NCBI RefSeq assembly: GCF_017569185.1 | Contig: NZ_CP071869.1 | Coordinates: 930,001 to 994,000, forward strand | Origin: Polaribacter cellanae | GTDB lineage: Bacteria > Bacteroidota > Bacteroidia > Flavobacteriales > Flavobacteriaceae | Direction of reading: 5' to 3' | Length of the DNA: 64,000 nt | Shown here: positions 1 to 64,000 of the stretch, piece by piece | Layout: every line of letters starts with the position of its first letter | Numbering within the stretch: position 1 is the stretch's first letter | The notes under the pieces: generated by a model | The model's database searches: none | What the model was told of the DNA's origin: nothing | The model's input: only the letters and a program-made list of their open reading frames with translations | Translations under genes and position numbers: made by a program

Positions 1-156
1 TTTTCTTTGGATGGAATTATTTCTAACCACGATTTAATGTCGAGTGCATTCAGCACGTATGGTGAAGAAAATAAAGCATGGACAGCTGATGATGCAAAAG
101 GTTTTATCAAAATTTTGGGAAATCAAAATAAAATTTATCAACAAGTAAATAAATAA
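1..156 (+). CDS. argG: Argininosuccinate synthase, 3' end (partial)
   Basis: Only the last 51 codons are in the window, reading in frame from base 1 to TAA at 154-156. The encoded tail contains SNHDLMSSAF, YGEENKAWTADDAKGFIKI and ends QQVNK, which I recognise as the C-terminus of flavobacterial ArgG. ArgG ligates citrulline and aspartate to argininosuccinate using ATP. The stop codon is two bases before the argC start, which supports cotranscription with the arginine genes that follow. The assignment rests on this tail and on the operon context, because the catalytic part lies outside the window. Confidence 0.85.
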   Translation, partial: FSLDGIISNHDLMSSAFSTYGEENKAWTADDAKGFIKILGNQNKIYQQVNK

Positions 157-158
157 CG

Positions 159-1136
159 ATGTTAAAAGTAGGAATTATAGGTGGCGCAGGCTATACTGCT
201 GGTGAGTTAATCAGGCTATTATTGAACCATCCAAAAACGAATATCAATTTTGTGTACAGCACCTCAAATGCTGGAAATAAATTATATAAGGTTCATCAAG
301 ATTTAATTGGAAGTACAGAAATTAAATTTTCTTCGGAAATCAATAAAAATGTAGATGTCTTATTTTTATGTTTAGGGCATGGAAATTCAAAAGCTTTTCT
401 AGAGAAAAACTCATTTTCAAATAACACAAAAATCATAGATTTAAGTAATGATTTTAGACTAACTTCTGATAAAAATTTAGAAGGAAAAGAATTTGTGTAC
501 GGTTTACCAGAATTACAAAAAGAAGCGATAAAATCGGCTAAATATATTGCAAATCCTGGTTGTTTTGCAACTGCTTTGCAATTGGCAATTTTACCTTTGG
601 CAGCAAACGGATTGTTAAAAAAAGATATTCATATTAACGCTGTAACTGGTGCAACTGGTGCAGGAACTTCGTTGTCTGCAACTACACATTTTACCTATAG
701 AGATAATAATTTTTCGCATTATAAAGCTTTTACGCATCAGCATTTGGGTGAAATAAATCAAACAATACATCAATTACAAAGTAATTATACTGATGATGTT
801 ATTTTTATTCCAAATAGAGGAAATTTTTCCAGAGGAATATTTGCAACCGTTTATACAAAGTATAATGGCAGTGTAAACGACGCAAAAAAAATTTATAAAG
901 AATTTTACAAAGATGCTGCTTTTACCTTTATTTCTGATGATGAAATTCACATGAAACAAGTGGTAAACACCAACAAATGTTTACTTCATTTAAAAAAATA
1001 TGACAATAAACTATTAATTACAAGTACCATCGATAATTTACTAAAAGGAGCTTCTGGTCAGGCAATTCAGAATCTAAATTTACTATTTGGCTTTGAAGAA
1101 ACAACAGGAATTAATTTAAAAGCGAATTATTTTTAA
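159..1136 (+). CDS. argC: N-acetyl-gamma-glutamyl-phosphate reductase
   Basis: 325 aa, a normal length for ArgC. It reduces N-acyl-glutamyl phosphate to the semialdehyde with NADPH, the third step of arginine synthesis. The N-terminus has a Rossmann dinucleotide motif (GIIGGAGYTAGE, residues 5-16). GLPEL is at 115-119 and the catalytic cysteine is in NPGCFAT (Cys135). The conserved HQHLGEI segment lies near residue 195. Translation starts two bases after the argG stop. The following 79-bp spacer carries an inverted repeat. The acyl group handled may be succinyl rather than acetyl, given the downstream transcarbamylase. Confidence 0.95.
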   Translation: MLKVGIIGGAGYTAGELIRLLLNHPKTNINFVYSTSNAGNKLYKVHQDLIGSTEIKFSSEINKNVDVLFLCLGHGNSKAFLEKNSFSNNTKIIDLSNDFRLTSDKNLEGKEFVYGLPELQKEAIKSAKYIANPGCFATALQLAILPLAANGLLKKDIHINAVTGATGAGTSLSATTHFTYRDNNFSHYKAFTHQHLGEINQTIHQLQSNYTDDVIFIPNRGNFSRGIFATVYTKYNGSVNDAKKIYKEFYKDAAFTFISDDEIHMKQVVNTNKCLLHLKKYDNKLLITSTIDNLLKGASGQAIQNLNLLFGFEETTGINLKANYF

Positions 1137-1139
1137 TAC

Positions 1140-1202
1140 TGGTTGATAGTTTTTGGTTGATAGTTTATAGTTAAACCGCCAAAAACCAATAACTAACAAC
1201 CA
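1140..1202. repeat. Imperfect inverted repeat between argC and proC
   Basis: The 5' arm TGGTTGATAGTTTTTGGTTG (from 1140) pairs imperfectly with the 3' arm AAAAACCAATAACTAACAACCA region (1181-1202). It would form a hairpin in the argC-proC transcript. There is no T-run after it, so it does not look like a terminator. A similar TTGATAG/GGTTTTT palindrome sits before argH. Confidence 0.6.
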
Positions 1203-1215
1203 TAAATCAATATTT

Positions 1216-2016
1216 ATGAAAATAGCAATCATAGGAACAGGAAATTTAGGAAAATCTATTGCGAAAGGTTTAATTACCAACAACGCAATTACCTCTTTAT
1301 ACCTAACCAAAAGAAATTTAGGTGAAATTGAAGAATTTAATGGATACAAAAACGTATTCTTAACCACTGACAATCAAGAAGCTGTAAAAAAATCTGATGT
1401 TTTAATATTTGCAGTGCAACCTGCTCATCTTGAACAAATTCTGGATGACATCAAACCAATTTTAACCGAAAAACACGTGTTAATTTCTACAATTACTGGT
1501 TTTTTAATTCCTAAAATTGAAGAAAAAGTAGGTGCAGATAAATTTATTATTAGAGCAATGCCAAACACAGCAATTGCCGTTGGAAAATCGATGACCTGTT
1601 TGTGTAGCAACGCAAAAGGTGCAAAAAGAATTCAGCTTGCGGAAGCAATTTTTAATAGATTGGGGCATTCTTTGGCAATTCCAGAATCGCAAATGCAAGC
1701 AGCAACCGTGGTTTGTGCAAGTGGCATCGCTTTTTGGATGCGTTTAATTCGTGCCACTACTCAAGCTGCAATTCAATTAGGTTTCGATGCTAAAGAAGCA
1801 CAAGAATTGGCAATGTTTACCAGTGAAGGTGCAGCCAATTTATTAATTACAAATGAAAAGCATCCTGAAGAAGAAATCGACAGAGTTACAACTCCAATGG
1901 GTTGCACCATTGAGGGGTTAAACGAAATGGAACATAAAGGTTTAAGCTCTTCTTTAATACAAGGAATGGTGGCTTCTTTTAATAAAATTAGTACTATTAA
2001 AAAAGAACAAATATAA
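1216..2016 (+). CDS. proC: Pyrroline-5-carboxylate reductase
   Basis: 266 aa. It reduces pyrroline-5-carboxylate to proline with NAD(P)H in the cytoplasm. The N-terminal Rossmann motif is KIAIIGTGNLGKSIAKG (residues 2-18). The family signature region is TTPMGCTIEGLNEMEHKG near residue 225. The stop overlaps the argD start by one base (TAATG), so the two are probably translationally coupled. A proC inside the arg cluster is a familiar flavobacterial arrangement and links ornithine/glutamate-semialdehyde chemistry with proline synthesis. I see no missing domain. Confidence 0.92.
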   Translation: MKIAIIGTGNLGKSIAKGLITNNAITSLYLTKRNLGEIEEFNGYKNVFLTTDNQEAVKKSDVLIFAVQPAHLEQILDDIKPILTEKHVLISTITGFLIPKIEEKVGADKFIIRAMPNTAIAVGKSMTCLCSNAKGAKRIQLAEAIFNRLGHSLAIPESQMQAATVVCASGIAFWMRLIRATTQAAIQLGFDAKEAQELAMFTSEGAANLLITNEKHPEEEIDRVTTPMGCTIEGLNEMEHKGLSSSLIQGMVASFNKISTIKKEQI

Positions 2017-3146
2017 TGAGCTTATTTAACGTATATCCGTTGTTCAATATCACTCCTGTAAAGGCAAAAGATGTGTATGTTTACGATGAAAATAGTATCA
2101 AATATTTAGATTTATATGGTGGACATGCTGTAATTTCTATCGGACATTCGCATCCTAAATATGTAAAAAATATTAGCGAACAAGTTGCAAAAATGGGTTT
2201 CTATAGTAATTCTATTCAGAATCCTTTACAAGTTGAATTGGCCGACAAATTAGAAGAATTATCAGGTTGTAAAAATTACGAATTATTTTTATGTAATTCT
2301 GGTGCAGAAGCCAATGAAAATGCTTTAAAATTAGCATCTTTTCATACCAATAAAAAGAAAGTTATTGCTTTTAAAAACAGTTTTCATGGAAGAACTTCTG
2401 CGGCTGTTGCTGCCACAGATAATCCTAAAATTATTGCACCCATAAACGCACAACAAGAAGTTGAAATTTTAGAATTAGGAAATTTAACTGGTTTGGAAAA
2501 AGCATTGGCAAAAAACGATGTTTGTGCTGTTATTATTGAGTTTATACAAGGTGTTGGAGGTTTAGACGAAAGCACAGCCAAATTTTATGAAACTGCTAAC
2601 AAATTATGTAAAAAATACAATACGTGTTTTATTGCGGATGAAGTACAGTCTGGTTTTGGTAGAACTGGTAATTTTTTCGCATTTCAGAAATTTAATGTCA
2701 CTCCAGATATTATTTCAATTGCCAAAGGAATGGGAAATGGTTTTCCTGTGGGTGGCATTTTAATTCATCCTTCTATAAAAGCATCTTTTGGTTTGTTAGG
2801 AACTACTTTTGGTGGAAACCACTTGGCTTGTGTGGCAACTTTAACAGTTTTAGATGTTATTAAAGAAGAAAAATTAATGGAAAATGCGAAAGAGGTTTCA
2901 GCATATTTCATTGAAAAATCAAAGGAAATTCCACAATTAAAAAAATTAAAAGGAAGAGGATTAATGTTAGGGTTGGAATTTGATTTTCCGATTGCAGAAT
3001 TACGTAAAAACCTAATTTACAATCATAAAATATTTACGGGAAGTGCTAAAAACCCCAATTTAATTCGAGTTTTACCTTCTTTAACAGTTCAAAAAAAACA
3101 TGTTGATGTGTTTTTTACTGCCTTAAAAAGTGAGTTAAAACAATAG
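2016..3146 (+). CDS. argD: Acetylornithine (or succinylornithine) aminotransferase
   Basis: 376 aa, fold-type I class III PLP aminotransferase. It converts N-acyl-glutamate semialdehyde to N-acyl-ornithine with glutamate as amino donor. Visible landmarks are SGAEANENALKLA (near 95-107), FHGRT (123-127), EFIQGVGG (near 175), the cofactor-contacting IADEVQSGFGRTG (206-218) and the Schiff-base lysine in SIAKGMGNG (Lys237). It overlaps proC by one base. Ornithine aminotransferase (RocD) is the main alternative, but the position between argC and argF' favours ArgD. Confidence 0.9.
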   Translation: MSLFNVYPLFNITPVKAKDVYVYDENSIKYLDLYGGHAVISIGHSHPKYVKNISEQVAKMGFYSNSIQNPLQVELADKLEELSGCKNYELFLCNSGAEANENALKLASFHTNKKKVIAFKNSFHGRTSAAVAATDNPKIIAPINAQQEVEILELGNLTGLEKALAKNDVCAVIIEFIQGVGGLDESTAKFYETANKLCKKYNTCFIADEVQSGFGRTGNFFAFQKFNVTPDIISIAKGMGNGFPVGGILIHPSIKASFGLLGTTFGGNHLACVATLTVLDVIKEEKLMENAKEVSAYFIEKSKEIPQLKKLKGRGLMLGLEFDFPIAELRKNLIYNHKIFTGSAKNPNLIRVLPSLTVQKKHVDVFFTALKSELKQ

Positions 3147-3156
3147 TGAACTAAAA

Positions 3157-3210
3157 CCTCTCGACTGCGCTCGAGAAGACAGCTTTATGCCTGGTCGAGC
3201 GCAGTAGAGA
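3157..3210. repeat. GC-rich palindromic intergenic element
   Basis: The arm CTCTCGACTGCGCTCGA (from 3158) pairs with TCGAGCGCAGTAGAG (to 3209), leaving a 2-nt bulge and a loop of about 20 nt. It is markedly GC-richer than its surroundings and resembles dispersed intergenic palindromes that I associate with flavobacterial genomes. It lies between argD and the argF' promoter box and could act as a weak terminator or an mRNA-stabilising hairpin. Confidence 0.65.
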
Positions 3211-3212
3211 CC

Positions 3213-3220
3213 TATTTTTG
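3213..3220 (+). promoter_or_regulatory. Candidate -7 box upstream of argF'
   Basis: TATTTTTG fits the Bacteroidota -7 consensus TAnnTTTG and ends only four bases before the argF' ATG. No good TTG is seen at the usual upstream spacing. If used, transcription would begin at or very near the ATG. Confidence 0.4.
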
Positions 3221-3224
3221 AAAC

Positions 3225-4163
3225 ATGAAAAATTACACACATATAAACGATATCGACAATATCAACTCTTGGATTGAAGAGGCCAAAGCACTTAAAAAAA
3301 ATCCGTTACAAGATATTGAATTAGGTAAAAACAAAACATTGGCATTGCTATTTTTTAATGCAAGTTTACGAACACGTTTAAGCACTCAAAAAGCTGCTTT
3401 AAATTTAGGGATGGATACTATTGTAATGAATGTTTCTGGTGATGCTTGGGGAATTGAATTTGAAGATGGAACAGTTATGAATGGAACTACTGCAGAACAT
3501 GTTAAAGAAGCTGCAGCAGTAGTTTCTCAATATTGTGATGTAATTGCAATTAGAGCTTTTCCTACTTTAACGGATAAAGAAAGAGATAAAAATGAAGTCG
3601 TTTTAAATTCATTTATAAAATACGCTTCTGTACCCATTGTAAATATGGAAAGTGCTACTTCTCACCCATTGCAAGGATTTACAGACGCTATTAGTATTTC
3701 AGAAAATAAAACAAAGAAAAAACCAAAAGTCGTTTTAAGTTGGGCACCACATATAAAAGCATTACCTCACGCAGTTGGAAATAGTTTTGTACAAGCAATG
3801 CAAAAAATGGATGTTGAGTTTGTGATTGCAAATCCTGAAGGTTATAATTTAGACCCAAAAATCACAAAAGAAACGCCAATTTACCATAATCAAGAGGAAG
3901 CTTTAAAAGATGCAGATTTTGTCTACGCAAAAAATTGGAGCTCTTATGACGAATATGGAAAAGTATTAAAAACCGACTTAGATTGGATGATTACCAATAA
4001 AAAGATTGGAGATGCAAAGTTTATGCATTGTCTACCTGTAAGAAGAAACGTTGTGGTTGCTGACGAAGTTTTAGATGGAGAAAATTCTTTGGTGATTGAG
4101 CAATCAAACAATAGAACTTTTGCAGCGCAATTGGTTTTGAAAAAGATTTTAGAAAATTTATAA
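3225..4163 (+). CDS. argF': N-succinyl/N-acetylornithine transcarbamylase
   Basis: 312 aa. It transfers the carbamoyl group from carbamoyl phosphate to an N-acylated ornithine, the route used in Bacteroidota and Xanthomonas in place of ordinary OTCase. The carbamoyl-phosphate loop is SLRTRLSTQ (47-55). The C-terminal HCLPVRRNVVV (near 266) is typical of this group. The substrate-discriminating loop reads MNGTTAEH (85-92), with Ala at position 90. From memory, Bacteroides SOTCase has Pro there and Xanthomonas AOTCase has Glu, so Ala points to the succinyl form. It is preceded by a hairpin and a possible own promoter. Confidence 0.92.
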   Translation: MKNYTHINDIDNINSWIEEAKALKKNPLQDIELGKNKTLALLFFNASLRTRLSTQKAALNLGMDTIVMNVSGDAWGIEFEDGTVMNGTTAEHVKEAAAVVSQYCDVIAIRAFPTLTDKERDKNEVVLNSFIKYASVPIVNMESATSHPLQGFTDAISISENKTKKKPKVVLSWAPHIKALPHAVGNSFVQAMQKMDVEFVIANPEGYNLDPKITKETPIYHNQEEALKDADFVYAKNWSSYDEYGKVLKTDLDWMITNKKIGDAKFMHCLPVRRNVVVADEVLDGENSLVIEQSNNRTFAAQLVLKKILENL

Positions 4164-4165
4164 AT

Positions 4166-4230
4166 GGCTTTTAGCCTTTAGCTTTTAGCAATTTGCTGCC
4201 AAAAGCTAAAAGCTAAAAGATAAAAGCTAT
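4166..4230. repeat. Inverted repeat between argF' and argB
   Basis: GGCTTTTAGCCTTTAGCTTT on the left is mirrored by AAAAGCTAAAAGCTAAAAG on the right around a short ATTTGCTG loop, giving a long AGC/GCT-phased stem. There is no following T-run and the genes around it are codirectional. It is comparable to the palindromes in the other arg spacers. Confidence 0.65.
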
Positions 4231-4233
4231 CAG

Positions 4234-5010
4234 ATGGAAAAACTATCAATCATAAAAATTGGAGGAAATATTATAGAAGATACAGCTTCTTTAGATGCTT
4301 TTCTTAAATTATTTTCGAATTTAGAAGGAAAGAAAGTATTAGTTCACGGAGGTGGAAAACGAGCCACAAGTATTGCCTCAAAATTGGGTATTGAATCTAA
4401 AATGATAAATGGACGAAGAATTACTGATGCAGCAACGTTGGAAGTAATTACCATGGTTTATGGAGGTTTAGTCAACAAAAATATGGTGGCAAAATTGCAA
4501 GCTTTAAAAACAAATGCTATTGGTTTAACTGGTGCAGATATGAATAGTATTCAATCCGAAAAAAGACCTGTAAAAAAAATAGATTTTGGATTTGTTGGTG
4601 ATGTAAAAAAAATACATCATACAAATATTAATAAATTAATTCAGGCTGATTTTACGCCCGTTTTTTGTGCCATTACACACGATGGAAATGGACAATTATT
4701 AAACACAAATGCAGATACAATTGCAAGCACAATTGCAATTGGCATGAGTAACATTTATGAAACTTCCATTTATTATTGCTTTGAATTGAATGGTGTTTTA
4801 CAAGATTTTAATGATAAAGAATCTGTTATTAAAAACATAAATTCAGAGAAATACAAACAACTTTTAGAAGATAACATTATTGTAAATGGAATGATTCCTA
4901 AAATTGACAATTGCTTTGATGCTTTACAAAACGGAGTAGAAAAAGTACATATTGGAAACACTTCTATGTTCACAAAAGAAAATAATAATTTTACAACAAT
5001 TACTTTATAA
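4234..5010 (+). CDS. argB: Acetylglutamate kinase
   Basis: 258 aa, amino-acid kinase family. It phosphorylates N-acyl-glutamate with ATP. Seen: IKIGGNI at 7-13 (phosphate-binding Lys8), VHGGGKRAT near 38-46, NGRRITDAATLEVITMVYGG and the NADTIAS segment that contacts the nucleotide. The protein lacks the N-terminal helix extension found in arginine-inhibited kinases, so it is probably the short, arginine-insensitive type (inference from length). Its TAA is directly followed by the argE ATG with no gap, implying coupled translation. Confidence 0.93.
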   Translation: MEKLSIIKIGGNIIEDTASLDAFLKLFSNLEGKKVLVHGGGKRATSIASKLGIESKMINGRRITDAATLEVITMVYGGLVNKNMVAKLQALKTNAIGLTGADMNSIQSEKRPVKKIDFGFVGDVKKIHHTNINKLIQADFTPVFCAITHDGNGQLLNTNADTIASTIAIGMSNIYETSIYYCFELNGVLQDFNDKESVIKNINSEKYKQLLEDNIIVNGMIPKIDNCFDALQNGVEKVHIGNTSMFTKENNNFTTITL

Positions 5011-6081
5011 ATGGAAATTCAACAATTAACAGAAAATGCGATTTCACTTTTAAAAAGTTTAATTGAAACGCAATCTTTTTCATCCGAAGAAGATAAAACT
5101 GCTCTTTTAATAGAAAACTGGTTTAAAACACATAACATTCCTTTTAAAAGAACAAAAAATAACGTTTGGACAACCAATAAATATTTTGATAAAAATAAGC
5201 CTACACTACTTTTAAATTCTCATCACGATACTGTAAAACCAAATTCTGCTTACACAAAGGATCCTTTTAAAGCGATTGTTAGTGATGGAAAATTATACGG
5301 TTTAGGTTCTAATGACGCTGGTGGATGCTTGGTTTCTTTAATGGCTACTTTTACGCATTTCTATCAGCAAAAAGATTTAAAATACAATTTGGTAATTGTG
5401 GCTTCTGCTGAAGAAGAAAGCAGTGGATCAAATGGATTAAATTCTATGCTATCTGTAATTCCACATATAGATGTTGCCATTGTTGGCGAACCAACATTAA
5501 TGAATTTGGCAGTTGCAGAAAAAGGTTTGGTAGTTTTTGATGCAGTTGTAGCAGGAACTCCGAGTCATGCTGCACATCCAAATAATAACAATTCAATTTA
5601 CAATTCAATTGAGGTTTTACAATGGTTTAAAGATTTTAAGTTTAAAAAAAGTTCGAAAGCTTTGGGTAATGTAAAAATGACGGTTACACAAATAAATGCT
5701 GGTAAACAGCACAATGTAGTTCCAGCGTATGTAAATTTGGTGATTGACGTTCGGGTAAATGACGCGTATTCAAACCAAGAAATTGCAAACATTTTACAAG
5801 AAAATTCGCCTTGCACAGAAATAACTCCAAGAAGTTTACGCTTAAATTCGTCATCAATATCCACAGCACACGATTTGGTGAAAGCAGGAATTGCTATGGG
5901 AAGAAAAACGTATGGTTCGCCAACATTATCAGACCAATCTGTGTTATCTTGCCAATCTTTAAAATTAGGGCCTGGAGACAGCACACGTTCTCATTCTGCA
6001 AATGAATTTATTTATTTAGCTGAAATTGAGGAAGGAATACAAGTTTATATTGAGTTATTAAATAGAGTTATTATAAAATAG
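5011..6081 (+). CDS. argE: Acetylornithine deacetylase-type M20 metallopeptidase
   Basis: 356 aa. It hydrolyses N-acyl-ornithine or N-acyl-citrulline to free the amino acid. M20 di-zinc ligands are visible: His/Asp in NSHHDTVKP (near 69-77), Asp in GLGSNDAGG (near 96-104), the catalytic pair in SAEEESSGSNG, Glu in VGEPTLM, and the final His in STRSHSANEF. In a pathway with N-acylornithine transcarbamylase the physiological substrate is N-acylcitrulline. The gene abuts argB exactly. The final codons run into the palindromic spacer before argH. Confidence 0.9.
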   Translation: MEIQQLTENAISLLKSLIETQSFSSEEDKTALLIENWFKTHNIPFKRTKNNVWTTNKYFDKNKPTLLLNSHHDTVKPNSAYTKDPFKAIVSDGKLYGLGSNDAGGCLVSLMATFTHFYQQKDLKYNLVIVASAEEESSGSNGLNSMLSVIPHIDVAIVGEPTLMNLAVAEKGLVVFDAVVAGTPSHAAHPNNNNSIYNSIEVLQWFKDFKFKKSSKALGNVKMTVTQINAGKQHNVVPAYVNLVIDVRVNDAYSNQEIANILQENSPCTEITPRSLRLNSSSISTAHDLVKAGIAMGRKTYGSPTLSDQSVLSCQSLKLGPGDSTRSHSANEFIYLAEIEEGIQVYIELLNRVIIK

Positions 6082-6155
6082 TTGATAGTTAATGGTTTTT
6101 AGTTGGTGGTTTAAAAACTCCAACCAAAAATCATCAACCAAAAACCAAAAACCAA
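6081..6155. repeat. Inverted repeat between argE and argH
   Basis: A left part containing GTTGATAGTTAATGGTTTTT mirrors the right part built of ATCAACCAAAAACCAAAAAC units. It resembles the spacer between argC and proC in sequence (TTGATAG and GGTTTTT words), so these look like copies of one short palindromic family. Confidence 0.6.
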
Positions 6156-6161
6156 GAATAC

Positions 6162-7436
6162 ATGAAACTTTGGGATAAAGGATTTTCAATAGACAAACAA
6201 ATAGAAAACTTTACAGTGGGTAATGATCGAGAAATTGACATACATATTGCAAAATATGATGTGCAAGCTTCGTTAGCACACGCCATAATGCTAGAATCTA
6301 TTGGAATTATTACTGCTGATGAATTGGTAGATTTGAAAAAAGGATTGCAAGAGTTAGCAAAAGATATCGAAAATGGAGACTTTGCTATTGAAGCTTCTTT
6401 TGAAGATGTACACTCTAAAATTGAATGGGAATTGACAAACAAATTAGGTGAAGTTGGTAAGAAAATTCATACGGCACGTTCCAGAAATGATCAAGTTTTA
6501 GTAGCGCTTCAATTGTATTACAAAGACAACCTAAAGTTGATTAATTCAAAAGTTGAAGTTCTATTTGAAACCTTATTAAATCTTGCTGAAACACATAAAG
6601 AAAGCCTTTTACCTGGTTATACACATTTACAAGTGGCAATGCCATCTTCATTCGGGCTGTGGTTTTCTGCTTATGCAGAATTATTAATTGACGATGTGTA
6701 TATGCTAAATGCTGTAACTAAAGTTGTTGACCAAAATCCTTTGGGTTCTGCTGCTGGTTATGGAAGCTCTTTTCCTATTGATAGAGAATTAACAACCAAA
6801 GAATTGGAGTTTGCAACACTAAAATACAATGTGGTTGCTGCTCAATTAAGTCGTGGAAAAAGTGAGCGTTCCATCGCTGCTGCTTTGGGCGGCTTGTGTA
6901 ATACCATGGCACGTTTTGCCATGGATGTTTGTTTATATATGAGTCAAAATTTTGGTTTTATTTCGTTTCCTGATGAATTAACAACAGGAAGTAGCATTAT
7001 GCCACACAAGAAAAACCCAGATGTTTTTGAATTGATTCGTGGAAAATGCAATAAAATTCAGGCTTTGCATACAGAAATGGTACTAATTACTAATAATTTA
7101 CCAACAGGTTATCACAGAGATTTTCAATTATTAAAAGAAAATATAATCAATGCTTTTGAAGATGTAAAAGATATTTTAGACATTTTTAATTATTCGATTC
7201 AACAAGTAATTGTAAAAGATATTAATTTGAATGATGAGAAATATCAGCATTTATTTACAGTTGATTCTATAAACAATTTGGTAGTTGAAGGCATGAGTTT
7301 TAGAGAAGCCTACCAACAAATTGGCGGACAAGTGCAAGCAGGAACTTATAAAGCAGATTTAGGAAAACAACACACACATATTGGGAGTATTCATAATTTG
7401 AGTTTGGATAAGATTGCTGAGAAATATCCAAAGTAG
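6162..7436 (+). CDS. argH: Argininosuccinate lyase
   Basis: 424 aa, slightly short of the usual 450-460. It splits argininosuccinate to arginine and fumarate, the last step of the pathway. It belongs to the fumarase/aspartase superfamily. The substrate-binding TARSRNDQ is near residue 103, PGYTHLQVAMP is near 151, and the superfamily signature GSSIMPHKKNPD, which carries the catalytic serine, is near 275. The C-terminal domain ends about 30 residues earlier than in many homologues without loss of an active-site motif. It is the last gene of the cluster and is followed by a terminator facing the minus-strand DUF4870 gene. Confidence 0.94.
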   Translation: MKLWDKGFSIDKQIENFTVGNDREIDIHIAKYDVQASLAHAIMLESIGIITADELVDLKKGLQELAKDIENGDFAIEASFEDVHSKIEWELTNKLGEVGKKIHTARSRNDQVLVALQLYYKDNLKLINSKVEVLFETLLNLAETHKESLLPGYTHLQVAMPSSFGLWFSAYAELLIDDVYMLNAVTKVVDQNPLGSAAGYGSSFPIDRELTTKELEFATLKYNVVAAQLSRGKSERSIAAALGGLCNTMARFAMDVCLYMSQNFGFISFPDELTTGSSIMPHKKNPDVFELIRGKCNKIQALHTEMVLITNNLPTGYHRDFQLLKENIINAFEDVKDILDIFNYSIQQVIVKDINLNDEKYQHLFTVDSINNLVVEGMSFREAYQQIGGQVQAGTYKADLGKQHTHIGSIHNLSLDKIAEKYPK

Positions 7437-7467
7437 AAATTTGCCATAAATTCACAGATTTTCAAGT

Positions 7468-7492
7468 GCAAGGAGGTTAAACTCCTTTTTGC
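7468..7492. terminator. Convergent terminator hairpin after argH
   Basis: AAGGAG-GTTAAA-CTCCTT followed by TTT on plus, with A residues on the 5' side. It is suited to end both argH (plus) and the converging DUF4870 gene (minus), whose stop overlaps the end of it. Confidence 0.6.
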
Positions 7493-7830
7493 TATTTTAT
7501 AAATCGTATGCTAAATGGATAATTTGGCGGTTCGTTATTACTGGCTTTTATCGCGTTTATAATTGGAAATATTAGGTAGAAAAGTCCAATTACGATTAAT
7601 CCTATAATTCCTAAACCTAATAATAAAATTAGTGGAATACAGATTAAAATATACAAAAACATAGAAATTCGGAAGTTTAAAATGGCTTTTCCATGAAAAT
7701 CCATTCCTAAAATTTCGTCTTTTTTTGTGAGCCACAAAACCAATGGCACTATAAAACCTCCTATGCCACTTACGAAATCTAATAATTGACTTATGTGTGT
7801 TATTACAAGGAGTTGTCTGTCTTCTTTCAT
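7492..7830 (-). CDS. DUF4870 membrane protein
   Basis: 112 aa. It resembles the DUF4870 family of small inner-membrane proteins, with the recognisable HISQLLDF start, a conserved LWLTKKDE loop, an HGKAILNFRIS segment, and then a long hydrophobic stretch (about residues 56-90). Three membrane segments are predicted by eye at about 14-34, 56-74 and 74-92. The function of the family is unknown. It stands alone on minus, convergent with argH, with its own upstream region shared divergently with dps. Confidence 0.8.
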   Translation of the reverse strand: MKEDRQLLVITHISQLLDFVSGIGGFIVPLVLWLTKKDEILGMDFHGKAILNFRISMFLYILICIPLILLLGLGIIGLIVIGLFYLIFPIINAIKASNNEPPNYPFSIRFIK

Positions 7831-7983
7831 GGTGTTTTTTAATTTTGGTTACACTTATTGGTCGTAAAATTAGTGGTTTTGTTACAAATTTTCGACTAAA
7901 ATAATACAGAAGTTAAAGATATGTGAATTCGGTTTGAGTTAAAATGAAAATTGTCTGAGGTAAGAAAAAATGCATATCTGCCT

Positions 7984-7991
7984 TAGTTTTG
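7984..7991 (+). promoter_or_regulatory. Candidate -7 box for dps
   Basis: TAGTTTTG matches TAnnTTTG and lies 28 bases before the dps start. A TTG occurs at 7951-7953, but its 30-nt spacing is longer than the usual range, so only the -7 element is supported. Confidence 0.4.
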
Positions 7992-8019
7992 TAGTGGAAA
8001 TAATTTAAAACTTTACACT

Positions 8020-8520
8020 ATGAATTATTTAAATATGGAAAACGAAAGAATGTTACCTATTGTTTCGGAGTTGAATGTTTTGTTAGCAGATTATCATGTG
8101 TATTATCAAAAATTGAGAAATTTTCACTGGAATGTTTTGGGTAAAAACTTCTTTGAATTACACAGAAAATTTGAGGAAATGTATAACGATACCAGAATTA
8201 AAATTGACGAAGTTGCAGAACGAATTGTAACTTTTAGATACCATCCTATTAGCAAATTATCGGATTATATAGAGATTTCAAGAATTAAAGAATCGAGTCC
8301 TTTATTGTCGGATACAGAAATGGTGGCTGTACTTATTGACGATCATAGTATTTTATTAGAGCAATTAAATAGGGTAATTGACAAAGCAAACGAAGCGAAA
8401 GACGAGGGAACAATCGATTTAATTGGTGCATATATTAGAGAATTGGAAAAATCTACTTGGATGTTAAATGCTTGGTCTAAAGACACTAAAGACGAACTAA
8501 ACACCAGTTTTGTAGAATAA
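8020..8520 (+). CDS. dps: Dps family DNA-binding ferritin-like protein
   Basis: 166 aa. Dps dodecamers oxidise Fe(II) with hydrogen peroxide, store iron and protect DNA. The intersubunit ferroxidase residues are present with the exact family spacing: His36 (in NFHWN), His48 (in ELHRK), Asp63 and Glu67 (in KIDEVAER). Start ATG 8020 was chosen as the first in frame after the promoter box. ATG 8035 (MENERM) is a plausible alternative giving 161 aa. It is followed after 26 bases by an MscS gene on the same strand. Confidence 0.92.
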   Translation: MNYLNMENERMLPIVSELNVLLADYHVYYQKLRNFHWNVLGKNFFELHRKFEEMYNDTRIKIDEVAERIVTFRYHPISKLSDYIEISRIKESSPLLSDTEMVAVLIDDHSILLEQLNRVIDKANEAKDEGTIDLIGAYIRELEKSTWMLNAWSKDTKDELNTSFVE

Positions 8521-8546
8521 AATTAAAAAACAAATAAATTTTAAAA

Positions 8547-9449
8547 ATGAATAAAATTGTAGAAAAGTTAGAAGCTTGGAAAGATATATTTCTTAAAAAT
8601 ATACCCAACTTGGCAATTGCATTAGTTGTTTTGGTAATCGCGTATTTCGCATCTAGAGCAATGAATAAAATAGTAAATAAAACGATTGGGAAACGAATTA
8701 GCCAAAAATCGGTTAGAGATTTAGTGTCGAGAGTGGCATCTGCAATTACCATCTTAGTTGGTTTGTATTTAGCGATGACCGTTCTTAAATTCGACGATAC
8801 TTTAAAAACGATTGTTTCTGCGGCTGGAGTTTCTGGTATTGTAATTGGTTTGGCACTGCAAGGAACATTATCTAACACGATTTCTGGAGTAGTTTTATCT
8901 TTTAGAAGAAATTTAAATATTGGAAATTGGGTAGAAACAAGTGGATATTCTGGAGAAGTTATGGATATTAATTTGAATTATTTTGTTTTAAAAGAGGCAG
9001 ATAATAATATGGTAGTTATTCCTAATAAGACCATCTTAGAGAGTCCTTTTAAGAATTATTCATTAACCACAAAAATGAGAATTGCCATTGAATGTGGTGT
9101 GGAATATGGAGCGGATTTAGAGCAAGTGGAAGCATTGACGAAAAAAACAATTAGTGCTAATTTTAATCAAGATAAAATTGGTAAAAATGTAGAGTTTTAT
9201 TATACCGAATTTGGTGATAGTTCTATTAATTTTTTATGTAGATTTTGGGTAGATTCAGAAAATGCATTAGAAAAATTAAAAGCAAAAAGTAAAGCGATTA
9301 TAGAGATTAAGAAAGCTTTTGATAAAGCAAATATTAATATTCCATTCCCAATGAGAACTTTAGAATTTGTACCAAATAACAAACTGAACTTATCGCAAGT
9401 TTCTAAAGAAGAAAAGAAAAAAGAGAAAGAAGAAGAAAGTGTTTATTAA
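8547..9449 (+). CDS. Small-conductance mechanosensitive channel (MscS family)
   Basis: 300 aa. Three membrane helices fit the MscS core: about 18-35, 62-80 and the pore helix 88-117, which has the glycine/alanine-rich packing AAGVSGIVIGLALQG. The beta domain follows with NIGNWVE and the conserved VVIPNK (near 156). The C-terminal tail is strongly charged (KEEKKKEKEEES), which is not part of the family core. It releases osmolytes on hypo-osmotic shock. It is downstream of dps with a 26-bp gap, and a strong terminator lies 76 bases after its stop. Confidence 0.92.
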   Translation: MNKIVEKLEAWKDIFLKNIPNLAIALVVLVIAYFASRAMNKIVNKTIGKRISQKSVRDLVSRVASAITILVGLYLAMTVLKFDDTLKTIVSAAGVSGIVIGLALQGTLSNTISGVVLSFRRNLNIGNWVETSGYSGEVMDINLNYFVLKEADNNMVVIPNKTILESPFKNYSLTTKMRIAIECGVEYGADLEQVEALTKKTISANFNQDKIGKNVEFYYTEFGDSSINFLCRFWVDSENALEKLKAKSKAIIEIKKAFDKANINIPFPMRTLEFVPNNKLNLSQVSKEEKKKEKEEESVY

Positions 9450-9525
9450 TATTTTAATAAACCAAACTAATACATAATTTTTAGTGTATATAAATTTGCA
9501 ATGATATCCCCCTTGAATTGCTTTG

Positions 9526-9560
9526 AAAGTCTATCACAAATTGTGGTGGGCTTTTTATTT
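9526..9560 (+). terminator. Rho-independent terminator after mscS
   Basis: AAAGTCTATCAC (9526-9537), loop AAATT, GTGGTGGGCTTT (9543-9554) make a 12-bp stem with G-T wobbles, followed by a T-rich tail. It lies before mnmE and decides against any mnmE start upstream of 9592. Confidence 0.75.
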
Positions 9561-9579
9561 TTCTGAAAAAATCTTTGCG

Positions 9580-9587
9580 TATTTTTG
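9580..9587 (+). promoter_or_regulatory. Candidate -7 box for mnmE
   Basis: TATTTTTG ends four bases before the mnmE ATG, the same geometry as at argF'. No TTG is found at the normal -33 spacing. Confidence 0.4.
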
Positions 9588-9591
9588 TAAC

Positions 9592-10986
9592 ATGACACAA
9601 CAAGACACAATTATCGCTTTGGCAACTCCTTCTGGTATTGGCGCAATTTCTATTATTCGCCTTTCAGGACAAAAATCTATTGAAATTGTAGATCTATTTT
9701 TCAAATCTGTAAAAAAGGAAAAATCTTTAAAAAACCAAAAAACACATACAATCCATTTGGGGCATATTATTGATAATGATATTATTATTGATGAAGTTTT
9801 AGTCTCTATTTTTAAAAACCCCAATTCATATACTGGCGAAAATGTGGTAGAAATTTCTTGCCATGGTTCTAGTTTTATTCAGCAAGAAATAATTCAACTT
9901 TTTTTAAAAAATGGTTGTAGAATGGCTAATAATGGTGAGTTTACCATGCGTGCATTCTTAAACGGAAAAATGGATTTATCGCAAGCGGAAGCTGTTGCAG
10001 ATGTAATTGCTGCCAATTCTGAGGCAAGCCATAAAATGGCAATTCAGCAAATGCGTGGTGGCATTACCAATGAATTGAAAGAATTACGTGCTCAATTGTT
10101 AGATTTTGCCGCTTTAATTGAATTAGAACTCGATTTTTCTGGAGAAGATGTTGAATTTGCAGACAGAACAAAATTTAAAGAGTTAGTTGCAAAAATTACT
10201 TTTGTTTTAAAACGATTAATTGATTCGTTTGCGTTTGGAAATGCCATGAAAAATGGAATTCCGGTTGCTATTATTGGTGAACCAAATGTTGGAAAATCGA
10301 CGCTTTTAAACGCACTTTTAAATGAAGAAAAAGCCATTGTTTCCGATATTGCAGGAACTACCAGAGATGCTATTGAAGACGAAATTATTATAGATGGTGT
10401 TGCTTTTCGATTTATAGATACTGCAGGAATTAGAGAAACTTTAGATGTTGTAGAGAATATTGGGATTAAAAAAGCCTATGAAAAAGCGGAAAATGCACAG
10501 TTAATTATTTTCCTTATAAATTCGGAAAAGTTCAAAGTTAAAAGTTCTGAATTTAAAGTTGAGATTGAAACCATAAAAAAACGTTTTCCAAATAAACGTT
10601 TGCTTGTAATCGCTAATAAAATTGATACGCTTTCAAATAAAGAAGCCACTACTCTATCTTCCGAAATTGAAAACTTAATTCCTTTGTCTGCAAAAAATAA
10701 AACAGGTATTGAAGAATTAAAAACAGAACTAACTTCTTTAGTAAATATTGGTGCTTTAAGCAATAATGAAACCATTGTTACGAATTCTCGTCATTTTGAG
10801 GCTTTAAATAATGCTTTAATGGCAATTACTTCCGTAAAACAAGGTATCGATTTAGAAATTTCAACCGATTTATTTTCTATTGATATTCGCGAGTGTTTGC
10901 GTCATTTAGGTAATATTACTGGCGAATATGATGTTGATAAGGATATTTTGGGGCATATTTTTGGAAATTTTTGTATTGGGAAATGA
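9592..10986 (+). CDS. mnmE: tRNA uridine-5-carboxymethylaminomethyl(34) synthesis GTPase MnmE
   Basis: 464 aa from ATG 9592. With MnmG it modifies wobble U34 of several tRNAs. The start is set by the family N-terminus MTQQDTIIALATPSGIGAIS; an upstream TTG at 9523 would lie in a terminator. The N-terminal folate-binding domain is followed by a helical domain with an inserted G domain: GEPNVGKST (from residue 229), DTAGI and ANKID. The invariant C-terminal FCIGK is intact. The codons for CIGK-stop and the bases beyond are duplicated at 38686, so this 3' end appears to be an integration site. Confidence 0.96.
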   Translation: MTQQDTIIALATPSGIGAISIIRLSGQKSIEIVDLFFKSVKKEKSLKNQKTHTIHLGHIIDNDIIIDEVLVSIFKNPNSYTGENVVEISCHGSSFIQQEIIQLFLKNGCRMANNGEFTMRAFLNGKMDLSQAEAVADVIAANSEASHKMAIQQMRGGITNELKELRAQLLDFAALIELELDFSGEDVEFADRTKFKELVAKITFVLKRLIDSFAFGNAMKNGIPVAIIGEPNVGKSTLLNALLNEEKAIVSDIAGTTRDAIEDEIIIDGVAFRFIDTAGIRETLDVVENIGIKKAYEKAENAQLIIFLINSEKFKVKSSEFKVEIETIKKRFPNKRLLVIANKIDTLSNKEATTLSSEIENLIPLSAKNKTGIEELKTELTSLVNIGALSNNETIVTNSRHFEALNNALMAITSVKQGIDLEISTDLFSIDIRECLRHLGNITGEYDVDKDILGHIFGNFCIGK

Positions 10987-11001
10987 TTTGTTGTCTTTTA
11001 G
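10972..11001 (+). repeat. Left copy of the putative attachment-site repeat (mnmE 3' end)
   Basis: This stretch covers the mnmE codons for CIGK-stop and GATTTGTTGTCTTTTAG. The copy at 38686-38716 differs by one substitution (G to C) and one inserted A. Patchy similarity continues for about 70 bp after both copies (GATAAAAG, TAAAGAAAA words). The 3' end of mnmE/trmE is an established target of SGI1-type integrative elements. Confidence 0.75.
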
Positions 11002-11067
11002 ATTCTTTTGGCAAGACTTTATTTTTTTGGGGTTGATAAAAGACTATCTAAAGAAAAATAATATTCA

Positions 11068-11379
11068 TTAATCAGCAAACAACAAATATCTTTTTTCTAC
11101 TAATTTTTTATACTTTTTTCGCATCTCTTCAGATAAAAAAGATTGTGATATTAAATCTTCTACTTTTGACTGTAATTTTATAAATCTTTTAAAAACAGTT
11201 TCAATTTGTTTTATTGTAATTCCCAAATCTAAACCAAAGTCAAAGAAATTCTGCTTTGTTATTTTCTTCTTTTTACCATTTAAAGTTAAAACAAGTTCCT
11301 CTTTATCTTCTGGGTTTATAATTGTTACATTTAATAAATAATTAAGAAGGAGATAGAGACCATCCGTAAGAAGTTTTAA
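11068..11379 (-). pseudogene. HipA-type toxin kinase, C-terminal fragment
   Basis: Read on minus from an upstream stop at 11380 there are 103 codons beginning LKLLTDGLYLLLNYLLN and containing NPEDKEELVLTLNGKKKKI, with stop at 11068. The phrase PEDxEELALTLNGKKKxI is characteristic of the C-terminal region of HipA-family serine kinases. The N-terminal domain and the kinase core are absent and there is no start codon or partner antitoxin. It is a remnant just inside the left attachment repeat, and abuts the decayed peptide gene. Confidence 0.7.
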
Positions 11380-11755
11380 TCATAGAACAATTAAATTTTC
11401 TGAGCATTTTATTATTATGTGTTCATTTTTAACATTTATCTTTTCAGGAATATATGGTGTTAGACTTGAAGTTCCAGCCGTACATGCTGTCATACCCGTT
11501 CCTTTACATTCAGTTTGAGTATAAGTACTTGTAAATCCAATAGTTGTTCCACAATTATCTATCATCGTATAGGTCGAACTATTAGTGGTAACATTTCTAT
11601 ACATATATTTACCTTCATTATTTTCTGCATTAGCAATCGATAATTTCATTAAAGAAGGTAAAATAATTTTTTAATCTATCTTAGAAATTGTTATTACATT
11701 AAAAAATGTTAAAGATATTATAATTGTGACTCCGAATATTCCTATTTTTTTTCAT
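11380..11755 (-). pseudogene. Decayed NVEALA-like cysteine-rich peptide precursor
   Basis: ATG at 11755 is followed by eight A residues. Seven would keep the hydrophobic leader (IGIFGVTIIISLTFF) in frame, and a TAA also lies between that segment and LPSLMKLSIANAENNEG. The downstream reading frame (11649-11380) keeps the AxA-E junction SIANAEN and four cysteines, then ends IKCSENLIVL. So the leader is broken by a one-base insertion plus a stop, and the C-terminus may be altered by fusion to the hipA fragment. It is related in layout to the intact precursors at 24034, 23757 and 31142. Confidence 0.65.
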
Positions 11756-11794
11756 TTTGTAAAATTCTAAAATTATATTTGATTTAATTTAGAC

Positions 11795-12050
11795 AGTCTA
11801 GAAGAAAATACTACTTGTATAGTATTGACAATTTGTTATATTTAATAGCCATTAATAATTAAAGACTACTCACAAGCATTTTTGTATTATTCCGTAGGCG
11901 ATTGGTTTTAACTACACATTTTACGATACTGTTTTTCAGCAAAAAAATTAATTTCAGGCTTTCTAAAACATTATTCAACACTAAATTTTTATATTTACAA
12001 ATGTAGAACCGCATATGAACAAATTCTGTCACTTTGCTAATTCTTAAGAA
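11795..12050 (-). repeat. Shared leader region, copy 1 (upstream of decayed peptide)
   Basis: There is no gene in this gap. On minus it starts with AATTAGCAAAGTGACAGAAT (12035 downward) and ends with an AGTAGTATTT block close to the peptide start. Both parts recur upstream of the peptide doublet (24350-24611), and the GTGACAG core recurs before the 13253 signal peptidase. The first bases resemble the last codons and stop of the small HTH gene at 24612, as if a former copy of that gene had been deleted here. Confidence 0.6.
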
Positions 12051-12067
12051 AAAAAATATAAAAAGAT

Positions 12068-13253
12068 TTAATTTACATTTTTTAATACTCTATTCCATTG
12101 AAATTTATCTTGATAATTAGAATATAGAACATATTGCACTTTACCAATAATATTTTCTTCAGGGACGAAGCCCCAAGCTCGAGAGTCTAAAGTTCCATTT
12201 CTATTATCTCCCATCATAAAATAATAATTCTGCTTAAAAGTATAAGTAGTAACTTTTTTATTATCTATATAGAAAAAAACCATTGGTTTTTGTTATATTA
12301 CAGTTCTCGGAGCTGTTAATAGCTTTTCTATAAAATTCAAAATTTTCTTCATTTATTACTATTTTCATCCCTTTTATAGGCACAGTAACTGGTCCCATAT
12401 TATCAAATGTCCATTTTAAATTAGGTCGCTTTACAAACATTTTTTCATTTGTAATTGTGTCACTTATTAGACTTGTAGAATATATTTGATTTTGTTCTTT
12501 AAGGTAATTTAATTGTTCTTTTGTCAAACTAGCCTTGTAACTCAATAAATTTTCTTTTTTTAAAAAAATATTGTTTGAAAAAGAATCTAGAACTTTATAC
12601 AAGTTATTCAAGGATTTAACTTTAAAAGTATAGTCTTTTTTTACTGCATCTGGTTCTTTAAATAAATTGCTATTAGTATATATTTTGGTATCTCTTATAC
12701 TAAACTTATCCCCTGGTAGAGCAACACAACGTTTTACTAAAATAAAAGTTTTACTCCAAATAGAGTTAAATACAATAACGTCTCCTTGATTTATTTCTGT
12801 TGTTCCAGAAAGACGTTTATACGGCCACCAATATTCTTTTATTTTTTTTCTAGCATTCTCATTAAAATAATACCCAATATTTAGCAAAGGAATATCAAAT
12901 GGAGAGCGTGGTAATCTAGGACCATATTTTAATTTATTAACAACAATAACGTCATTAGTAAATAATGTGTTTTCCATTGATGAGCTTGGAATTTTATAGA
13001 TATCAAAAAAAACTAACTTTACAAAAATTATAATTGAAAGTAGATATGAAAAAATAAATAAGCCTTTTACTGTTTTTTTAAAGAAAGAGTTTTTAATTAA
13101 GTATATTAATTTTAACAATCCAAAATATGTTATTATTAATAACGCTAAAGTAAACGCTAGCCAGAATACACCAATCAAAAAAAATATGATAATAAATAAA
13201 AAAACTACTACTTTTTTTTTCATTTTATTAAGTTTCAATTCTTTTGTATACAT
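12068..13253 (-). pseudogene. Signal peptidase I with a frameshift
   Basis: The first 330 codons (13253-12261) hold a membrane anchor, the catalytic serine region IPSSSMENTL (Ser92) and the general-base lysine in VKRCVALPGD (Lys174). The frame then ends at TAA 12261. A second frame (12283-12068) carries the missing C-terminus, including box E (MGDNRNGTLDSRAWGF). The break is a run of seven T on minus (12273-12279); six would join both frames through NGFFYIDNKK. The intact paralogue is at 20892. It may be a true mutation, a sequencing error or programmed slippage. ATG 13223 is an alternative start. Confidence 0.8.
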
Positions 13254-13279
13254 TTATTTATCAAAAAACTTTAAGTAAT

Positions 13280-13510
13280 ACTATTAGACTAGATTTGAAG
13301 AATGTTAAATAACTAATTTTCAACCATTCAGTTAATAAAAGCTGAAGTTTACCACATTGTTATTCAAGGATATTACTTTTGCTTAAATTATTTGTGAATA
13401 TCTTTTTTTTACAACCAATTCCTGAGGTTTTGTTTCTTTAATCAAAGTTCTAAATTCGTATACAAAATTAACTCATCAAAGGGACAAATTCTGTCACTTT
13501 TTTTAATAAA
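13280..13510 (-). repeat. Shared leader region, copy 2 (upstream of frameshifted signal peptidase)
   Basis: This 340-bp gap has no gene. On minus it contains AAAGTGACAGAATTTGTCCC (13482-13501), then a diverged stretch similar to the other copies (AAAACCTCAGGAATTG, TTCACAAAT), then AGTCTAATAGTATT at about 13278-13292, just before the gene start. It is the most diverged of the three copies. Confidence 0.55.
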
Positions 13511-13593
13511 TAATACAACTTTCTATATAAAAATATTATTTAAATTTATTACATCAAGTAACCTATCCTTTTAAATATGTTTGTTTAAAAAAA

Positions 13594-15621
13594 TTACCAC
13601 CAAATAACTTTATTGTTTTCTATAGTAAAAATTCTCTCCTCTATTCCTTCAGTATGATTTCTTAACCAAAGTAATGCCCCTTGAGGGATGTTAGAATAGC
13701 TTATTTTATTTGAAGTTGCTTTTTTTTGCCCTAATGATTTCCATTCCTTATCCCAAAACAATAATTCATATGTCATACCTACATTTATATTATTTTTATC
13801 GTTTCTAGGACAAAATCCTATATGAGTTATTTTAGTGCTTTCTCCAAGTTCTAGACCTACCCAAATATTATTAGTTTTATTTAATATTATTTTATTAGAG
13901 ATTTTTTTATTAATTACCCCATCATAATGTAAAACTTGAACATAGGATAACTCATCAGAATCAAAAATAATATCCATATTTTCATCTGACACACCTTCTG
14001 AATATATATATTTACCTTTTAATTTATTAATTTTAGTATTAAAAAACGAAATTTCGGCTAAATCTGTAAATTTAGATTCTGGGTAGCAAAATCTTACATA
14101 CTTATATTTATTTTCTTCATTTACTTTATATATCACATTATACTGTTTTGGCTTTTTCTTAATTCTAAAAATAACCTTTGCATCTCTAAAGTCAGAATAG
14201 CTAGCCCCTTCAAACCTCCCCCCTATTAATAACTCTGCTCTTTTTTCAAAACCTTTATTAGGAGGGAATTTTCTATTAAATTCAAAAAATAATAGCTCTT
14301 TTTGAGGGTTAAGGTTTGTTTTAGTCCCATCTGGATTTATTTTAAATGGTAAGCCGATTGGAATGCTTAATTCACCATATTCATTTTCAATCATAGTAAG
14401 ATAAATAACGTTTTTACCTCCTATATTTTCAAACAGAGCATTATTATTATTTATTACAGTACCTTCGATTGGTGTCCACCCTGTTTTTGAATTAGGATTA
14501 AAAATACATAAATATGCCTTTTTTTTATTCATATTACTATTTGGTACTTTAATTGATACATTAAAAACACTTGTGACTTGTTTTGTAATATCTTCCCATC
14601 CAATATGATTTAGTTTTTTTTCTATATTATTTTGTTTTTTTAAATTTAAATATTCCAAAAGATTTCTTTTTTTATAAACCTTTGTAATATCTTCTCTAGG
14701 AATGAACTTACCTGGATCTTGAATATATCCATTAAAAATTTTCCAACCTCCTAAAGTATCCATAACTGCATTTAGCATATGGTTATGCCCATTTCTTCCA
14801 AATTTATCAATAAAAATTTCTGTTATAGGAATACCATTTGAACGCATAACCTCTATTGTTCTATTAGAAATGGAAACGCAATCACCACTTAAACCCAATT
14901 CTGTCATATAAGGCCCAGGTACTGAGTTTTTAAACTTTTTCACCTTTTTACCCAATACACCAAAACCATCATTACGAATCAATTTATTTAATATTTTACA
15001 GACCTTTACAGGATCTTTTTCATTTGAAAGTGAATCTCTAAATAGTTTAAATTTATTAAAATAAAATTTTCTCCATGAATTTGGTTTTTGCTGTCCACTT
15101 CTGTAAGGAAGAATATATTCACAAAACTCATCAAAATTTAAATGTTTTGCCCAAGGTAGTTCCCATGCCATAAAAGCATACTCTATATTTTCAATTAGAA
15201 ATTGTGATGTTATATTTTCAATATCGTAAAATGTATTTAAATCTGAAAAGCTAATTTTACCATATTTTAACTCTATAGTATCAATATATTTTTTAAAAAT
15301 TTCTGTTCTTATATTTCTGCTATAAAATCTGTTTTTTACATTTGAATACTTGTCAAACTTTTTATGTAATGTACCTTTTAAATTTAAAATATGTTGTAAT
15401 TTTTTACCATCTTTATAAAATTGATATGGCATTGTACTAATTAAAACACAGGCTGCCTTATATTTTAAACTGTCCTTAGGTTTCTGGTAATAATCAAGTA
15501 CTTTTTCTAGTTCTTCTCTGTTTTTACCCGCTAAAATTAAAGCTTCTTCTACATTCGTATCATATTTTTCACATGAACTTATTAAAAATGTTAAAAGAAA
15601 AAAAAATAGTATATATCTCAT
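13594..15621 (-). CDS. Transglutaminase-like lipoprotein (discoidin-like C-terminus)
   Basis: 675 aa. The lipoprotein signal is at 1-17 with lipobox LISSC. The N-terminal helical region (VEEALILAGKNREELEKVL) is shared with the next gene. A transglutaminase-type core follows: nucleophile Cys248 in LSGDCVSIS, His279/His281 in NGHNHMLNAV and Asp288. Later segments resemble carbohydrate-binding/discoidin beta-sandwiches (YELLFWDKEWKSLG). The family is cell-surface or periplasmic; its substrate is unknown. It lies in a minus-strand array of peptide, RND and signal peptidase genes, so a role in peptide processing or crosslinking is conceivable but unproven. Confidence 0.7.
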   Translation of the reverse strand: MRYILFFFLLTFLISSCEKYDTNVEEALILAGKNREELEKVLDYYQKPKDSLKYKAACVLISTMPYQFYKDGKKLQHILNLKGTLHKKFDKYSNVKNRFYSRNIRTEIFKKYIDTIELKYGKISFSDLNTFYDIENITSQFLIENIEYAFMAWELPWAKHLNFDEFCEYILPYRSGQQKPNSWRKFYFNKFKLFRDSLSNEKDPVKVCKILNKLIRNDGFGVLGKKVKKFKNSVPGPYMTELGLSGDCVSISNRTIEVMRSNGIPITEIFIDKFGRNGHNHMLNAVMDTLGGWKIFNGYIQDPGKFIPREDITKVYKKRNLLEYLNLKKQNNIEKKLNHIGWEDITKQVTSVFNVSIKVPNSNMNKKKAYLCIFNPNSKTGWTPIEGTVINNNNALFENIGGKNVIYLTMIENEYGELSIPIGLPFKINPDGTKTNLNPQKELLFFEFNRKFPPNKGFEKRAELLIGGRFEGASYSDFRDAKVIFRIKKKPKQYNVIYKVNEENKYKYVRFCYPESKFTDLAEISFFNTKINKLKGKYIYSEGVSDENMDIIFDSDELSYVQVLHYDGVINKKISNKIILNKTNNIWVGLELGESTKITHIGFCPRNDKNNINVGMTYELLFWDKEWKSLGQKKATSNKISYSNIPQGALLWLRNHTEGIEERIFTIENNKVIWW

Positions 15622-15867
15622 ATCATTTAGTTTTTTTTTGTTATAAAAACAGTATTTATTTTATAATTATCTCCCAATTAAAACGTTTGCATCTGATTCT
15701 TTTAAAGAAAATAATCTAATAATTTAAATAATGGATAAGTTTATTATCAAATACTTTATAGGCTTTTATAATTGATAATTTCTACTTAGTTATCGTTTTT
15801 TTTTTAATAATTTAATTCTTGATAATTAATATATTCAAGTTTATACTTATTTATTGTTTAACAATAA

Positions 15868-17679
15868 TCAATACCATATTTGTTTTCCATTTCTATACTC
15901 AAAAATTCTTTCTTGTCTGCCTCCATCAAGACATTTTAAATATAATAATGCCCTTTTCGGAACATTGTCAAACTTTAATTCACATGAAGAATCAGCCTTT
16001 TTTTTGCCTAAAGAAATAAAACTGCCTTCATCTGCATAAAAAAGCTCATAATTCCCCCCTACAAAAACATGGTTTAAGTTATTTGGTGAGGTAAATCTAA
16101 ATTTAGAAATGTACTGAGGACTTCCTAAATCTATTCCTTTCCACGTTATTGAATCGGTTTCATTAGATGAATTTGAAATAAAATCTCCTTTCAAAGAAAC
16201 TTCTTTACCCTCTAAATTTTCATAAAATAATTCGATTTTTTTTACAGTTATCTTGTTTTTAGAATACAATCTATAGTATCGATATTTATTTTTAGGGTTT
16301 ATTTTAATATCATAAGGTCTTAATTCTGGCTCAAAATTTATTTTTCTTAATATAGTGAAATTTTTAAAATCCTTTCTATTAGAAGCTTGTATTAAAGTTC
16401 CCTTTAATAATTTAGCTTCTTTAAGCAATCCTTTCTTCTCTGGGTATTTTCGTTTTATTATAACTTCATGTCTCTTCCCTTCTGCCATAAATTCTCTTTG
16501 ATTGCCATTATGGTCAAGATGAAAAGGATTTCCAAAAGGGATTATTGTACCACTTTTATAGTATCCAGGTTGATATACAATATCTGTTCCCATCTTGTTA
16601 AATATAACTTTATTACCTGTTATTTTACCCCATTGAACTGGAACCCATTTCTTGTTAACTCCCAAAACACTTAAGTATAAATAATAAGTATTCTTTGGAG
16701 GAGCTTTTGTGAATTTTATCTCTACATTTATAGCCTTGAAATATGAATCAGAAACATCAATTTTTTTTATATCCCTGAACAAAGGGGGTATATCTTCTAT
16801 CTTTAGTCTATTGTCAGAAATTGGCCCTTCTATATGTGTTGAAAAAGTATGCCTATATATTTTTGGAAGACGTATTTTTCCACTCCAATCGTCTTCAAAT
16901 CTATTATTATTTATTTTAGGATTATAGAACCAATTGTTTCCCGATTCCCAAAAAGATTCAAAGTAAAGTGTCTTACCTCCATACAGTAAAGCATTCCATT
17001 GGTGGTCCCCCTCTCTTGTCCCCCAGGCTGGAACAAAATCTATAACCATAGGAATACCTTCTGCATTAACCAAATAAGCATTAAACCAACTTTTTATGGC
17101 ACAATTACCGCGCTTTATTTTCATGAAATCCTTAAATTTAAGTATTGGACGCTTATAAATTATCCAATAATCAAATTTATATTCTTTATATTGTATAAAT
17201 AGTGAATCGCAAGCTTTGGTGAATGACATAGGATATGAATCTTTAAAATGATTCTGATTTTTTTTTATAAAAAAATCTCTCCAGTTTTCAATAGCTTTAC
17301 CTTGTATATGACGGTAAGGTAAAATATATTCACAAAAATGATTAAAACTTACGCTATCTCTGGCATAAGGATTTGTTTTCCATGAGTTATAAGCTAAATT
17401 TATATTATTAATTAAAAAATCACTTTTAATTACCTTAATATCTTTAATGACTGATTTATACAAATTTATAGTATCATACGAATAATTATTAGGTAAATTA
17501 GAAATCAGGAATTTTGCCGCTTTTAATTTTTCTTTATTATTTTGATTTTTATAATACTCCAAGACTTTAATTAACTCTACTTTGTTTTCTCCAGCCATTT
17601 TTAGTGCCTCGCCTATATCTGAATTATATTGACTACAGGAATAAATACATAAAATGAATAATAGAATAATCTTCTTCAT
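15868..17679 (-). CDS. Transglutaminase-like lipoprotein, paralogue
   Basis: 603 aa with lipobox CIYSC (Cys15). It is homologous along its length to the 675-aa neighbour: N-terminal IGEALKMAGENKVELIKVL, the shared FCEYILPYR motif (116-124), catalytic Cys193 in KRGNCAIKSW, His226 in GDHQWNALL and an acidic residue near 241. The C-terminal beta-sandwich has YELFYADEG and the end motif ERIF...IWY. It starts 6 bases after the RND stop, so it is cotranscribed. The 246 bp to the next gene contain only AT-rich sequence. The tandem duplication suggests two related substrates or a heteromeric complex (inference). Confidence 0.7.
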   Translation of the reverse strand: MKKIILLFILCIYSCSQYNSDIGEALKMAGENKVELIKVLEYYKNQNNKEKLKAAKFLISNLPNNYSYDTINLYKSVIKDIKVIKSDFLINNINLAYNSWKTNPYARDSVSFNHFCEYILPYRHIQGKAIENWRDFFIKKNQNHFKDSYPMSFTKACDSLFIQYKEYKFDYWIIYKRPILKFKDFMKIKRGNCAIKSWFNAYLVNAEGIPMVIDFVPAWGTREGDHQWNALLYGGKTLYFESFWESGNNWFYNPKINNNRFEDDWSGKIRLPKIYRHTFSTHIEGPISDNRLKIEDIPPLFRDIKKIDVSDSYFKAINVEIKFTKAPPKNTYYLYLSVLGVNKKWVPVQWGKITGNKVIFNKMGTDIVYQPGYYKSGTIIPFGNPFHLDHNGNQREFMAEGKRHEVIIKRKYPEKKGLLKEAKLLKGTLIQASNRKDFKNFTILRKINFEPELRPYDIKINPKNKYRYYRLYSKNKITVKKIELFYENLEGKEVSLKGDFISNSSNETDSITWKGIDLGSPQYISKFRFTSPNNLNHVFVGGNYELFYADEGSFISLGKKKADSSCELKFDNVPKRALLYLKCLDGGRQERIFEYRNGKQIWY

Positions 17680-17685
17680 AATTTT

Positions 17686-20600
17686 TTAAGTTTTATCGGA
17701 CAACATTGTTATTGAATTATGTTTTTTTGTTATAAATAATGGTAAATAAAAGATTATTCCAATTAGAGAAAATATTAAACCTCCAATTGAACCGACAGCA
17801 AATGAAAACCAAAAGGCTTCATTTTGACCACCCCAAACAAAAGGAATTAAACCAACAATTGTTGATGTGATGGTAAGAATAACAGGAATAATTTTATAAT
17901 TAAAGGCTTTAAAATAAAGAAATCTAGAGTTTCTTTTTTGATATTGAATTTTTAAATTATTAAAATCATTCACGATATAAAGTGCAGAATTTACACCAAT
18001 ACCACATAATAATATAAATGAAGCATAGCCACCTTGGTCGAAATTGAAATCAAACACATAAAATGTTAAAAACAAACCAATAAATGAGATAGGAATCATA
18101 CTAATTATTGCAAGCGGCTGTTTTAAAGATTCCAATAAAATAGCGCATATAAAAAAGATAATTCCTATGACTATAAATAAATAATAGTACTGTTCCTTGT
18201 CTTTTTTATTCCATCTATTATATTTTTGTTCAAATACCCTATAACCGAGTGGTAACTTGGGTTCAAAACTTTTAATAGTTTTCTCTTTAACTTTTTGAGC
18301 CAACTGAAAAGTCCCTAAAAAATCATACGCAACTGTTAAACTATATTGTTGATTATTTTTTTTAATCGTATTTCCAGTTTTCTTTTTCTCTACAGTTGCT
18401 AATTGAGCTAATTTATATTGTTTATTTTGAATTGCTATTGGCGTATTCTTTAAATCCCATACATTAAACTTTTTGTATTTGTCAGAAATTAATTTCACAT
18501 TCTGTAATTCATTATTTTGAATAATAGAAGGCAATCTACCTGCGTAGACTTTATTTTTCAAGTATTCGTAAAGTTGCGCTTGAGAAACATTAGCAAGTGC
18601 TAATTTATTCGTATTAAAATCTAAATAATATTCATATAAGGAATTACTTCTATAAGCATTGCTTGTTATTTCTACTTCTTTGACTCGCGAATTAGAACTA
18701 TCTATCAATTGTTGCAATAACTGTTCTGCATAACTGTATAATTTATCATAATTATAGCCCTCTAATACAATTCTATATTGTTTTGAACCCGAACCCAAAG
18801 CATTAGAAAAACCCCTACCAATACCACTAACAGACCAATCTACCCCCCCTAAGCTAATTGCCTTTGACTCGATTAAACTTTTTAAAGTATATGGAAAACC
18901 GCCAAATTCATATTCTTTTTTAAAATAAATAGCAATATTAGAGTTTCTATAGCTAGATATTCTGGTTTCAAATAGTTCAATTTCATTAAAACGACTCAAA
19001 TATTTCTCCATTTTAGAAATAGCTTCATTCAATTGTAGTATGGTACAGCCATCTGGCATTCTACCTGTGACTCTTAATGTAGTTCTTTCAGGTTCTGAAT
19101 AATACGAATTTTCAAAAACATCTTCTGTAAACAATCTTAATGAGCCACCAATTACTTTTTCTAAAGTAGGTCTTATATCATTACTAAAATCTTCATTTCC
19201 TATTGTTTTATTATAAAGTTCAGTAAAAAAACCCTCTCCTTTTATTTCTTTAGGTAATAATTGAAATGGAATTCCAAACCCTAAAATAAACACCAACATA
19301 AACAACCATTTAAAACGTGGTTTTTTCATCCAAAAAATTATCCGTTTATAAAGATTTGTGAATCTAACAATTCTCCTTTTTCTTTTTCTAGAGTAATTGA
19401 TACGCTTTTTAGAGGTATTTATCTTATCTAAAAGTGCTGGCACATAATATAAAGACACCAACAAAGAAACACCTATATTTATGGCAATTACTAAAGCAAA
19501 ATCCAATAAATCTGCTTTTTGATTTTCCTTTAATAAAAAAATAATCATTAGCGCCCCAATCGTTGTAAGCGTTGCTGCTAAAATGGCTAAAAATACTTTT
19601 TTATTTCCTTTATTTTTAATATGATCAATCATAATAATACTATTATCTATGATAATACCAAAAGAAATAGTTATGCCCGCAAACGAATATAATTGCAATT
19701 CTACTTGAAACAAGTAATAAAAAATAATTGCGATTAATAAATTGGTAATGACGCTTAAAAATAGAATAACTAAGTATTTAAAACTTCTATTAATTAAAAG
19801 AATTAAGATTAGTAGAATGATAAAAGAAAATAAGGTGCGCTTTTGAATTTTATATAACTCTTCCACTACATACTCTGTAGTATCTTGCGTTAACTTTATA
19901 CTGTAGCCACTATCCAATTGAGCATTTAAACCTGTAACTCTTGCTTTAACAGTTCTCGCTAAATCAATAGTATTTACACCTTGCTCAGCATAAACAGTCA
20001 TATTTATACTGTTTAACCCATTTATTCTGTAGTAACTGTTCACAACAGCTTCTTTATAGGTGACTTTAGCTATGTTTTCTAATAGAATAATTCTATTTCC
20101 TATTTTTTTTATAGGAATTTTGTTCCAATTAATTTCAGCATCTCCCTTATAAGCTAAACTTAATGCTATTTCATAATTATTAGTATTGTTATTTGCTCTG
20201 TAAACACCATTACCTAATTCTTGTTCATTAAGGTATATATTAATTGCTTTTTGAATATCATTAACTGATAATTTTAATTGCAAAAGCTTATTTGTATTGT
20301 ATGTTATCACCCACTCAAAAGGAGCAGCTCCATAAATAGTAACTTTACTAACCCCTTTTAAAGTTGATAAATGAGGTAAAATATGTTTTTCTGCATATTT
20401 TTTAATATAATTAGGACTTTCAATTGCATTGATACTATACGATAAGATAGGCGCCTTGTTTTCATTTGGTGTACTAAGAGATAAGCTCGGGTAACTAACA
20501 CCTTCTGGAAGTTCTGAATAGGATTGTCTAATAAGATTTGCCATTTCAAAGCGAATGGCATCCATATTTGTGCTTTTTTTAAAATCAATGACTATATTTC

Positions 20601-20853
20601 CTCTCCCTTTATTTGACGTAGAGCTAATATTTTTTATGCCTTTGACCGTATTAAAAACACCTTCTAACTTTGCAGTAACTTCTTGCTCAAGTACTTTAGC
20701 AGAAGCATCTTGCCATCTGTAACTTACATTAATGGAAGGTAAAACTTTTGAAGGCGCTAACTGCACACTTAATAATGGAATTAAACAAACCCCAATAATT
20801 GATAAACAGATAAAAAGGGTAAGAATAGAAAATGAAGAAAATTTAAATTTCAT
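17686..20853 (-). CDS. RND-superfamily transporter (inner module)
   Basis: 1055 aa with the RND plan: N-terminal helix (about 7-28), a large periplasmic loop, a block of six helices (about 330-480), a second helix (about 515), a second loop, and a C-terminal helix block. TM4 reads ISFGIIIDNSIIMIDHI, so the AcrB Asp pair (DD) is Asp-Asn here. TM10 reads GIGVNSALYIVND, with Asn where AcrB has the proton-relay lysine. No adaptor or TolC gene is adjacent; those at 31631 and 24827 could serve. It lies between signal peptidase and transglutaminase-like genes, so a peptide substrate is inferred. Confidence 0.85.
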   Translation of the reverse strand: MKFKFSSFSILTLFICLSIIGVCLIPLLSVQLAPSKVLPSINVSYRWQDASAKVLEQEVTAKLEGVFNTVKGIKNISSTSNKGRGNIVIDFKKSTNMDAIRFEMANLIRQSYSELPEGVSYPSLSLSTPNENKAPILSYSINAIESPNYIKKYAEKHILPHLSTLKGVSKVTIYGAAPFEWVITYNTNKLLQLKLSVNDIQKAINIYLNEQELGNGVYRANNNTNNYEIALSLAYKGDAEINWNKIPIKKIGNRIILLENIAKVTYKEAVVNSYYRINGLNSINMTVYAEQGVNTIDLARTVKARVTGLNAQLDSGYSIKLTQDTTEYVVEELYKIQKRTLFSFIILLILILLINRSFKYLVILFLSVITNLLIAIIFYYLFQVELQLYSFAGITISFGIIIDNSIIMIDHIKNKGNKKVFLAILAATLTTIGALMIIFLLKENQKADLLDFALVIAINIGVSLLVSLYYVPALLDKINTSKKRINYSRKRKRRIVRFTNLYKRIIFWMKKPRFKWLFMLVFILGFGIPFQLLPKEIKGEGFFTELYNKTIGNEDFSNDIRPTLEKVIGGSLRLFTEDVFENSYYSEPERTTLRVTGRMPDGCTILQLNEAISKMEKYLSRFNEIELFETRISSYRNSNIAIYFKKEYEFGGFPYTLKSLIESKAISLGGVDWSVSGIGRGFSNALGSGSKQYRIVLEGYNYDKLYSYAEQLLQQLIDSSNSRVKEVEITSNAYRSNSLYEYYLDFNTNKLALANVSQAQLYEYLKNKVYAGRLPSIIQNNELQNVKLISDKYKKFNVWDLKNTPIAIQNKQYKLAQLATVEKKKTGNTIKKNNQQYSLTVAYDFLGTFQLAQKVKEKTIKSFEPKLPLGYRVFEQKYNRWNKKDKEQYYYLFIVIGIIFFICAILLESLKQPLAIISMIPISFIGLFLTFYVFDFNFDQGGYASFILLCGIGVNSALYIVNDFNNLKIQYQKRNSRFLYFKAFNYKIIPVILTITSTIVGLIPFVWGGQNEAFWFSFAVGSIGGLIFSLIGIIFYLPLFITKKHNSITMLSDKT

Positions 20854-20891
20854 AGATGAAACATGCTTAATAATATGATGAAATTTAATTA

Positions 20892-21998
20892 CTAATATAC
20901 ACTTTTTAATAATCTATCCCATCGAAATTCATCTTGATAATTAGAATATAAAACACATTGTACTTTACCAACAATATTAGATTCTGGAAGAAACCCCCAA
21001 GCTCTAGAATCTATTGTTCCTTTTCTATTATCTCCCATCATAAAATAATAATTTTGCTTAAATGTATATGTGTTTACTTGTTTATTGTTTATGTAAAAAA
21101 CACCTTGTTTGTCTGTTAGTATACAATTTTCATACTTGTTTATTGTTTTTTTGTATAGCAAATAAATATCAAGGGTTAACTTTATTTTCATTCCCTTTTT
21201 AGGGATAATAATTGATCCCATATTATCAAGTGTCCACTTACTTTCTGATGTTTTAAGTAGTTCCTTCTTTAAATTAAAAGTATCTATTTCTTTCTGTAAA
21301 GATTCTACGTTTTTTAGCTGAGAAAATTGACTAAACTCTAACTTAGAAAGTATAGCACGTGCATACTTAGATCTTCCATTTTTTTGGAGCGAGATATTAT
21401 TTAAATTTATAGAATCTAGTTCTCTATACAAACGGTTATAATTACTAACAATAAATTTATAACTGTTTTTAACTGTACTAGGAGAATTAAACAAAATACT
21501 ATTAGTACAAATTTCGGCATCTTTTATTTTTAGTGTATCTCCAGGAAGAGCAACACAACGTTTCACTACAAAGAAATCTCGAGTTATACCCAAATTAAAC
21601 ACAAAAACATCGCCTTGTTTAATTGATGATGTACCTGATAATCTTTTATATGGCCACCATAGTTCTTTTATTCTTTTTCTAGCATTGTCATTAAAATAAT
21701 ACCCAATGTTTACCAAAGGAATATCAAACGGAGAACGCGGTAGTCTGGGGCCATATTTTAGTTTATTAACGACGATTACGTCATTTGGAAACAACGTGTT
21801 TTCCATTGATGAGCTTGGAATCTTATAGATATCAAAAACTAATAATTTAGTACATAAAACAAGGAAAAGTATAAAAATTATTTTAAATATAATTTTTATA
21901 CTTTTCTTTAACTGCTTTTGTTTGAGTAATTTATTAAAAAAACAAAATAAAGTGACAATTAATATAAGAAAAAAAGTAAAAAAAAACATATCTAACAA
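20892..21998 (-). CDS. Signal peptidase I (dedicated paralogue)
   Basis: 368 aa, an inner-membrane serine protease that cleaves after AxA. Two hydrophobic segments (about 4-20 and 35-53) precede the catalytic Ser64 in IPSSSMENTL. The base is Lys146 in VKRCVALPGD, and box E is MGDNRKGTIDSRAWGF near 330. A long lysine-rich insert (about 165-300) separates these, typical of Bacteroidota enzymes. It sits 38 bp upstream of the RND gene and downstream of the beta-propeller gene. The neighbouring peptides carry AxA-E junctions, making them obvious candidate substrates. The intact state contrasts with the frameshifted copy at 12068. Confidence 0.9.
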   Translation of the reverse strand: MLDMFFFTFFLILIVTLFCFFNKLLKQKQLKKSIKIIFKIIFILFLVLCTKLLVFDIYKIPSSSMENTLFPNDVIVVNKLKYGPRLPRSPFDIPLVNIGYYFNDNARKRIKELWWPYKRLSGTSSIKQGDVFVFNLGITRDFFVVKRCVALPGDTLKIKDAEICTNSILFNSPSTVKNSYKFIVSNYNRLYRELDSINLNNISLQKNGRSKYARAILSKLEFSQFSQLKNVESLQKEIDTFNLKKELLKTSESKWTLDNMGSIIIPKKGMKIKLTLDIYLLYKKTINKYENCILTDKQGVFYINNKQVNTYTFKQNYYFMMGDNRKGTIDSRAWGFLPESNIVGKVQCVLYSNYQDEFRWDRLLKSVY

Positions 21999-22131
21999 AA
22001 TTAAAACTGCCCAAGTAAAAAGAAATAATTATATTCCTTTTTGAAATAAATCTAAAACTGACCATCAATTTATTTTCAAGATTTTAATATAAAAACTTAA
22101 CATCTCTACCCATTAAAAATAGCAGGTTATT

Positions 22132-23163
22132 TTATAATTTATATAAATTCACTACCGAAAGTCCATCAGAATCTTGAGATAAACCATATAGTTTATTTTC
22201 ATTCTCATTGATAGTAAACTTAGAAATATTTTTATCTAACTGATAAGAGTTTAATAATTTTCCTTTAAAATCAAATACTAAAAGTTTTGTTCTACTATCT
22301 TTATGAGACATGTTTTTTTGCTGATATCCAGAATATAATGTATAAATTTTATTTTTACTCAAAACCAACCCAATAAAATGATTAACTATATTTTGAGGAA
22401 TAACGTAATTAGTTTTGACATTAAAATTTGGGTATTCAAATTCCCCTATTTTTAAAGATTTTATTAAATCCCCATTTAATTTATAAAAATTTATACGATT
22501 AAAGTATCTGCTAGCACCTACAATTAAATCATTTTCTTTACTATATTTAATAAAAGCATCATAGGCTTCAGCTCTTTTTTTTCTAGGAATATCATCAATT
22601 ATTGGATAGAAATCTATCCATTTTATTTCATTTTCTTTTTTATTATATATAAAAAATGTTCCTTCTCCTGATATGTGATCATTACCTAAAATTATTTTTT
22701 CATTATCAATTATAGTTAATTCAAAACCACCTAATATTTTAGGATTTTTTCTTTCAACAATTAAAGGGGCAAAATCATTATTTAAAATATTTTTTAAATT
22801 AAACTTTTTAAACTTTTTATGATTTATATCATGTATCCAAAATTCATTTGAATTATTATTTTCTGGCAATATTTCAGGGAAATAAAACTCATTTGGCCCA
22901 TTTCCCTTAAAGCCAAATGAGTTTATTTTTTTATAATCCTTTTCTGAATATAAATTTATGTATTTTTCACCACAACCATCAATAACGAAAAGAGAAGATT
23001 TTTGAGAATGTAATTGGTAAAAACAATTTGGTTTTATGGGTAAAACTTGGCTTTTAATTTTCTTAAATCCTGGTAATTCTATCGAATTAATATTTATATT
23101 TTCACTACAACTGGTGAAAAATATATATAAAAATAAATTAATAAATAAATATTTTTTTTTCAT
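22132..23163 (-). CDS. 6-bladed beta-propeller lipoprotein (inner module)
   Basis: 343 aa. The signal peptide has lipobox FFTSC (Cys19). Repeated blade-like strands and the phrase FGFKGNGPNEF match the Bacteroidota 6-bladed beta-propeller family, in which G-x-G-x-GPxEF is conserved. These NHL-like lipoproteins commonly accompany NVEALA peptides, although their role is not established. It starts 2 bases after the stop of the thiol lipoprotein gene, so the two are one operon. A paralogue is at 30096. Binding of the secreted peptide or a surface ligand would fit, but this is inference. Confidence 0.8.
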   Translation of the reverse strand: MKKKYLFINLFLYIFFTSCSENININSIELPGFKKIKSQVLPIKPNCFYQLHSQKSSLFVIDGCGEKYINLYSEKDYKKINSFGFKGNGPNEFYFPEILPENNNSNEFWIHDINHKKFKKFNLKNILNNDFAPLIVERKNPKILGGFELTIIDNEKIILGNDHISGEGTFFIYNKKENEIKWIDFYPIIDDIPRKKRAEAYDAFIKYSKENDLIVGASRYFNRINFYKLNGDLIKSLKIGEFEYPNFNVKTNYVIPQNIVNHFIGLVLSKNKIYTLYSGYQQKNMSHKDSRTKLLVFDFKGKLLNSYQLDKNISKFTINENENKLYGLSQDSDGLSVVNLYKL

Positions 23164-23165
23164 TT

Positions 23166-23696
23166 TTATTTCATTTTTGATTTTAACAATTCCAACATTA
23201 ATTTATTTTCAAGAGGAGATTTTATCATTACAATCGTATCATTATCTCCTAACCAAAAAGTCTCCAAGGGATTGTATATAAAATTATTTTTGCTCAAAAA
23301 AGTATCTATAGAATCTAAATATATTTCAAATGGATAATTATAGTCTTTTACTACACTTCTGAAATAAGAATTATAATCTCCAATTGCTAAAAATCTAACA
23401 GATAAGTTTTCAAGTATGTTTTTTTCTTTTATATGTTTTTTCCATTTTTCCATTTCTAAAAAACAAGAGGTACAAGAAGTGTTAATTAATTTGAGAATTT
23501 TTATGTTTTTGTTATTGTTATTATTTGTAAAATCATTTACTTTAAAGTAATCTTTTTCCACAAAATCTATCCTCTTATTTACCAGTTCAGGGTTATTGGT
23601 TTGAATAAATTTCTCGCTAACTCCATCATAGTTTTTTGAACAAGAAAAAATAAATATCACAAACAGAATCAATCCTAATTTATTTATATAATTCAA
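23166..23696 (-). CDS. Thioredoxin-fold (redoxin/TlpA-like) lipoprotein with CTSC motif
   Basis: 176 aa. Signal peptide with lipobox IFSC (Cys19). A strand then leads to NTSCTSCFLEMEKW (near residue 93), a CxxC active site placed as in TlpA/ResA-type thioredoxins. YNPLETFW later in the chain may be the cis-proline loop. It is anchored in the cell envelope by its lipid. It follows two cysteine-rich peptide genes after a perfect hairpin, and precedes the beta-propeller gene by 2 bases. Oxidising or isomerising disulfides in those peptides is a reasonable inference. Confidence 0.7.
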   Translation of the reverse strand: MNYINKLGLILFVIFIFSCSKNYDGVSEKFIQTNNPELVNKRIDFVEKDYFKVNDFTNNNNNKNIKILKLINTSCTSCFLEMEKWKKHIKEKNILENLSVRFLAIGDYNSYFRSVVKDYNYPFEIYLDSIDTFLSKNNFIYNPLETFWLGDNDTIVMIKSPLENKLMLELLKSKMK

Positions 23697-23712
23697 TTTT
23701 TTGTTTTTTTTT

Positions 23713-23746
23713 ATTACTGGTAATTCAGAATTAAATTACCAGTAAT
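23713..23746 (-). other. Perfect intercistronic hairpin after the peptide doublet
   Basis: ATTACTGGTAATT (23713-23725) is fully complementary to AATTACCAGTAAT (23734-23746), with an 8-nt loop. On the minus transcript it is followed by A residues, not U, so it is not a classic terminator. It could stabilise or process the peptide mRNA ends. Confidence 0.6.
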
Positions 23747-23756
23747 TATTATTAAT

Positions 23757-24026
23757 TTAAACTGTACAATTTCCTACCTCAAGTCGATTTTTAAGCCTAA
23801 CTTTTGGGCAACTCACTGTACACGTTGGTACTTTTTTTCCAAAAATCCATGTTGTTTCTCCAGCAAAACAAGCAGAATTACTTGATTGTCCTTCCTCAGC
23901 ATTTGCCGAATTTAACATTTTAATATAATCCAATTTAAAGTCTTTATTATAATTCTTTTCAAAGTTTAAATTAAAAATTGTTAAACAGGTTATAGAAAGT
24001 GCTACAATAGTTAAATTTTTTTTCAT
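23757..24026 (-). CDS. NVEALA-like cysteine-rich secreted peptide 2
   Basis: 89 aa from ATG 24026; an upstream extension to 24143 overlaps peptide 1 and is rejected. MKK start, hydrophobic segment about 4-19, a polar spacer, then a junction LNSANA-E at 41-44. The 46-residue mature part has four cysteines in the pattern CFAG, PTCxxxCP, GNCTV, the same as peptide 1. The start is 7 bases after the peptide 1 stop. The product is probably exported to the periplasm or beyond and cleaved at AxA. The role is unknown: bacteriocin, signal or surface peptide are all possible. Confidence 0.75.
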   Translation of the reverse strand: MKKNLTIVALSITCLTIFNLNFEKNYNKDFKLDYIKMLNSANAEEGQSSNSACFAGETTWIFGKKVPTCTVSCPKVRLKNRLEVGNCTV

Positions 24027-24033
24027 AATCAAA

Positions 24034-24321
24034 CTATGCAGTAACAGTACATTTCCCTTGGTAAGCTGGATTACCCATATATTCATATGGACAATTAGGT
24101 TTACATGTCGGATAGTATGATGATGTAATAACGTTTCCAGCATAACAATTGGTTTTAACCGTAGTTTCTGCTTGCGCCATAGATACAGAAAGCATATCTA
24201 AAAACACATCATTTTTCCCATCGTTATTTAACAAACTGTTACTACTCATTATTCCAAATGTCATAGCGATTGCTAAAGTAGCAATACTAATAATACTTTT
24301 TTTTGTTTTTAATTTTTTCAT
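24034..24321 (-). CDS. NVEALA-like cysteine-rich secreted peptide 1
   Basis: 95 aa. A basic start (MKKLKTKK), hydrophobic segment about 9-25, about 20-residue polar spacer with DML, then SVSMAQA-E at 45-52. The mature 44 residues contain four cysteines arranged CYAG, PTCxxxCP, GKCTV. This layout fits the NVEALA peptide family of Bacteroidota (leader ending in a small-residue/Ala/Glu junction), although the literal NVEALA string is not present. It is the first gene after a 290-nt leader that starts at the HTH gene, and is followed 7 bases on by peptide 2. Confidence 0.75.
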   Translation of the reverse strand: MKKLKTKKSIISIATLAIAMTFGIMSSNSLLNNDGKNDVFLDMLSVSMAQAETTVKTNCYAGNVITSSYYPTCKPNCPYEYMGNPAYQGKCTVTA

Positions 24322-24349
24322 TTTTAATTATTTAATTAGGTTTAAATTA

Positions 24350-24611
24350 TTTTTTTTTACAAAAGTCTTTCTAGGAAATACTACTTTTACAGAATATTAA
24401 ATAGCTATTATATTTAAAAACTATTTAGTCAATAAAAAATTAAAGACTTCCTCTGGGTGTTTTGGGCTTATTACATAGGCTCTTATTTTAGTTAAACAAT
24501 TTGTGAAACTCTTTTTTAACAACTGAATGCTCAGAGGTTTTTTTGTTTTTCATCGTTAAACTTTTACAAATACAAATTTAAACCCTCACAGGGACAAATT
24601 CTGTCACTTTG
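24350..24611 (-). repeat. Shared leader region, copy 3 (upstream of the peptide doublet)
   Basis: On minus, the stop codon of the HTH gene is followed by CAAAGTGACAGAATTTGTCC, whose core GACAGAATTTGTC is an interrupted palindrome. About 200 nt further is an AGTAGTATTTCC block 40-60 nt before the peptide 1 start. It is similar to 11795-12050 and in part to 13280-13510. It probably contains the promoter and operator for the inner module. Confidence 0.6.
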
Positions 24612-24812
24612 CTAATTTTCAAGAAAATACTTACAACTTTTTCTACAATAACATATTTTATAACCGTCGTTTCTTAAACTACTTATCATTCTTTTTATAG
24701 TTCTTACACTGCATTCAAAATCATTGGCTACTTTTTCTAAAGAGCTCAATCTCTTATGGTCTATTAGATATAGTAAGTGCCTCTCTTTTTCTTTTCTTTC
24801 AAAATAAGTCAT
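24612..24812 (-). CDS. Small HTH protein with cysteine-rich tail
   Basis: 66 aa. Residues about 17-50 form an HTH of the winged/HTH_11-like type (LSSLEKVANDFECSVRTIKRMISSL). The C-terminal tail ICYCRKSCKYFLEN holds three cysteines, which could bind metal or respond to redox state. It lies 14 bases after the TolC-like gene, so it ends the outer operon, and directly precedes the leader of the peptide doublet. A regulator of that leader is the obvious inference. Similar last codons (FLKN-stop) survive near 12040. Confidence 0.7.
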   Translation of the reverse strand: MTYFERKEKERHLLYLIDHKRLSSLEKVANDFECSVRTIKRMISSLRNDGYKICYCRKSCKYFLEN

Positions 24813-24826
24813 AGCGTTTTCTTAAA

Positions 24827-26341
24827 TTAATTGTCTAGTATGGTTTTAAAATTTCGTATTAATGGAGTATCATCTATAAAATTATACAATGTTAATTTTT
24901 GTACTTTATAATATAATACCCAATAATTTTGTAATGCTTGTATGTAGTTTTCATTTGCTTGTTGCCAAGCTTTTCTTGCGGCAGTAAGATTTAAAAAATC
25001 TACACTTCCTGACAAAAATCTTTTTTCAGTTAACTGATACGATTCTTTTGAAATTTTATTTGTTCTTAACGCCCCCAAAACCAACTCATGCTGAATATTA
25101 AAGTCTAAAACATTCTGTGTGATATCTTGTTTATAGGTTTCTTCATTTTGTTGGAGCTCAATATCTACAACATCTTTATTCATTTTAGCTGTTTTAATTT
25201 TTCCTCTACGCTCTCCCCAATCTAAAATAGGCACACTAAATTGAATACTTATATTTTGTTGGTCTAAAAACCTACCATAAGCATCTACAAAAGTTTCTGC
25301 TTGTTGGTTTAAACCATAACTGGCGGTTATAGACAAATCGAATCTATTCTCTTTAATTACTTGATCTAAATCTCTTAGTGCTTTTAGTTTTCTAATCTTT
25401 AAATCTAATATGTCTGGGTTATTTTTGTAGGCTAATTTAATGGCGGTATCTACATTTATTTTTAAATCTAATATTAATTCTGGTAACTCTGGTAGGGAAC
25501 TATTTGGTAGTTTATCTCTCAAAAATAATTTTAATGCTGTAGTAGCCTTTTGTAATGATTGTGTGTTTTGAGTCAAATTGGTATTTGCATTGTACACATC
25601 TAATTCTAAATTTAAAAGCTGATCTCTTTCAATGGCTATTAAATCGTATCGTTTTTTTCCAATACTATATAATTTTGTCGCTGTTATCTTGTTTTCTTTT
25701 GCTATTTCTACTTTTTTACTAGCTAATGCCCAGCTAAAAAATAAATTAACTGCTTTTAAATTAGTTATTTGTAATTCATATAAGAAATCTTGTTTGGCTT
25801 TTTGAAACTCTAAAGGTGCTGTTTTCTGCTCCCATTTAAAGCTATTAAAAGCCATAATAGGTTGTACCAAACCAATTCGAACTGGTGTAACATTATAGCT
25901 TTTGGTTTCAAAATCGCCAAAGTTTTCAAGCCTATTAAAACTAGAGCTTATAAATAAACTTGTACCAGTAGCTCTTATATTTTGGGTTGCAGAAATATTT
26001 GCATAACTATTAATGGTTTGCTGCTGCCTAAATACATCTATATTCTGCTCAGAATCATAACGTTCTATTAGAGCACTATTAAAAGTAAAGGGCCTACTAT
26101 TGAAGTCTATTTTGGGGAGTAAACTAGATTTATAAGATCTAAATTTCCAGTAACTAACACCATAATTTCGTTTTGCTTTAAAAATATCTAAGGAGTTTTT
26201 CCTTGCCAATTCTAAAACATTATTTAGTGTTATGTTTTGCGAAATGGAGATAACCTGTTGTTCTTGTGCACTAATTTTTATACAACTTAATAAAAAGTAG
26301 ATACCAAGAACAATTTGCTTTATTTTCATATATCTAATCAT
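24827..26341 (-). CDS. TolC-family outer membrane efflux protein
   Basis: 504 aa with signal peptide (to about residue 25, KISAQ). The chain has the long alpha-helical repeats of OEP/TolC proteins, including the family-like AARKAWQQANENYIQALQ near the end. It overlaps the RND gene by four bases (ATGA), indicating translational coupling; ATG 26329 (MKIKQIVLG) is the alternative start. It forms the outer-membrane duct of a tripartite pump with the RND at 26338 and, probably, the HlyD-type adaptor at 31631. The HTH gene follows after 14 bases. Confidence 0.88.
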   Translation of the reverse strand: MIRYMKIKQIVLGIYFLLSCIKISAQEQQVISISQNITLNNVLELARKNSLDIFKAKRNYGVSYWKFRSYKSSLLPKIDFNSRPFTFNSALIERYDSEQNIDVFRQQQTINSYANISATQNIRATGTSLFISSSFNRLENFGDFETKSYNVTPVRIGLVQPIMAFNSFKWEQKTAPLEFQKAKQDFLYELQITNLKAVNLFFSWALASKKVEIAKENKITATKLYSIGKKRYDLIAIERDQLLNLELDVYNANTNLTQNTQSLQKATTALKLFLRDKLPNSSLPELPELILDLKINVDTAIKLAYKNNPDILDLKIRKLKALRDLDQVIKENRFDLSITASYGLNQQAETFVDAYGRFLDQQNISIQFSVPILDWGERRGKIKTAKMNKDVVDIELQQNEETYKQDITQNVLDFNIQHELVLGALRTNKISKESYQLTEKRFLSGSVDFLNLTAARKAWQQANENYIQALQNYWVLYYKVQKLTLYNFIDDTPLIRNFKTILDN

Positions 26342-29300
26342 GTTTTCTTTGTAAATTGATAGTAACAGATTGGTATAAAGTATAAACTAACTATTGTGCC
26401 CAAAAGCATACCTCCAATTAAGGCTACTGCTAAAGGAGCTTGTAATTCTGCTCCTATTCCGCTAGTTAATAATAAAGGTACCAAGGCTAGAATGGTTGTT
26501 AAACTGGTCATTAATATCGGTTTTAAACGTCTTTGACCTGCAACTAATAACGCCTTCATTAACGGATATCCCTGTCTTTGTAATTGAATAATGGTATCTA
26601 TTTTTAAAATGGAATCGTTAATAATAATTCCACTCATCACTACAATACCTATCATAGACATTAAATTGATACTCATACCAAAAAGTTTTAAAAACAAAAA
26701 TGCACCTGCTAAATCTATGGGTACTTCTAACAATATAATCAACGGTAAAACAAAAGATTCAAATTGTGAGGCTAGAATAAAATACAGTAGTATTAAAGAA
26801 ATTAATAAGACTATTTTTAATTCGCTCATTAATTCTTGGTTAGAAAAAAAACTTCCAGAAAAATTTACATCGTACTGAGAGTTCTTGCTAACTACTTTCT
26901 TTATATCTGTAATAGTAGTTGCTACTTGAGCATCATCTATATGAAATGCTACAGGATAATATTCACCTTCATTACCTCCTGTAATTGTTTTTAAATCTTC
27001 TGATTTTACAGTTTTAATAAAGTTTTTTACATGAAAAACAGCACTATCTCTAGATATAACTGTTGTCTCATTTAGAATATCATTCAAATATTTTGCATTT
27101 CCTCCTAAAATTACTGGAACAAAGTTTTGATTGTCTACAATTGATAATACTTCACGCTCATTAAAAGCACTTTTTAAAGTATTAAATAACGTATTCGCAT
27201 TTACATTATACATCATTAGTTTTTCTTGATCTGCAACCAAAGTCATATACTCTTGTAGCGCAATAGGTTCTAACTTTATAGTTTCTGATTTTGCTTGTAG
27301 CTGATGCCAGATCGTTTTTAATTGTTTTTGTTGTTGACTTCCTAAATTTTCAACAGGGCGTAATTTTGCAACTAAAGAAGTTTCTTTATTTGAAAAAATT
27401 AAACTAAAAATATTGTCTACATCTTCATATACAAATACTGCATTCGGGTATGTTTTTGTCAAAAACTCATTTAAATGCCTTTTTATATTTGTTAGTGCAG
27501 TTTCTGATGTTGTTTCTACATAAAGTGTCATTTCTGAGCCTTTCGCATCTGCATTTTTATCTAAAATAAATTGCTGAGTCCCTACTAAAGCCGTTTGATT
27601 TATTAATTTTTCTTTAATAGGATTTAAAATTTCTAGTACTCTACGTTTATTTTCATCAACATTAATAGGTTCATTCCAATCTACTTTTAACAAAACCTCT
27701 GTACTTGTAAGCGCAGGCATTTGTGTTTTTGGTAAACTATTAAACAATCCAATAGTTGAAACTAAGAGAAGTATAATAATACTCCAAGAAGCCACTTGTT
27801 TTCTCATTACCCAACGAAATCCTTTTTCATACAAAACGGCATAATCTAAAGTATTTATTTTGGAAAAGAAACCTATTTCCTTGGTTATTGCATTACTTTC
27901 TTTTCTATATAATAAACGATATAAGACTGGTAATAATGTTATTGAAACAAAAAAGGAAATGAACAACCCAATACTTATTGCCATTGCTTGGTCATAAAAC
28001 AAAGCGCCACTTATACCACTTAAAAAAACCAGTGGTAGAAAAACAGCACAGGTAGTTAATGCTGAACTTAATAACGGTTTTATTACTTCATTTGTTCCTA
28101 AAACGCAAGATTCTGATAAGTTGAAACCTCTTTCTCTATACTGTGTAATATTATCGATAACAATAATAGAATTGTCAATCATTAAACCAATTCCTAAAAC
28201 TAAACCAGAAAGCGATATAATATTTATTGAAATGCCTAGAAGATGAAAAAATAAAAAACAAATAATAACTGAAGTTGGAATAGTAATTCCTATTAATAAA
28301 GGAGATTTTATATTTTTTAAAAATAAAAACATCACCGCAAATGCTAAAAGCATTCCCCATAATAAACTCTGCAATAAATTACTTATGGCAACATCTAATA
28401 ACTTGGTTTGATCTCTAGTAATAGAAAAATTAATATGCTCGTAATCTTTTTTCAGGTTTTTTATTAAGTTATTTAAAGAAGTCTTTAAATCGCCCATTCT
28501 AGCATCACTTTGTTTTATGATTGCCATTGTAAGTGCTTCGTCTCCGTTAGACAAAACTAAACCAGTTCTTTTTTGCGGATGCTCTATAACCTCCGCAAGT
28601 TCTTTCAGTTGATAAACCTTGTTATTTTTATTTATGTATATAGATTTTACATCATTTATTGTATTTAAAGAATTACCTAACCGAATATCATATTGATATT
28701 GATTATCTTTAATTAAAAGACTCCCTATATCTAAATTATTTGTTTTGATAGCCGATTCTAAATTATCTAAACTAATCCCTAATGCATCTATTTTTTTTTG
28801 ATCTACTTTTATTAAAATTTCTGACGATACTAAACCACTAATATCCACCATAGCTACTTCATTTAGCTGTTCAATTCTTTTACGAATTACTTGGTTAGAA
28901 AAACGATTGAAATCTACAAACTCCTGAGAGACGGGAAATAAATCATCTATATTATTAATTGTTGTTTTATTATTTTTAGCAGATTCTTTAAGGGTCATGC
29001 TCAAATAAAATACAGGAATATCTGTAGTATTTGCTTTTATAACCTTTGGGCGTTTAATCGTTTTGGGCAAACTACCCATTATTCTATCTACTTTTTCATT
29101 CACCTCTATAAAAGCATAGTCAATATTACTACCGTGAGAAAAACTAAGCTTAATAATCCCTAATTCATTAGTAGTTTCACTTTTAATATCTTTTAAATGA
29201 CCTACTTGCATTAAGCGAGAACGTAATGGTTTTATAATGGCATCTTCCAATTGTCTAGCAGACATATTATCTGCCTGAACCTGTACTGTAATTTCTGGAA

Positions 29301-29418
29301 TATCAATATCTGGCATTAACGATATTGGTATAAAACCAAAAGCATAAACACCTAATATCAACACCCCTAATGTTGTCATTAAAACAGCTATAGGTTTATG
29401 TATTAAAAATTTTACCAT
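26338..29418 (-). CDS. RND-superfamily transporter (outer module)
   Basis: 1026 aa, HAE1/AcrB-like topology, with N-terminal helix (about 10-30) and MPDIDIPEITVQVQA at the start of the first porter domain. TM4 has GIGLMIDNSIIVIDNI: the first Asp of the AcrB pair is kept and the second is Asn. TM10 region VMSGIIINDSILKID lacks the relay lysine at the expected place. It is coupled to the TolC gene by ATGA overlap. The 151 bp upstream to the thiol lipoprotein gene hold no gene. With the upstream adaptor it would form a complete envelope-spanning exporter; a peptide substrate is inferred from context. Confidence 0.88.
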   Translation of the reverse strand: MVKFLIHKPIAVLMTTLGVLILGVYAFGFIPISLMPDIDIPEITVQVQADNMSARQLEDAIIKPLRSRLMQVGHLKDIKSETTNELGIIKLSFSHGSNIDYAFIEVNEKVDRIMGSLPKTIKRPKVIKANTTDIPVFYLSMTLKESAKNNKTTINNIDDLFPVSQEFVDFNRFSNQVIRKRIEQLNEVAMVDISGLVSSEILIKVDQKKIDALGISLDNLESAIKTNNLDIGSLLIKDNQYQYDIRLGNSLNTINDVKSIYINKNNKVYQLKELAEVIEHPQKRTGLVLSNGDEALTMAIIKQSDARMGDLKTSLNNLIKNLKKDYEHINFSITRDQTKLLDVAISNLLQSLLWGMLLAFAVMFLFLKNIKSPLLIGITIPTSVIICFLFFHLLGISINIISLSGLVLGIGLMIDNSIIVIDNITQYRERGFNLSESCVLGTNEVIKPLLSSALTTCAVFLPLVFLSGISGALFYDQAMAISIGLFISFFVSITLLPVLYRLLYRKESNAITKEIGFFSKINTLDYAVLYEKGFRWVMRKQVASWSIIILLLVSTIGLFNSLPKTQMPALTSTEVLLKVDWNEPINVDENKRRVLEILNPIKEKLINQTALVGTQQFILDKNADAKGSEMTLYVETTSETALTNIKRHLNEFLTKTYPNAVFVYEDVDNIFSLIFSNKETSLVAKLRPVENLGSQQQKQLKTIWHQLQAKSETIKLEPIALQEYMTLVADQEKLMMYNVNANTLFNTLKSAFNEREVLSIVDNQNFVPVILGGNAKYLNDILNETTVISRDSAVFHVKNFIKTVKSEDLKTITGGNEGEYYPVAFHIDDAQVATTITDIKKVVSKNSQYDVNFSGSFFSNQELMSELKIVLLISLILLYFILASQFESFVLPLIILLEVPIDLAGAFLFLKLFGMSINLMSMIGIVVMSGIIINDSILKIDTIIQLQRQGYPLMKALLVAGQRRLKPILMTSLTTILALVPLLLTSGIGAELQAPLAVALIGGMLLGTIVSLYFIPICYYQFTKKT

Positions 29419-29569
29419 ATCAAAAAATTACAAAGTTTATTTTTATAGGTGTTAAAAAAGCAATTGTTGAAGTCCAATGTTAAATTAAGCTTGGCGAACT
29501 TTATTTTACTTTAAAAAGTATTATGTTTTGACAGGCTTACAAAGACCAAAATTTAATTTACAAACAAGT

Positions 29570-30112
29570 TTATTTACTAACACATTTAAGTATAAAATTT
29601 TCTTCAGCTTTAAAATCTCTATTATAGTTAGGAAAAAAAACATTTTTTATGCTGCCTTCTATATCTAACCTCAAAAAAACAGGAGTGTATATAAATTTTA
29701 ATTCTTTTCTAATTAAATCTTTTTCATCATTATAAACATAGTCTATATAACTGTTTTTTAGTTGATCTCTTCCGATATTGGCTGAGGTTGAAATAATATA
29801 AACTTTTTTAGATTTATTTAAGGAATCTATTTTTTTTGATATTTCATAACCAACATCAATACATGTACCACAATCAAATCCGTTATATAAGAAAATAGTT
29901 TTATTAGAAGTTTTTAAACTATCTTCTAAAATATCAGATAAAGATTTAATTTTTTTTCCTCTAATAGATTTTTTCTGTTGTTCTAAAATATTTTTTTTTA
30001 TTGATAAGTTCTTACTTATGGAATTATTTTCTTCTCTACTTTGTTTACATTGAATTATTAAAAATGTTAAAATTATCAAAGCAAAATTTTTACATCTATA
30101 ATTCATTATCAC
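29570..30112 (-). CDS. Thioredoxin-fold lipoprotein with CGTC motif
   Basis: 180 aa. Lipoprotein signal with lipobox LIIQC (Cys22). A basic linker region is followed by a thioredoxin-type strand and YNGFDCGTCIDVGYE (near residue 76), a CxxC site at the start of a helix. YTPVFLRLD about 65 residues later matches the cis-proline loop. It overlaps the end of the beta-propeller gene by 17 bases; ATG 30106 (MNYRCKN) is an alternative start. It is the counterpart of the CTSC lipoprotein at 23166, so each module pairs a peptide with a thiol lipoprotein. Confidence 0.72.
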   Translation of the reverse strand: MIMNYRCKNFALIILTFLIIQCKQSREENNSISKNLSIKKNILEQQKKSIRGKKIKSLSDILEDSLKTSNKTIFLYNGFDCGTCIDVGYEISKKIDSLNKSKKVYIISTSANIGRDQLKNSYIDYVYNDEKDLIRKELKFIYTPVFLRLDIEGSIKNVFFPNYNRDFKAEENFILKCVSK

Positions 30113-31079
30113 GTATTTTAGATTTAATTAAATTTCCAGATATAGCATCAAATCCAAAAAAAGTATTATCCTTTATAGAAAAATTCTCAAACCATCCTTT
30201 TCCAAGATTTATTATCCGTTTTGGCTTGATATTATCATCTAATAACTCTAGTTCAAGAATTTTGTGCGATTGTACTTTATTATTTTTATATGACGGTACT
30301 TTTAAATATAACTTATTCTTATCTAGAGATACATCAGAAGCAAGAACATAAAATGAATTAAATTTAGACTCTTTAGTTTTTATAAACTTTGTAAAGCTCT
30401 TAACAATATCAAGATTCGAGTAATCATATTTAGAAAGAAATTTACCTTTTAAATCATATATATTAATTTCTGGCCTTATATTGGAAATTGATATAACTTT
30501 ATTTTGATAGTTTATTAAATGACATTCGTTTTTTATAATTTCTTCGCTTTTATTTTCATAGTTTGTTAAACTACCAAAGCGAAAAGCATTACCTATGCTA
30601 TCAAATTTTGTAAAATTATATTCGTTGTCTGGACTACATATATAATAATTTGGTCCTTTTTTAAAAAAACTAAGTTGTGGATTAAATTTTATATCCTCTG
30701 GGGGATAAATTGTGTAAGAATATTTGTAATTATTAAATACTTCTATTGATTTTTTTCCATCGTTCGTAACATAAATATTTGAATTATCAACAAATATATT
30801 AAATGCTCCCAAAAAATCTCCTGGACCTCTACCTGTACTGCCAAAGGTGTTTTTTAAATTTAAATTCTTGTCAAGAACAATTACCTGATTTCGTTTATAA
30901 TCAGTTAAATATATTTGGTTATTATAATTTTTAATATTTCTAACATCAGAAATATACGTTCCGTCTTCTAGTTTATTAATAGATTTAATAAATTCTAAAT
31001 CTGTACTTTTGAAAGTGTTGTTATTTTTATTACACGAAATAAACAATATCATAAACAGAAAAAATTTAAGTGGTTTCAT
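30096..31079 (-). CDS. 6-bladed beta-propeller lipoprotein (outer module)
   Basis: 327 aa from ATG 31079, chosen because it gives a clean lipoprotein signal (MKPLKFFLFMILFISC); a start at 31103 adds eight residues. It has FGSTGRGPGDF, the hallmark GxxGxGPGxF of the Bacteroidota 6-bladed beta-propeller family, and repeated short-strand blades. It overlaps the downstream thiol lipoprotein by 17 bases. It follows peptide 3 after a perfect hairpin, the same order (peptide, hairpin, then lipoproteins) as in the inner module although the two lipoproteins are swapped. The molecular role of the family is not known. Confidence 0.8.
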   Translation of the reverse strand: MKPLKFFLFMILFISCNKNNNTFKSTDLEFIKSINKLEDGTYISDVRNIKNYNNQIYLTDYKRNQVIVLDKNLNLKNTFGSTGRGPGDFLGAFNIFVDNSNIYVTNDGKKSIEVFNNYKYSYTIYPPEDIKFNPQLSFFKKGPNYYICSPDNEYNFTKFDSIGNAFRFGSLTNYENKSEEIIKNECHLINYQNKVISISNIRPEINIYDLKGKFLSKYDYSNLDIVKSFTKFIKTKESKFNSFYVLASDVSLDKNKLYLKVPSYKNNKVQSHKILELELLDDNIKPKRIINLGKGWFENFSIKDNTFFGFDAISGNLIKSKIRDNEL

Positions 31080-31095
31080 AATTTTTATTTGTAAG

Positions 31096-31124
31096 ACAAG
31101 CATAAAGTTTTACTTTATGCTTGT
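31096..31124 (-). other. Perfect intercistronic hairpin after peptide 3
   Basis: ACAAGCATAAAG (31096-31107) pairs perfectly with CTTTATGCTTGT (31113-31124) around a 5-nt loop. It lies between the peptide 3 stop and the beta-propeller start with no U-run after it on the minus transcript. Its sequence is unrelated to the hairpin at 23713, but it holds the same position. Confidence 0.6.
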
Positions 31125-31141
31125 ATATATTTAACATCTAT

Positions 31142-31432
31142 TTAAATGCATGCACTCTTATTATTATCGCAGTTAACCCAACCGTCACCTGATAAACAAA
31201 TGTAATCACCAGTACAACTAACTGAGCCACTAACTACAGTCTGTCCGTCTATTGTTTTAAAACAATTAGCAGATGCAGAGCATCCTGAACTATCTTCCGC
31301 ACTTGCTATTTTCATAGATATTAAATGAGAAAGGTTCAACTGAAAAGTTTCATCTGCTTTTCGATGATTTAAATTAATAGCCATTACAGCTAATAGAATT
31401 ATCGTTCCAAGAATAATTTTCTTTTTTTTCAT
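31142..31432 (-). CDS. NVEALA-like cysteine-rich secreted peptide 3
   Basis: 96 aa from ATG 31432; an extension to 31528 adds residues unlike a signal and is rejected. MKKKK start, hydrophobic segment about 6-20, polar spacer, then LISMKIASA-E at 37-46. The 51-residue mature region is rich in Ser/Gly/Asp and has six cysteines, a different pattern from peptides 1 and 2. It is encoded between the HlyD adaptor and the beta-propeller lipoprotein. The 198 bp upstream hold no gene and may carry its promoter. The family assignment rests on leader layout and context. Confidence 0.7.
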   Translation of the reverse strand: MKKKKIILGTIILLAVMAINLNHRKADETFQLNLSHLISMKIASAEDSSGCSASANCFKTIDGQTVVSGSVSCTGDYICLSGDGWVNCDNNKSACI

Positions 31433-31630
31433 TTCTAAAGATTTTAAATGTTTAATAATAATAATTTTTAATTTTATAAGTTTAGAAGGTATGCTACTTA
31501 ACAAAACATAATATCTACTTAATACCAATTAAATAGTATTCTGAAAATAACTTTTTATAAACAGACCTTTATTTAAGAGAGAACTACATAGGCAAATCAT
31601 TTAAAGATTATACATATTATTATCTATAAT

Positions 31631-32734
31631 TTAATTTTCACTTCTTTTCACAAATACCTCACTATCATGCGCTAAATTCAAATTATTAGAAATCACAATA
31701 GTGTCTCCAGTTTTTAATGTTGCGCTACTTTTATCTGGGTTTGGTATTACAGCATAAGATTTACTATTTTCTAAAATTGTTAAAATATAGGTCCAATAAG
31801 CTTTCCCTTTTTTAACTGTAAATAATACTTCTTGATTATCTCTTAAAACTACAGCAGATTTAGGTACAACAAATTGATTCGGAATATCCTTTTTTACAAA
31901 AACTTTTACATTCATTCCTTCTAATAAATTACCATCATTCTTTACTTTAGCTCTAATTAAAATAGTACCATCTTTTTCAACTTGTGGATTTATTGTAGTT
32001 ACTTTTCCTTTATAAGTTTTATTTGAAGCAAAAGGTTCAATAGAGATTCTATCCTTTACCTTTATGTCTTTAAGTTCAGATTCTATAATATAAAATTCAA
32101 CCTCAAAAATTGCATCATTTATTAAAGTAAGAAATTCTTTCCCTGAATAAATTTGATCATATTTTTTACTATTCATATTGGCTACTTTACCGCTAAAAGG
32201 AGCTATTAATTTGGTTGATTTTAAATCGAACTGAGTATTTTTTAATTGATGAATTGCATTTTTATAGCCAGATTTAATTGCCATCATCTCATATTCTTTT
32301 TCAGGTATATCTTCTTTATTTTCTGAATTAAACCCTCTTCTTATTTGTAAATCATTAAATTCTAAAGTAGCCTGCTTTAAATCGATCTCTGCCTTGGTTA
32401 CTTTTTGTTGATATGTAAAAGCATCTAAACTTGCTAATACTTTTCCTTTTTTAACATAAGTACCATTTTTAACGTAAATATTAGTCAATTTTTCACTAAC
32501 ATTAAATTTAAGTTCACTTTTTTCTAACGCTACCAAACGCCCATTACTCACTAATTCTTTTTTAAAAATTCCTTTGTTTAAAACAAGGATATTTACTTCG
32601 TTTTTATCTGGTAAGTATTCTTTTTTAGTTATTGAATTTTCCTTATCTTCCTTAGGTTTTGTACAATTCAATAAGAAACCAACGCAAAACAATAAATAAA
32701 AACATTTAACCAAATACTTATTTTTCTTATTCAT
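31631..32734 (-). CDS. Periplasmic adaptor (HlyD/RND membrane-fusion) lipoprotein
   Basis: 367 aa. Lipobox FLLNC (Cys24). Order typical of adaptors: beta strand and lipoyl half (LTNIYVKNGTYVKKGKVLASLD), a short coiled-coil hairpin (about 110-160), second lipoyl half (LIAPFSGKVANMNSKKYDQI), beta barrel (DRISIEPFASNKTYKGKVTTINP) and a membrane-proximal domain with VVPKSAVV. It would link an RND pump to TolC; the pump at 26338 and the channel at 24827 are downstream on the same strand. It overlaps the O-antigen-ligase-like gene by eight bases. Confidence 0.88.
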   Translation of the reverse strand: MNKKNKYLVKCFYLLFCVGFLLNCTKPKEDKENSITKKEYLPDKNEVNILVLNKGIFKKELVSNGRLVALEKSELKFNVSEKLTNIYVKNGTYVKKGKVLASLDAFTYQQKVTKAEIDLKQATLEFNDLQIRRGFNSENKEDIPEKEYEMMAIKSGYKNAIHQLKNTQFDLKSTKLIAPFSGKVANMNSKKYDQIYSGKEFLTLINDAIFEVEFYIIESELKDIKVKDRISIEPFASNKTYKGKVTTINPQVEKDGTILIRAKVKNDGNLLEGMNVKVFVKKDIPNQFVVPKSAVVLRDNQEVLFTVKKGKAYWTYILTILENSKSYAVIPNPDKSSATLKTGDTIVISNNLNLAHDSEVFVKRSEN

Positions 32735-34616
32735 TATTTTTTTTTTGATTATAATTGCTTAATATCTTGTTCACTTCTATTTTTATTTCTTTTATAGCGG
32801 TTGACGGCACTTTTATATTTTTTTTTAAAATCGTTTTCGAAATAGCAATTGCTTTTTCATTTTCACCACTTTCTTCATATAACTTAGCTTGTAGATATAA
32901 AGGGTAAAATCGAATAGGAATCATATTCGCAGCATGTTTATAAGCTATCTCTGCCTTGCTATAATCTTTTATATTTTTATAAGCATCACCTAAAGCCGTT
33001 TCTATAATGGTTGTGTTTAAATATTGTTTGGATTTTTCTAAAATTTGTATCGCTTTTTCATTTTGTTTATTCATTGATAGCGTCTTGCCATAATTCATTA
33101 AAAAATCACCATTTTTATTAAGTGTAGGATAAGCTTTAACATATTCTTCAACTGCTCCTATGTAATCACCATACTGGTAAGTAATTGATGCTTTTTTCCA
33201 TTGTTTGAAACTGTTATCCAATTTTTTTGTGTAAGAATAACCACTATAGATTCCTGTAAAGCCTAACACAAAAACAAATACTTTAAATGCCCAAAGAGTA
33301 TATTTAGGTCTATTATTAAAATTAAGAACTCGATACTTCTCTCTATCCAAACTTCCTAAAAGAGCAAGAAGCATTACTAAAATAATTTTGATGGGTAATA
33401 TTTGCATAGGATATGAAACAAGAGCAAAAACACCAATGCCTAAAAACGTTGCTTTTACTATTAAAAAAAAGAATCTGTTTTCATCAGCAGCCTTTATTTT
33501 GAATAATACAAACAATACAATAACCAACAACAATAAACCTATAAACCCATTTTCAGTTATAAATTGTAACCATTCATTGAAAGCATAATTGGTATTATCT
33601 GCAACTAACGCATCTATGGTTTCTCCGTGTTTTTTAAAATAACCTGCTTGATAATTCATATAATGGGTTTTAAAATCATCAAAACCAACTCCAGTAGCAG
33701 GAAAATCTTTTACAATTTCTGTAGTTACCTTCCAGATAAACAAACGACCATCAGAAGACCCTTTTTTAAGATGATAGATTCCAAACAAACCAGCAAACAG
33801 AAAAATTAGTGTAGCTAAAAACAAAGCAGTTCTTTGTGCTCGATTAATTTTCTTAAACGTATTTCTAATAAAACTATATTTAAACTCTAGTAAAACAAGA
33901 CTACTTAATAATACTGCCAACCAAGCCCCTCTAGATCGTGTTGCAGGTATTACTATAATTACACTAATTAGCCCCAGCAGTGGTATATATTCAAAAATAT
34001 ATTTAATTATTTTTCTTGTTTTTGTCGAGCTTTTTGTAATTGATGCATTTATTTTAACTATTATTTTTTTTCTGAACAAATACATACCTAGTGCAATTGG
34101 CCACACCGTAGCCAAAAAACCAGCATAGGGTCCTGGATTAAAAAAGCTACCAGTTATTTTAAAACCAGAATGATTTGAAGATAAATAACCCAATAATTGC
34201 AAATTTCCATGAATTGATTGAGCAATACCAGAAATGATAACTGCTAACAGTAACCAGAGATATGTTTTTAAAGAAAAAGTTCTTATAATAAAATAGATAA
34301 TTCCTAATCCTATCAATTCTATATAACGTAAAGAGAAACCAAAATTTGGTTGAATAAAGTATCTATTTATTGATATATATCCAAACAACAACAATATGGC
34401 AATATCGAGTTTGGTAACTTGAAACTCTTTAAATAAAGATGTAAAGAACATAATTAAAAAAACTTCAAAAAGAGCCACACAACTATATGCAAAAACAATA
34501 AATTTACTTGTTATTGTTGATTGTATGTAATCAGCTAAATTGAGTTGTGGCAGAACTACCAACAACAAACCTATGCTAATCAATAAAAAATAATTTATAG
34601 TTTTAGTAAAAAACAT
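32727..34616 (-). CDS. O-antigen ligase (Wzy_C)-like membrane protein with TPR C-terminus
   Basis: 629 aa. About ten to twelve membrane helices span residues 1-440, with the Wzy/WaaL/PglL-type region containing GSFFNPGPYAGFLA, ATRSRGAWLA and the periplasmic loop GVGFDDFKTHYMNYQAGYF. The C-terminal 150 residues are TPR-like helix pairs (YGDYIGAVEEYVKA, NEKAIQILEKSKQYL, YSKAEIAYKHAANMI). Relatives join glycans to lipid A, polymerise O-units or glycosylate proteins. The 8-base overlap with the adaptor gene and the nearby peptide suggest that peptide glycosylation or another transfer reaction should be considered, but nothing in the sequence proves the acceptor. Confidence 0.7.
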   Translation of the reverse strand: MFFTKTINYFLLISIGLLLVVLPQLNLADYIQSTITSKFIVFAYSCVALFEVFLIMFFTSLFKEFQVTKLDIAILLLFGYISINRYFIQPNFGFSLRYIELIGLGIIYFIIRTFSLKTYLWLLLAVIISGIAQSIHGNLQLLGYLSSNHSGFKITGSFFNPGPYAGFLATVWPIALGMYLFRKKIIVKINASITKSSTKTRKIIKYIFEYIPLLGLISVIIVIPATRSRGAWLAVLLSSLVLLEFKYSFIRNTFKKINRAQRTALFLATLIFLFAGLFGIYHLKKGSSDGRLFIWKVTTEIVKDFPATGVGFDDFKTHYMNYQAGYFKKHGETIDALVADNTNYAFNEWLQFITENGFIGLLLLVIVLFVLFKIKAADENRFFFLIVKATFLGIGVFALVSYPMQILPIKIILVMLLALLGSLDREKYRVLNFNNRPKYTLWAFKVFVFVLGFTGIYSGYSYTKKLDNSFKQWKKASITYQYGDYIGAVEEYVKAYPTLNKNGDFLMNYGKTLSMNKQNEKAIQILEKSKQYLNTTIIETALGDAYKNIKDYSKAEIAYKHAANMIPIRFYPLYLQAKLYEESGENEKAIAISKTILKKNIKVPSTAIKEIKIEVNKILSNYNQKKNNE

Positions 34617-34817
34617 AATTCAACTAGAAACTAAAATAATGGAAGGTGAATATTATTTTACTCATTTTTTTTATAATATTTTACTAATATATAAAAATAT
34701 CTCAAATACGGGATATTTTAATACATTATTATTGAATTATTAATCAATTTTGTGTCAGTTAAAACACATAATACATTAGATTAAAGAATATTAATACATA
34801 GTAAAAGCGATAAAAAA

Positions 34818-34851
34818 ATATCCCATAAAAGGGATTATATATGTATATTTG
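34818..34851 (+). promoter_or_regulatory. Candidate operator and -7 box upstream of the oxoamine synthase gene
   Basis: ATATCCC-ATAAAA-GGGATTAT (34818-34838) is an inverted repeat just before TATATTTG (34844-34851), a match to TAnnTTTG. A further half-site CGGGATATTT is at 34711. The gene start follows 26 bases after the box. The overlap with the promoter suggests repression, perhaps by the TetR protein at 37363. Confidence 0.45.
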
Positions 34852-34877
34852 TTTTTTTATCAACCTAACCCAACGCT

Positions 34878-36155
34878 ATGAATACCGAAATTAATATCAA
34901 TTTTAATAATGCAAGTTTTAAGGATTTTGAGAAAATTCCTAATTTAAATTTTTTTCAAAAGGTGAATACTTTTAAAAAATTTACCAATCACATGAAGATA
35001 AATGGGCACATGAATTATGGTTTTGTAACCCATAATGGTTGTGGCCCAGAAATTTTACTGAGTACACATTGTCAAAAAGAGCCAAAAAAATGCATAAGTT
35101 TAGTTTCAAATGATTATTTAAACTTCACTCAGCATCCTAAAATTAAAGCTGCTGCTATTGCCGGGATACAGAAATACGGAACAGGATCTGGTGCTTCTCC
35201 ACTTATTGGTGGTTATCATGAGTACCATAATTTATTAGAAAAAAAACTATCTTCTTTTTTTAATAGACCTGAAGATTCTTCTTTAATTTACACTACAGGG
35301 TATACAACAAACAGTGCCACATTATTGGCAATGCTAAAAAGCAATGATTGTGCTATTGTTGATATGGCTGTCCACGCTAGTGTATATGAAGGTTTGTGGG
35401 AAACAAACGTAAAGAGATTCCCTCACAACAACCTTGATTATTTAGAGAGAGCATTATCTAATGCAAAATCAAAATATCAAACTCGAATGGTTATTATTGA
35501 TGGAGTATATTCTCAAGACGGAGACCTTGCTAAAATGGATGAAATCTATCAACTTACGAAACAGTACGGGGGATTTCTTATGGTTGATGATGCACATGGT
35601 ATTGGAGTTTTAGGAGAGAATGGTAGAGGAGCTATCGAAATGTTTAATTTATTAGATAAAGTTGATATAATATCTGGCACATTGAGTAAAGCACTTGGGC
35701 ACATTGGTGGATTTGTAATTTCCAAACCAGAAGTTATAAATTACCTAAAATTTCAATCTCGCCAATATGTTTTCTCTTCAAATTCTACTCCAACCATCAA
35801 CGGTTTATTAACTGCACTTGATCTAATTGATGAAGAACCTCAATGGAGAACGAAACTCTCTGAAAATGTAGCCTACTTTAAAAAAGGTCTATTAGATATG
35901 AACTTAGATATAGGCGTAACTGAATCTCCAATTATTCCCATAAAAATTGGAAATGCACATAAAACAGGAGATGCTGCAAGATTACTTTTAAAAGCAGGAG
36001 TATATGCAAATGCAATTATGTATCCAGGTGTATCACGTAAAGACGCTAGAATTAGAACAAGTTTAATGGCTACTCATACAAAAGAACATTTAGATAAAGC
36101 TTTAAATGGATTTGATTATGTAAATCAAAAGCTTGGAATTAATACAAAACAGTAA
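34878..36155 (+). CDS. Alpha-oxoamine synthase-family PLP enzyme
   Basis: 425 aa, aminotransferase class I/II fold close to BioF, Kbl and serine palmitoyltransferase. Seen: YGTGSGASPLIGGYHEYHNLLE (near 105), VDDAHGIGVLGENGRG (near 233) and the PLP lysine in SGTLSKALGHIGG (Lys271). These enzymes condense an amino acid with an acyl-CoA. Candidates include 8-amino-7-oxononanoate synthase, serine palmitoyltransferase or cysteate acyltransferase for sulfonolipids. The sequence does not decide, and no biotin genes are nearby. It stands alone on plus inside the island, followed by the IS30 element. Confidence 0.8.
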   Translation: MNTEININFNNASFKDFEKIPNLNFFQKVNTFKKFTNHMKINGHMNYGFVTHNGCGPEILLSTHCQKEPKKCISLVSNDYLNFTQHPKIKAAAIAGIQKYGTGSGASPLIGGYHEYHNLLEKKLSSFFNRPEDSSLIYTTGYTTNSATLLAMLKSNDCAIVDMAVHASVYEGLWETNVKRFPHNNLDYLERALSNAKSKYQTRMVIIDGVYSQDGDLAKMDEIYQLTKQYGGFLMVDDAHGIGVLGENGRGAIEMFNLLDKVDIISGTLSKALGHIGGFVISKPEVINYLKFQSRQYVFSSNSTPTINGLLTALDLIDEEPQWRTKLSENVAYFKKGLLDMNLDIGVTESPIIPIKIGNAHKTGDAARLLLKAGVYANAIMYPGVSRKDARIRTSLMATHTKEHLDKALNGFDYVNQKLGINTKQ

Positions 36156-36194
36156 ACTCTAAATAATTATAATATATATTTTTTAAATAAAACG

Positions 36195-37305
36195 AGGCTG
36201 TGTTCAACTCATAAGTGCAACAAACTTATTATTTAGTTTTTCAATAGGCGTAATATAATTGAATTTTCTAATAGGTCTGTTATTAATTGCTAATTCTACT
36301 TGTTTAATTCTTTGTTTTGATATTTTTCTTAAATCTGTTTTCTTTGGGAAAAATCTTCTGATTACTCCAATTCTATTTTCTACAGTTCCTTTTTCTTGAG
36401 ATGTATAAGGTGTTGTAAAGTAGGTTTTTACATTAAATTTATTGGCAATTTTTTGGTGTCCAGCAAACTCTTTTCCATTATCAAAAGTAATTGTTTTCAC
36501 ATAACTTGTGCTAAATCTACTCAATCGTTTTGTGATTTTTTCAGTTACTTCTTTAGCGGTTTTCCCATTTAACTTTTCTATCATTGTAATTAAAGTAGCT
36601 CTATCTGTTAGTACTAATAAAGCTGATTTATGGTCTTTTCCCATCATTAAATCTGCTTCCAAATCTCCAATTCTTTTTCTCTGTTCTACTACAAATGGTC
36701 TTTCTGTAATATGAACTCTGTTTGTAATTGCACCTCTGGTATCTTTTATATTACCTCTTTTTTGCCTTCTTTTACCATGTTTTAATTCTTTGTAAAGCTC
36801 TTTATAAGGCAGGTTCTGCTTTGTGTTTGTTAATTTTGATTTCCAAATCCATTTATAAATCGTTTCATGACAAACAACGTTAATATTGTCTTGTTTCCAT
36901 TTTTGATAAATCAGTTCTGGACTCCATTTATCTGTCCGCATTTTAGTTGCGATTGCTTGCTTAAGCTCGTCTGTTAATAATATTCTCTTATTCTTCTCAC
37001 GATGTCGCTTTTTAGATTTCCTCTCTGCATTTGTAGCAATATAACTACCAGAAGTTCTTCCTCGAAGAGCAATTGAGCGTTTTAATTCTCTACTAATTGT
37101 ACTTTTATCAACATCTAATTGTAAAGCTATTGCAGTTTGTGTTAAACCTGCTTGTAATAATGCCTCTATTTGATACCTTTGTGATAAGGTTAATTGTGTA
37201 TATTTTTTCATGCAAGACAAATTTATACTTTTGACCTAAAACACTTGGGATTATTCTCAAGTGTTTTAAATTTGTATGTTGCACTTATTAATTGAACTTA
37301 CAGAG
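36195..37305. mobile_element. IS30-family insertion sequence
   Basis: The ends match as imperfect inverted repeats: CTGTGTTCAACTCATAAGTG on the left (36198 on) against CTGTAAGTTCAATTAATAAG read inward from the right end (37303 downward), both continuing TGCAACA. The left repeat overlaps the transposase stop. Boundaries are approximate and I could not find a convincing target duplication. A hairpin AACACTTG-GGATTATTCT-CAAGTGTT (37241-37267) lies in the transposase leader. Confidence 0.75.
36204..37220 (-). CDS. IS30-family transposase
   Basis: 338 aa, full length. N-terminal HTH (LTLSQRYQIEALLQAGLTQ then STISRELKR) typical of IS30. The DDE catalytic residues are in LEADLMMG, TFDNGKEFAGH and EKGTVENR, with the usual spacing, followed by NNRPIRKFNYITPIE. 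All motifs look intact, so the element may still be active. It sits between the oxoamine synthase and the TetR gene and may have separated an original regulator-target pair. ATG 37208 (MKKYTQL) is a possible shorter start. Confidence 0.93.
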   Translation of the reverse strand: MSCMKKYTQLTLSQRYQIEALLQAGLTQTAIALQLDVDKSTISRELKRSIALRGRTSGSYIATNAERKSKKRHREKNKRILLTDELKQAIATKMRTDKWSPELIYQKWKQDNINVVCHETIYKWIWKSKLTNTKQNLPYKELYKELKHGKRRQKRGNIKDTRGAITNRVHITERPFVVEQRKRIGDLEADLMMGKDHKSALLVLTDRATLITMIEKLNGKTAKEVTEKITKRLSRFSTSYVKTITFDNGKEFAGHQKIANKFNVKTYFTTPYTSQEKGTVENRIGVIRRFFPKKTDLRKISKQRIKQVELAINNRPIRKFNYITPIEKLNNKFVALMS

Positions 37306-37362
37306 TGTTTTAATTAAAAATTTATATTTTTATAATTATATTATATATAAAAGTACAGACCA

Positions 37363-38004
37363 ATGGATAGGAAGAAATATGATGGAAAAATTAACAATAA
37401 AGACCGTTCTAAAGAAAAGTTAATAAATGCTGTAGGTAAAGTATTGAAAAAAAAGGGCTATGTTGGATTAACCGCTACAAATATAGCAAAAGAAGCTAAT
37501 TTAAGTCGTAGGCTCATTACTACTTATTTTGACTCAGTTAATCATCTTATAGAAACCTATGTAAAAAGTAAAGATTATTGGGTAGAGGCTTCTGGGGAAA
37601 TTGGAAAAATCATTATAGAAAATGGTGGTGACAGTTCTAAAAATATAATTAAATACCTTTTAGAAAATCAACTTGATTTTTTTTATAATAATAGTGAAAT
37701 GCAAAAACTTATTTTATGGGAAATTAGTCAAAAATCAAAAATTATGTATGAAGTTTGTGAAGATAGAGAACGTCTCGGTTCAAAAATATTTGAACTAATC
37801 GACAAAGATCTTCAAGATAGTGATATAGATATTAGAGCCATATCGGCTCTTTTAGTCGCAGGTATTTACTATATGGTATTACATGCTAAATCAAATGATA
37901 CAACATTTTGTGAAATTGATATAAATCAAACTGAAGGGTATAATAGAATTAGGAATGCTTTGAATTTTATTATAGAAAATACTTATAATTATAAAAAATC
38001 ATAA
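37363..38004 (+). CDS. TetR/AcrR-family transcriptional regulator
   Basis: 213 aa. The N-terminal HTH is clear: GLTATNIAKEANLSRRLITTYFDSVNHLIETYV (near residues 35-67). The rest is alpha-helical ligand-binding domain with no recognisable ligand signature. It lies just outside the right end of the IS30 element and 1.2 kb after the oxoamine synthase. The operator-like palindrome at 34818 is a candidate target. A hipA fragment follows on the same strand. Confidence 0.88.
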   Translation: MDRKKYDGKINNKDRSKEKLINAVGKVLKKKGYVGLTATNIAKEANLSRRLITTYFDSVNHLIETYVKSKDYWVEASGEIGKIIIENGGDSSKNIIKYLLENQLDFFYNNSEMQKLILWEISQKSKIMYEVCEDRERLGSKIFELIDKDLQDSDIDIRAISALLVAGIYYMVLHAKSNDTTFCEIDINQTEGYNRIRNALNFIIENTYNYKKS

Positions 38005-38114
38005 CCTGATATTCTGTAATTTATAATCACTTAATTAAAAAAATATACTTCTGCTTATAAAATAGAGTCTATCAAATTATTTAAGTTTATTTTATGCAAT
38101 TATTTATTTTCTAA

Positions 38115-38474
38115 CAGTGTTACTCTTATAAAAACTTCTCAATATTAGAAACTCCTTTTGGTGATTTTAAATTAATTCCTGCTTACGGTTTATTAAATAG
38201 TAGAATTCATATAGAGGATAACGATTTTGCTTTAAAAGAGGGGATATTACCAACAAATTTAGCACAAGGTATAATTACAAATCAATTCTATATTTTAGGT
38301 GAACAAGCAGGTATTTCAAAAAAACAGGTAGAAATATTTTTTGAAAATTTAACCTCAAAACAACATGAAGTTTTAACACTTATTGAAGTATCCTTCTTAA
38401 ACGAAAAGATGAAACGAAATTACACTCAAGGTTACCAAACTGACTTAAAAAATTATTACGTGATTAGCGTTTAG
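38115..38474 (+). pseudogene. HipA-type toxin kinase, C-terminal fragment (right side)
   Basis: In frame after a stop at 38112-38114 are 119 codons with no ATG start. They begin QCYSYKNFSILETPFGDFKLIPAYGLLN, matching the HipA core where NGDAHxKNFS precedes the activation region and SPAYDLLNTR, and end with a helical tail. The NGD part of the catalytic motif and everything upstream are gone, and SPAYD is changed to IPAYG. It is not a duplicate of the left fragment, since sequence and strand differ. It is a relic of another hipA. Confidence 0.7.
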
Positions 38475-38685
38475 TTTTTAGGTATAACTTACTTTCTATG
38501 AAATACTCTATCAAATCGTAGAAAAAATGATTTATATAAGTAGTATTTATGGCTCATGATGCATAAAAATTAGAATCTATTTATTTTCTTTTATTTAAAT
38601 AAATCAACCAAAAGAAGTTAAAATCTTACAGCTATACTCCACCCTAACCGTATTAAACCCTTTATTTAAAAGGAATATTACATAT

Positions 38686-38716
38686 TGTATTGGCAAATAG
38701 ATTTGTTGTCTTTTAG
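38686..38716 (+). repeat. Right copy of the putative attachment-site repeat
   Basis: TGTATTGGCAAATAG still encodes CIGK-stop and is followed by ATTTGTTGTCTTTTAG. It matches 10972-11001 with one substitution and one inserted A. No mnmE sequence lies upstream apart from a TAT codon in place of TTT, as expected for the far end of an element integrated in the mnmE 3' end. Confidence 0.75.
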
Positions 38717-38774
38717 TTTTTTTCAGATTACTTTGTTTTCTTTTGGAAGATAAAAGTATGTTTAAAGAAAATTA

Positions 38775-38797
38775 AAAACTCTAACTTTTAGAGTTTT
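38775..38797. terminator. Hairpin downstream of the MerC gene
   Basis: AAAACTCTAA-CTT-TTAGAGTTTT is a perfect 10-bp stem with A/T flanks in both directions. It could terminate minus-strand transcription coming from the metal-transport block. Confidence 0.55.
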
Positions 38798-38880
38798 AGT
38801 GATTGTTAAGAATCTAAAAATAACATTAGTATTAAAAATAGATTATAAAAGTAATTTTATTATTAAATTTCTTTTACACA

Positions 38881-39267
38881 TCAGCTTTCAACATTACACG
38901 TGCAATATTTTCTATTATAATTATGCAAAATTACTAGTGCTAATGCTGGTATATAAATTGCTACTTCTGGTAAGTAAAAAAGTGCTAATTTTTCGTTTAT
39001 AATTACTGTAAATAATAAAAACCAATTTATCCATAACGACAATTTCATCCATTTTACGGTGGTTAATTTTGTTGACCAATAAATAGCAAAAAAAGAAATT
39101 ACTAAAAAAAATATATCAATATAACTCCACCAAACCGGAGTTGTTGCACAACAAGTATTCATACCCGTTTGTGCCACGAAAATAAATGGAGTTGCAATAC
39201 AGTGTATTAGGCATAAAGAACTTACAAAACTTCCTAAAATATCAGATTTCTGTTTTAAAATTATCAT
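38881..39267 (-). CDS. MerC-domain membrane protein
   Basis: 128 aa with four hydrophobic helices (about 12-33, 46-64, 76-92, 98-115). The MerC-type motif SSLCLIHCIATPF contains the Cys19/Cys23 pair with His22. CC lies at 38-39 and a C-terminal YCTCNVES may be a further metal site. MerC proteins carry mercury or other soft metals across the inner membrane. In flavobacteria isolated MerC proteins are common next to metal-uptake genes. Here it is the last gene of a minus-strand block, 85 bp after the ABC permease. Confidence 0.82.
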   Translation of the reverse strand: MIILKQKSDILGSFVSSLCLIHCIATPFIFVAQTGMNTCCATTPVWWSYIDIFFLVISFFAIYWSTKLTTVKWMKLSLWINWFLLFTVIINEKLALFYLPEVAIYIPALALVILHNYNRKYCTCNVES

Positions 39268-39352
39268 TTTTTATTTTTTTGAACAATTAAGTTAAACGAA
39301 TAACCTTTTTATTTCGTCTAACTTAATTACTTCTGTTTAATTTAAATTGCTA

Positions 39353-40699
39353 TTAAGTAAAATGTTTTAAGTTTTTTAAAACTCCAAAACCTATTAATAA
39401 TAGTATAATACAAGACATATAAAGAATATTATCATACAAATTAAAAGTAGTTTTAGATTTATAAAACACAGGTTTGTACTGTTTCCAATCTATAGAATTT
39501 GCGGCCTTTTTATCAAAGATTTTAGGATAGAATTGCAAACGTAATTCTTCATGAAACTTTGTTGTTGCATTTAAAAACGCTACTTGGTCAGTTAAACTTG
39601 TATTGGCAATAGCATTCATAGATAATTGTACTTGTAATGGCGGAAAAAACTGAGCAATCTTTTTACTTAATGATTCTCTTTTTTCAATTTTACTATACAT
39701 TGCATCTCGCTCTTGTTTAGATTCATCATCGCCCATTTGTTGCATTGCATAATACCACAACCAAGAAAAACCTTCTTCTTGAAGTTTATAATGAGAAAAT
39801 TGAGGATAATGTGCGTAAAATTTATCTAAAGTTTCTCTTTTATCAGTGTCCCATTTTTTATGATATTCATCTCTCTGCTTAATAGTCATTGTAAAAGCTT
39901 CTTCTACAGGATACTTATTGGTAATATAATTATTTACCAAAACAGGTAAAATAACAACCAAAACCAACCAAGTACTTAACAATACAATCGCATTTGTATT
40001 TGACGATTTTTTGAATAAAATGATAAAAAAGCAAATTGAAAACCAAAATAATATATACAAATAGCTTATTATTATTATTTGTAAAAAAGGTTTATTAAAA
40101 GGAATTCCTAAAATAATTTTAGCTAAAAAGAATAATAAGCCTAAAATTATTGCTACAAAAATTAGTCTTATTGCAATTTTTTGCAATAAAAATTTAAAAG
40201 TAGATTTTCCTTGAATCGTAATTAATTTCCAAGTACCATTCTCCTCTTCTTCTGATAGAACATTAAAGTTTAACGCAATTATAATTAGCGGAAAAAGAAA
40301 AATAATTAAAAAACTAATGTCTAAATTACCAACACTCAACTTCATAGGATTTACTAAATCAGTATCATATTTTTGTCCTTCAAGATTTAAAATAGTTACA
40401 TTTTGTATGTGCGAATTTAAATCGCTTTGTCCTATAGATATACCTGCTAACGAATTTACAGGATTTATAAATGAAAACTTTAAATAGTACATCAGCAATC
40501 CTAAATCATCTTTATGAAGATTGGTTTGCTTTTTTATATGTTTTTCTTGCAGCACTTCTGTTTTAGCAATAACTTCTTGCTTTTGATTTAGAAATTGTTT
40601 TCCTGTTCCTATACTTAAAAACCCTAAAACCATTAAAATTCCAAAAGCCAATAATACCGTTTTTGATCTGAAAAATTGTTTGATTAATAAAGGATACAT
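39353..40699 (-). CDS. ABC transporter permease (DUF3526 type) B
   Basis: 448 aa. ABC-2-like permease with an N-terminal helix, a large extracytoplasmic domain split by the membrane block, and helices near 128-146, 177-195, 205-225, 236-252 and at the C-terminus (about 425-442). The segment NVLSEEEENGTWKLITIQGKS is the cytoplasmic coupling region seen in DUF3526/NosY-like permeases. It is paralogous to the neighbour at 40702, with a 2-bp gap, so the pair probably forms a heterodimer with the ATPase at 44679. The substrate is unknown; the siderophore-type receptor suggests iron or another metal complex. Confidence 0.78.
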   Translation of the reverse strand: MYPLLIKQFFRSKTVLLAFGILMVLGFLSIGTGKQFLNQKQEVIAKTEVLQEKHIKKQTNLHKDDLGLLMYYLKFSFINPVNSLAGISIGQSDLNSHIQNVTILNLEGQKYDTDLVNPMKLSVGNLDISFLIIFLFPLIIIALNFNVLSEEEENGTWKLITIQGKSTFKFLLQKIAIRLIFVAIILGLLFFLAKIILGIPFNKPFLQIIIISYLYILFWFSICFFIILFKKSSNTNAIVLLSTWLVLVVILPVLVNNYITNKYPVEEAFTMTIKQRDEYHKKWDTDKRETLDKFYAHYPQFSHYKLQEEGFSWLWYYAMQQMGDDESKQERDAMYSKIEKRESLSKKIAQFFPPLQVQLSMNAIANTSLTDQVAFLNATTKFHEELRLQFYPKIFDKKAANSIDWKQYKPVFYKSKTTFNLYDNILYMSCIILLLIGFGVLKNLKHFT

Positions 40700-40701
40700 A
40701 A

Positions 40702-42150
40702 CTAAATAATTTTAAAACGGTTAGAAAATTTGTTGATAAACAGAAAAGATAATAGAAACCAAATAATAAGCGTACAAATAGCTAATAACTGATTTTTTAT
40801 CGTTTTATGAATAGATATATATTTATAATTAAATTTTGGTGCAGATTTCCAATAAGATTTATCAACCACGTTAATTTTACCTTCGCTACTCGTTGCTTTA
40901 TTGCTAATAAATTTCATTTGTAAATCGTTCATATATTGAGATTGTTTGTATCTATAATCTTCTGTTTGTGATAGAAAATTAACATAGGTATCAAAATCTG
41001 TCCCAGAAAAACTCATCGATAAATTTTTAATTGCCAAATAAGGATTTAGTAATACCAAACCTTCTGTAATACTATTTTGTTTTCGATAAGTGTTAATTAA
41101 TTTATTATGTTGTTTATTATAGATTTTGGCTGATTGTTCTTCTCCTTTACTCATTACAAAACCACTATAATTAATAGGTAAATCTTTAACATTGGTAACA
41201 TTGTTTGCTTTTAAAATTGAATCTCGTAAATCATTAAAATAAGGATCATTTGGGTTATGACTATCTCCTTGTTTAGAAATCTCATCTTCAATAGCTGCTT
41301 TAAATTCAATTTTTGAAAGATTAGCATACATTAAGTTACCTACAACTTGTGCCATTTTTGGGGTAATTATAAAAAACAACAACCAAACGCTTAATAAACT
41401 TAACAATGCTTTGTTAGAATTTTGGCTTTTACCAGATACAATTACAGTAATAAAAGATAAAATTATATAAAATAAAACATAGCTTGTAGTAATTAATAAA
41501 CACCTGATTGCTACTGAACTGTTAATTGCATCTTTTTCTTCTAAAAATACAATACTCCATAAAGAAATGAATGCTGGTATAAAAAAAAGTGCAGAAACTA
41601 AAAACAAACCTAAAGATTTTCCTAAAAGAATTTCTTTAACTTTTGCGCCTTGAATATGCATTATTTTTAAAGTTCCATTTTCTTTTTCTGAAGTGATGGA
41701 AGCATACCCTAAAAAGAAAATAATTAAAGGTAAAATAAGTTGCAACAACATGGTAATATTTAAATCGCCAAAACGAACCAAGCCAGTAGATAAACTTGCT
41801 TCAGAAAAGTTAGCTGTATGTTGTTTATGCGCTTCTAAAAAAATGGCATTACCAGTATAACTTTCTATACCAGAATCAAAAATACTTAATGGGTGTTGTG
41901 CGCGAAATACAAATGATCCAAAATGTGCCATTCTATGTGGATGTTTATCAGGATTATTATCCCAACTTTTTCTTGATTCATCTTGATGATGCTCTACGAC
42001 TTGATGCTTTTTTTCAAAAGCAACCCAGCTTATTACAGTTACATATGTTAAAACCGATAAAAAAATAAACAATAGGATTAAAAGACCTTTATTGCTAAAG
42101 GTCTTTTTAAAAAATTGTTTTGCTAATAAAATAACAACTGCTTTTCTCAT
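40702..42150 (-). CDS. ABC transporter permease (DUF3526 type) A
   Basis: 482 aa, same architecture as the 39353 gene: first helix about 20-42, a large outside loop, helices near 135-152, 180-200, 215-240, 245-262 and a final one near 457-475. It has the coupling phrase YASITSEKENGTLKIMHIQGAK. It carries a His-rich patch in the first loop (EHHQDES, then DKHPHRMAHFGSF), which could contact a metal (inference). It lies 5 bp after the TonB receptor stop and 2 bp before permease B. Confidence 0.78.
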   Translation of the reverse strand: MRKAVVILLAKQFFKKTFSNKGLLILLFIFLSVLTYVTVISWVAFEKKHQVVEHHQDESRKSWDNNPDKHPHRMAHFGSFVFRAQHPLSIFDSGIESYTGNAIFLEAHKQHTANFSEASLSTGLVRFGDLNITMLLQLILPLIIFFLGYASITSEKENGTLKIMHIQGAKVKEILLGKSLGLFLVSALFFIPAFISLWSIVFLEEKDAINSSVAIRCLLITTSYVLFYIILSFITVIVSGKSQNSNKALLSLLSVWLLFFIITPKMAQVVGNLMYANLSKIEFKAAIEDEISKQGDSHNPNDPYFNDLRDSILKANNVTNVKDLPINYSGFVMSKGEEQSAKIYNKQHNKLINTYRKQNSITEGLVLLNPYLAIKNLSMSFSGTDFDTYVNFLSQTEDYRYKQSQYMNDLQMKFISNKATSSEGKINVVDKSYWKSAPKFNYKYISIHKTIKNQLLAICTLIIWFLLSFLFINKFSNRFKII

Positions 42151-42155
42151 AAAAA

Positions 42156-44654
42156 TTAGAAATTATAAGTAGCATTTAACAATACATTTCTTGGTGCTCC
42201 TGGTCCTAGTCTAGATGGATTTATACCACCTAACCAATAAGTTTTATTAAATAAATTATTTACTTTTAAAGTCAACTGTATTCCTGTATTATTTGGCTTA
42301 TAGTATACAGCTGCATCAAATATTGTATATTCTGGTAATAGTAACCTATTAGTATTATAAGTTGGGTTATACCAAGTAAATCTTTCGTCTACAAATTGCG
42401 CACCAAAACCAACTCCTATTCCTCTTAAGGTTTTGTTTGTGAAATTGTAACGCCCCCAGAAATTTGCATTATGTTTAGGAGAACCACCAATTCTTTGCCC
42501 TATAAATTCTGTTATAGCATCTTCTTCTATTGTTGCATTTGTATATGCATAAGAAGCTGTTAGTTGTAAATTAGGTAAAACATAACCAGAAATATCTGTT
42601 TCAAACCCTCTACTTCTTTGCTTTCCTCTTGTGGTTAAATTATCCAAATCATAAGTATCTCCCAATAAAATATTTTTTTGAGTGATGTTAAAAATTGCAA
42701 AATTGGCGAATATTTTCCCATTTAAAAATTCTCCTTTAGCACCAATTTCTTGTAAAGAACTTTCTAAAGGATCAAATCTTGCTGGTGAAGCCGCCCAAAA
42801 GAAACCTTCTGCTGTTGGCGATAATGACACCGTGTTTGTATGTGGTTGAAAACCTTCTAAATACGTAGCATACGCACTAATATCTTTAGTAACTTCATAG
42901 GTTAAACCTATTCTTGGTACAAAAGCACTTGTTTTAAACTCTTGTTCATCACCTTTATAGTTAAATACGTCTGTAAACGTTTCGTATCTTAAATTTAACA
43001 ATGCAGAAAACTTACCTACCTTAAATTGGTTTTGAATATAGAAACCACTTGAAGTATTTAAATTTGCAGGAATAGATAATTCTGCTAAATTATAAGCATT
43101 TGTATTTCTTGCTCCATTAAAAGGATTTGCTAAATTAAAATGCGGAACAGCAGGAACTGGCATGGTAACACCATCTACTGTCATCTGCTGAAAATTAGCT
43201 GCGTTTGCAGGTTTAAAATTAGCTTGTTTTCCATTAATTGTTAAATACCTTCTGGCACGTAAAAAACCTGCGCCAATTTTTCTTTCCCATCTTGTAGCAT
43301 CATAACCTATTAATAATTTATTGGTGATATTTCCTTTTTTAATGTCGTAATTAAAATATCCACTAAAATTATCTGTTTCCCAAAATTGTTGTCTTTGGTC
43401 ATATCTCATTCTTGCTAAAGTAGGTATCACATTACCATCAATATCTACTGCAGTTCCATCAAATCTATGTTCAGCTAAATCTTCATTCCAAGTTTGCTTC
43501 ATAAACTGGGCATTAAAACCAAAGTTTTCTGTAAATTTTTGATTAAAATTAGCAATAAAAATTAATTCATTGGTTTTATAATGATCATTAGATGCGCCCA
43601 CATTTCTTGTAATTGGTGTACTATTTAAATCAAACTCACCATTAATTGCTCCAAAAATTGGCTGACCTCTATCTAAATTTCCTTCAGCATCATTATAAAT
43701 CATTTCCACATTTAATGATGTTTTATCATTTGGAACATAACTTAAAGATGGGTTTATTAAAATTGCATTGTTATTTACAACGTCTCTAAAAGAATCTGCA
43801 TCTTGAAAAGCTACATTTAAACGATACAATAATGTTTTTTCATCATTTAAAGGTCCTGTAAAATCTGCTGTTGCTCTTAAAGTTCCAAAACTACCTGTTG
43901 TAAAACTTATTGAACTTCTTTTTTCTGCCAATGGTTTTTTAGTAACCATGTTTACGGTTCCACCAGGATCTGCACTTGAGAATGTTACAGATGATGGTCC
44001 TTTAATTACTTCTACACGTTCTAAGTGTGATGTTATTGGTTGTAAAAAATAATATTGACGTGTTCTCATTCCGTTAATCATTTGTCCGTCATCTGCTTGT
44101 GTAATACCTCTAATATTATAATGGTTGTACAAACCAGTTGCAGCTACACCACTTACTGTTTTTACAGCATCTACCAACTGAAAAGCCAAACGATCACTTA
44201 ATAATTCTTTCGTAACAGTTGCTACAGCTTGTGGTAATTCTTTATTTTTAATGGCAATTTTTGTTGCCGAAAAAGAATAATCACTATTATAATCTTTACG
44301 TATTCTACCTAAAACTTCTATAGACTGTAAATATTCTGAAGATTCTTGAAGTACGATTTCTCCTAAATTTATATTTTGATTCGCATGTATTGTAATCGTT
44401 TTTTTGAAAGGTTTAAATCCAAGATAAGTAATACGAATATTATATAATCCTGTGTCACTTGCTTTAATTGTAAAGTTGCCTTCTAAATCTGATGTTACTC
44501 CGTTTTGTTTTTTTGCTGGATTAATTAAAATTATGTTTGCTCCTTCTATAGATACGTTCTGTGTATCTATAACTTTACCTGATATTTTAGCTTGAGAAAA
44601 GCCTAATTTTGCAATCAGTACTAAAATTAAGAATGTTGTGTGTTTTATATTCAT
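42156..44654 (-). CDS. TonB-dependent siderophore-type receptor
   Basis: 832 aa. Signal peptide (about 1-20), then a carboxypeptidase-regulatory-like beta domain (KISGKVIDTQNVSIEGANI), a plug (DAVKTVSGVAATGLYNHYNIRGI, EVIKGPSSVTF, GGTVNMVTKKP) and a 22-strand barrel ending in NATYNF with terminal Phe. The order and GIYNHYNIRG-like plug motif are of the FhuE/FpvA siderophore class. It brings a metal chelate across the outer membrane using TonB energy. Encoded together with two permeases and an ATPase, which is unusual because those lack a solute-binding protein. Confidence 0.9.
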   Translation of the reverse strand: MNIKHTTFLILVLIAKLGFSQAKISGKVIDTQNVSIEGANIILINPAKKQNGVTSDLEGNFTIKASDTGLYNIRITYLGFKPFKKTITIHANQNINLGEIVLQESSEYLQSIEVLGRIRKDYNSDYSFSATKIAIKNKELPQAVATVTKELLSDRLAFQLVDAVKTVSGVAATGLYNHYNIRGITQADDGQMINGMRTRQYYFLQPITSHLERVEVIKGPSSVTFSSADPGGTVNMVTKKPLAEKRSSISFTTGSFGTLRATADFTGPLNDEKTLLYRLNVAFQDADSFRDVVNNNAILINPSLSYVPNDKTSLNVEMIYNDAEGNLDRGQPIFGAINGEFDLNSTPITRNVGASNDHYKTNELIFIANFNQKFTENFGFNAQFMKQTWNEDLAEHRFDGTAVDIDGNVIPTLARMRYDQRQQFWETDNFSGYFNYDIKKGNITNKLLIGYDATRWERKIGAGFLRARRYLTINGKQANFKPANAANFQQMTVDGVTMPVPAVPHFNLANPFNGARNTNAYNLAELSIPANLNTSSGFYIQNQFKVGKFSALLNLRYETFTDVFNYKGDEQEFKTSAFVPRIGLTYEVTKDISAYATYLEGFQPHTNTVSLSPTAEGFFWAASPARFDPLESSLQEIGAKGEFLNGKIFANFAIFNITQKNILLGDTYDLDNLTTRGKQRSRGFETDISGYVLPNLQLTASYAYTNATIEEDAITEFIGQRIGGSPKHNANFWGRYNFTNKTLRGIGVGFGAQFVDERFTWYNPTYNTNRLLLPEYTIFDAAVYYKPNNTGIQLTLKVNNLFNKTYWLGGINPSRLGPGAPRNVLLNATYNF

Positions 44655-44678
44655 TTTAAATTTGTGTTTGTAGTTTTT

Positions 44679-45371
44679 TTAAATTGTTTTAATGTATAAA
44701 TCTTGTAATTCTTGTGCTGTAATGTTTTCTGTTTTGGCAGTATGTATTAAAGTTCCTTCTTTCATTATTCCTATTTTAGAACCAATGTTTACTGCATTAA
44801 AAATATCGTGAGTTGCCATTAAAATACCAACACCATTTGCCGCTAATTTTTTACATGTTTTTGCAAATTCTACAGATGCTTTTGGGTCTAAACCAGACGT
44901 TGGCTCATCCATTAATATATAAGAAGCATTTTTAGATAAAGCAACAGCAATACCCACTTTTTGACGCATTCCTTTTGAGTAAGTAGATAGCTTTTTAGTA
45001 TAAGATTCTTCTTGTAAATTTGCCTGTTTTAAAAACTGAATTAGTGCTTCTTTCTGATATTTAAAACCCGCTAATCTGCTAAAAAAATCTAAATTTTCTA
45101 AACCTGATAAATTACTATACAGCTGCACCGTTTCTGGTATATAAGCTATTGAACTTCGTATAGATTTATTATCTAATACAGAAACATCGTTAATAAATGC
45201 TTCTCCAGAAGTTGGTGCTATTAAACCTAAAAAGATATTAATAGTAGTGGTTTTACCTGCCCCATTTTGTCCAAGTAGACAAAAAATTTCACCAGGATTT
45301 ACTGTAAGACTTAAATCTTTGAGCGCAAACTTATCGTCATAACGCTTACAAAGCTTTTTTGCTTGTAGCAT
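44679..45371 (-). CDS. ABC transporter ATP-binding protein
   Basis: 230 aa. Walker A GQNGAGKT (34-41), signature YSKGMRQK (near 131), Walker B YILMDEPTSGLDP (near 150) and switch His in MATHD. This is the NatA/NosF/CcmA type that pairs with ABC-2 permeases. The gene is 24 bp upstream of the TonB receptor on minus, and its partner permeases follow the receptor. Context therefore gives a complete transporter of two permeases and one ATPase. Confidence 0.9.
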   Translation of the reverse strand: MLQAKKLCKRYDDKFALKDLSLTVNPGEIFCLLGQNGAGKTTTINIFLGLIAPTSGEAFINDVSVLDNKSIRSSIAYIPETVQLYSNLSGLENLDFFSRLAGFKYQKEALIQFLKQANLQEESYTKKLSTYSKGMRQKVGIAVALSKNASYILMDEPTSGLDPKASVEFAKTCKKLAANGVGILMATHDIFNAVNIGSKIGIMKEGTLIHTAKTENITAQELQDLYIKTI

Positions 45372-45529
45372 AATTAAAATTTAAAATATTAAGTTGAAAA
45401 ATGTTATTTAATAGACAAAATATTCTTTAAAAGAACTAAATGATATCTAATAAATGGAAATAAAGACATATTAATCAATAATAATTACACACATTTACAG
45501 TGTATAATTATTATTGATTGATTAGTATG

Positions 45530-45862
45530 TTAAACTGTAAAAGTTGGTGGTGCTCTCGATTTCTTTAAATAAAAAATGAGAGATGTAAAATCTTCCTCAT
45601 TTTTAAAGATAGGTTCCGTTAATAGTTTTGGAACTAATAAAGTGTATGTAAAATTTAGTGTTTTAGATATTTCTACATTTAAATAAATACCACATATAGA
45701 ACAATCTGAATCTAAATCTGAAGTTTGATCTAATTCTAAAGAAGAAACTAAACCTTGATTGGCATTAGAAGCATGATCAAGAGAATGCTTAAGGGCTATA
45801 AAGTGTGTCATTAAAATGACCACTGACAAGACTAAACTAACTGTTCTCTTTAAATAATTCAC
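45530..45862 (-). CDS. Small exported protein with His- and CxxC motifs
   Basis: 110 aa, start GTG at 45862 inside a palindrome; ATG 45811 would remove part of the signal. One N-terminal hydrophobic segment (about 7-24), followed by HFIALKHSLDHAS (three His) and DCSICG (CxxC near 55-58). The C-terminal SRAPPTF is reminiscent of DUF2946-like small proteins found beside copper or iron genes. No catalytic domain is visible. It is the first gene of the minus-strand metal block, 158 bp before the ATPase. A periplasmic metal-binding role is inferred. Confidence 0.6.
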   Translation of the reverse strand: MNYLKRTVSLVLSVVILMTHFIALKHSLDHASNANQGLVSSLELDQTSDLDSDCSICGIYLNVEISKTLNFTYTLLVPKLLTEPIFKNEEDFTSLIFYLKKSRAPPTFTV

Positions 45863-45870
45863 GGCGTGAA
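45858..45870. promoter_or_regulatory. Perfect palindrome over the start of the metal block
   Basis: TTCACGGCGTGAA is a perfect 6+1+6 palindrome that overlaps the GTG start at 45862. Its GC content is unusual in this AT-rich spacer. It could be an operator or a structure that controls translation of the first gene. Confidence 0.4.
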
Positions 45871-46082
45871 GATATAAGTTTCTTTTTATTTTTTTAAAAA
45901 AATATTATATTTTTTTTTAAGCTGAATAAACTATTGATAATAATTTCTTTTATTATAATTCCTATAAAAAAAATAGATTAAAACTTTAATTTAAAAAAAT
46001 GAACTTTGTTATTTACCTGGATGCAAGCTAAAGAACAAAAGATATAATTTATAAAATTAACAAAAAAAAGATTTTTTAGTAA

Positions 46083-47183
46083 TTACGTGTTAAAATATTT
46101 AGAAGGAGATGTACCCATTATATTTTTAAAAGACTTATGAAACGTAGTTTTAGAGTTAAACCCAGCTTCTTGTGCTAAACCAAAAAAAGTTAAATTTTTA
46201 GCCTCTTCTGTTTCCGATAATTGAATAAATTCTTTAATTCTATAATAGTTTACAAATTCAAAGAAGTTCATCCCAATTTTTTCATTTAATAATCTTGCCA
46301 ATTCAGGATTGCTAATACCCATTATTTCTGCTAATTCCGTTTTTAAGAGTTTTCTATTTAAATACGGTTTTTTAGAAAGCATTATATGCTTTAGTTTTTC
46401 TTTAAGGATTTCTAAATCTTCACTTTTAAGTTTAGATTGATTATATTTTGTTTTAAATTTTAACGATTTTAAAATAAATAAATCTGGGGTTACCATACTA
46501 TAGTAAGCAATAAATAGAATTATAAAAGATATTGCTAGCCAAATGAACTGCCTTATCTTTTTTTCATCAATATTTAAATCTAAAAAACTAGATATATAAA
46601 TCGTTAGCCAAGAAAATAAACAAATACCTATAGCCATTAAAAAGTTTAAGAAAAATCTTGTTTTTACAACATAACTAATTTCATTATTTAATTTTTTCTT
46701 AAATTTTATAAATTCTTTAATTGAAAAAAGCCAATACATAATATTTACAGATAAACCTAAAGCTACTAAAATATTTACGGTTTTATATAATTCTCCACTT
46801 TTTATTCTATCTACTATAATTGTATCTGAAGGTAACATAAAATAATAAACAACAAATAGGCTATACAAAACACCAGGAATATAATGTATTAGATTTTTAT
46901 AGGAAAAATCTTTTTCTGAAAGAGATGTTTTTGTAAACAGATAAACTGTGCTTCCAAAAAGTAAAATTGCAAATTCAGAAATAGTTAAAAATCTAAAATT
47001 CTCTCCAAAAACTTTAGATATATAAATTATTTTTCCAGACAAGCCAAGTAGTAATACAAAAACGAAAACGATAACATAACTATTTAATTTTTTTCTTTTT
47101 TTAGGTGAAAATAGATAAATAATTAAAAGAAATATGCTCTGAAAAAAGCTAAAATAAATAAGTTGTTCCGTAAAATTTTCCAT
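46083..47183 (-). CDS. Membrane-anchored AraC-family regulator
   Basis: 366 aa. Seven hydrophobic helices fill about residues 7-235, and the C-terminal 100 residues are an AraC HTH domain (KTELAEIMGISNPELARLL, then FFGLAQEAGFNSKTTFHKSFKNIMGTSPSKYF). This 7TM-AraC arrangement is common in flavobacteria and senses an unknown signal in the membrane. The gene is 220 bp upstream of the metal block on the same strand, so it is the likely local regulator. It is followed by no other gene on its transcript. Confidence 0.88.
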   Translation of the reverse strand: MENFTEQLIYFSFFQSIFLLIIYLFSPKKRKKLNSYVIVFVFVLLLGLSGKIIYISKVFGENFRFLTISEFAILLFGSTVYLFTKTSLSEKDFSYKNLIHYIPGVLYSLFVVYYFMLPSDTIIVDRIKSGELYKTVNILVALGLSVNIMYWLFSIKEFIKFKKKLNNEISYVVKTRFFLNFLMAIGICLFSWLTIYISSFLDLNIDEKKIRQFIWLAISFIILFIAYYSMVTPDLFILKSLKFKTKYNQSKLKSEDLEILKEKLKHIMLSKKPYLNRKLLKTELAEIMGISNPELARLLNEKIGMNFFEFVNYYRIKEFIQLSETEEAKNLTFFGLAQEAGFNSKTTFHKSFKNIMGTSPSKYFNT

Positions 47184-47199
47184 AGTGTTTTTTTTTAAA

Positions 47200-47330
47200 G
47201 AGGCTGTCTATAAAGTAGATTTAGCAGTTATTTTAAAGGAAATCAAAAAATCTATAATATTAAAATTTAATAAATAAGATTTATCTATTACTGTTGAAAT
47301 AACAAAATCTAATACTTTTTAGACAGCCTC
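47200..47330. mobile_element. MITE-like element with 18-bp terminal inverted repeats
   Basis: The left end GAGGCTGTCTATAAAGTA and the right end TACTTTTTAGACAGCCTC are inverted repeats with one mismatch, 131 bp apart end to end, with no coding capacity. GAGGCTGTCT-type ends are common among insertion sequences, so this could be a non-autonomous derivative. No clear target duplication is seen. It fills the spacer between the AraC gene and the 47340 gene and may also act as a terminator for the latter. Confidence 0.6.
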
Positions 47331-47339
47331 CATATTATA

Positions 47340-48038
47340 TTACTTTATTATAAATTCGTTTACGTTTATTACTGATTTATTTTTCTTTAAAAAAGCTTCT
47401 TTTTTAAAATTATCGAAAGAGGCTTTAGAGGGCCAAGATGTTAATATTATAAAATTTGGTTTATACATATAACCTACAGAAGATTTAGGGTTATTTAGTC
47501 CTAAAAGAATAGTAGCTCCATTTTTCTTTGCCATTTTTGTCCATTCTTTTTGAAAATTTTTTATATCATTTTTGTTTTTTAGCCAATAAGCAGTAGCCAC
47601 ATTTAATTTTTCTGAATGTAGCTCAAAAGAAGTATTTTCGTTCATTTCGAAATAAGAAAGGTAAAAAGTAGACCACATTTTTCTTCTTTGTTGATGAAAG
47701 TCTGGTACTTTTTTGTCAATTTCATTTAAAAATTGTTCTCTAGCAGTCAAATTTTTCCACTTTCCAAAAACAAAATTACCAGGTTGTAAACCACCTTCTG
47801 TAGTTTCTGTAATATTAAGAATTGGTTGTGGAGTATATCCTGTTTGTAATGCAAAAGCAAATGCTGTTTTTTTGTATTCTGGAAAATATTTACCCATATC
47901 TGGTTTTCCTGTAAAAAGTAAAATATCTAATACTTCACCTTTTTTAAAATTTAATTTTATAACTTTAGATTGCCCATTTACATTCGATAGACTTAATAAA
48001 AAAATTGCTAATACTGTAATTAAATTTAATTGTTTCAT
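47340..48038 (-). CDS. Secreted protein of unknown function
   Basis: 232 aa with signal peptide (MKQLNLITVLAIFLLSLSNVNGQ, about 1-22). I do not recognise the family. The mature protein has two similar halves that read like ferredoxin-like (dimeric alpha-beta barrel) folds: VLDILLFTGKPDMGKYFPEYKKTA and NFIILTSWPSKASFDNFKKEAF, the second like DUF1330/ABM proteins. It is a single gene on minus between the MITE-like element and the LytTR regulator, with no operon partner. Confidence 0.65.
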   Translation of the reverse strand: MKQLNLITVLAIFLLSLSNVNGQSKVIKLNFKKGEVLDILLFTGKPDMGKYFPEYKKTAFAFALQTGYTPQPILNITETTEGGLQPGNFVFGKWKNLTAREQFLNEIDKKVPDFHQQRRKMWSTFYLSYFEMNENTSFELHSEKLNVATAYWLKNKNDIKNFQKEWTKMAKKNGATILLGLNNPKSSVGYMYKPNFIILTSWPSKASFDNFKKEAFLKKNKSVINVNEFIIK

Positions 48039-48408
48039 AATTTATAATTTTTGTTTTAATATGAATTGCGAATGTAAAATGACATTATAAAACAGAAAAA
48101 TAAAGTGGGTTAGATAAAGTACGCATACTGTAAATGGACTTATTTTATAGGAGGTTTAAGAATTTTTTACGAAAATCTAAGAATTTAATTTAAATAACGT
48201 GAGTTAGACACACTACTAATTAGCTACTAACCACTTAATTATTTTTCTTTTGAAAATTACTATTATTTCGTATAACGTAAGAAGAGGAATCTTACAAATT
48301 GTGGTTATAAATTATGAGGTTTCTCTTATTATCGAAATGGCACAAAAAACTAAACACCTATATTAATTTAAAATAGAATTATATATTGTTTCTTAAATCG
48401 AACTCTTA
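48039..48408. other. Gene-free gap with a short repeat
   Basis: No gene is visible in these 370 bp. It contains AACGTGAGTTAGACACACTA (from 48196), which continues to AACCACTTAA (to 48239) and recurs after the TonB gene at 52889-52940. A TAACGTAAGAAGAGG stretch at 48277 follows. The rest is AT-rich. Confidence 0.5.
48196..48240 (+). repeat. Short intergenic repeat, copy 1
   Basis: It shares AACGTGAG, TACTAA and CTAACCACTTAA with the copy at 52889-52940; a few bases are absent in the middle. The two copies bracket the LytR/LytS/TonB-receptor group. Confidence 0.5.
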
Positions 48409-49107
48409 TTAAATAGAATTAAAAAAAGGAATTAAATTTTCTTTGTAACTATTTCCTATAGGAATTTCAATTTTACCAACTTCCACATCATTTTTAGTAA
48501 ACGCTGTAATTTTATGGGTGTTTACTATGTAAGATCTGTGAATTCTAATAAACCTTTTATCAATTTTTTTCTCAAAAGCAGAGATGCTTTCTTTAATCAT
48601 TAAGGTATCTTCTTTAAAATGTATCTTAATATAATCTTTAAAACTTTCTAAGTATAAAATTGCATCAAAATCTATTTTAATCTGTTTTTTAGCTTTATTT
48701 ACAAATACATAATTATTTCTTTTATTCTTATTTTCAGTTATTAAATTACTAGAATTATAAGTTCTTAAGAATTTTTGGATGGCTAAAAAAAATCGTTCAA
48801 AAAAAATGGGTTTTAACAAATAATCTATAGCATCTAATTCGTAACTATCTAAAGCATAATCTCTATAAGCCGTTGTAAAAATTACTTTTGGTTTGTTTGC
48901 CAAATTTTTTAGAAAAGTTGTGCCTTTTAAAACAGGCATTTCTATATCTAAAAAAAGTAAATCTACTTTTTCTAAACTTAAAATACTACTCGCTTCAATT
49001 GCATTGGCGCAAGAAGCTACCAATTTAAAATTGGGTAATTTATTTAAATAACTTTCTATAAGTTCTCTTGCTAAAGGCTCATCATCTACAATTATACAAT
49101 TATACAT
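48409..49107 (-). CDS. LytTR-family response regulator
   Basis: 232 aa. Receiver domain with acidic pocket IIVDDEP (Asp8, Asp9) and phosphoacceptor Asp54 in LFLDIEMP, followed from about residue 130 by a LytTR DNA-binding domain (ILYLESFKDYIKIHF, FIRIHRSYIVN). It overlaps the kinase gene upstream by eight bases. In flavobacteria such pairs often control an adjacent divergent membrane-protein gene; here that is the TonB-type barrel at 50412. Its last 30 codons end in the gap that holds the short repeat. Confidence 0.92.
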   Translation of the reverse strand: MYNCIIVDDEPLARELIESYLNKLPNFKLVASCANAIEASSILSLEKVDLLFLDIEMPVLKGTTFLKNLANKPKVIFTTAYRDYALDSYELDAIDYLLKPIFFERFFLAIQKFLRTYNSSNLITENKNKRNNYVFVNKAKKQIKIDFDAILYLESFKDYIKIHFKEDTLMIKESISAFEKKIDKRFIRIHRSYIVNTHKITAFTKNDVEVGKIEIPIGNSYKENLIPFFNSI

Positions 49108-50161
49108 TATCTAATTTTAAGTTGGCAGAAAACCAGTTTGTTTTATTCTCTATTATTAAATTATAAGCTCTAGGGTATAATAATTCTAGCTGTTTTTTAA
49201 TATTTTGTAAGCCTATAGATTCTTTATTTGTTTTAGAATTTACTGTTAAAGGTTTACTATTTTCTACAGTAAAAATTAATTGCTCTTTATTTTTTAATAT
49301 TTTAATATTTATTTTTGCTTTATCGATTTCATTAACAACACCATGTTTAAAAGCGTTTTCTACAAAGGTTAATAATAAAAGTGGTGCAATTTTTTCTTTT
49401 CCTGTAATATTTTTCTCGAAAGAAATTTTTACTCGATCTGCATATCTAATTTTTTCTAGAGAAAGGTAATTTTCAATCAATTCTATTTCTTTGTCTAAAG
49501 AAACATAATCATCATTACATCTATATAAAATATAATCTAAAATTTCTGAAAGTTTTTGAATAACCTTTGGTGCAGCATCCGATTTTTTTAAGGTTAATGC
49601 ATATAAATTATTTAGAGTGTTAAATAAAAAATGCGGATTCAATTGATTTTTTAAAGCAGCCAATTCAGCTATTTTTTTCTGCTCATTTAAATGAAGCAAA
49701 TGCTGTTTTTCTACCAATAATTTAAAAATTAACAACAACAAAGTTGGATACAATAGATACAAACTTTTTACAATAAATTCGCTAAAATTAGTTAATCTTC
49801 CTATAAAAGAAGCATCTACAAAACGTTTTACATAAACTGCATACGTTTTAGGAAAAGTCGGCTCAAAATAATTCATATAAATTAGCGTACAAACTATATA
49901 ATAGGTTAATAAAGTAATTACAAAAGAAAATATAAAAGCATTTTTTCTTTGTTGGTATAAAAGTTTAGGAATTAAGAGTTCTAAAATAACAAAAGCCATT
50001 GTAATTTGCAGTGTTGCTCTTATAGCGTAAGTAATTATTAATTCTTCTGTGGTGGAGAAGTACCAACTGGAAGTTGATGCAGAAAAAAGAAAAATTATGA
50101 TTCCAAAAATTAGATATCTAAATTTTGAGTTTGCTAAAAATTGTTTTGCTTTTTTAAGCAT
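49100..50161 (-). CDS. LytS-like sensor histidine kinase
   Basis: 353 aa. Four hydrophobic helices in the first 150 residues (about 16-32, 45-62, 76-96, 130-150), then a short coiled linker and the His_kinase domain with the phosphorylated His177 in NQLNPHFLFNTLNN. The ATPase lobe contains TFVENAFKHG and the glycine-containing SIGLQNIKKQL. It has no extracytoplasmic sensor domain, so stimulus is probably sensed in the membrane. It overlaps the response regulator gene by 8 bases, and is divergent from the TonB receptor gene across 250 bp. Confidence 0.92.
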   Translation of the reverse strand: MLKKAKQFLANSKFRYLIFGIIIFLFSASTSSWYFSTTEELIITYAIRATLQITMAFVILELLIPKLLYQQRKNAFIFSFVITLLTYYIVCTLIYMNYFEPTFPKTYAVYVKRFVDASFIGRLTNFSEFIVKSLYLLYPTLLLLIFKLLVEKQHLLHLNEQKKIAELAALKNQLNPHFLFNTLNNLYALTLKKSDAAPKVIQKLSEILDYILYRCNDDYVSLDKEIELIENYLSLEKIRYADRVKISFEKNITGKEKIAPLLLLTFVENAFKHGVVNEIDKAKINIKILKNKEQLIFTVENSKPLTVNSKTNKESIGLQNIKKQLELLYPRAYNLIIENKTNWFSANLKLDNV

Positions 50162-50411
50162 AAAATGATTTCTAAAAATTTTACTTGGTAGCCTTACAAT
50201 ACCAAATAATAAATATAGTAAAAAGAGTGTTTGGTATCCTTAAATAGATGCTAAAAAAAGCTTTTTTAATGCCAAATAGTGTTTTGCAGTAGACAAAAAC
50301 ATTTTATCTTCGTTTTAAACCAATTTGTCATAATTAATTCGGCCTCTATCATCGCTTTTAAAGAGATATTCATTTTACGTTTAGTTTCGCTAAATAATCA
50401 AAAAAAGTAAA

Positions 50412-52811
50412 ATGAATTATTTAAAAAAATTAATCCTAATCGAGTATTCATCTAATTTTAAGAATTACTACTTAACGTTTGTTTTTTTTCTGTTTTCAGT
50501 TGCACTTTGTGCTCAAAAAGGAACAGTTACAGGAACCGTTTTAGACAAAGAAACGAAACAAACAATACCTTATGCAAACATTATTTTAAAGGTTGCAGAC
50601 AAAATAATTTCTGGAGGAATTACGGATGATTATGGAAAATTTAAAGTTTCGAAAATTGAATTAAAAACGTATAATTTACAGATTCAATTTATAGGATTTA
50701 AACCCATTTCTAAAACAATTACGTTTAATAAAAACCAAACCAAGATAGATTTAGGGAACATTTTACTTGAAGAAGATGCTGTTTCATTAAATGAGATTGC
50801 AATTACTTCGGAACGCTCTACAATTGTACAAAAAGTAGATCGAAAAGTAATAAGCATTGGTAAAGATTTAACCACAGTTGGTGCATCTGCTAGTGATATT
50901 ATGACAAATATACCCTCTGTAACTATAAATCAAGATGGCGATATTTCTTTACGAGGAAATGAAAATGTTCGTATTTTAATTGATGGAAAACCCACCAATT
51001 TAAGTGCCAGGGAATTACTGCAGCAAATACCTGCTACTTCTTTAAAAACGATTGAGTTAATTACAAATCCATCTGCCAAATACAATCCAGAAGGTATGAG
51101 TGGTATTATTAATTTTATTCTTAAAAAAGATGCAAATTTAGGTTTTAATGGTTCTTTTAATTCTGGCTTTACTTATGGAGAAAGAGCTAGATACAATAAT
51201 GCTATTAATCTAAATTATAGAAAAGGAAAACTAAATTTTTATGGTAATTATGGTAACAGACTGGGTAAAAGTCTTGCTTTTGGAAACATTACCAGAACCA
51301 TAGAACGAGTTTCGCAAACTACTAACAATGTTAATGATAATACTTCTCATTTAGTAAAACTTGGGTTTGATTATTTTATCAATAATAAAAATACATTCTC
51401 TTTTTATACCAATCGAAATTTTGCAAAAAATAAAATTAATGGAAACAGAGATATTCTTTTTTTTGATAATTCTTCCAATAATTTTAATCAAATTGATATT
51501 ACAAACACAAACAATACAAATGCAAGTTATAATTTTGATTTTAAACATAATTTCGAAAAAGAAAAGCATAGCGTAGAATTAGAAGTTGATTACAATACTT
51601 TAGATAGCGATAACAATTACGATTTTATTTTTTCTGGCAACAAGCCTTCTGCAGATTATGTAGAGTCGATTACCAACAAAAAAACAAATACAACTATTAA
51701 TTTAGATTATACAAAGCCACTTTTAGCCAATACAACTTTAGAACTAGGTGTAGAAACAAGGTTAAGAAATACAGATAATATTTACCAAACAGGAAACCCA
51801 AACTTTAATAATGCTACCTTTTCTTACGATAGAGAAATTTACTCTTTTTATGCAACTTTTAGTCAGTTTTGGAACAAATGGCAATACAATATTGGTTTGC
51901 GTTTAGAAGATTATAATGTAAATGCACAATTTTTTGAAAATGGAAAAACGCCTTTTTTCTTTACAGATAAACTGTTTAATGTTTTCCCATCAGGTTTTTT
52001 AAAATATACACCTAGTAAAACTAGTAAAAATGCGTATCAATTTAGTTTTAGTAGAAGAATAGATAGACCTTCGTTAAACCAAATAAACCCAATTAGGCAA
52101 TTAAATACACCCCAAATTGTTATTACAGGCAACCCAAGTTTAGTTCCACAATTTACCAATTCTATTGAGCTAAATTACATCAGAAAAATTAACAAAGGAA
52201 ATGTTTCTTTTGGTAGTTTTTACAGACAAATTTCAAATGAAATTAATAGAAGAGGTTTTTTTGATGCTGATAATCCTAATTTATTAATTATAGATTACGA
52301 TAATTTTAATAACAATAATGCTTACGGATTAGAACTTTCTGCTTCTTATAAACCGTTAAATTGGTGGACAATTAATAGTAGTTTTGATGTGTATTCTAGA
52401 GCACAAAAAGGGGTAATAGAAAACGAAAATGTTTCTGTAAATAACACGTTATTAAATGCAAAAATAAACCAAAGCTTTAAAGCTACTAAAAACCTAACTT
52501 TTCAATTATTTGCATTATATACAGGTAAACAAAAAGTATTACAATATGAGCTTAAAGAAAACTACTTTGTAAATGCAGGAGCTAGATATAATTTTGCAAA
52601 AGGTAAAGGAACATTAAGCATTAATTTTAACGATATTTTTAAAACACAACGTTTTGCTTTTGAAGCTTATAGAACGATTATACAAACTGGAGAGTTTAGA
52701 AGAGATTCAAGATCTGTTTTTGTAGGTCTTTCCTATTTATTTGGCGGAAATAATAAAAATGTAAAACGCAAAAAAAGAGATAGAAACGAAAAAGCAGATA
52801 AGTTTTTATAG
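50412..52811 (+). CDS. TonB-dependent outer membrane receptor (OMP beta-barrel family)
   Basis: 799 aa. Signal peptide ends near residue 34 (VALCAQ). A carboxypeptidase-regulatory-like domain (TVTGTVLDKETKQTIPYANI), a plug domain with SDIMTNIPSVTINQDGDISLRGNENVRILIDGKP, then an outer-membrane beta-barrel of the OMP_b-brl_3 type follow. The C-terminus has a basic tail (KRKKRDRNEKADKFL) after the last strand, FVGLSYLFGG. The substrate is unknown; the class includes receptors for peptides or metals. It is transcribed away from the LytS/LytR genes and is likely their target (inference). Confidence 0.88.
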   Translation: MNYLKKLILIEYSSNFKNYYLTFVFFLFSVALCAQKGTVTGTVLDKETKQTIPYANIILKVADKIISGGITDDYGKFKVSKIELKTYNLQIQFIGFKPISKTITFNKNQTKIDLGNILLEEDAVSLNEIAITSERSTIVQKVDRKVISIGKDLTTVGASASDIMTNIPSVTINQDGDISLRGNENVRILIDGKPTNLSARELLQQIPATSLKTIELITNPSAKYNPEGMSGIINFILKKDANLGFNGSFNSGFTYGERARYNNAINLNYRKGKLNFYGNYGNRLGKSLAFGNITRTIERVSQTTNNVNDNTSHLVKLGFDYFINNKNTFSFYTNRNFAKNKINGNRDILFFDNSSNNFNQIDITNTNNTNASYNFDFKHNFEKEKHSVELEVDYNTLDSDNNYDFIFSGNKPSADYVESITNKKTNTTINLDYTKPLLANTTLELGVETRLRNTDNIYQTGNPNFNNATFSYDREIYSFYATFSQFWNKWQYNIGLRLEDYNVNAQFFENGKTPFFFTDKLFNVFPSGFLKYTPSKTSKNAYQFSFSRRIDRPSLNQINPIRQLNTPQIVITGNPSLVPQFTNSIELNYIRKINKGNVSFGSFYRQISNEINRRGFFDADNPNLLIIDYDNFNNNNAYGLELSASYKPLNWWTINSSFDVYSRAQKGVIENENVSVNNTLLNAKINQSFKATKNLTFQLFALYTGKQKVLQYELKENYFVNAGARYNFAKGKGTLSINFNDIFKTQRFAFEAYRTIIQTGEFRRDSRSVFVGLSYLFGGNNKNVKRKKRDRNEKADKFL

Positions 52812-52837
52812 TAATTGTTTGAATTTTAATATCTGCA

Positions 52838-52877
52838 AACAGTCTTTTAAATTAATTTAAAGGGCTGTTTTTTTTTG
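52838..52877 (+). terminator. Rho-independent terminator after the TonB-type gene
   Basis: AACAGTCTTTTAAA pairs with TTTAAAGGGCTGTT over a short loop, followed by a run of T. Confidence 0.7.
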
Positions 52878-52888
52878 ATATATTATTT

Positions 52889-52940
52889 AACGTGAGCTCG
52901 ATACATTACTAACTAAATAAACAACTATTAACCACTTAAG
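52889..52940 (+). repeat. Short intergenic repeat, copy 2
   Basis: AACGTGAGCTCGATACATTA continuing to CTATTAACCACTTAAG; homologous to 48196-48240 with substitutions and a short insertion. No gene lies in it. Confidence 0.5.
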
Positions 52941-53002
52941 TGTTTATAAAAAATAAATATAAACTTTATTTCTTGCAAAAAACCTGTTAAGCTTTAAAAA
53001 CA

Positions 53003-53030
53003 AAAAAGCATCGAATTAACGATGCTTTTT
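53003..53030. terminator. Bidirectional terminator between TonB-type gene and wzc
   Basis: AAAAAGCATCG-AATTAA-CGATGCTTTTT is a perfect 11-bp stem with A and T tails, located 5 bp after the convergent Wzc gene end. Confidence 0.7.
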
Positions 53031-53035
53031 AAAAT

Positions 53036-55501
53036 TTATTTCTTTAATTTAAAAATATTCATCAATTTAGAAAAGAAACCTTCTTTAACTTCATTTTCGT
53101 GATAACCATAGCCATATTTTCCATAGCCATACCCATATCCGTAACCATAACCATAGCCATAGCCATAGCCATATTTACTTTTAATGGAAAAGTCGTTTAA
53201 TACGTAACTAATGTTGGTTACTTCTTTGTTTTTGTACTTATCGTCAATCATTTTCATCATTCCTTTTTCGGTATAATTCTGACGAATTACATAAATTACA
53301 GCATCCGAATATTTAAACAATTCCAAAGCATCTGATACTAAACCTACTGGAGGCGTGTCTATAATTACGTAATCGTAATCTTTTTTTAACTGAGTAAACA
53401 TTTTGTCTGCAGCATCATTTAGTAATAATTCTGATGGATTTGGTGGTATTGGTCCTGATAGGATAACATCTAAATTCGGGATTTTTGTTGCTATTTTTAC
53501 TTCGTCTAACGTTTTTTGATTAATTAAATAATTTACAATACCTACGTCATTCGATAAATCGAAATCATCATAAATTTTTGGTTTACGTAAATCCAAACCA
53601 ACTAATATTGTTTTCTTTCCACTTAATGCAAAAACAGTTGCCATGTTTATGGAAATCATTGTTTTTCCTTCTCCACTTACAGAAGATGTTAATATTAAAG
53701 TTTTTGACTTGTTTTGATCTGTGTTTTTAAATAAAAACTGAATGTTGGATCTTAATGCTCTAAAAGATTCTGAAACCGAAGATTTTGGTCTTTCGAAAAC
53801 CGCCAAATTATTCTTCGTAGAATTTCTACCCACAACACCTAAAACAGGAATTGCATAGTTATTCTGAATTTCTTCTGCAGTATGTATTTTACTGTCTAAC
53901 AGCTCTCTAACTATTATATAAAGCAATGGAAAAACAATCCCTAGCATTAAAGCCACCATGTAATTAAAACTTGGTTTTGGGTATAAAGGTCCTTCTCCTA
54001 AATCTTTTGCAGTATCTACAATTTTAACATCAGAAACATTTGCGGCAATTGCTGTTCCTGCTTCGTATTTTTTCTGTTTTAAATAATTATAATTTGCTTC
54101 CGATAATTCGTAATCTCTTTGGAAAGTAATTAAGCCTTGTTCTTTTCTTGGAAGCCTTTTTAATTTAGATTTATAAGAAGCTAAATTTACATTTATTTTA
54201 CGAAGCTTATTGGAATTTAGCCTTAAAAGAGAAGATATATTTTCTAATAGATTATTTTTAATAATGTTTAGTTCACTTGTTATTTTTTTAACTTCTGGAT
54301 GAATATCTTTAACTGATTTTCTCATCTGTTCTCTAAAAGCAGATTTCGCTACATATTTATTAATTAAATCTACTATTTTAGGGTCTTGTAGCACTATTGT
54401 AGCTGGTACCAACTTATCTTTATTAAAAGAATTATTACTTCTTAGATAAGTTCTTAAGCCTACTAAGTAATCGTTATAATTTTGTAATTCTTTTCTATCT
54501 CTTTCTAATTGAATCGTTTCCTCATAAAAAGAAGATCCTTCTGTTGACAAGTCGAAAATGTTGTTAGACTCTCTATAATTTCCAAGATTTTCTTCAATCT
54601 CTTTTAATTTTATAGTTTCTTCTTTAAAAAGTGTATCTATATAAGCTTCTGTCTTAACAGCATATTCTATTTTTTGAACTTGCTTAATAGAGTCTAAAAC
54701 TTGTACTGTTGTATTTAAATAATCTACAATTCTATTTTTATTTGTTCCTTCTTTCTGCAAAACTAATAGCGAAGCTGCTTTGGTTACAGTATTTACAGAA
54801 ATACCCTTATTTGCTTTTACAGTTCCATCGAAATTACCAAATCGTATAAAATATTTTTCTCCAATTGTAAAAGTACCAATCTTATCTATTTTAAAATTTA
54901 AGAAATTAGTCTTAATAGAGTCTTTTACATTAAATTCTTCTGAATAGTATGAAGAGTTGGTACTGTAATTCTCTATGGTATTCGAATTATAAGTTATTAT
55001 TTTATTATTGCCAGACTCATTAAATTCTGTAGAAATTTTGTAGGTATTTTCTCCTGTAATTTCAAGCGATATAAGCTTTCCATATAATTGTGGTTTTTTA
55101 ACATTTAAAGCTACTTTAAAAGGTGTATAACCATAAACATCTGCCAATCGAAAACGACCTTCTTTTAAATACTCTACATAAAATTGCAACCTTTTTACAA
55201 CAATTTCGTTGTGCGTTCTAGAAGTTAAAGTAACTTTAACTGTTTCTAATTCGTCACTTGCTCCACCCCAATTAAACGCAATATTGGTTCCTGTAGAAAA
55301 TAGTGGGTTGTTTTCTTCTTTTACAGAAATTACAGTATTTAAACTGTAAATTTTTTGCATATAACCATTCATAAATTTGGCGATAATTAAACCAATAACT
55401 ATGGTTACTAAGAATAACTTCCAATATGCCAATACTTTATATAAATAATCTTTAACATCTATATTAGGTTGGTTAGCTGTATCTTTTAATTGGTTGCTCA
55501 T
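53036..55501 (-). CDS. Polysaccharide co-polymerase with tyrosine autokinase (Wzc-like)
   Basis: 821 aa. Two membrane helices (about 30-48 and 515-533) enclose a Wzz/GNVR periplasmic domain with long coiled-coil helices. The cytoplasmic BY-kinase has Walker A SVSGEGKTM (near 610), Walker A' GLDLRKPK and Walker B YDYVIIDTPP. The C-terminal tail is a run of YG dipeptides (about 785-805), a tyrosine cluster for autophosphorylation, encoded by a hexanucleotide repeat. It controls chain length and export of capsule or exopolysaccharide together with Wza, 6 bp upstream. Other polysaccharide genes are not in the window. Confidence 0.92.
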   Translation of the reverse strand: MSNQLKDTANQPNIDVKDYLYKVLAYWKLFLVTIVIGLIIAKFMNGYMQKIYSLNTVISVKEENNPLFSTGTNIAFNWGGASDELETVKVTLTSRTHNEIVVKRLQFYVEYLKEGRFRLADVYGYTPFKVALNVKKPQLYGKLISLEITGENTYKISTEFNESGNNKIITYNSNTIENYSTNSSYYSEEFNVKDSIKTNFLNFKIDKIGTFTIGEKYFIRFGNFDGTVKANKGISVNTVTKAASLLVLQKEGTNKNRIVDYLNTTVQVLDSIKQVQKIEYAVKTEAYIDTLFKEETIKLKEIEENLGNYRESNNIFDLSTEGSSFYEETIQLERDRKELQNYNDYLVGLRTYLRSNNSFNKDKLVPATIVLQDPKIVDLINKYVAKSAFREQMRKSVKDIHPEVKKITSELNIIKNNLLENISSLLRLNSNKLRKINVNLASYKSKLKRLPRKEQGLITFQRDYELSEANYNYLKQKKYEAGTAIAANVSDVKIVDTAKDLGEGPLYPKPSFNYMVALMLGIVFPLLYIIVRELLDSKIHTAEEIQNNYAIPVLGVVGRNSTKNNLAVFERPKSSVSESFRALRSNIQFLFKNTDQNKSKTLILTSSVSGEGKTMISINMATVFALSGKKTILVGLDLRKPKIYDDFDLSNDVGIVNYLINQKTLDEVKIATKIPNLDVILSGPIPPNPSELLLNDAADKMFTQLKKDYDYVIIDTPPVGLVSDALELFKYSDAVIYVIRQNYTEKGMMKMIDDKYKNKEVTNISYVLNDFSIKSKYGYGYGYGYGYGYGYGYGKYGYGYHENEVKEGFFSKLMNIFKLKK
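53102..53173. repeat. Hexanucleotide repeat encoding the YG tail of Wzc
   Basis: Units of CCATAG/CCATAC/CCATAA on plus (TATGGC-like on minus) repeat in tandem, interrupted by CCATATTT. Each unit adds one Tyr-Gly pair, so slippage in steps of six would change tail length without a frameshift. Confidence 0.75.
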
Positions 55502-55507
55502 ATTAAA

Positions 55508-56305
55508 TTATAAATTTCTAGCCAATATAATGGTCGATGTTATTAAAGAAAGTACAGTAACAACAGTAGTTAAACTCTGTAAACCTGTAGTTCCTGTTCC
55601 CCAAGATTTCTGTTTTAAAGGAAGCACGTTTATATAATCGTTTGGTTTTATGTAAAAAACTTCCGAATTAAAAGCATCTATATTTGTTAAATCTATTGTA
55701 TATTTTTTTGTTCCAGCCATAGTTTGTCTTACTATTTCAACTGCTTTTCTGTTTCCAACATCTGTAATATCACCAGAATTGGCAATTGCATCTAAAATAG
55801 AAACTCTATTTTGATAAATAATTTTTGTACCTGGATTTTCTATTTCTCCAAATATTGTATATTTTATTCCTGCTAATTTTACAGCTACAAAAACATTTTC
55901 TCCTTCTTTTACAAAATCCTTTAACTTATCTTCTATCTTTTGTTGCACTTCCTCTACTGTATAACCTAAAACATTAACATTTCCTAAAGTAGGTACACGA
56001 ATATTTCCATAGTTATCTACACTATAATCCGAATAATAATTAGCATTACCAGAAAAACTTTGATTTGAATTTACTGTATTTGAACTAATGTTTTCAGTTT
56101 TTTTGAAAACAGAAACCAATTCTTGGTTGTTAGATTTTATAATAATATTAACCATATCGTCTATCCGTAACTTATAAGGGATATCGTTAATTCTCTTAAT
56201 TTCTGTATTCGCTTTTGGTTGACCTTGTAAATACCTTAAGTCTTTATTTGACACACAAGAGCTAAAAAAAATAATTAGTAAAGGAATTGTAATGTAGTAT
56301 TTCAT
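55508..56305 (-). CDS. Polysaccharide export lipoprotein (Wza-like)
   Basis: 265 aa from ATG 56305, chosen because it gives MKYYITIPLLIIFFSSC, a proper lipoprotein signal; ATG 56323 adds six residues and lies too near the promoter box. Poly_export domain (PYKLRIDDMVNIIIKS, RVPTLGNVNVLGYTVEEVQQKIEDKL), then a SLBB domain (YTIFGEIENPGTKIIYQNRVSILDAIANSGDITD). A hydrophobic C-terminal helix (about 243-262) would cross the outer membrane. It forms the export channel. It is 6 bp upstream of the Wzc-like gene. Confidence 0.9.
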   Translation of the reverse strand: MKYYITIPLLIIFFSSCVSNKDLRYLQGQPKANTEIKRINDIPYKLRIDDMVNIIIKSNNQELVSVFKKTENISSNTVNSNQSFSGNANYYSDYSVDNYGNIRVPTLGNVNVLGYTVEEVQQKIEDKLKDFVKEGENVFVAVKLAGIKYTIFGEIENPGTKIIYQNRVSILDAIANSGDITDVGNRKAVEIVRQTMAGTKKYTIDLTNIDAFNSEVFYIKPNDYINVLPLKQKSWGTGTTGLQSLTTVVTVLSLITSTIILARNL

Positions 56306-56329
56306 TTTTATTTTTGGTAACATAAGTTA

Positions 56330-56337
56330 CAAATATA
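56330..56337 (-). promoter_or_regulatory. Candidate -7 box for wza-wzc
   Basis: On minus TATATTTG matches TAnnTTTG and would place the start of transcription near 56325, 20 nt before ATG 56305. No clear TTG is seen upstream at usual spacing. Confidence 0.4.
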
Positions 56338-56394
56338 CTTTTTATGGATGTAAAGCTATAATTTTATTTTACTTTCGTTTTTCATTTTTACAGA

Positions 56395-57168
56395 ATGTCT
56401 AATATAGCAATAAAATATTTTATTTTTTTATTAAAATCTACCAATCAACATGGGGTACATTCGCCTTTTGTGTATAATTTGGTTACCAAATGTTTTTACA
56501 AAAAAACGAATAATAACCTATGGAACTATTTTCTTACCATAAAAAAACACCTACTAGACAACAAAAAAAACATAAAAGTCACCGATTTTGGTTCTGGATC
56601 TCGAATTTTTAAAACAAACGAACGTGAAGTTGCTAAAATTGCGAAAATTGCAGGAATTTCTAACACAAAAGCAAAACTATTAATTAAAGTTATAAATTAT
56701 TTTAAACCAGAAAACTGTTTAGAAATTGGTACTTCCATAGGTTTGGCAACATCTGCCATAAAAATTGGGAATGAGAATACAAAAATAACCACCTTAGAAG
56801 GCTGCCCAGAAACGAGTAAAGTTGCCAATGAACTACTAATAAATAACTTCAAAAACATAAACCTTATCACAGGAAATTTTAATAAAACACTTCCTGAAAT
56901 TGTAAAAAATAACAAATACGATTTTATTTATTTTGATGGAAATCATACCAAACAATCAACATTAAATTATTTTAGAACTTGCTTAAAAACTATCCATAAC
57001 AACTCTATTTGGATTTTTGATGATATTTATTGGAGCCAAGAAATGCAAGAAGCTTGGACAGAAATTAAAAACCACCCTTCTGTAACAGTTACTGTAGATA
57101 TTTTTCATTGGGGAATTGTTTTCTTCCGAAAAGAACAAGAAAAAGAACATTTTAAAATAAGAACTTGA
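56395..57168 (+). CDS. Class I SAM-dependent methyltransferase
   Basis: 257 aa. Rossmann methyltransferase of the O-methyltransferase/Methyltransf_24 type: the SAM-binding motif is CLEIGTSIGLATSAIKI (near 104-120), with acidic loop TLEGCPE and DFIYFDGNHTKQSTLNYF (near 178). The N-terminal HGVHSPFVYNLVTKCFY is a segment that I associate with a flavobacterial subgroup. The acceptor is unknown. It is divergent from wza, with 71 to 89 bp between, and no operon partner. Confidence 0.82.
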   Translation: MSNIAIKYFIFLLKSTNQHGVHSPFVYNLVTKCFYKKTNNNLWNYFLTIKKHLLDNKKNIKVTDFGSGSRIFKTNEREVAKIAKIAGISNTKAKLLIKVINYFKPENCLEIGTSIGLATSAIKIGNENTKITTLEGCPETSKVANELLINNFKNINLITGNFNKTLPEIVKNNKYDFIYFDGNHTKQSTLNYFRTCLKTIHNNSIWIFDDIYWSQEMQEAWTEIKNHPSVTVTVDIFHWGIVFFRKEQEKEHFKIRT

Positions 57169-57232
57169 AAAAGATGTAATTGTTTAATTGTTAAACTCTC
57201 TTAATTAAAATAACTACATACCTTAAAGTTTG

Positions 57233-57240
57233 TAACTTTG
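57233..57240 (+). promoter_or_regulatory. Candidate -7 box for the adenosyltransferase gene
   Basis: TAACTTTG matches TAnnTTTG, 33 bases before the ATG at 57274. No well-spaced TTG is present. Confidence 0.4.
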
Positions 57241-57273
57241 AATTTTAAATCTTAAACTTTCGAACCTCTTGAT

Positions 57274-57846
57274 ATGAAAATATACACAAAAACTGGTGAT
57301 ACAGGAACTACTGCCCTCTTTGGAGGAGCCAGAGTAAAAAAATACAATTTACGCATCGATTCTTATGGAACTGTAGACGAATTAAACGCTTATATAGGTT
57401 TAATAAAAGACCAAGAAATAAATGCTGATGTTAAAGAATCTCTTTTAAAAATACAAAACGAATTGTTTACTTTAGGTGCAATGTTGGCAACTCCACCTGA
57501 AAAAGAAACTCTAAAAAATGGTAAAGAGCGTTTAAATATTCCTAAAATAGATGAAGATGCTATCTTATTTTTAGAAAATGAAATCGATAAAATGGATGCA
57601 AAATTACCGCAAATGACTCATTTTATTTTACCTGGAGGCCATCAAGCAGTGTCATTCTGTCACGTAGCAAGATGCGTTTGTAGACGCGCAGAACGTCTTT
57701 CTGTAGAGCTAAATGACGAAGAAACAATTAATAATGACATCCTAAAATACTTAAACCGACTTTCTGACTACCTTTTTGTGCTGGCACGAAAATTGTCTAA
57801 AGACTTACAAGTAGAAGAAATCAAATGGATACCTACTAAAAACTAA
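57274..57846 (+). CDS. Cob(I)yrinic acid a,c-diamide adenosyltransferase (PduO type)
   Basis: 190 aa. It transfers the adenosyl group of ATP to cob(I)alamin to make coenzyme B12. The N-terminal ATP motif TKTGDTGTTALFGGARVKK (5-23), the conserved DSYGTVDELNAYIGL (near 29) and the C-terminal CHVARCVCRRAERLSVEL (near 129) are diagnostic of the PduO family. Length is typical. It is a single gene between the methyltransferase and the DUF2795 gene. Confidence 0.94.
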   Translation: MKIYTKTGDTGTTALFGGARVKKYNLRIDSYGTVDELNAYIGLIKDQEINADVKESLLKIQNELFTLGAMLATPPEKETLKNGKERLNIPKIDEDAILFLENEIDKMDAKLPQMTHFILPGGHQAVSFCHVARCVCRRAERLSVELNDEETINNDILKYLNRLSDYLFVLARKLSKDLQVEEIKWIPTKN

Positions 57847-57965
57847 CACGTTCTTTTTTTATCGGTTAGAAGAAATTTTAATTTTTATTTAAACACTTAG
57901 TTCATTAACAATAAGATGCTTAAAAAAAATAAAAAAGACTTCACAATAAATTTCTTAAAAAAGAC

Positions 57966-57995
57966 TTGCATAATTCAGCAAAAAAATTATTTTTG
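57966..57995 (+). promoter_or_regulatory. Promoter of the DUF2795 gene
   Basis: TTG (57966-57968), 19 bases, then TATTTTTG (57988-57995): both elements of the Bacteroidota consensus at normal spacing. The gene starts 21 bases later. This is the best promoter match in the window. Confidence 0.6.
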
Positions 57996-58016
57996 CACAA
58001 AATTAAACAATAAGAA

Positions 58017-58238
58017 ATGTATTGGACATTAGAATTAGCATCTTATTTAGCAGATGCACCTTGGCCAGCAACCAAAGACGAATTAATAGATTACGCTATT
58101 AGAACTGGAGCTCCTTTAGAAGTCGTAGAAAATCTACAAGATATAGAAGACGAAGGCGATTCTTACGATTCGATTATAGAAATCTGGCCAGATTATCCCA
58201 CTGAAGATGATTATCTTTGGAATGAAGATGAATATTAA
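58017..58238 (+). CDS. DUF2795 domain-containing protein
   Basis: 73 aa, small and strongly acidic. WTLELASYLADAPWPATKDELIDYAIRTGAP (3-33) is the DUF2795 core, a helical domain of unknown function. The acidic tail (DEGDSYDS, PTEDDYLWNEDEY) is characteristic of the flavobacterial version, which is often found near secA as here. It has its own promoter and a terminator directly after it. Confidence 0.9.
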   Translation: MYWTLELASYLADAPWPATKDELIDYAIRTGAPLEVVENLQDIEDEGDSYDSIIEIWPDYPTEDDYLWNEDEY

Positions 58239-58255
58239 AAATTTTAAAACCATAT

Positions 58256-58283
58256 AAAAAGTCTCTAAAGAGGCTTTTTTTTT
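58256..58283 (+). terminator. Rho-independent terminator after the DUF2795 gene
   Basis: AAAAAGTCTCT-AA-AGAGGCTTTTT with one G-T pair, followed by more T. Confidence 0.75.
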
Positions 58284-58389
58284 GTTTTGAAATTCATTGA
58301 AAATAGTACTTTTTTTCAAGTTTTTAAAAACTTGATTCACAATTAAATAATGTCAGTTAATTTTTTAGCTGATTAAATCATAAATAAAA

Positions 58390-61300
58390 ATGAGCATTTT
58401 AAACTCCGTAATTAAACTTTTTGTTGGAGACAAACAAGAAAAAGATTTAAAATCTTTACAACCAATTGTAGAAAACGTTAGAAAATTCGAAGCAGAATTT
58501 TCTAAATTATCTAACGACCAATTAAGGGCAAAAACAATTGAATTTAAAGGCAGGATTCAAGAAGCTACAAAACCATTTAACAACAAAATTGCTGTATTAG
58601 AAGAAGAAGCTAAAACTGCAGATATAGACAGGCAAGAAGACATTTATACAGAAATAGATGCTTTAAAAGACGAAGCTTACAAAGTTTCCGAAGAAACATT
58701 AAATACAATTATGCCAGAAGCTTTTGCAGTTGTAAAAGAAACAGCGAAACGTTTTGTGGAAAACAAAGAAATTGAAGTTACTGCAACTCCTTATGACAGA
58801 GAATTGTCTGGCGAGAGAGATCATATCGAATTAGATGGCGACAAAGCTTTTTGGGCAAATTCTTGGGATGCTGCTGGAAAACCAGTTACTTGGGACATGA
58901 TTCATTACGATGTACAATTAATTGGTGGTTCTGTTTTACATCAAGGGAAAATTGCAGAAATGATGACTGGAGAAGGAAAAACTTTGGTTTCTACTTTACC
59001 AGTTTATTTAAATGCTTTAACAGGAAATGGTGTGCATTTGGTTACTGTAAATGATTATTTAGCAAAACGTGATAAAGCGTGGATGGGACCAATTTTTGAA
59101 TTTCATGGTTTTACGACAGATTGTATCGATTACCATCAACCAAATTCAGATGCACGTAGAAAAGCTTACAATGCAGACATTACCTATGGAACAAATAACG
59201 AATTTGGTTTCGATTATTTGCGTGATAACATGGCGAGTTCTAAGGACGATTTAGTACAAAGACCACCAAATTATGCAATTATAGATGAAGTTGATTCTGT
59301 TTTAATTGATGATGCAAGAACACCTTTAATTATTTCTGGTCCAGTTCCACAAGGAGACAGACACGAATTTACCGAATTAAAACCTTTAGTTGCAGATATC
59401 GTTTCTTTACAAAGACAACATTTAGTAGGTGTTTTAGCGGAAGCTAAAAAATTAATTGCAGATGGAGATACCAAAGAAGGTGGTTTCCAACTATTAAGAG
59501 TTTACAGAGGTTTACCTAAAAATAAAGCGTTAATTAAGTTTTTGTCTCAAGAAGGCATCAAACAAATTCTTCAAAAAACAGAGAATTATTACATGCAAGA
59601 CAACAATAAATTAATGCCAGAAGTGGATCAAGATTTATACTTTGTTGTTGAAGAAAAAAATAACCAAATTGATTTAACCGATAAAGGAATCGCACATTTA
59701 TCAGAAAAAACACAAAACGACAGTTTCTTTGTTTTGCCAGATATTGGTGTAAAAATTGGCGAAATTGATAACGCAGATATTTCAAAAGAAGAAAAAGCAA
59801 AACAAAAAGACGAGTTATACAAAGACTTTAGCATAAAAAGCGAACGTATTCATACGATGAATCAGCTTTTAAAAGCCTACACAGTGTTCGAAAAAGATGT
59901 AGAATATGTGGTTATGGACAATAAAGTAATGATTGTTGATGAGCAGACTGGACGTATTATGGATGGTCGTCGTTATTCAGACGGATTACACCAAGCTATT
60001 GAAGCCAAAGAAAATGTAAAAATTGAAGATGCTACACAAACCTTTGCAACAGTTACACTTCAAAATTACTTTAGAATGTATCGCAAACTGTCTGGAATGA
60101 CAGGAACTGCGATTACAGAAGCTGGTGAATTATGGGAAATTTACAAATTAGATGTTGTAGAAATTCCTACAAATAAACCAATTCAAAGAGACGATAAACA
60201 AGATTTGGTTTATAAAACTGCTCGTGAAAAATACAATGCAGTAATCGACGATATTGTAAAATTAGTCGAAGAAAAAAGACCAGTTTTAGTAGGAACAACT
60301 TCTGTAGAAATATCGGAATTATTAGGTAGAATGTTACAAATGCGTAAGATTCCTCATAATATATTAAACGCAAAATTACACAAACGAGAAGCAGATGTAG
60401 TTGCAGAAGCTGGTAAACCAGGAGTAGTTACAATCGCAACAAACATGGCAGGTCGTGGAACCGATATTAAGCTTTCACCTGAAGTAAAAGAAGCTGGTGG
60501 TTTGGCAATTATTGGTACAGAAAGACACGATTCACGAAGAGTAGATAGGCAATTAAGAGGACGTGCAGGAAGACAAGGAGATGTTGGTTCTTCTCAATTT
60601 TATGTGGCTTTAGACGATAATTTAATGCGTCTTTTTGGTTCGGACAGAATTGCAAAAATGATGGATAAAATGGGCTTAAAAGAAGGCGAAGTAATTCAGC
60701 ATTCTATGATTACCAAATCTATTGAAAGAGCACAAAAGAAAGTAGAAGAAAACAACTTTGGTATTCGTAAGCGTTTATTAGAATATGACGATATTATGAA
60801 CTCGCAACGTGAGTTTGTTTACAAAAGAAGACGAAATGCTTTGGATGGAAAACGTTTGCAAGTAGATATTGCAAACATGATTTATGATACGTGTGAATCT
60901 ATCGTAAACTCTAATAAAGCCATTAAAGATTATCAGAATTTCGAATTTGAATTGATTAAGTTTTCTTCGATGACTTCTCCTTTTTCTGAAGAAGAATTCG
61001 ATAAAATGTCCGAAAAAGAACTTACAGACAAATTATACGACATTGTTACAGAACATTATAAAAACAAAATCGAAAGAAATGCGGTTTTAGCATTTCCTGT
61101 AATTAAAGATGTTTATGAAAATGAAGGAGATAGATACGAACGTATTGTAGTTCCTTTTACAGATGGAACAAAATCTTTACAAGTAGTTACCAATTTAAAA
61201 GAAGCGTATGAAAGTGAAGGAAAAAGTTTGGTTACAGATTTCGAGAAAAATATCACTTTAGCAATTATAGATGAAAATTGGAAAGAACATTTACGTAAAA

Positions 61301-61731
61301 TGGACGAATTAAAACATTCCGTACAAAATGCATCTTACGAACAAAAAGACCCTTTATTAATCTATAAATTCGAAGCTTTTGAATTGTTTAAACAAACTGT
61401 AGACGAAATTAATAAAGAAGTATTGTCTTTCTTATTTAAAGGAGAATTACCTGCACAAGATAGGTCTCAAATTTCCGAAGCTCGTCAACAAAAAAGACAG
61501 CGTTTAAACACGAGTAAAGCAGATGTGCAAAATTCTACAGAACAAGCAATTTCTAATTCTCGTCAGCAATCTTCAGAACCTGTTGAAACCATTGTTAGAG
61601 AGCAACCAAAAATTGGTAGAAACGAACGAGTTACCATTAAAAATGTAATGAGTGGTGAAGAAAAAGAAGTTAAATTTAAACAAGCAATTCCTTTAATTGA
61701 AAAAGGAGAATGGGTTTTAATAAATAAATAA
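58390..61731 (+). CDS. secA: Protein translocase ATPase SecA
   Basis: 1113 aa, the long Bacteroidota form. It drives Sec-dependent export across the inner membrane. Walker A GEGKT (Lys197), the [19 protein letters not shown] box, the preprotein-binding insertion, [13 protein letters not shown] and the arginine-finger region [12 protein letters not shown] are all present. The insertions around 75-100 and 300-470 explain the length. The C-terminal zinc motif CxCxSGKxxxxCHG is absent and replaced by [20 protein letters not shown], as usual in this phylum. It is a single gene ended by a strong terminator. Confidence 0.97.
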
Positions 61732-61783
61732 ATAAATAACAACCACTTATACGCCTATTAAGTAGAAGCTAAAATTAATTAGT

Positions 61784-61827
61784 AAGTCCAAAAATTTCTA
61801 AATTAGAAAATTTTGGACTTATTTTTT
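61784..61827 (+). terminator. Rho-independent terminator after secA
   Basis: Arms AAGTCCAAAAATTTCTAA (61784-61801) and TTAGAAAATTTTGGACTT (61803-61820) pair with one mismatch, followed by ATTTTTT. Confidence 0.8.
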
Positions 61828-61906
61828 ATGATTGAGGCTGTAAACCCAATCTTCCTTACTCTTATGTTTAAAGAGTAGTATGTTTTAAAAGTATTTAATA
61901 TTATTT

Positions 61907-62704
61907 CTATTCTTCGAAAATAGTAATCTTCTTATCGTAATTAATTTTCCCACCATAGATGTAGCCTTCCAGTATCAGGCAATACACCATTTCTGTTAAA
62001 AAGGGCAATTTTGTAAGCTCATTTAACTCGTATTTAGCACGATACTTATGTTTTTTTCCATCGAAAGTGGTAAAAACTTCGTTATTAATAATTGTACTTT
62101 TTCCTTTTGCTATAAGATTATGCTCTGCATCATAAATTTTTATAGGTGTAAGGCTAGTAGCAAGATAATGATCTGGAGATTTTACATACCCTATTACCTT
62201 AGTACCTTGAGATCCCCCCTTAACAATAGTACCATCGCGTTTTACGAAGGCATCTATAGCTTTTGCTCTTACTTCGTTAGCTTTTTCGACTTTTTTAGCA
62301 TCTGTAACAGCAGTACCTGTTTGTTCTACCAGTTTTTTAATAGCACTTACATTAAGACCAGAGTCGAGGTTCCAATAATTGTTTTCAACAAGGTATTCTA
62401 TGGTACCTTTTTCTGTTCTAAAACCTATTTCGCTACTAGGTAGTTCCATTTTCTGATTAGTAAAATTAAAATTAAGTACATAAAAATAGTCGTTACTTTC
62501 TCCACTATCACCCATTACACGCTCTACTCGAAAAGAATGATTATTAAGGTCTTTAATAACATAACCACCATTATTATAATTAGAAAATCCAATGTGCTTG
62601 GTTTGGTTGTATAAAATCTCACCTTGTTTTACTTTAATTTTTTGAGTAGAAGAACAACTCATTAAAGAGATTAATGTAAGTAAAAATACTGTTTTTAAAT
62701 TCAT
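61907..62704 (-). CDS. Lipoprotein of unknown function
   Basis: 265 aa from ATG 62704, chosen for its lipoprotein signal MNLKTVFLLTLISLMSC; a start at 62731 adds nine polar residues. I do not recognise the family. The mature part is mostly beta with an internal Ala/Lys-rich helix (TGTAVTDAKKVEKANEVRAKAIDAF, about 130-155). The C-terminal half has repeated short strands (AEHNLIAKGKSTIINNEVFTTFDGKKHKY). It is convergent with secA, and a Fic remnant is upstream on plus. Confidence 0.7.
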   Translation of the reverse strand: MNLKTVFLLTLISLMSCSSTQKIKVKQGEILYNQTKHIGFSNYNNGGYVIKDLNNHSFRVERVMGDSGESNDYFYVLNFNFTNQKMELPSSEIGFRTEKGTIEYLVENNYWNLDSGLNVSAIKKLVEQTGTAVTDAKKVEKANEVRAKAIDAFVKRDGTIVKGGSQGTKVIGYVKSPDHYLATSLTPIKIYDAEHNLIAKGKSTIINNEVFTTFDGKKHKYRAKYELNELTKLPFLTEMVYCLILEGYIYGGKINYDKKITIFEE

Positions 62705-62866
62705 TTTATTATTATTTTTAATTGGTTTCAAATATAGTTAAAACTATGCTTTTGTTCATTTTACTTTGGCTTTTGGCTTGTAAAAAAACACGAATTTTTA
62801 AACAGTTTTCCTGTTTTAAATCTCATTAAATTATCAATAAAAACAACACTTTAACATCTATTTGAA

Positions 62867-63184
62867 ATGTTTTTCAGGGGATGGCTAATTAATTATAATT
62901 CAAATCATTTAGAAGGAAATACTTTAACTTATGAACAAACTCAGCTTTTACTATTTTTTGCCAAAAGTTCTGGCGATGTTCCAGTAAGTGATATTGAAGA
63001 GATGAAAGCTCATGATGTTGCTCTTTCTCAAATTAAAGAAATGGCAAAAGATAACGAGCGTCCATTATCTGAACTTTTTATAAAAGAACTTAATAAAACA
63101 GTTCTTGTGAAACCTTTTTGGAAAAATGCTGTCTCTTCAAATGGTATTCCTACTCGAAAAAGAATAGAAATTGGCAAATATTAA
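62867..63184 (+). pseudogene. Fic-family protein, N-terminal fragment
   Basis: 105 codons. NYNSNHLEGNTLTYEQTQLLL (from residue 10) is the Fic_N/inhibitory-helix-like motif (xSNxIEGNxxT), followed by an HDVAL segment that matches the region before the Fic core. The frame ends at RKRIEIGKY-stop, before the catalytic HPFxxGNGR motif, and the usual residues before NSNHLEG are missing. So both ends appear to be truncated, leaving no AMPylation site. The stop overlaps the msrA end on the opposite strand. Confidence 0.6.
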
Positions 63185-63834
63185 TGAGCATCTTTCTTCA
63201 ATAATTCTGGGAATTTCTTTTTAAAACGATTCAATCTTGGAATAGAAACTGCTTTTACATAACTCTGGTTCGGATTCCTTTTTTCAAAATCTTGATGATA
63301 CTCTTCAGCCTTATAAAAACGCTTTAATTTAGTTACCTCTGTTGCGATTTTTCCATTGTACACTTTATCATTTAAAATAGTTAAAATAGTTTCAATTGTT
63401 TGCTTTTCTTCTGCAGTTTTGTAAAAAGCAATCGAACGATATTGTGTTCCATAATCTGGGTGTTGCCCATTTACAGTTGTTGGGTCGTGAGAACCAAAAA
63501 ACACATTTACCAAGGTTTCAAAACTTACCACTTTAGGATTGTAATAGACTGCAACTGTCTCTGCATGTCCTGTTTTTCCTGTTCCAATTTTTTCGTAAGT
63601 TGGGTTTAACGTATTTCCTCCAGCATAACCAGAAACTGCTTCCTCTACTCCTTCTACGCTCTCGAAAATAGCTTCAACACACCAAAAACAACCACTTGCA
63701 AAATAAGCAACTTTGGTGCCTTCTTGCGGAACATACACTGCTTGTTGGTCGTTTTGTTTTTTATTCGAAAATCCAAAACAAGAGATTAGTAAAAGTGTAA
63801 AAGAAAATATTAAAAATGGTTTTATCAATTTCAT
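63181..63834 (-). CDS. msrA: Peptide-methionine (S)-S-oxide reductase, lipoprotein form
   Basis: 217 aa. The lipobox LLISC (Cys19) indicates an envelope-anchored MsrA, not the cytoplasmic form. The catalytic motif is ASGCFWCVEAIFESVEGV (nucleophile Cys49), with GYAGG, GHAETVAVYY and HDPTTVNGQHPDYGTQYRS further on. It repairs methionine-S-sulfoxide in exported proteins. The C-terminal NPNQSYVKAVSIPRLNRFKKKF is normal for the family, while the resolving cysteines of the long E. coli type are absent. It is monocistronic. Confidence 0.93.
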   Translation of the reverse strand: MKLIKPFLIFSFTLLLISCFGFSNKKQNDQQAVYVPQEGTKVAYFASGCFWCVEAIFESVEGVEEAVSGYAGGNTLNPTYEKIGTGKTGHAETVAVYYNPKVVSFETLVNVFFGSHDPTTVNGQHPDYGTQYRSIAFYKTAEEKQTIETILTILNDKVYNGKIATEVTKLKRFYKAEEYHQDFEKRNPNQSYVKAVSIPRLNRFKKKFPELLKKDAH

Positions 63835-63862
63835 ATGTATTTATTATAGATTATTATTAATT

Positions 63863-63907
63863 AAAAATTGCACTAAGAACATTGCATAAAAATCTCAGTG
63901 CAATTTT
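63863..63907. other. Inverted repeat at the right edge
   Basis: AAAATTGCACT and AGTGCAATTTT are perfect 11-bp arms separated by 22 nt. It lies upstream of msrA. It may end a plus-strand gene outside the window, or serve as a regulatory stem. Confidence 0.4.
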
Positions 63908-64000
63908 CGGAACTTTTAATTCGAAAATGAACCTTTCGAACACTTATTCAGTCGTAAAATTACGCTTCTATTTACAGTTGTTTACAACTTTAGTATTTTA

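Follow-up and report, generated by a model that had tools for sequence, protein, structure and literature searches.

The tandem peptide genes of Polaribacter cellanae described here probably encode cargo of an NVEALA-type secretion system of Bacteroidota, in which precursors would be cut by a signal peptidase, oxidized and exported by RND pumps under palindrome and RNA control, with a bacteriocin-like role for the products. The genes lie in a stretch of 64,000 nucleotides (contig NZ_CP071869.1, positions 930,001 to 994,000), referred to below as the window.

Peptide Genes and Surrounding Locus

The initial annotation reported tandem peptides at 23757-24321, and both genes are confirmed, on the minus strand (Table 1); a longer ORF is also present for peptide 2, extending into peptide 1. 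The motifs C[YF]AG, PTC-x3-CP, and G[KN]CTV are common to both products, as had been stated. Cysteine spacing is 13/3/13 in peptide 1 and 15/3/13 in peptide 2. Alignment of the two cores scores 61, which was reached by 0 of 5000 plain shuffles and 0 of 5000 shuffles with cysteines fixed (mean of the latter 14). The two leaders are weakly similar (62 of 5000 shuffles scored as high). Peptides 1, 2, and 3 have no Pfam match. With peptide 1 as the query, a search of 149 genomes gave only sub-significant matches beyond the genome of origin, the best at 2.2e-4 and several interrupted by internal stops. AlphaFold modeling was uninformative for peptide 1 (pLDDT 42) and of no use for peptides 1 and 2 together.

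TABLE 1. Features of the peptide locus, in window coordinates and in minus-strand order.
Feature	Position	Strand	Remarks
Wzy_C O-antigen-ligase-type protein with TPR	32727..34616	(-)	
Membrane-fusion adaptor	31631..32734	(-)	HlyD
Peptide 3 precursor	31142..31432	(-)	96 aa, six-Cys core, leader type as in peptides 1 and 2
Second propeller	30096..31103	(-)	DUF5128
Second CxxC thioredoxin-like lipoprotein	29570..30112	(-)	
RND permease a (RNDa)	26338..29418	(-)	ACR_tran, AcrB-type
TolC-type outer membrane channel	24827..26341	(-)	OEP
66-aa helix-turn-helix protein	24612..24812	(-)	HTH_11-like, slightly below cut-off
Palindromic operator-like site GACAGAATTTGTC	24593..24605	(-)	Further copies at 13483-13495 and 12018-12032
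TAAATTTG	24573..24580	(-)	Matches flavobacterial -7 box TAnnTTTG
Structured 5' leader RNA (predicted)	24352..24547	(-)	E 5.8e-26; 30 nt before peptide 1 ATG
Peptide 1 precursor	24034..24321	(-)	95 aa, four-Cys core
Peptide 2 precursor	23757..24026	(-)	89 aa counted from ATG, four-Cys core
Thioredoxin-fold lipoprotein, CxxC	23166..23696	(-)	
Six-bladed propeller lipoprotein	22132..23163	(-)	TolB_like PF15869
Extra signal peptidase I	20892..21998	(-)	PF10502, TIGR02227
RND permease b (RNDb)	17686..20853	(-)	ACR_tran, AcrB-type
Large lipoprotein, no assigned family	15868..17679	(-)	
Large lipoprotein, no assigned family	13594..15621	(-)	
Second signal peptidase I copy, two frames	12068..13253	(-)	
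Second RNA copy, before decayed peptide	11783..11967	(-)	E 2.7e-12
Decayed fourth peptide gene	11380..11755	(-)	Leader with stop and frame change

Read along the minus strand, the locus runs from the Wzy_C protein through the adaptor, peptide 3, a propeller, a thioredoxin-like protein, RNDa, the channel, and the HTH gene to the palindrome and RNA. Peptides 1 and 2 follow, then the other thioredoxin-like protein and propeller, the signal peptidase I, RNDb, two large lipoproteins, and a decayed copy. This decayed cassette (12068-13253 and 11380-12032) consists of a signal peptidase split over two frames, an RNA copy, and a broken peptide leader. The large lipoproteins in 13594-17679 are paralogous, have no clear Pfam family, and are recurrent beside the system. 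The Wzy_C protein is also a recurrent locus member and might glycosylate peptides or lipoproteins. The HTH protein is 59-71% identical in relatives.

The signal peptidase I of the locus resembles the known enzyme in passing PF10502 and TIGR02227 (118 bits, cut-off 47) and in keeping the Ser and Lys motifs; S64 and K146, which we take to be the catalytic residues, are invariant in 11 of 11 homologues. It differs in being a second, sparse paralog beside a housekeeping LepB encoded elsewhere in the genome. The paralog is found at E<=1e-45 in 12 of 299 genomes of the family (own included), and the weakest of these matches (G119, 520 aa) is near ordinary LepB, with 70% identity to the P. cellanae housekeeping enzyme. 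The thioredoxin-like lipoprotein next to peptide 2 has a predicted thioredoxin fold (pLDDT 83), with ResA (E 2.1e-6) and DsbE nearest. All 21 such proteins have the CxxC motif, which is invariant in the 19 that were aligned.

A further copy of the system, also with a peptide, is present in the window's own genome (L172, C1:3516000-3535900). It includes an adaptor, RNDa, channel, HTH gene, palindrome, 115-aa peptide, DUF5128 propeller, and RNDb.

Leader and Core Sequences

Relatives were collected with the neighboring signal peptidase I as bait in the 299 family genomes (own included) and with an alignment of seven RND permeases, from which the best 80 loci among 84,980 named species genomes were taken. 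Small ORFs in the RND-anchored and the earlier peptidase-bait loci have a single leader type, with a lysine start, a hydrophobic segment, a spacer of about 27 residues, and AxA followed by E more often than Q. A profile of 37 leaders from other genomes, none from the window, matched peptide 3 (E 6.2e-6), peptide 2 (E 2.5e-5), and peptide 1 (E 1.1e-3); the best reversed-DNA decoy had E 0.15. The leaders of peptides 1 and 2 had been thought alike only in layout, which this result refutes. Iteration with the window peptides included gave 58 Bacteroidota peptides with 54 distinct cores at E<0.002. In the final round a decoy had E 0.0068, and an earlier round had produced one at 0.0013. Among the 54 distinct peptides, the leader rather than the four-cysteine core defines the family.

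In ordinary signal peptides, the hydrophobic segment lies nearer the cut than it does here, where the most hydrophobic leader 12-mer ends a median of 27 residues before it. The residue after the cut was scored by an unweighted rule, the first AxA beyond residue 33, which 4 of 54 peptides lack. It is E in 20 of 50, Q in 11, and D in 5. For signal peptidase I substrates of Bacteroidetes in general, PMC10653852 gives Q at this place in about 71%.

Leader matches at E<=1e-6 number 14 in six of the 299 genomes, and all six are within the 12 genomes with the signal peptidase paralog. Counts were restricted to this threshold because weaker matches (39 of 299 genomes at E<=0.001) are mostly partial and inside long ORFs. 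Two leader matches were set aside, one an ordinary-looking 169-aa protein (G211, L177) and the other a 56-aa ORF with the locus absent (G270, L176).

Cysteine makes up 9.0% of core residues compared to 0.4% of leader residues in the 54 distinct peptides. The core count is even in 50 of 54 (binomial 2e-11 assuming independence, which tandem paralogs violate), and disulfides are therefore likely. The initial annotation had read the pair as a conserved disulfide scaffold diversified after duplication. Duplicated, diverged, probably disulfide-bonded secreted peptides agree with the even counts, the cysteine enrichment of cores, and the adjacent CxxC thioredoxin-fold proteins, but the four-cysteine scaffold does not hold as the defining feature. 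Its spacing is not conserved in homologues at the family level: 4 of 54 peptides fit the pattern, among them peptides 1 and 2 themselves, and the remaining two (L106 and L085) have extra cysteines interleaved. A four-cysteine core profile was dropped as a family definition, the spacing being private to peptides 1 and 2.

Within-locus pairs elsewhere (L066, L057, L146, L065) have leaders 86-100% identical and cores 14-77% identical, and in L066 one gene combines one leader type with the core type of the other. Cores are thus hypervariable, exchanged or diversified while the leader stays stable. Peptides 1 and 2 show the opposite pattern: their cores are similar and their leaders have diverged.

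Upstream RNA and Palindrome

A conserved element of about 196 nt lies between the palindrome and the start codon, and its 3' half forms two successive hairpins of differing sequence in most single copies folded. When 12 divergent copies were simply aligned with MAFFT, RNAalifold returned the outer stem alone, with no covariation, so segment folding and a model from 11 close copies were needed. Across 90 sources, this model (R1) had 36 matches at E<=1. In alignments fitted to the model, and hence biased toward it, a 34-pair structure has two-sided changes at 30 of 34 pairs in 29 copies (27 distinct) and at 33 of 34 pairs in the 36 matches; in the 29 copies, 91.9% of cells are paired, compared to 33-51% when the model is slid. 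Taken alone, the window RNA has no folding advantage over shuffled sequence (z -0.84; 44 of 200 shuffles folded equally well).

A further model (R2) gave 31 matches, or 27 distinct once four same-genome duplicates are removed. Twenty-four of these precede an intact leader peptide, one precedes the decayed peptide of the window, and two precede neither (L043/L061 and L058:2358). The RNA is 25-60 nt ahead of most start codons. Among the 299 family genomes, it occurs at 16 places in eight genomes at E<1e-8, all eight in the signal peptidase set, with weak matches (E about 0.005) in G181 and G215. In 296 genomes of the phylum, matches are found only in two genomes of the window's genus.

Rfam families have no match at 11000-36000, and at 24330-24640 there are only chance-level matches, none reaching the gathering score. 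Flavo-1 (PMC9723704) is likewise a structured RNA of Flavobacteriaceae; the window element reaches no Rfam cut-off. By its covariation, the element appears to be a structured RNA not listed in Rfam, and the simplest reading is that it would be a leader tuning expression.

Sites within one mismatch of GTGACAGAATTTGTC number three in the 4.14-Mb genome, every one in this locus. The palindrome is 227-344 bp upstream of most peptides having one (503-515 bp in L046). Across all sources, the one-mismatch pattern has 55 strand-wise matches, 30 of them near a peptide, compared to 23 in reversed sequence. A palindrome lies directly upstream of 18 of 29 RNA copies (<=2 mismatches; 1% of shuffles by chance), and two others have only 13 nt of upstream sequence. 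In 16 of these 18, TTTG stands at the -7 position, exactly 14 nt past the palindrome, a promoter-like spacing; the flavobacterial consensus TAnnTTTG is taken from PMC9723704.

Linkage Across Genomes

Linkage was counted in RNDb-anchored loci with at least 20 kb of sequence, which excluded 38 of 80 as shorter. Of 17 loci with RNDb identity of at least 59%, the channel is present in 17, a propeller in 16, and the peptide, signal peptidase, and RNDa in 15 each; thioredoxin-like proteins (13), the adaptor (10), and the HTH gene (9) are less frequent, and absences are partly artefactual because locus flanks end at 10 kb. The linkage of peptide and RND permease weakens with RNDb divergence, from these 15 of 17 to 3 of 8 long loci at 50-58% and 0 of 17 at 36-49%. 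For loci of all lengths, the corresponding counts are 16 of 22, 4 of 23, and 3 of 35. The linkage is partly circular, since some of the leader and RNA rows were drawn from loci that were afterward counted. The trio of peptide, propeller, and thioredoxin-like protein also occurs at an orphan site (L175).

Several small contigs of Algibacter pacificus carry, whole or in part, a series of signal peptidase end, RNA, peptide, propeller, thioredoxin-like protein, and signal peptidase. These cassettes share 73-98% nucleotide identity over the signal peptidase and the RNA/leader start; the one exception is in L057, whose peptide region contains an internal duplicate. From similarity confined to these parts, it follows that each cassette has its own protease and a variable middle. 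In this species, the assembly is broken at tandem cassettes (L049, L052, L054, L057), where the signal peptidase and RNA repeats resemble one another.

Comparison With Known Systems

NVEALA peptides (PF14055) are, like those of the window, small Bacteroidota precursors with a hydrophobic N-terminus, a spacer, an Ala-ending motif, and a variable Cys-containing C-terminus. They differ in the motif, which is AxA-E in the window peptides. PF14055 does not match peptides 1-3 and has only sub-threshold matches genome-wide, outside the locus. Three of 296 phylum genomes have a match at E<=0.001, and in one (G525) the cut-off is exceeded. Four NVEALA peptides are matched weakly (E 3.7e-6 to 6e-3) by the leader profile, which had been made without any of them. 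In the single genome examined, G525, the NVEALA locus has homologues of RNDa (43%), the adaptor (39%), the Wzy_C protein (31%), the large lipoprotein (30%), and the signal peptidase (31%, E 7e-35), together with a channel, propellers, and a thioredoxin-like protein. NVEALA peptides thus appear to share leader homology and, in this one genome, a homologous locus with the window system. The RNA model has no match in the G525 loci. An NVEALA array in a Bacteroidia genome (L146, L147) sits in a homologue of the system, with a thioredoxin-like protein and signal peptidase near.

Class II bacteriocins combine a Gly-Gly leader and a variable disulfide core with a leader protease and ABC exporter in one locus. 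The window system is similar in having a leader and variable disulfide core with a dedicated protease and exporter together, but it has an AxA leader, signal peptidase I, and RND pumps. Gly-Gly is absent before the peptide 1 and 2 cores, and no ABC exporter was seen on reading ORFs of at least 90 aa at 8000-36000.

In Bacteroides thetaiotaomicron, the products of BT0662-BT0669 include an O-antigen ligase family protein, hypothetical proteins, a six-bladed propeller, signal peptidase I, and an RND adaptor (PMC10434189), a likeness in product names. The literature search found no paper on NVEALA; among the matches listed, none mentions DUF4221, DUF5128, or PF14055, and none describes this secretion system.

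Discussion

From the linkage and knowledge of the protein families, we infer that the precursors may be cleaved by the local protease, oxidized, and exported by RND pumps. A precursor would enter the Sec pathway via its N-terminal hydrophobic segment, and the dedicated second signal peptidase I would cut after AxA, about 27 residues beyond that segment. Two disulfides would form with the help of the CxxC thioredoxin-fold lipoproteins, and the RND permease(s), together with the adaptor and the TolC-type channel, would expel the mature peptide of about 45 residues. The palindrome, which covers the -33 region, and the structured 5' leader RNA of about 196 nt would control expression. The co-encoded propeller lipoprotein would be the cognate partner; its position and variability lead us to guess at immunity or a receptor. 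The released peptide would most likely act on competing relatives in the manner of a bacteriocin, and less likely as a signal. Narrow antagonism is favored because cores are hypervariable, the partner lipoprotein family differs per cassette, and cassettes are gained and decay.

Signaling could take the form of mature peptides acting as pheromones that are sensed by the propeller lipoprotein and feed back through the palindrome and RNA. A variable peptide does adjoin a variable propeller, cis-regulatory palindrome and RNA precede the cassettes, and the locus contains a small HTH gene. However, no sensor kinase or dedicated transmembrane receptor was noticed among the ORFs read at 8000-36000, and the 66-aa HTH protein is without a signal domain, so we consider a pheromone role unlikely. 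Somewhat more doubtful is that the peptides are retained in the periplasm or on the cell surface, in a structural or envelope-stress role, and that the RND pumps are unrelated multidrug pumps sharing the locus. Propellers and large lipoproteins are envelope proteins, and RND homologues of less than 50% identity can lack any detectable peptide, but across many genera the close homologues show tight linkage with peptide, signal peptidase, and RNA, and a structural role is ill-suited to hypervariable cores. It is very improbable that the element of about 196 nt is a DNA recombination or cassette-exchange site instead of a 5' RNA: the shared blocks of the Algibacter pacificus cassette contigs and their just one internal peptide-region duplicate would fit such a site, but the position of the element before most start codons, at constant spacing behind the -7 box, indicates a transcribed leader, and homologous recombination in repeats explains exchange without a special site.

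The peptides may belong to a distinct Bacteroidota secretion system, a broader proposal that we put forward tentatively, at a little under an even chance. It would comprise hypervariable disulfide peptides in exchangeable cassettes, a signal peptidase I of its own whose substrates depart from the Q rule of the phylum, export by paired RND permeases, and a new class of structured 5' leader RNA as a switch for each cassette, with the Bacteroides NVEALA peptides as its gut branch. Since the product names of BT0662-BT0669 match (PMC10434189), the idea may be testable in a tractable gut species. NVEALA-like peptides and propeller lipoproteins of unknown function are now tied to a concrete apparatus that would process and export them, and the same peptides are tied to a covarying RNA that is not listed in Rfam.

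Follow-up and report, generated by a model that had tools for sequence, protein, structure and literature searches.

In ordinary signal peptides, the cut site lies a short distance from the hydrophobic h-region. Some signal peptidase paralogues are specific for one cargo and are encoded with it, as are SipA of Streptococcus pilus loci and TraF. According to one review (PMC9360617), the Sec signal consists of an n, an h, and a polar c region; positions -1 and -3 carry small residues, and a helix breaker is often present between -4 and -6. The bacteroidetocins of Bacteroidetes are small peptides that contain Cys and whose genes lie near one for a thiol oxidoreductase; an ABC transporter/peptidase cuts their GG leader of 15 to 16 amino acids (aa) (PMC6671954). 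We analyzed a stretch of 64,000 nucleotides from Polaribacter cellanae (the window) that encodes Cys-containing peptides in a different setting. Whereas bacteroidetocins combine a GG leader with an ABC transporter, the precursors in the window combine an AxA leader of 43 to 51 aa with an S26 signal peptidase and an RND pump. There is no GG in the window leaders, and the exporter genes adjoining the precursors are those for RND, membrane fusion protein (MFP), and TolC components.

Three intact precursor genes lie on the minus strand of the window. Precursor 1 (24034..24321; 95 aa) reads MKKLKTKK-SIISIATLAIAMTFGIM-...-AQA↓E, where the arrow marks the predicted cut; AQA occupies residues 49 to 51 (codons 24169..24177), so that the cut would fall before Glu52. 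Precursor 2 (23757..24026; 89 aa) reads MKKN-LTIVALSITCLTIFNL-...-ANA↓E, with ANA at residues 41 to 43 (23898..23906) and a predicted cut before Glu44, and precursor 3 (31142..31432; 96 aa) reads MKKKK-IILGTIILLAVMAINL-...-ASA↓E, with ASA at residues 43 to 45 (31298..31306) and a predicted cut before Glu46. Precursors 1 and 2 have a common Cys pattern and are likely duplicates. Each of the three has a Lys-rich N terminus, a hydrophobic segment of 14 to 17 residues, and a spacer leading to AQA, ANA, or ASA before Glu, and in none does the hydrophobic segment end in a lipobox Cys. An earlier, sequence-only reading had placed these triplets directly before Glu and far from the hydrophobic segment. 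This was borne out in 3/3 intact precursors: with the end of the segment set by a single objective rule, the -1 Ala lay 25 to 26 residues past it. The AlphaFold model of one precursor was of low confidence (pLDDT 58) and was set aside, and PADLOC returned no defense matches.

We assembled a leader set of 19 precursors from many genera, consisting of the window precursors and their relatives. All 19 follow one plan: they start with MKK or MKN and continue through a hydrophobic segment and a polar linker to a 16-residue junction. By the same end rule, the distance from the hydrophobic segment to the -1 Ala was 16 to 26 residues (median, 23). Counting AxA distances across ordinary secreted proteins in general gave noisy values, with membrane proteins incompletely removed; therefore, syntenic precursors of ordinary length were taken as the comparison. 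In these precursors from related loci, the rule gave 2 to 8 residues, which agrees with the short distance familiar from ordinary signal peptides. The window leaders have the basic n-region and hydrophobic h-region of an ordinary Sec signal peptide, and the leaders carry small residues at -3 and -1. Where they depart from the ordinary type is in the position of the cut site, which is not a few residues past the h-region but 25 to 26 residues past it in the window and 16 to 26 in the relatives.

The residues before the predicted cut form a conserved motif, (D/N)h(D/N)LxxLhxhN(T/S)ANA↓E (h, hydrophobic), with AxA as the general form. Its columns begin with D/N, a hydrophobic residue, D/N, Leu at -12, two small or polar residues, Leu or Ile at -9, and a hydrophobic residue at -8. 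They continue with a small residue, a hydrophobic residue at -6, often Asn at -5, Thr or Ser at -4, Ala at -3, mostly Asn at -2, Ala at -1, and Glu at +1. Because the Ala residues at -3 and -1 are invariant in the leader set and +1 is Glu in 17/19 and Gln in 2/19, the AxA↓E junction is not a chance match. The mature parts are short, contain Cys, and are barely alignable, with strong variation directly after the junction. The spacer had been described as polar. This holds for its first part, the linker (median Kyte-Doolittle value, -1.6), but the nine residues before AxA are conserved and weakly hydrophobic (+1.2). Thus, the spacer is not uniformly polar. The idea that the spacer forms an amphipathic helix found no support; a hydrophobic-moment permutation test was not significant.

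The candidate enzyme for this junction is a dedicated type I signal peptidase, 20892 (20892..21989, minus strand), which is intact and has 365 aa from its ATG or 368 from a TTG at 21998. It scores 118 bits against the curated S26 family (cutoff, 47), its Ser and Lys motifs are conserved, and its AlphaFold model has the LepB fold by Foldseek. The array had been said to contain two signal peptidase genes. The second, 12261 (12072..13253, minus strand), is of the dedicated type but is a remnant, in which a frameshift in a T7 run moves the conserved C-terminal MMGDNR/SRAWG block into another frame. This leaves 20892 as the one working enzyme in the array. A fourth, decayed precursor (11380..11755, minus strand) had been read as having the same leader. 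Its ANA↓E is still legible, and the leader model matches 11620-11751 with one TAA, located in the spacer, but the leader is out of frame after the ATG. The broken peptidase gene adjoins this broken precursor gene.

The genome also encodes a housekeeping LepB. The LepB enzymes of Bacteroidota resemble 20892 in their S26 fold, their Ser/Lys motifs, and their AxA-type substrates (predicted for 20892). However, the dedicated peptidases have approximately 350 to 410 aa, form a separate clade, and are encoded in the peptide cluster, whereas LepB of Flavobacteriaceae has 510 to 570 aa. In our trees, 20892 does not group with the LepB of the same families. The dedicated peptidases were split from housekeeping LepB with support of 98/92 in a tree made without the NVEALA-type enzymes described below, the single one included having fallen elsewhere on a very long branch. 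In a tree with five NVEALA-type enzymes the split had support of 88/80, which is not firm, and the NVEALA-type peptidases stood on long branches. The fold match between SipA and 20892 is weak by Foldseek; the likeness lies in a signal peptidase relative being encoded with its cargo.

We compared the distributions of leader and peptidase in three genome samples. Among 249 Flavobacteriaceae, all 7 genomes with a clear full-length leader carry the paralogue (7/7; p 7e-11), which is present in 12/249 as read from the match list; this association is partly ascertained, because the loci used to build the leader model had themselves been reached through the peptidase. Among 169 genomes of another genus, 4 have the paralogue and 3 have leader matches, all 3 of them among those 4 (p 5e-6), and at least one leader-matching genome is probably a seed species. 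The third sample, 61 Bacteroidales genomes, was scored for NVEALA by Pfam's own model and for the peptidase by an S26 model. Each was present in 8 genomes, 6 of them common, so that NVEALA and the dedicated S26 enzyme occurred together in 6/8 versus 2/53 (Fisher p 1e-5). Matches of a 20-column model of the junction alone rose clearly above background solely where the genome has the dedicated peptidase; the divergent junctions of the window itself escape this model. Gene order, co-occurrence in the three samples, and trees placing the enzyme apart from LepB all support the dedicated peptidase suggested earlier.

The neighboring genes, all on the minus strand, form a conserved cluster. Between and beside the precursors are genes for a TolC-type outer membrane efflux protein (24827..26341; PF02321), RND permease 2 (26338..29418; PF00873), and an MFP (31631..32734; PF16576, PF13437). 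RND permease 1 (17686..20853; PF00873) adjoins the peptidase in most relatives. Together, the MFP, RND, and TolC families supply the genes of a tripartite RND exporter, for which transport is predicted. Two six-bladed propeller lipoproteins (22132..23163, PF15869; 30096..31103, PF17170) each lie next to a thioredoxin-like lipoprotein, one with CxxC (23166..23696; without a Pfam match) and one with CGTC (29570..30112; without a curated match). A large lipoprotein with transglutaminase-like motifs (13594..15621; without a Pfam match) is kept in relatives, including NVEALA loci, and is followed by a second of this kind (15868..17679). The names thioredoxin-like, DUF1573-like, and transglutaminase-like were given from sequence motifs, the window copies being unnamed by Pfam. 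A membrane protein with an O-antigen-ligase domain and TPR-like repeats (32727..34616; PF04932) stands at the cluster edge in relatives. Loci reached through 20892 came from Flavobacterium resistens, F. glycines, Algibacter, Arenibacter, Flavivirga, a Bacteroidales metagenome-assembled genome (MAG), and further Flavobacteriaceae. Most of them hold much of the set: the Wzy_C protein, MFP, RND2, TolC, at least one precursor, and a propeller, together with a thioredoxin-like or DUF1573-like lipoprotein, S26, RND1, and a transglutaminase-like lipoprotein. Satellite loci in genome G248 contain a precursor, a propeller, and a small lipoprotein without a peptidase or pump, which implies that the machinery would act there in trans.

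The same cluster is found with the NVEALA peptides. Neither the window precursors nor any other protein of their genome matched PF14055 at its gathering cutoff of 27 bits. However, PF14055-matching genomes of one Bacteroidales family hold the cluster, with S26, PF15869/PF17170 propellers, thioredoxin-like lipoproteins, a transglutaminase-like lipoprotein, a Wzy_C-like protein, MFP, RND2, TolC, and RND1; the propeller, S26, MFP, RND, and TolC genes are thus common to both settings. Therefore, we describe the window precursors as belonging to the same system and not as members of PF14055. NVEALA proteins resemble them in having a short basic start, a hydrophobic segment, a spacer, a hydrophobic stretch, and a Cys-containing mature part, whereas their junction is xEALA in place of ANA/AQA/ASA↓E. 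The two groups are bridged by the MAG locus, L048, where precursor leaders end in sequences such as LVIDNVVAFA↓E, one precursor scores 17.1 bits against PF14055 (below the cutoff), and the S26 enzyme falls within the flavobacterial dedicated clade. When leader-set profiles of the window type and NVEALA were compared, the probability was 89%, mainly from the hydrophobic segment, and the likeness is modest. G366 gave a weak NVEALA match. Another weak match, L001 (in G174), was discarded as a lipoprotein without the cluster. None of the open-licence papers searched dealt with NVEALA or with the cluster.

The long spacing had been offered as the reason for a dedicated enzyme. Peptidases of the same clade also stand beside ordinary-length leaders in L130, L131, L134, and L135, and L130, from the genus to which the window belongs, is a syntenic locus. 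With ordinary-length leaders present in syntenic peptidase loci, long spacing does not explain why there is a dedicated enzyme. Relaxed distance, which had also been proposed, does fit: spacings beside this one peptidase clade are 2 to 8 residues, 13 to 28 residues, and once 147 residues. The last of these is from G737, where the cluster lacks a long-leader precursor and has, immediately upstream of the gene for the dedicated peptidase, one for a 223-aa lipoprotein-like protein. This protein has a lipobox-like N terminus, a stretch of approximately 130 residues, SLSSLFTLNTANA↓E at residues 161 to 174, and a Cys-rich tail. Its homologue in G748 keeps the Cys-rich C terminus and lacks the junction, and G748 had no dedicated-paralogue match at 1e-45. 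This single pair suggests that the junction may be a portable local signal.

We consider it fairly probable that these genes make up a Bacteroidota-wide system of peptide maturation and export, in which a dedicated peptidase cuts at a local motif and Cys-rich peptides leave through RND-TolC. In this mechanism, Sec would insert the precursor by its N-terminal hydrophobic segment, leaving the Cys-rich part in the periplasm. The dedicated type I signal peptidase would read (D/N)h(D/N)LxxLhxhN(T/S)AxA↓E in place of a fixed distance from the membrane and would cut between Ala and Glu. Thioredoxin-like lipoproteins may form or check disulfides, propeller lipoproteins may bind the peptide or hand it over, and export would be the task of the MFP-RND-TolC pump. 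The sequences themselves show how the leader is built, the conservation of junction and cluster, the fold and dyad of the peptidase, and the co-occurrence; from them we infer cleavage at AxA↓E by the dedicated enzyme, and disulfide formation and RND export of the peptide would follow the scheme above. A role of the peptides in competition or signaling is our guess from the hypervariable mature part. Counting against the mechanism are that the housekeeping LepB of the same genome also recognizes AxA, that G737/G748 is one case, and that the peptidase is also present at loci whose leaders are of ordinary length. A wider version is possible, and we put it forward tentatively: in Bacteroidota, this S26 family may be a motif-specific releasing protease whose portable junction can stand anywhere in membrane- or lipid-anchored carriers, freeing peptides for RND-TolC export.

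The main rival is that LepB itself cuts AxA↓E, with the LxxLhxh stretch serving as a second short h-region at a normal distance and the paralogue being a further copy that adjusts dose or timing. The weak hydrophobicity of the nine residues before AxA is consistent with this, as is the last hydrophobic residue at -6, approximately where an ordinary h-region would end and a c-region begin, and LepB is present in the genome. However, the dedicated clade keeps its linkage to the precursors in different families and orders, in genomes where LepB is present too, and we regard cutting by LepB as rather unlikely. It is also conceivable that the leader is removed in two steps, as the sequence-only reading had allowed, with LepB or another protease cutting past the hydrophobic segment and a second protease trimming the spacer to AxA. 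The leader does have two separable parts, the polar linker and the conserved motif, but none of the three window precursors keeps an ordinary cut site directly past its hydrophobic segment, which makes this route improbable. Finally, AxA↓E could be an uncut, conserved binding motif, so that the peptides remain membrane anchored. Its conservation does exceed the needs of a cut site, and cleavage here is predicted. The invariant small residues at -3 and -1, the adjoining signal peptidase paralogue, and the strong sequence variation right after the motif all argue against an uncut motif, and we consider it very improbable.

Motif-specific cutting by the dedicated enzyme is the reading that we carry forward. 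The odd spacing is real, and the pairing of enzyme and substrate is now testable. The system also lends itself to asking directly whether a relative of signal peptidase I is able to cleave a long way from the membrane segment. Because the mature parts vary too much for the usual searches, the 20-column junction motif is a handle by which such peptides can be found. Through the cluster, the NVEALA family, named but unexplained, and its counterparts in flavobacteria are tied to a single system of maturation and export that has a signal peptidase of its own. If this is true, motif-specific release would provide a machine for the NVEALA peptides and would violate the rule that cleavage by signal peptidase I takes place beside the h-region.

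We observed that the dedicated S26 gene, a type I signal peptidase paralogue, lies in genome G737 directly downstream of a gene (L216:9786-10457) encoding a lipoprotein-like protein of 223 aa, in which an ANA|E junction is found 147 residues from the N-terminal segment. The homologue of this protein at L220 in G748, a genome without a dedicated S26 match at 1e-45, has no ANA|E junction. Within the genus of the window, precursors with short leaders occur at L130:16858-17654 and L131:1563-1769. Immediately past their predicted cut is a conserved E(L/I)xPGG or EIDPGKG stretch, which recalls a propeptide that carries a GG site.

A frameshifted S26 gene (12072-13253) adjoins the decayed precursor (11380-11755) in the window, as if one array unit had decayed as a whole. 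The precursor, propeller lipoprotein, and S26 genes are each present in many copies in G153 (L124, L136-L139, and L172, on contigs 5, 12, 24, 25, 28, and 29). Several of these copies sit at contig ends or on short contigs, as if an array of repeats had interrupted the assembly.

The window cluster encodes a single MFP and a single TolC but two differing RND permeases (17686-20853 and 26338-29418), both of which are kept in relatives. It also encodes two large lipoproteins with transglutaminase-like motifs (13594-15621 and 15868-17679), neither of which has a Pfam match. Such transglutaminase-like large lipoproteins are retained in the peptide cluster from Flavobacteriaceae to Bacteroidales.
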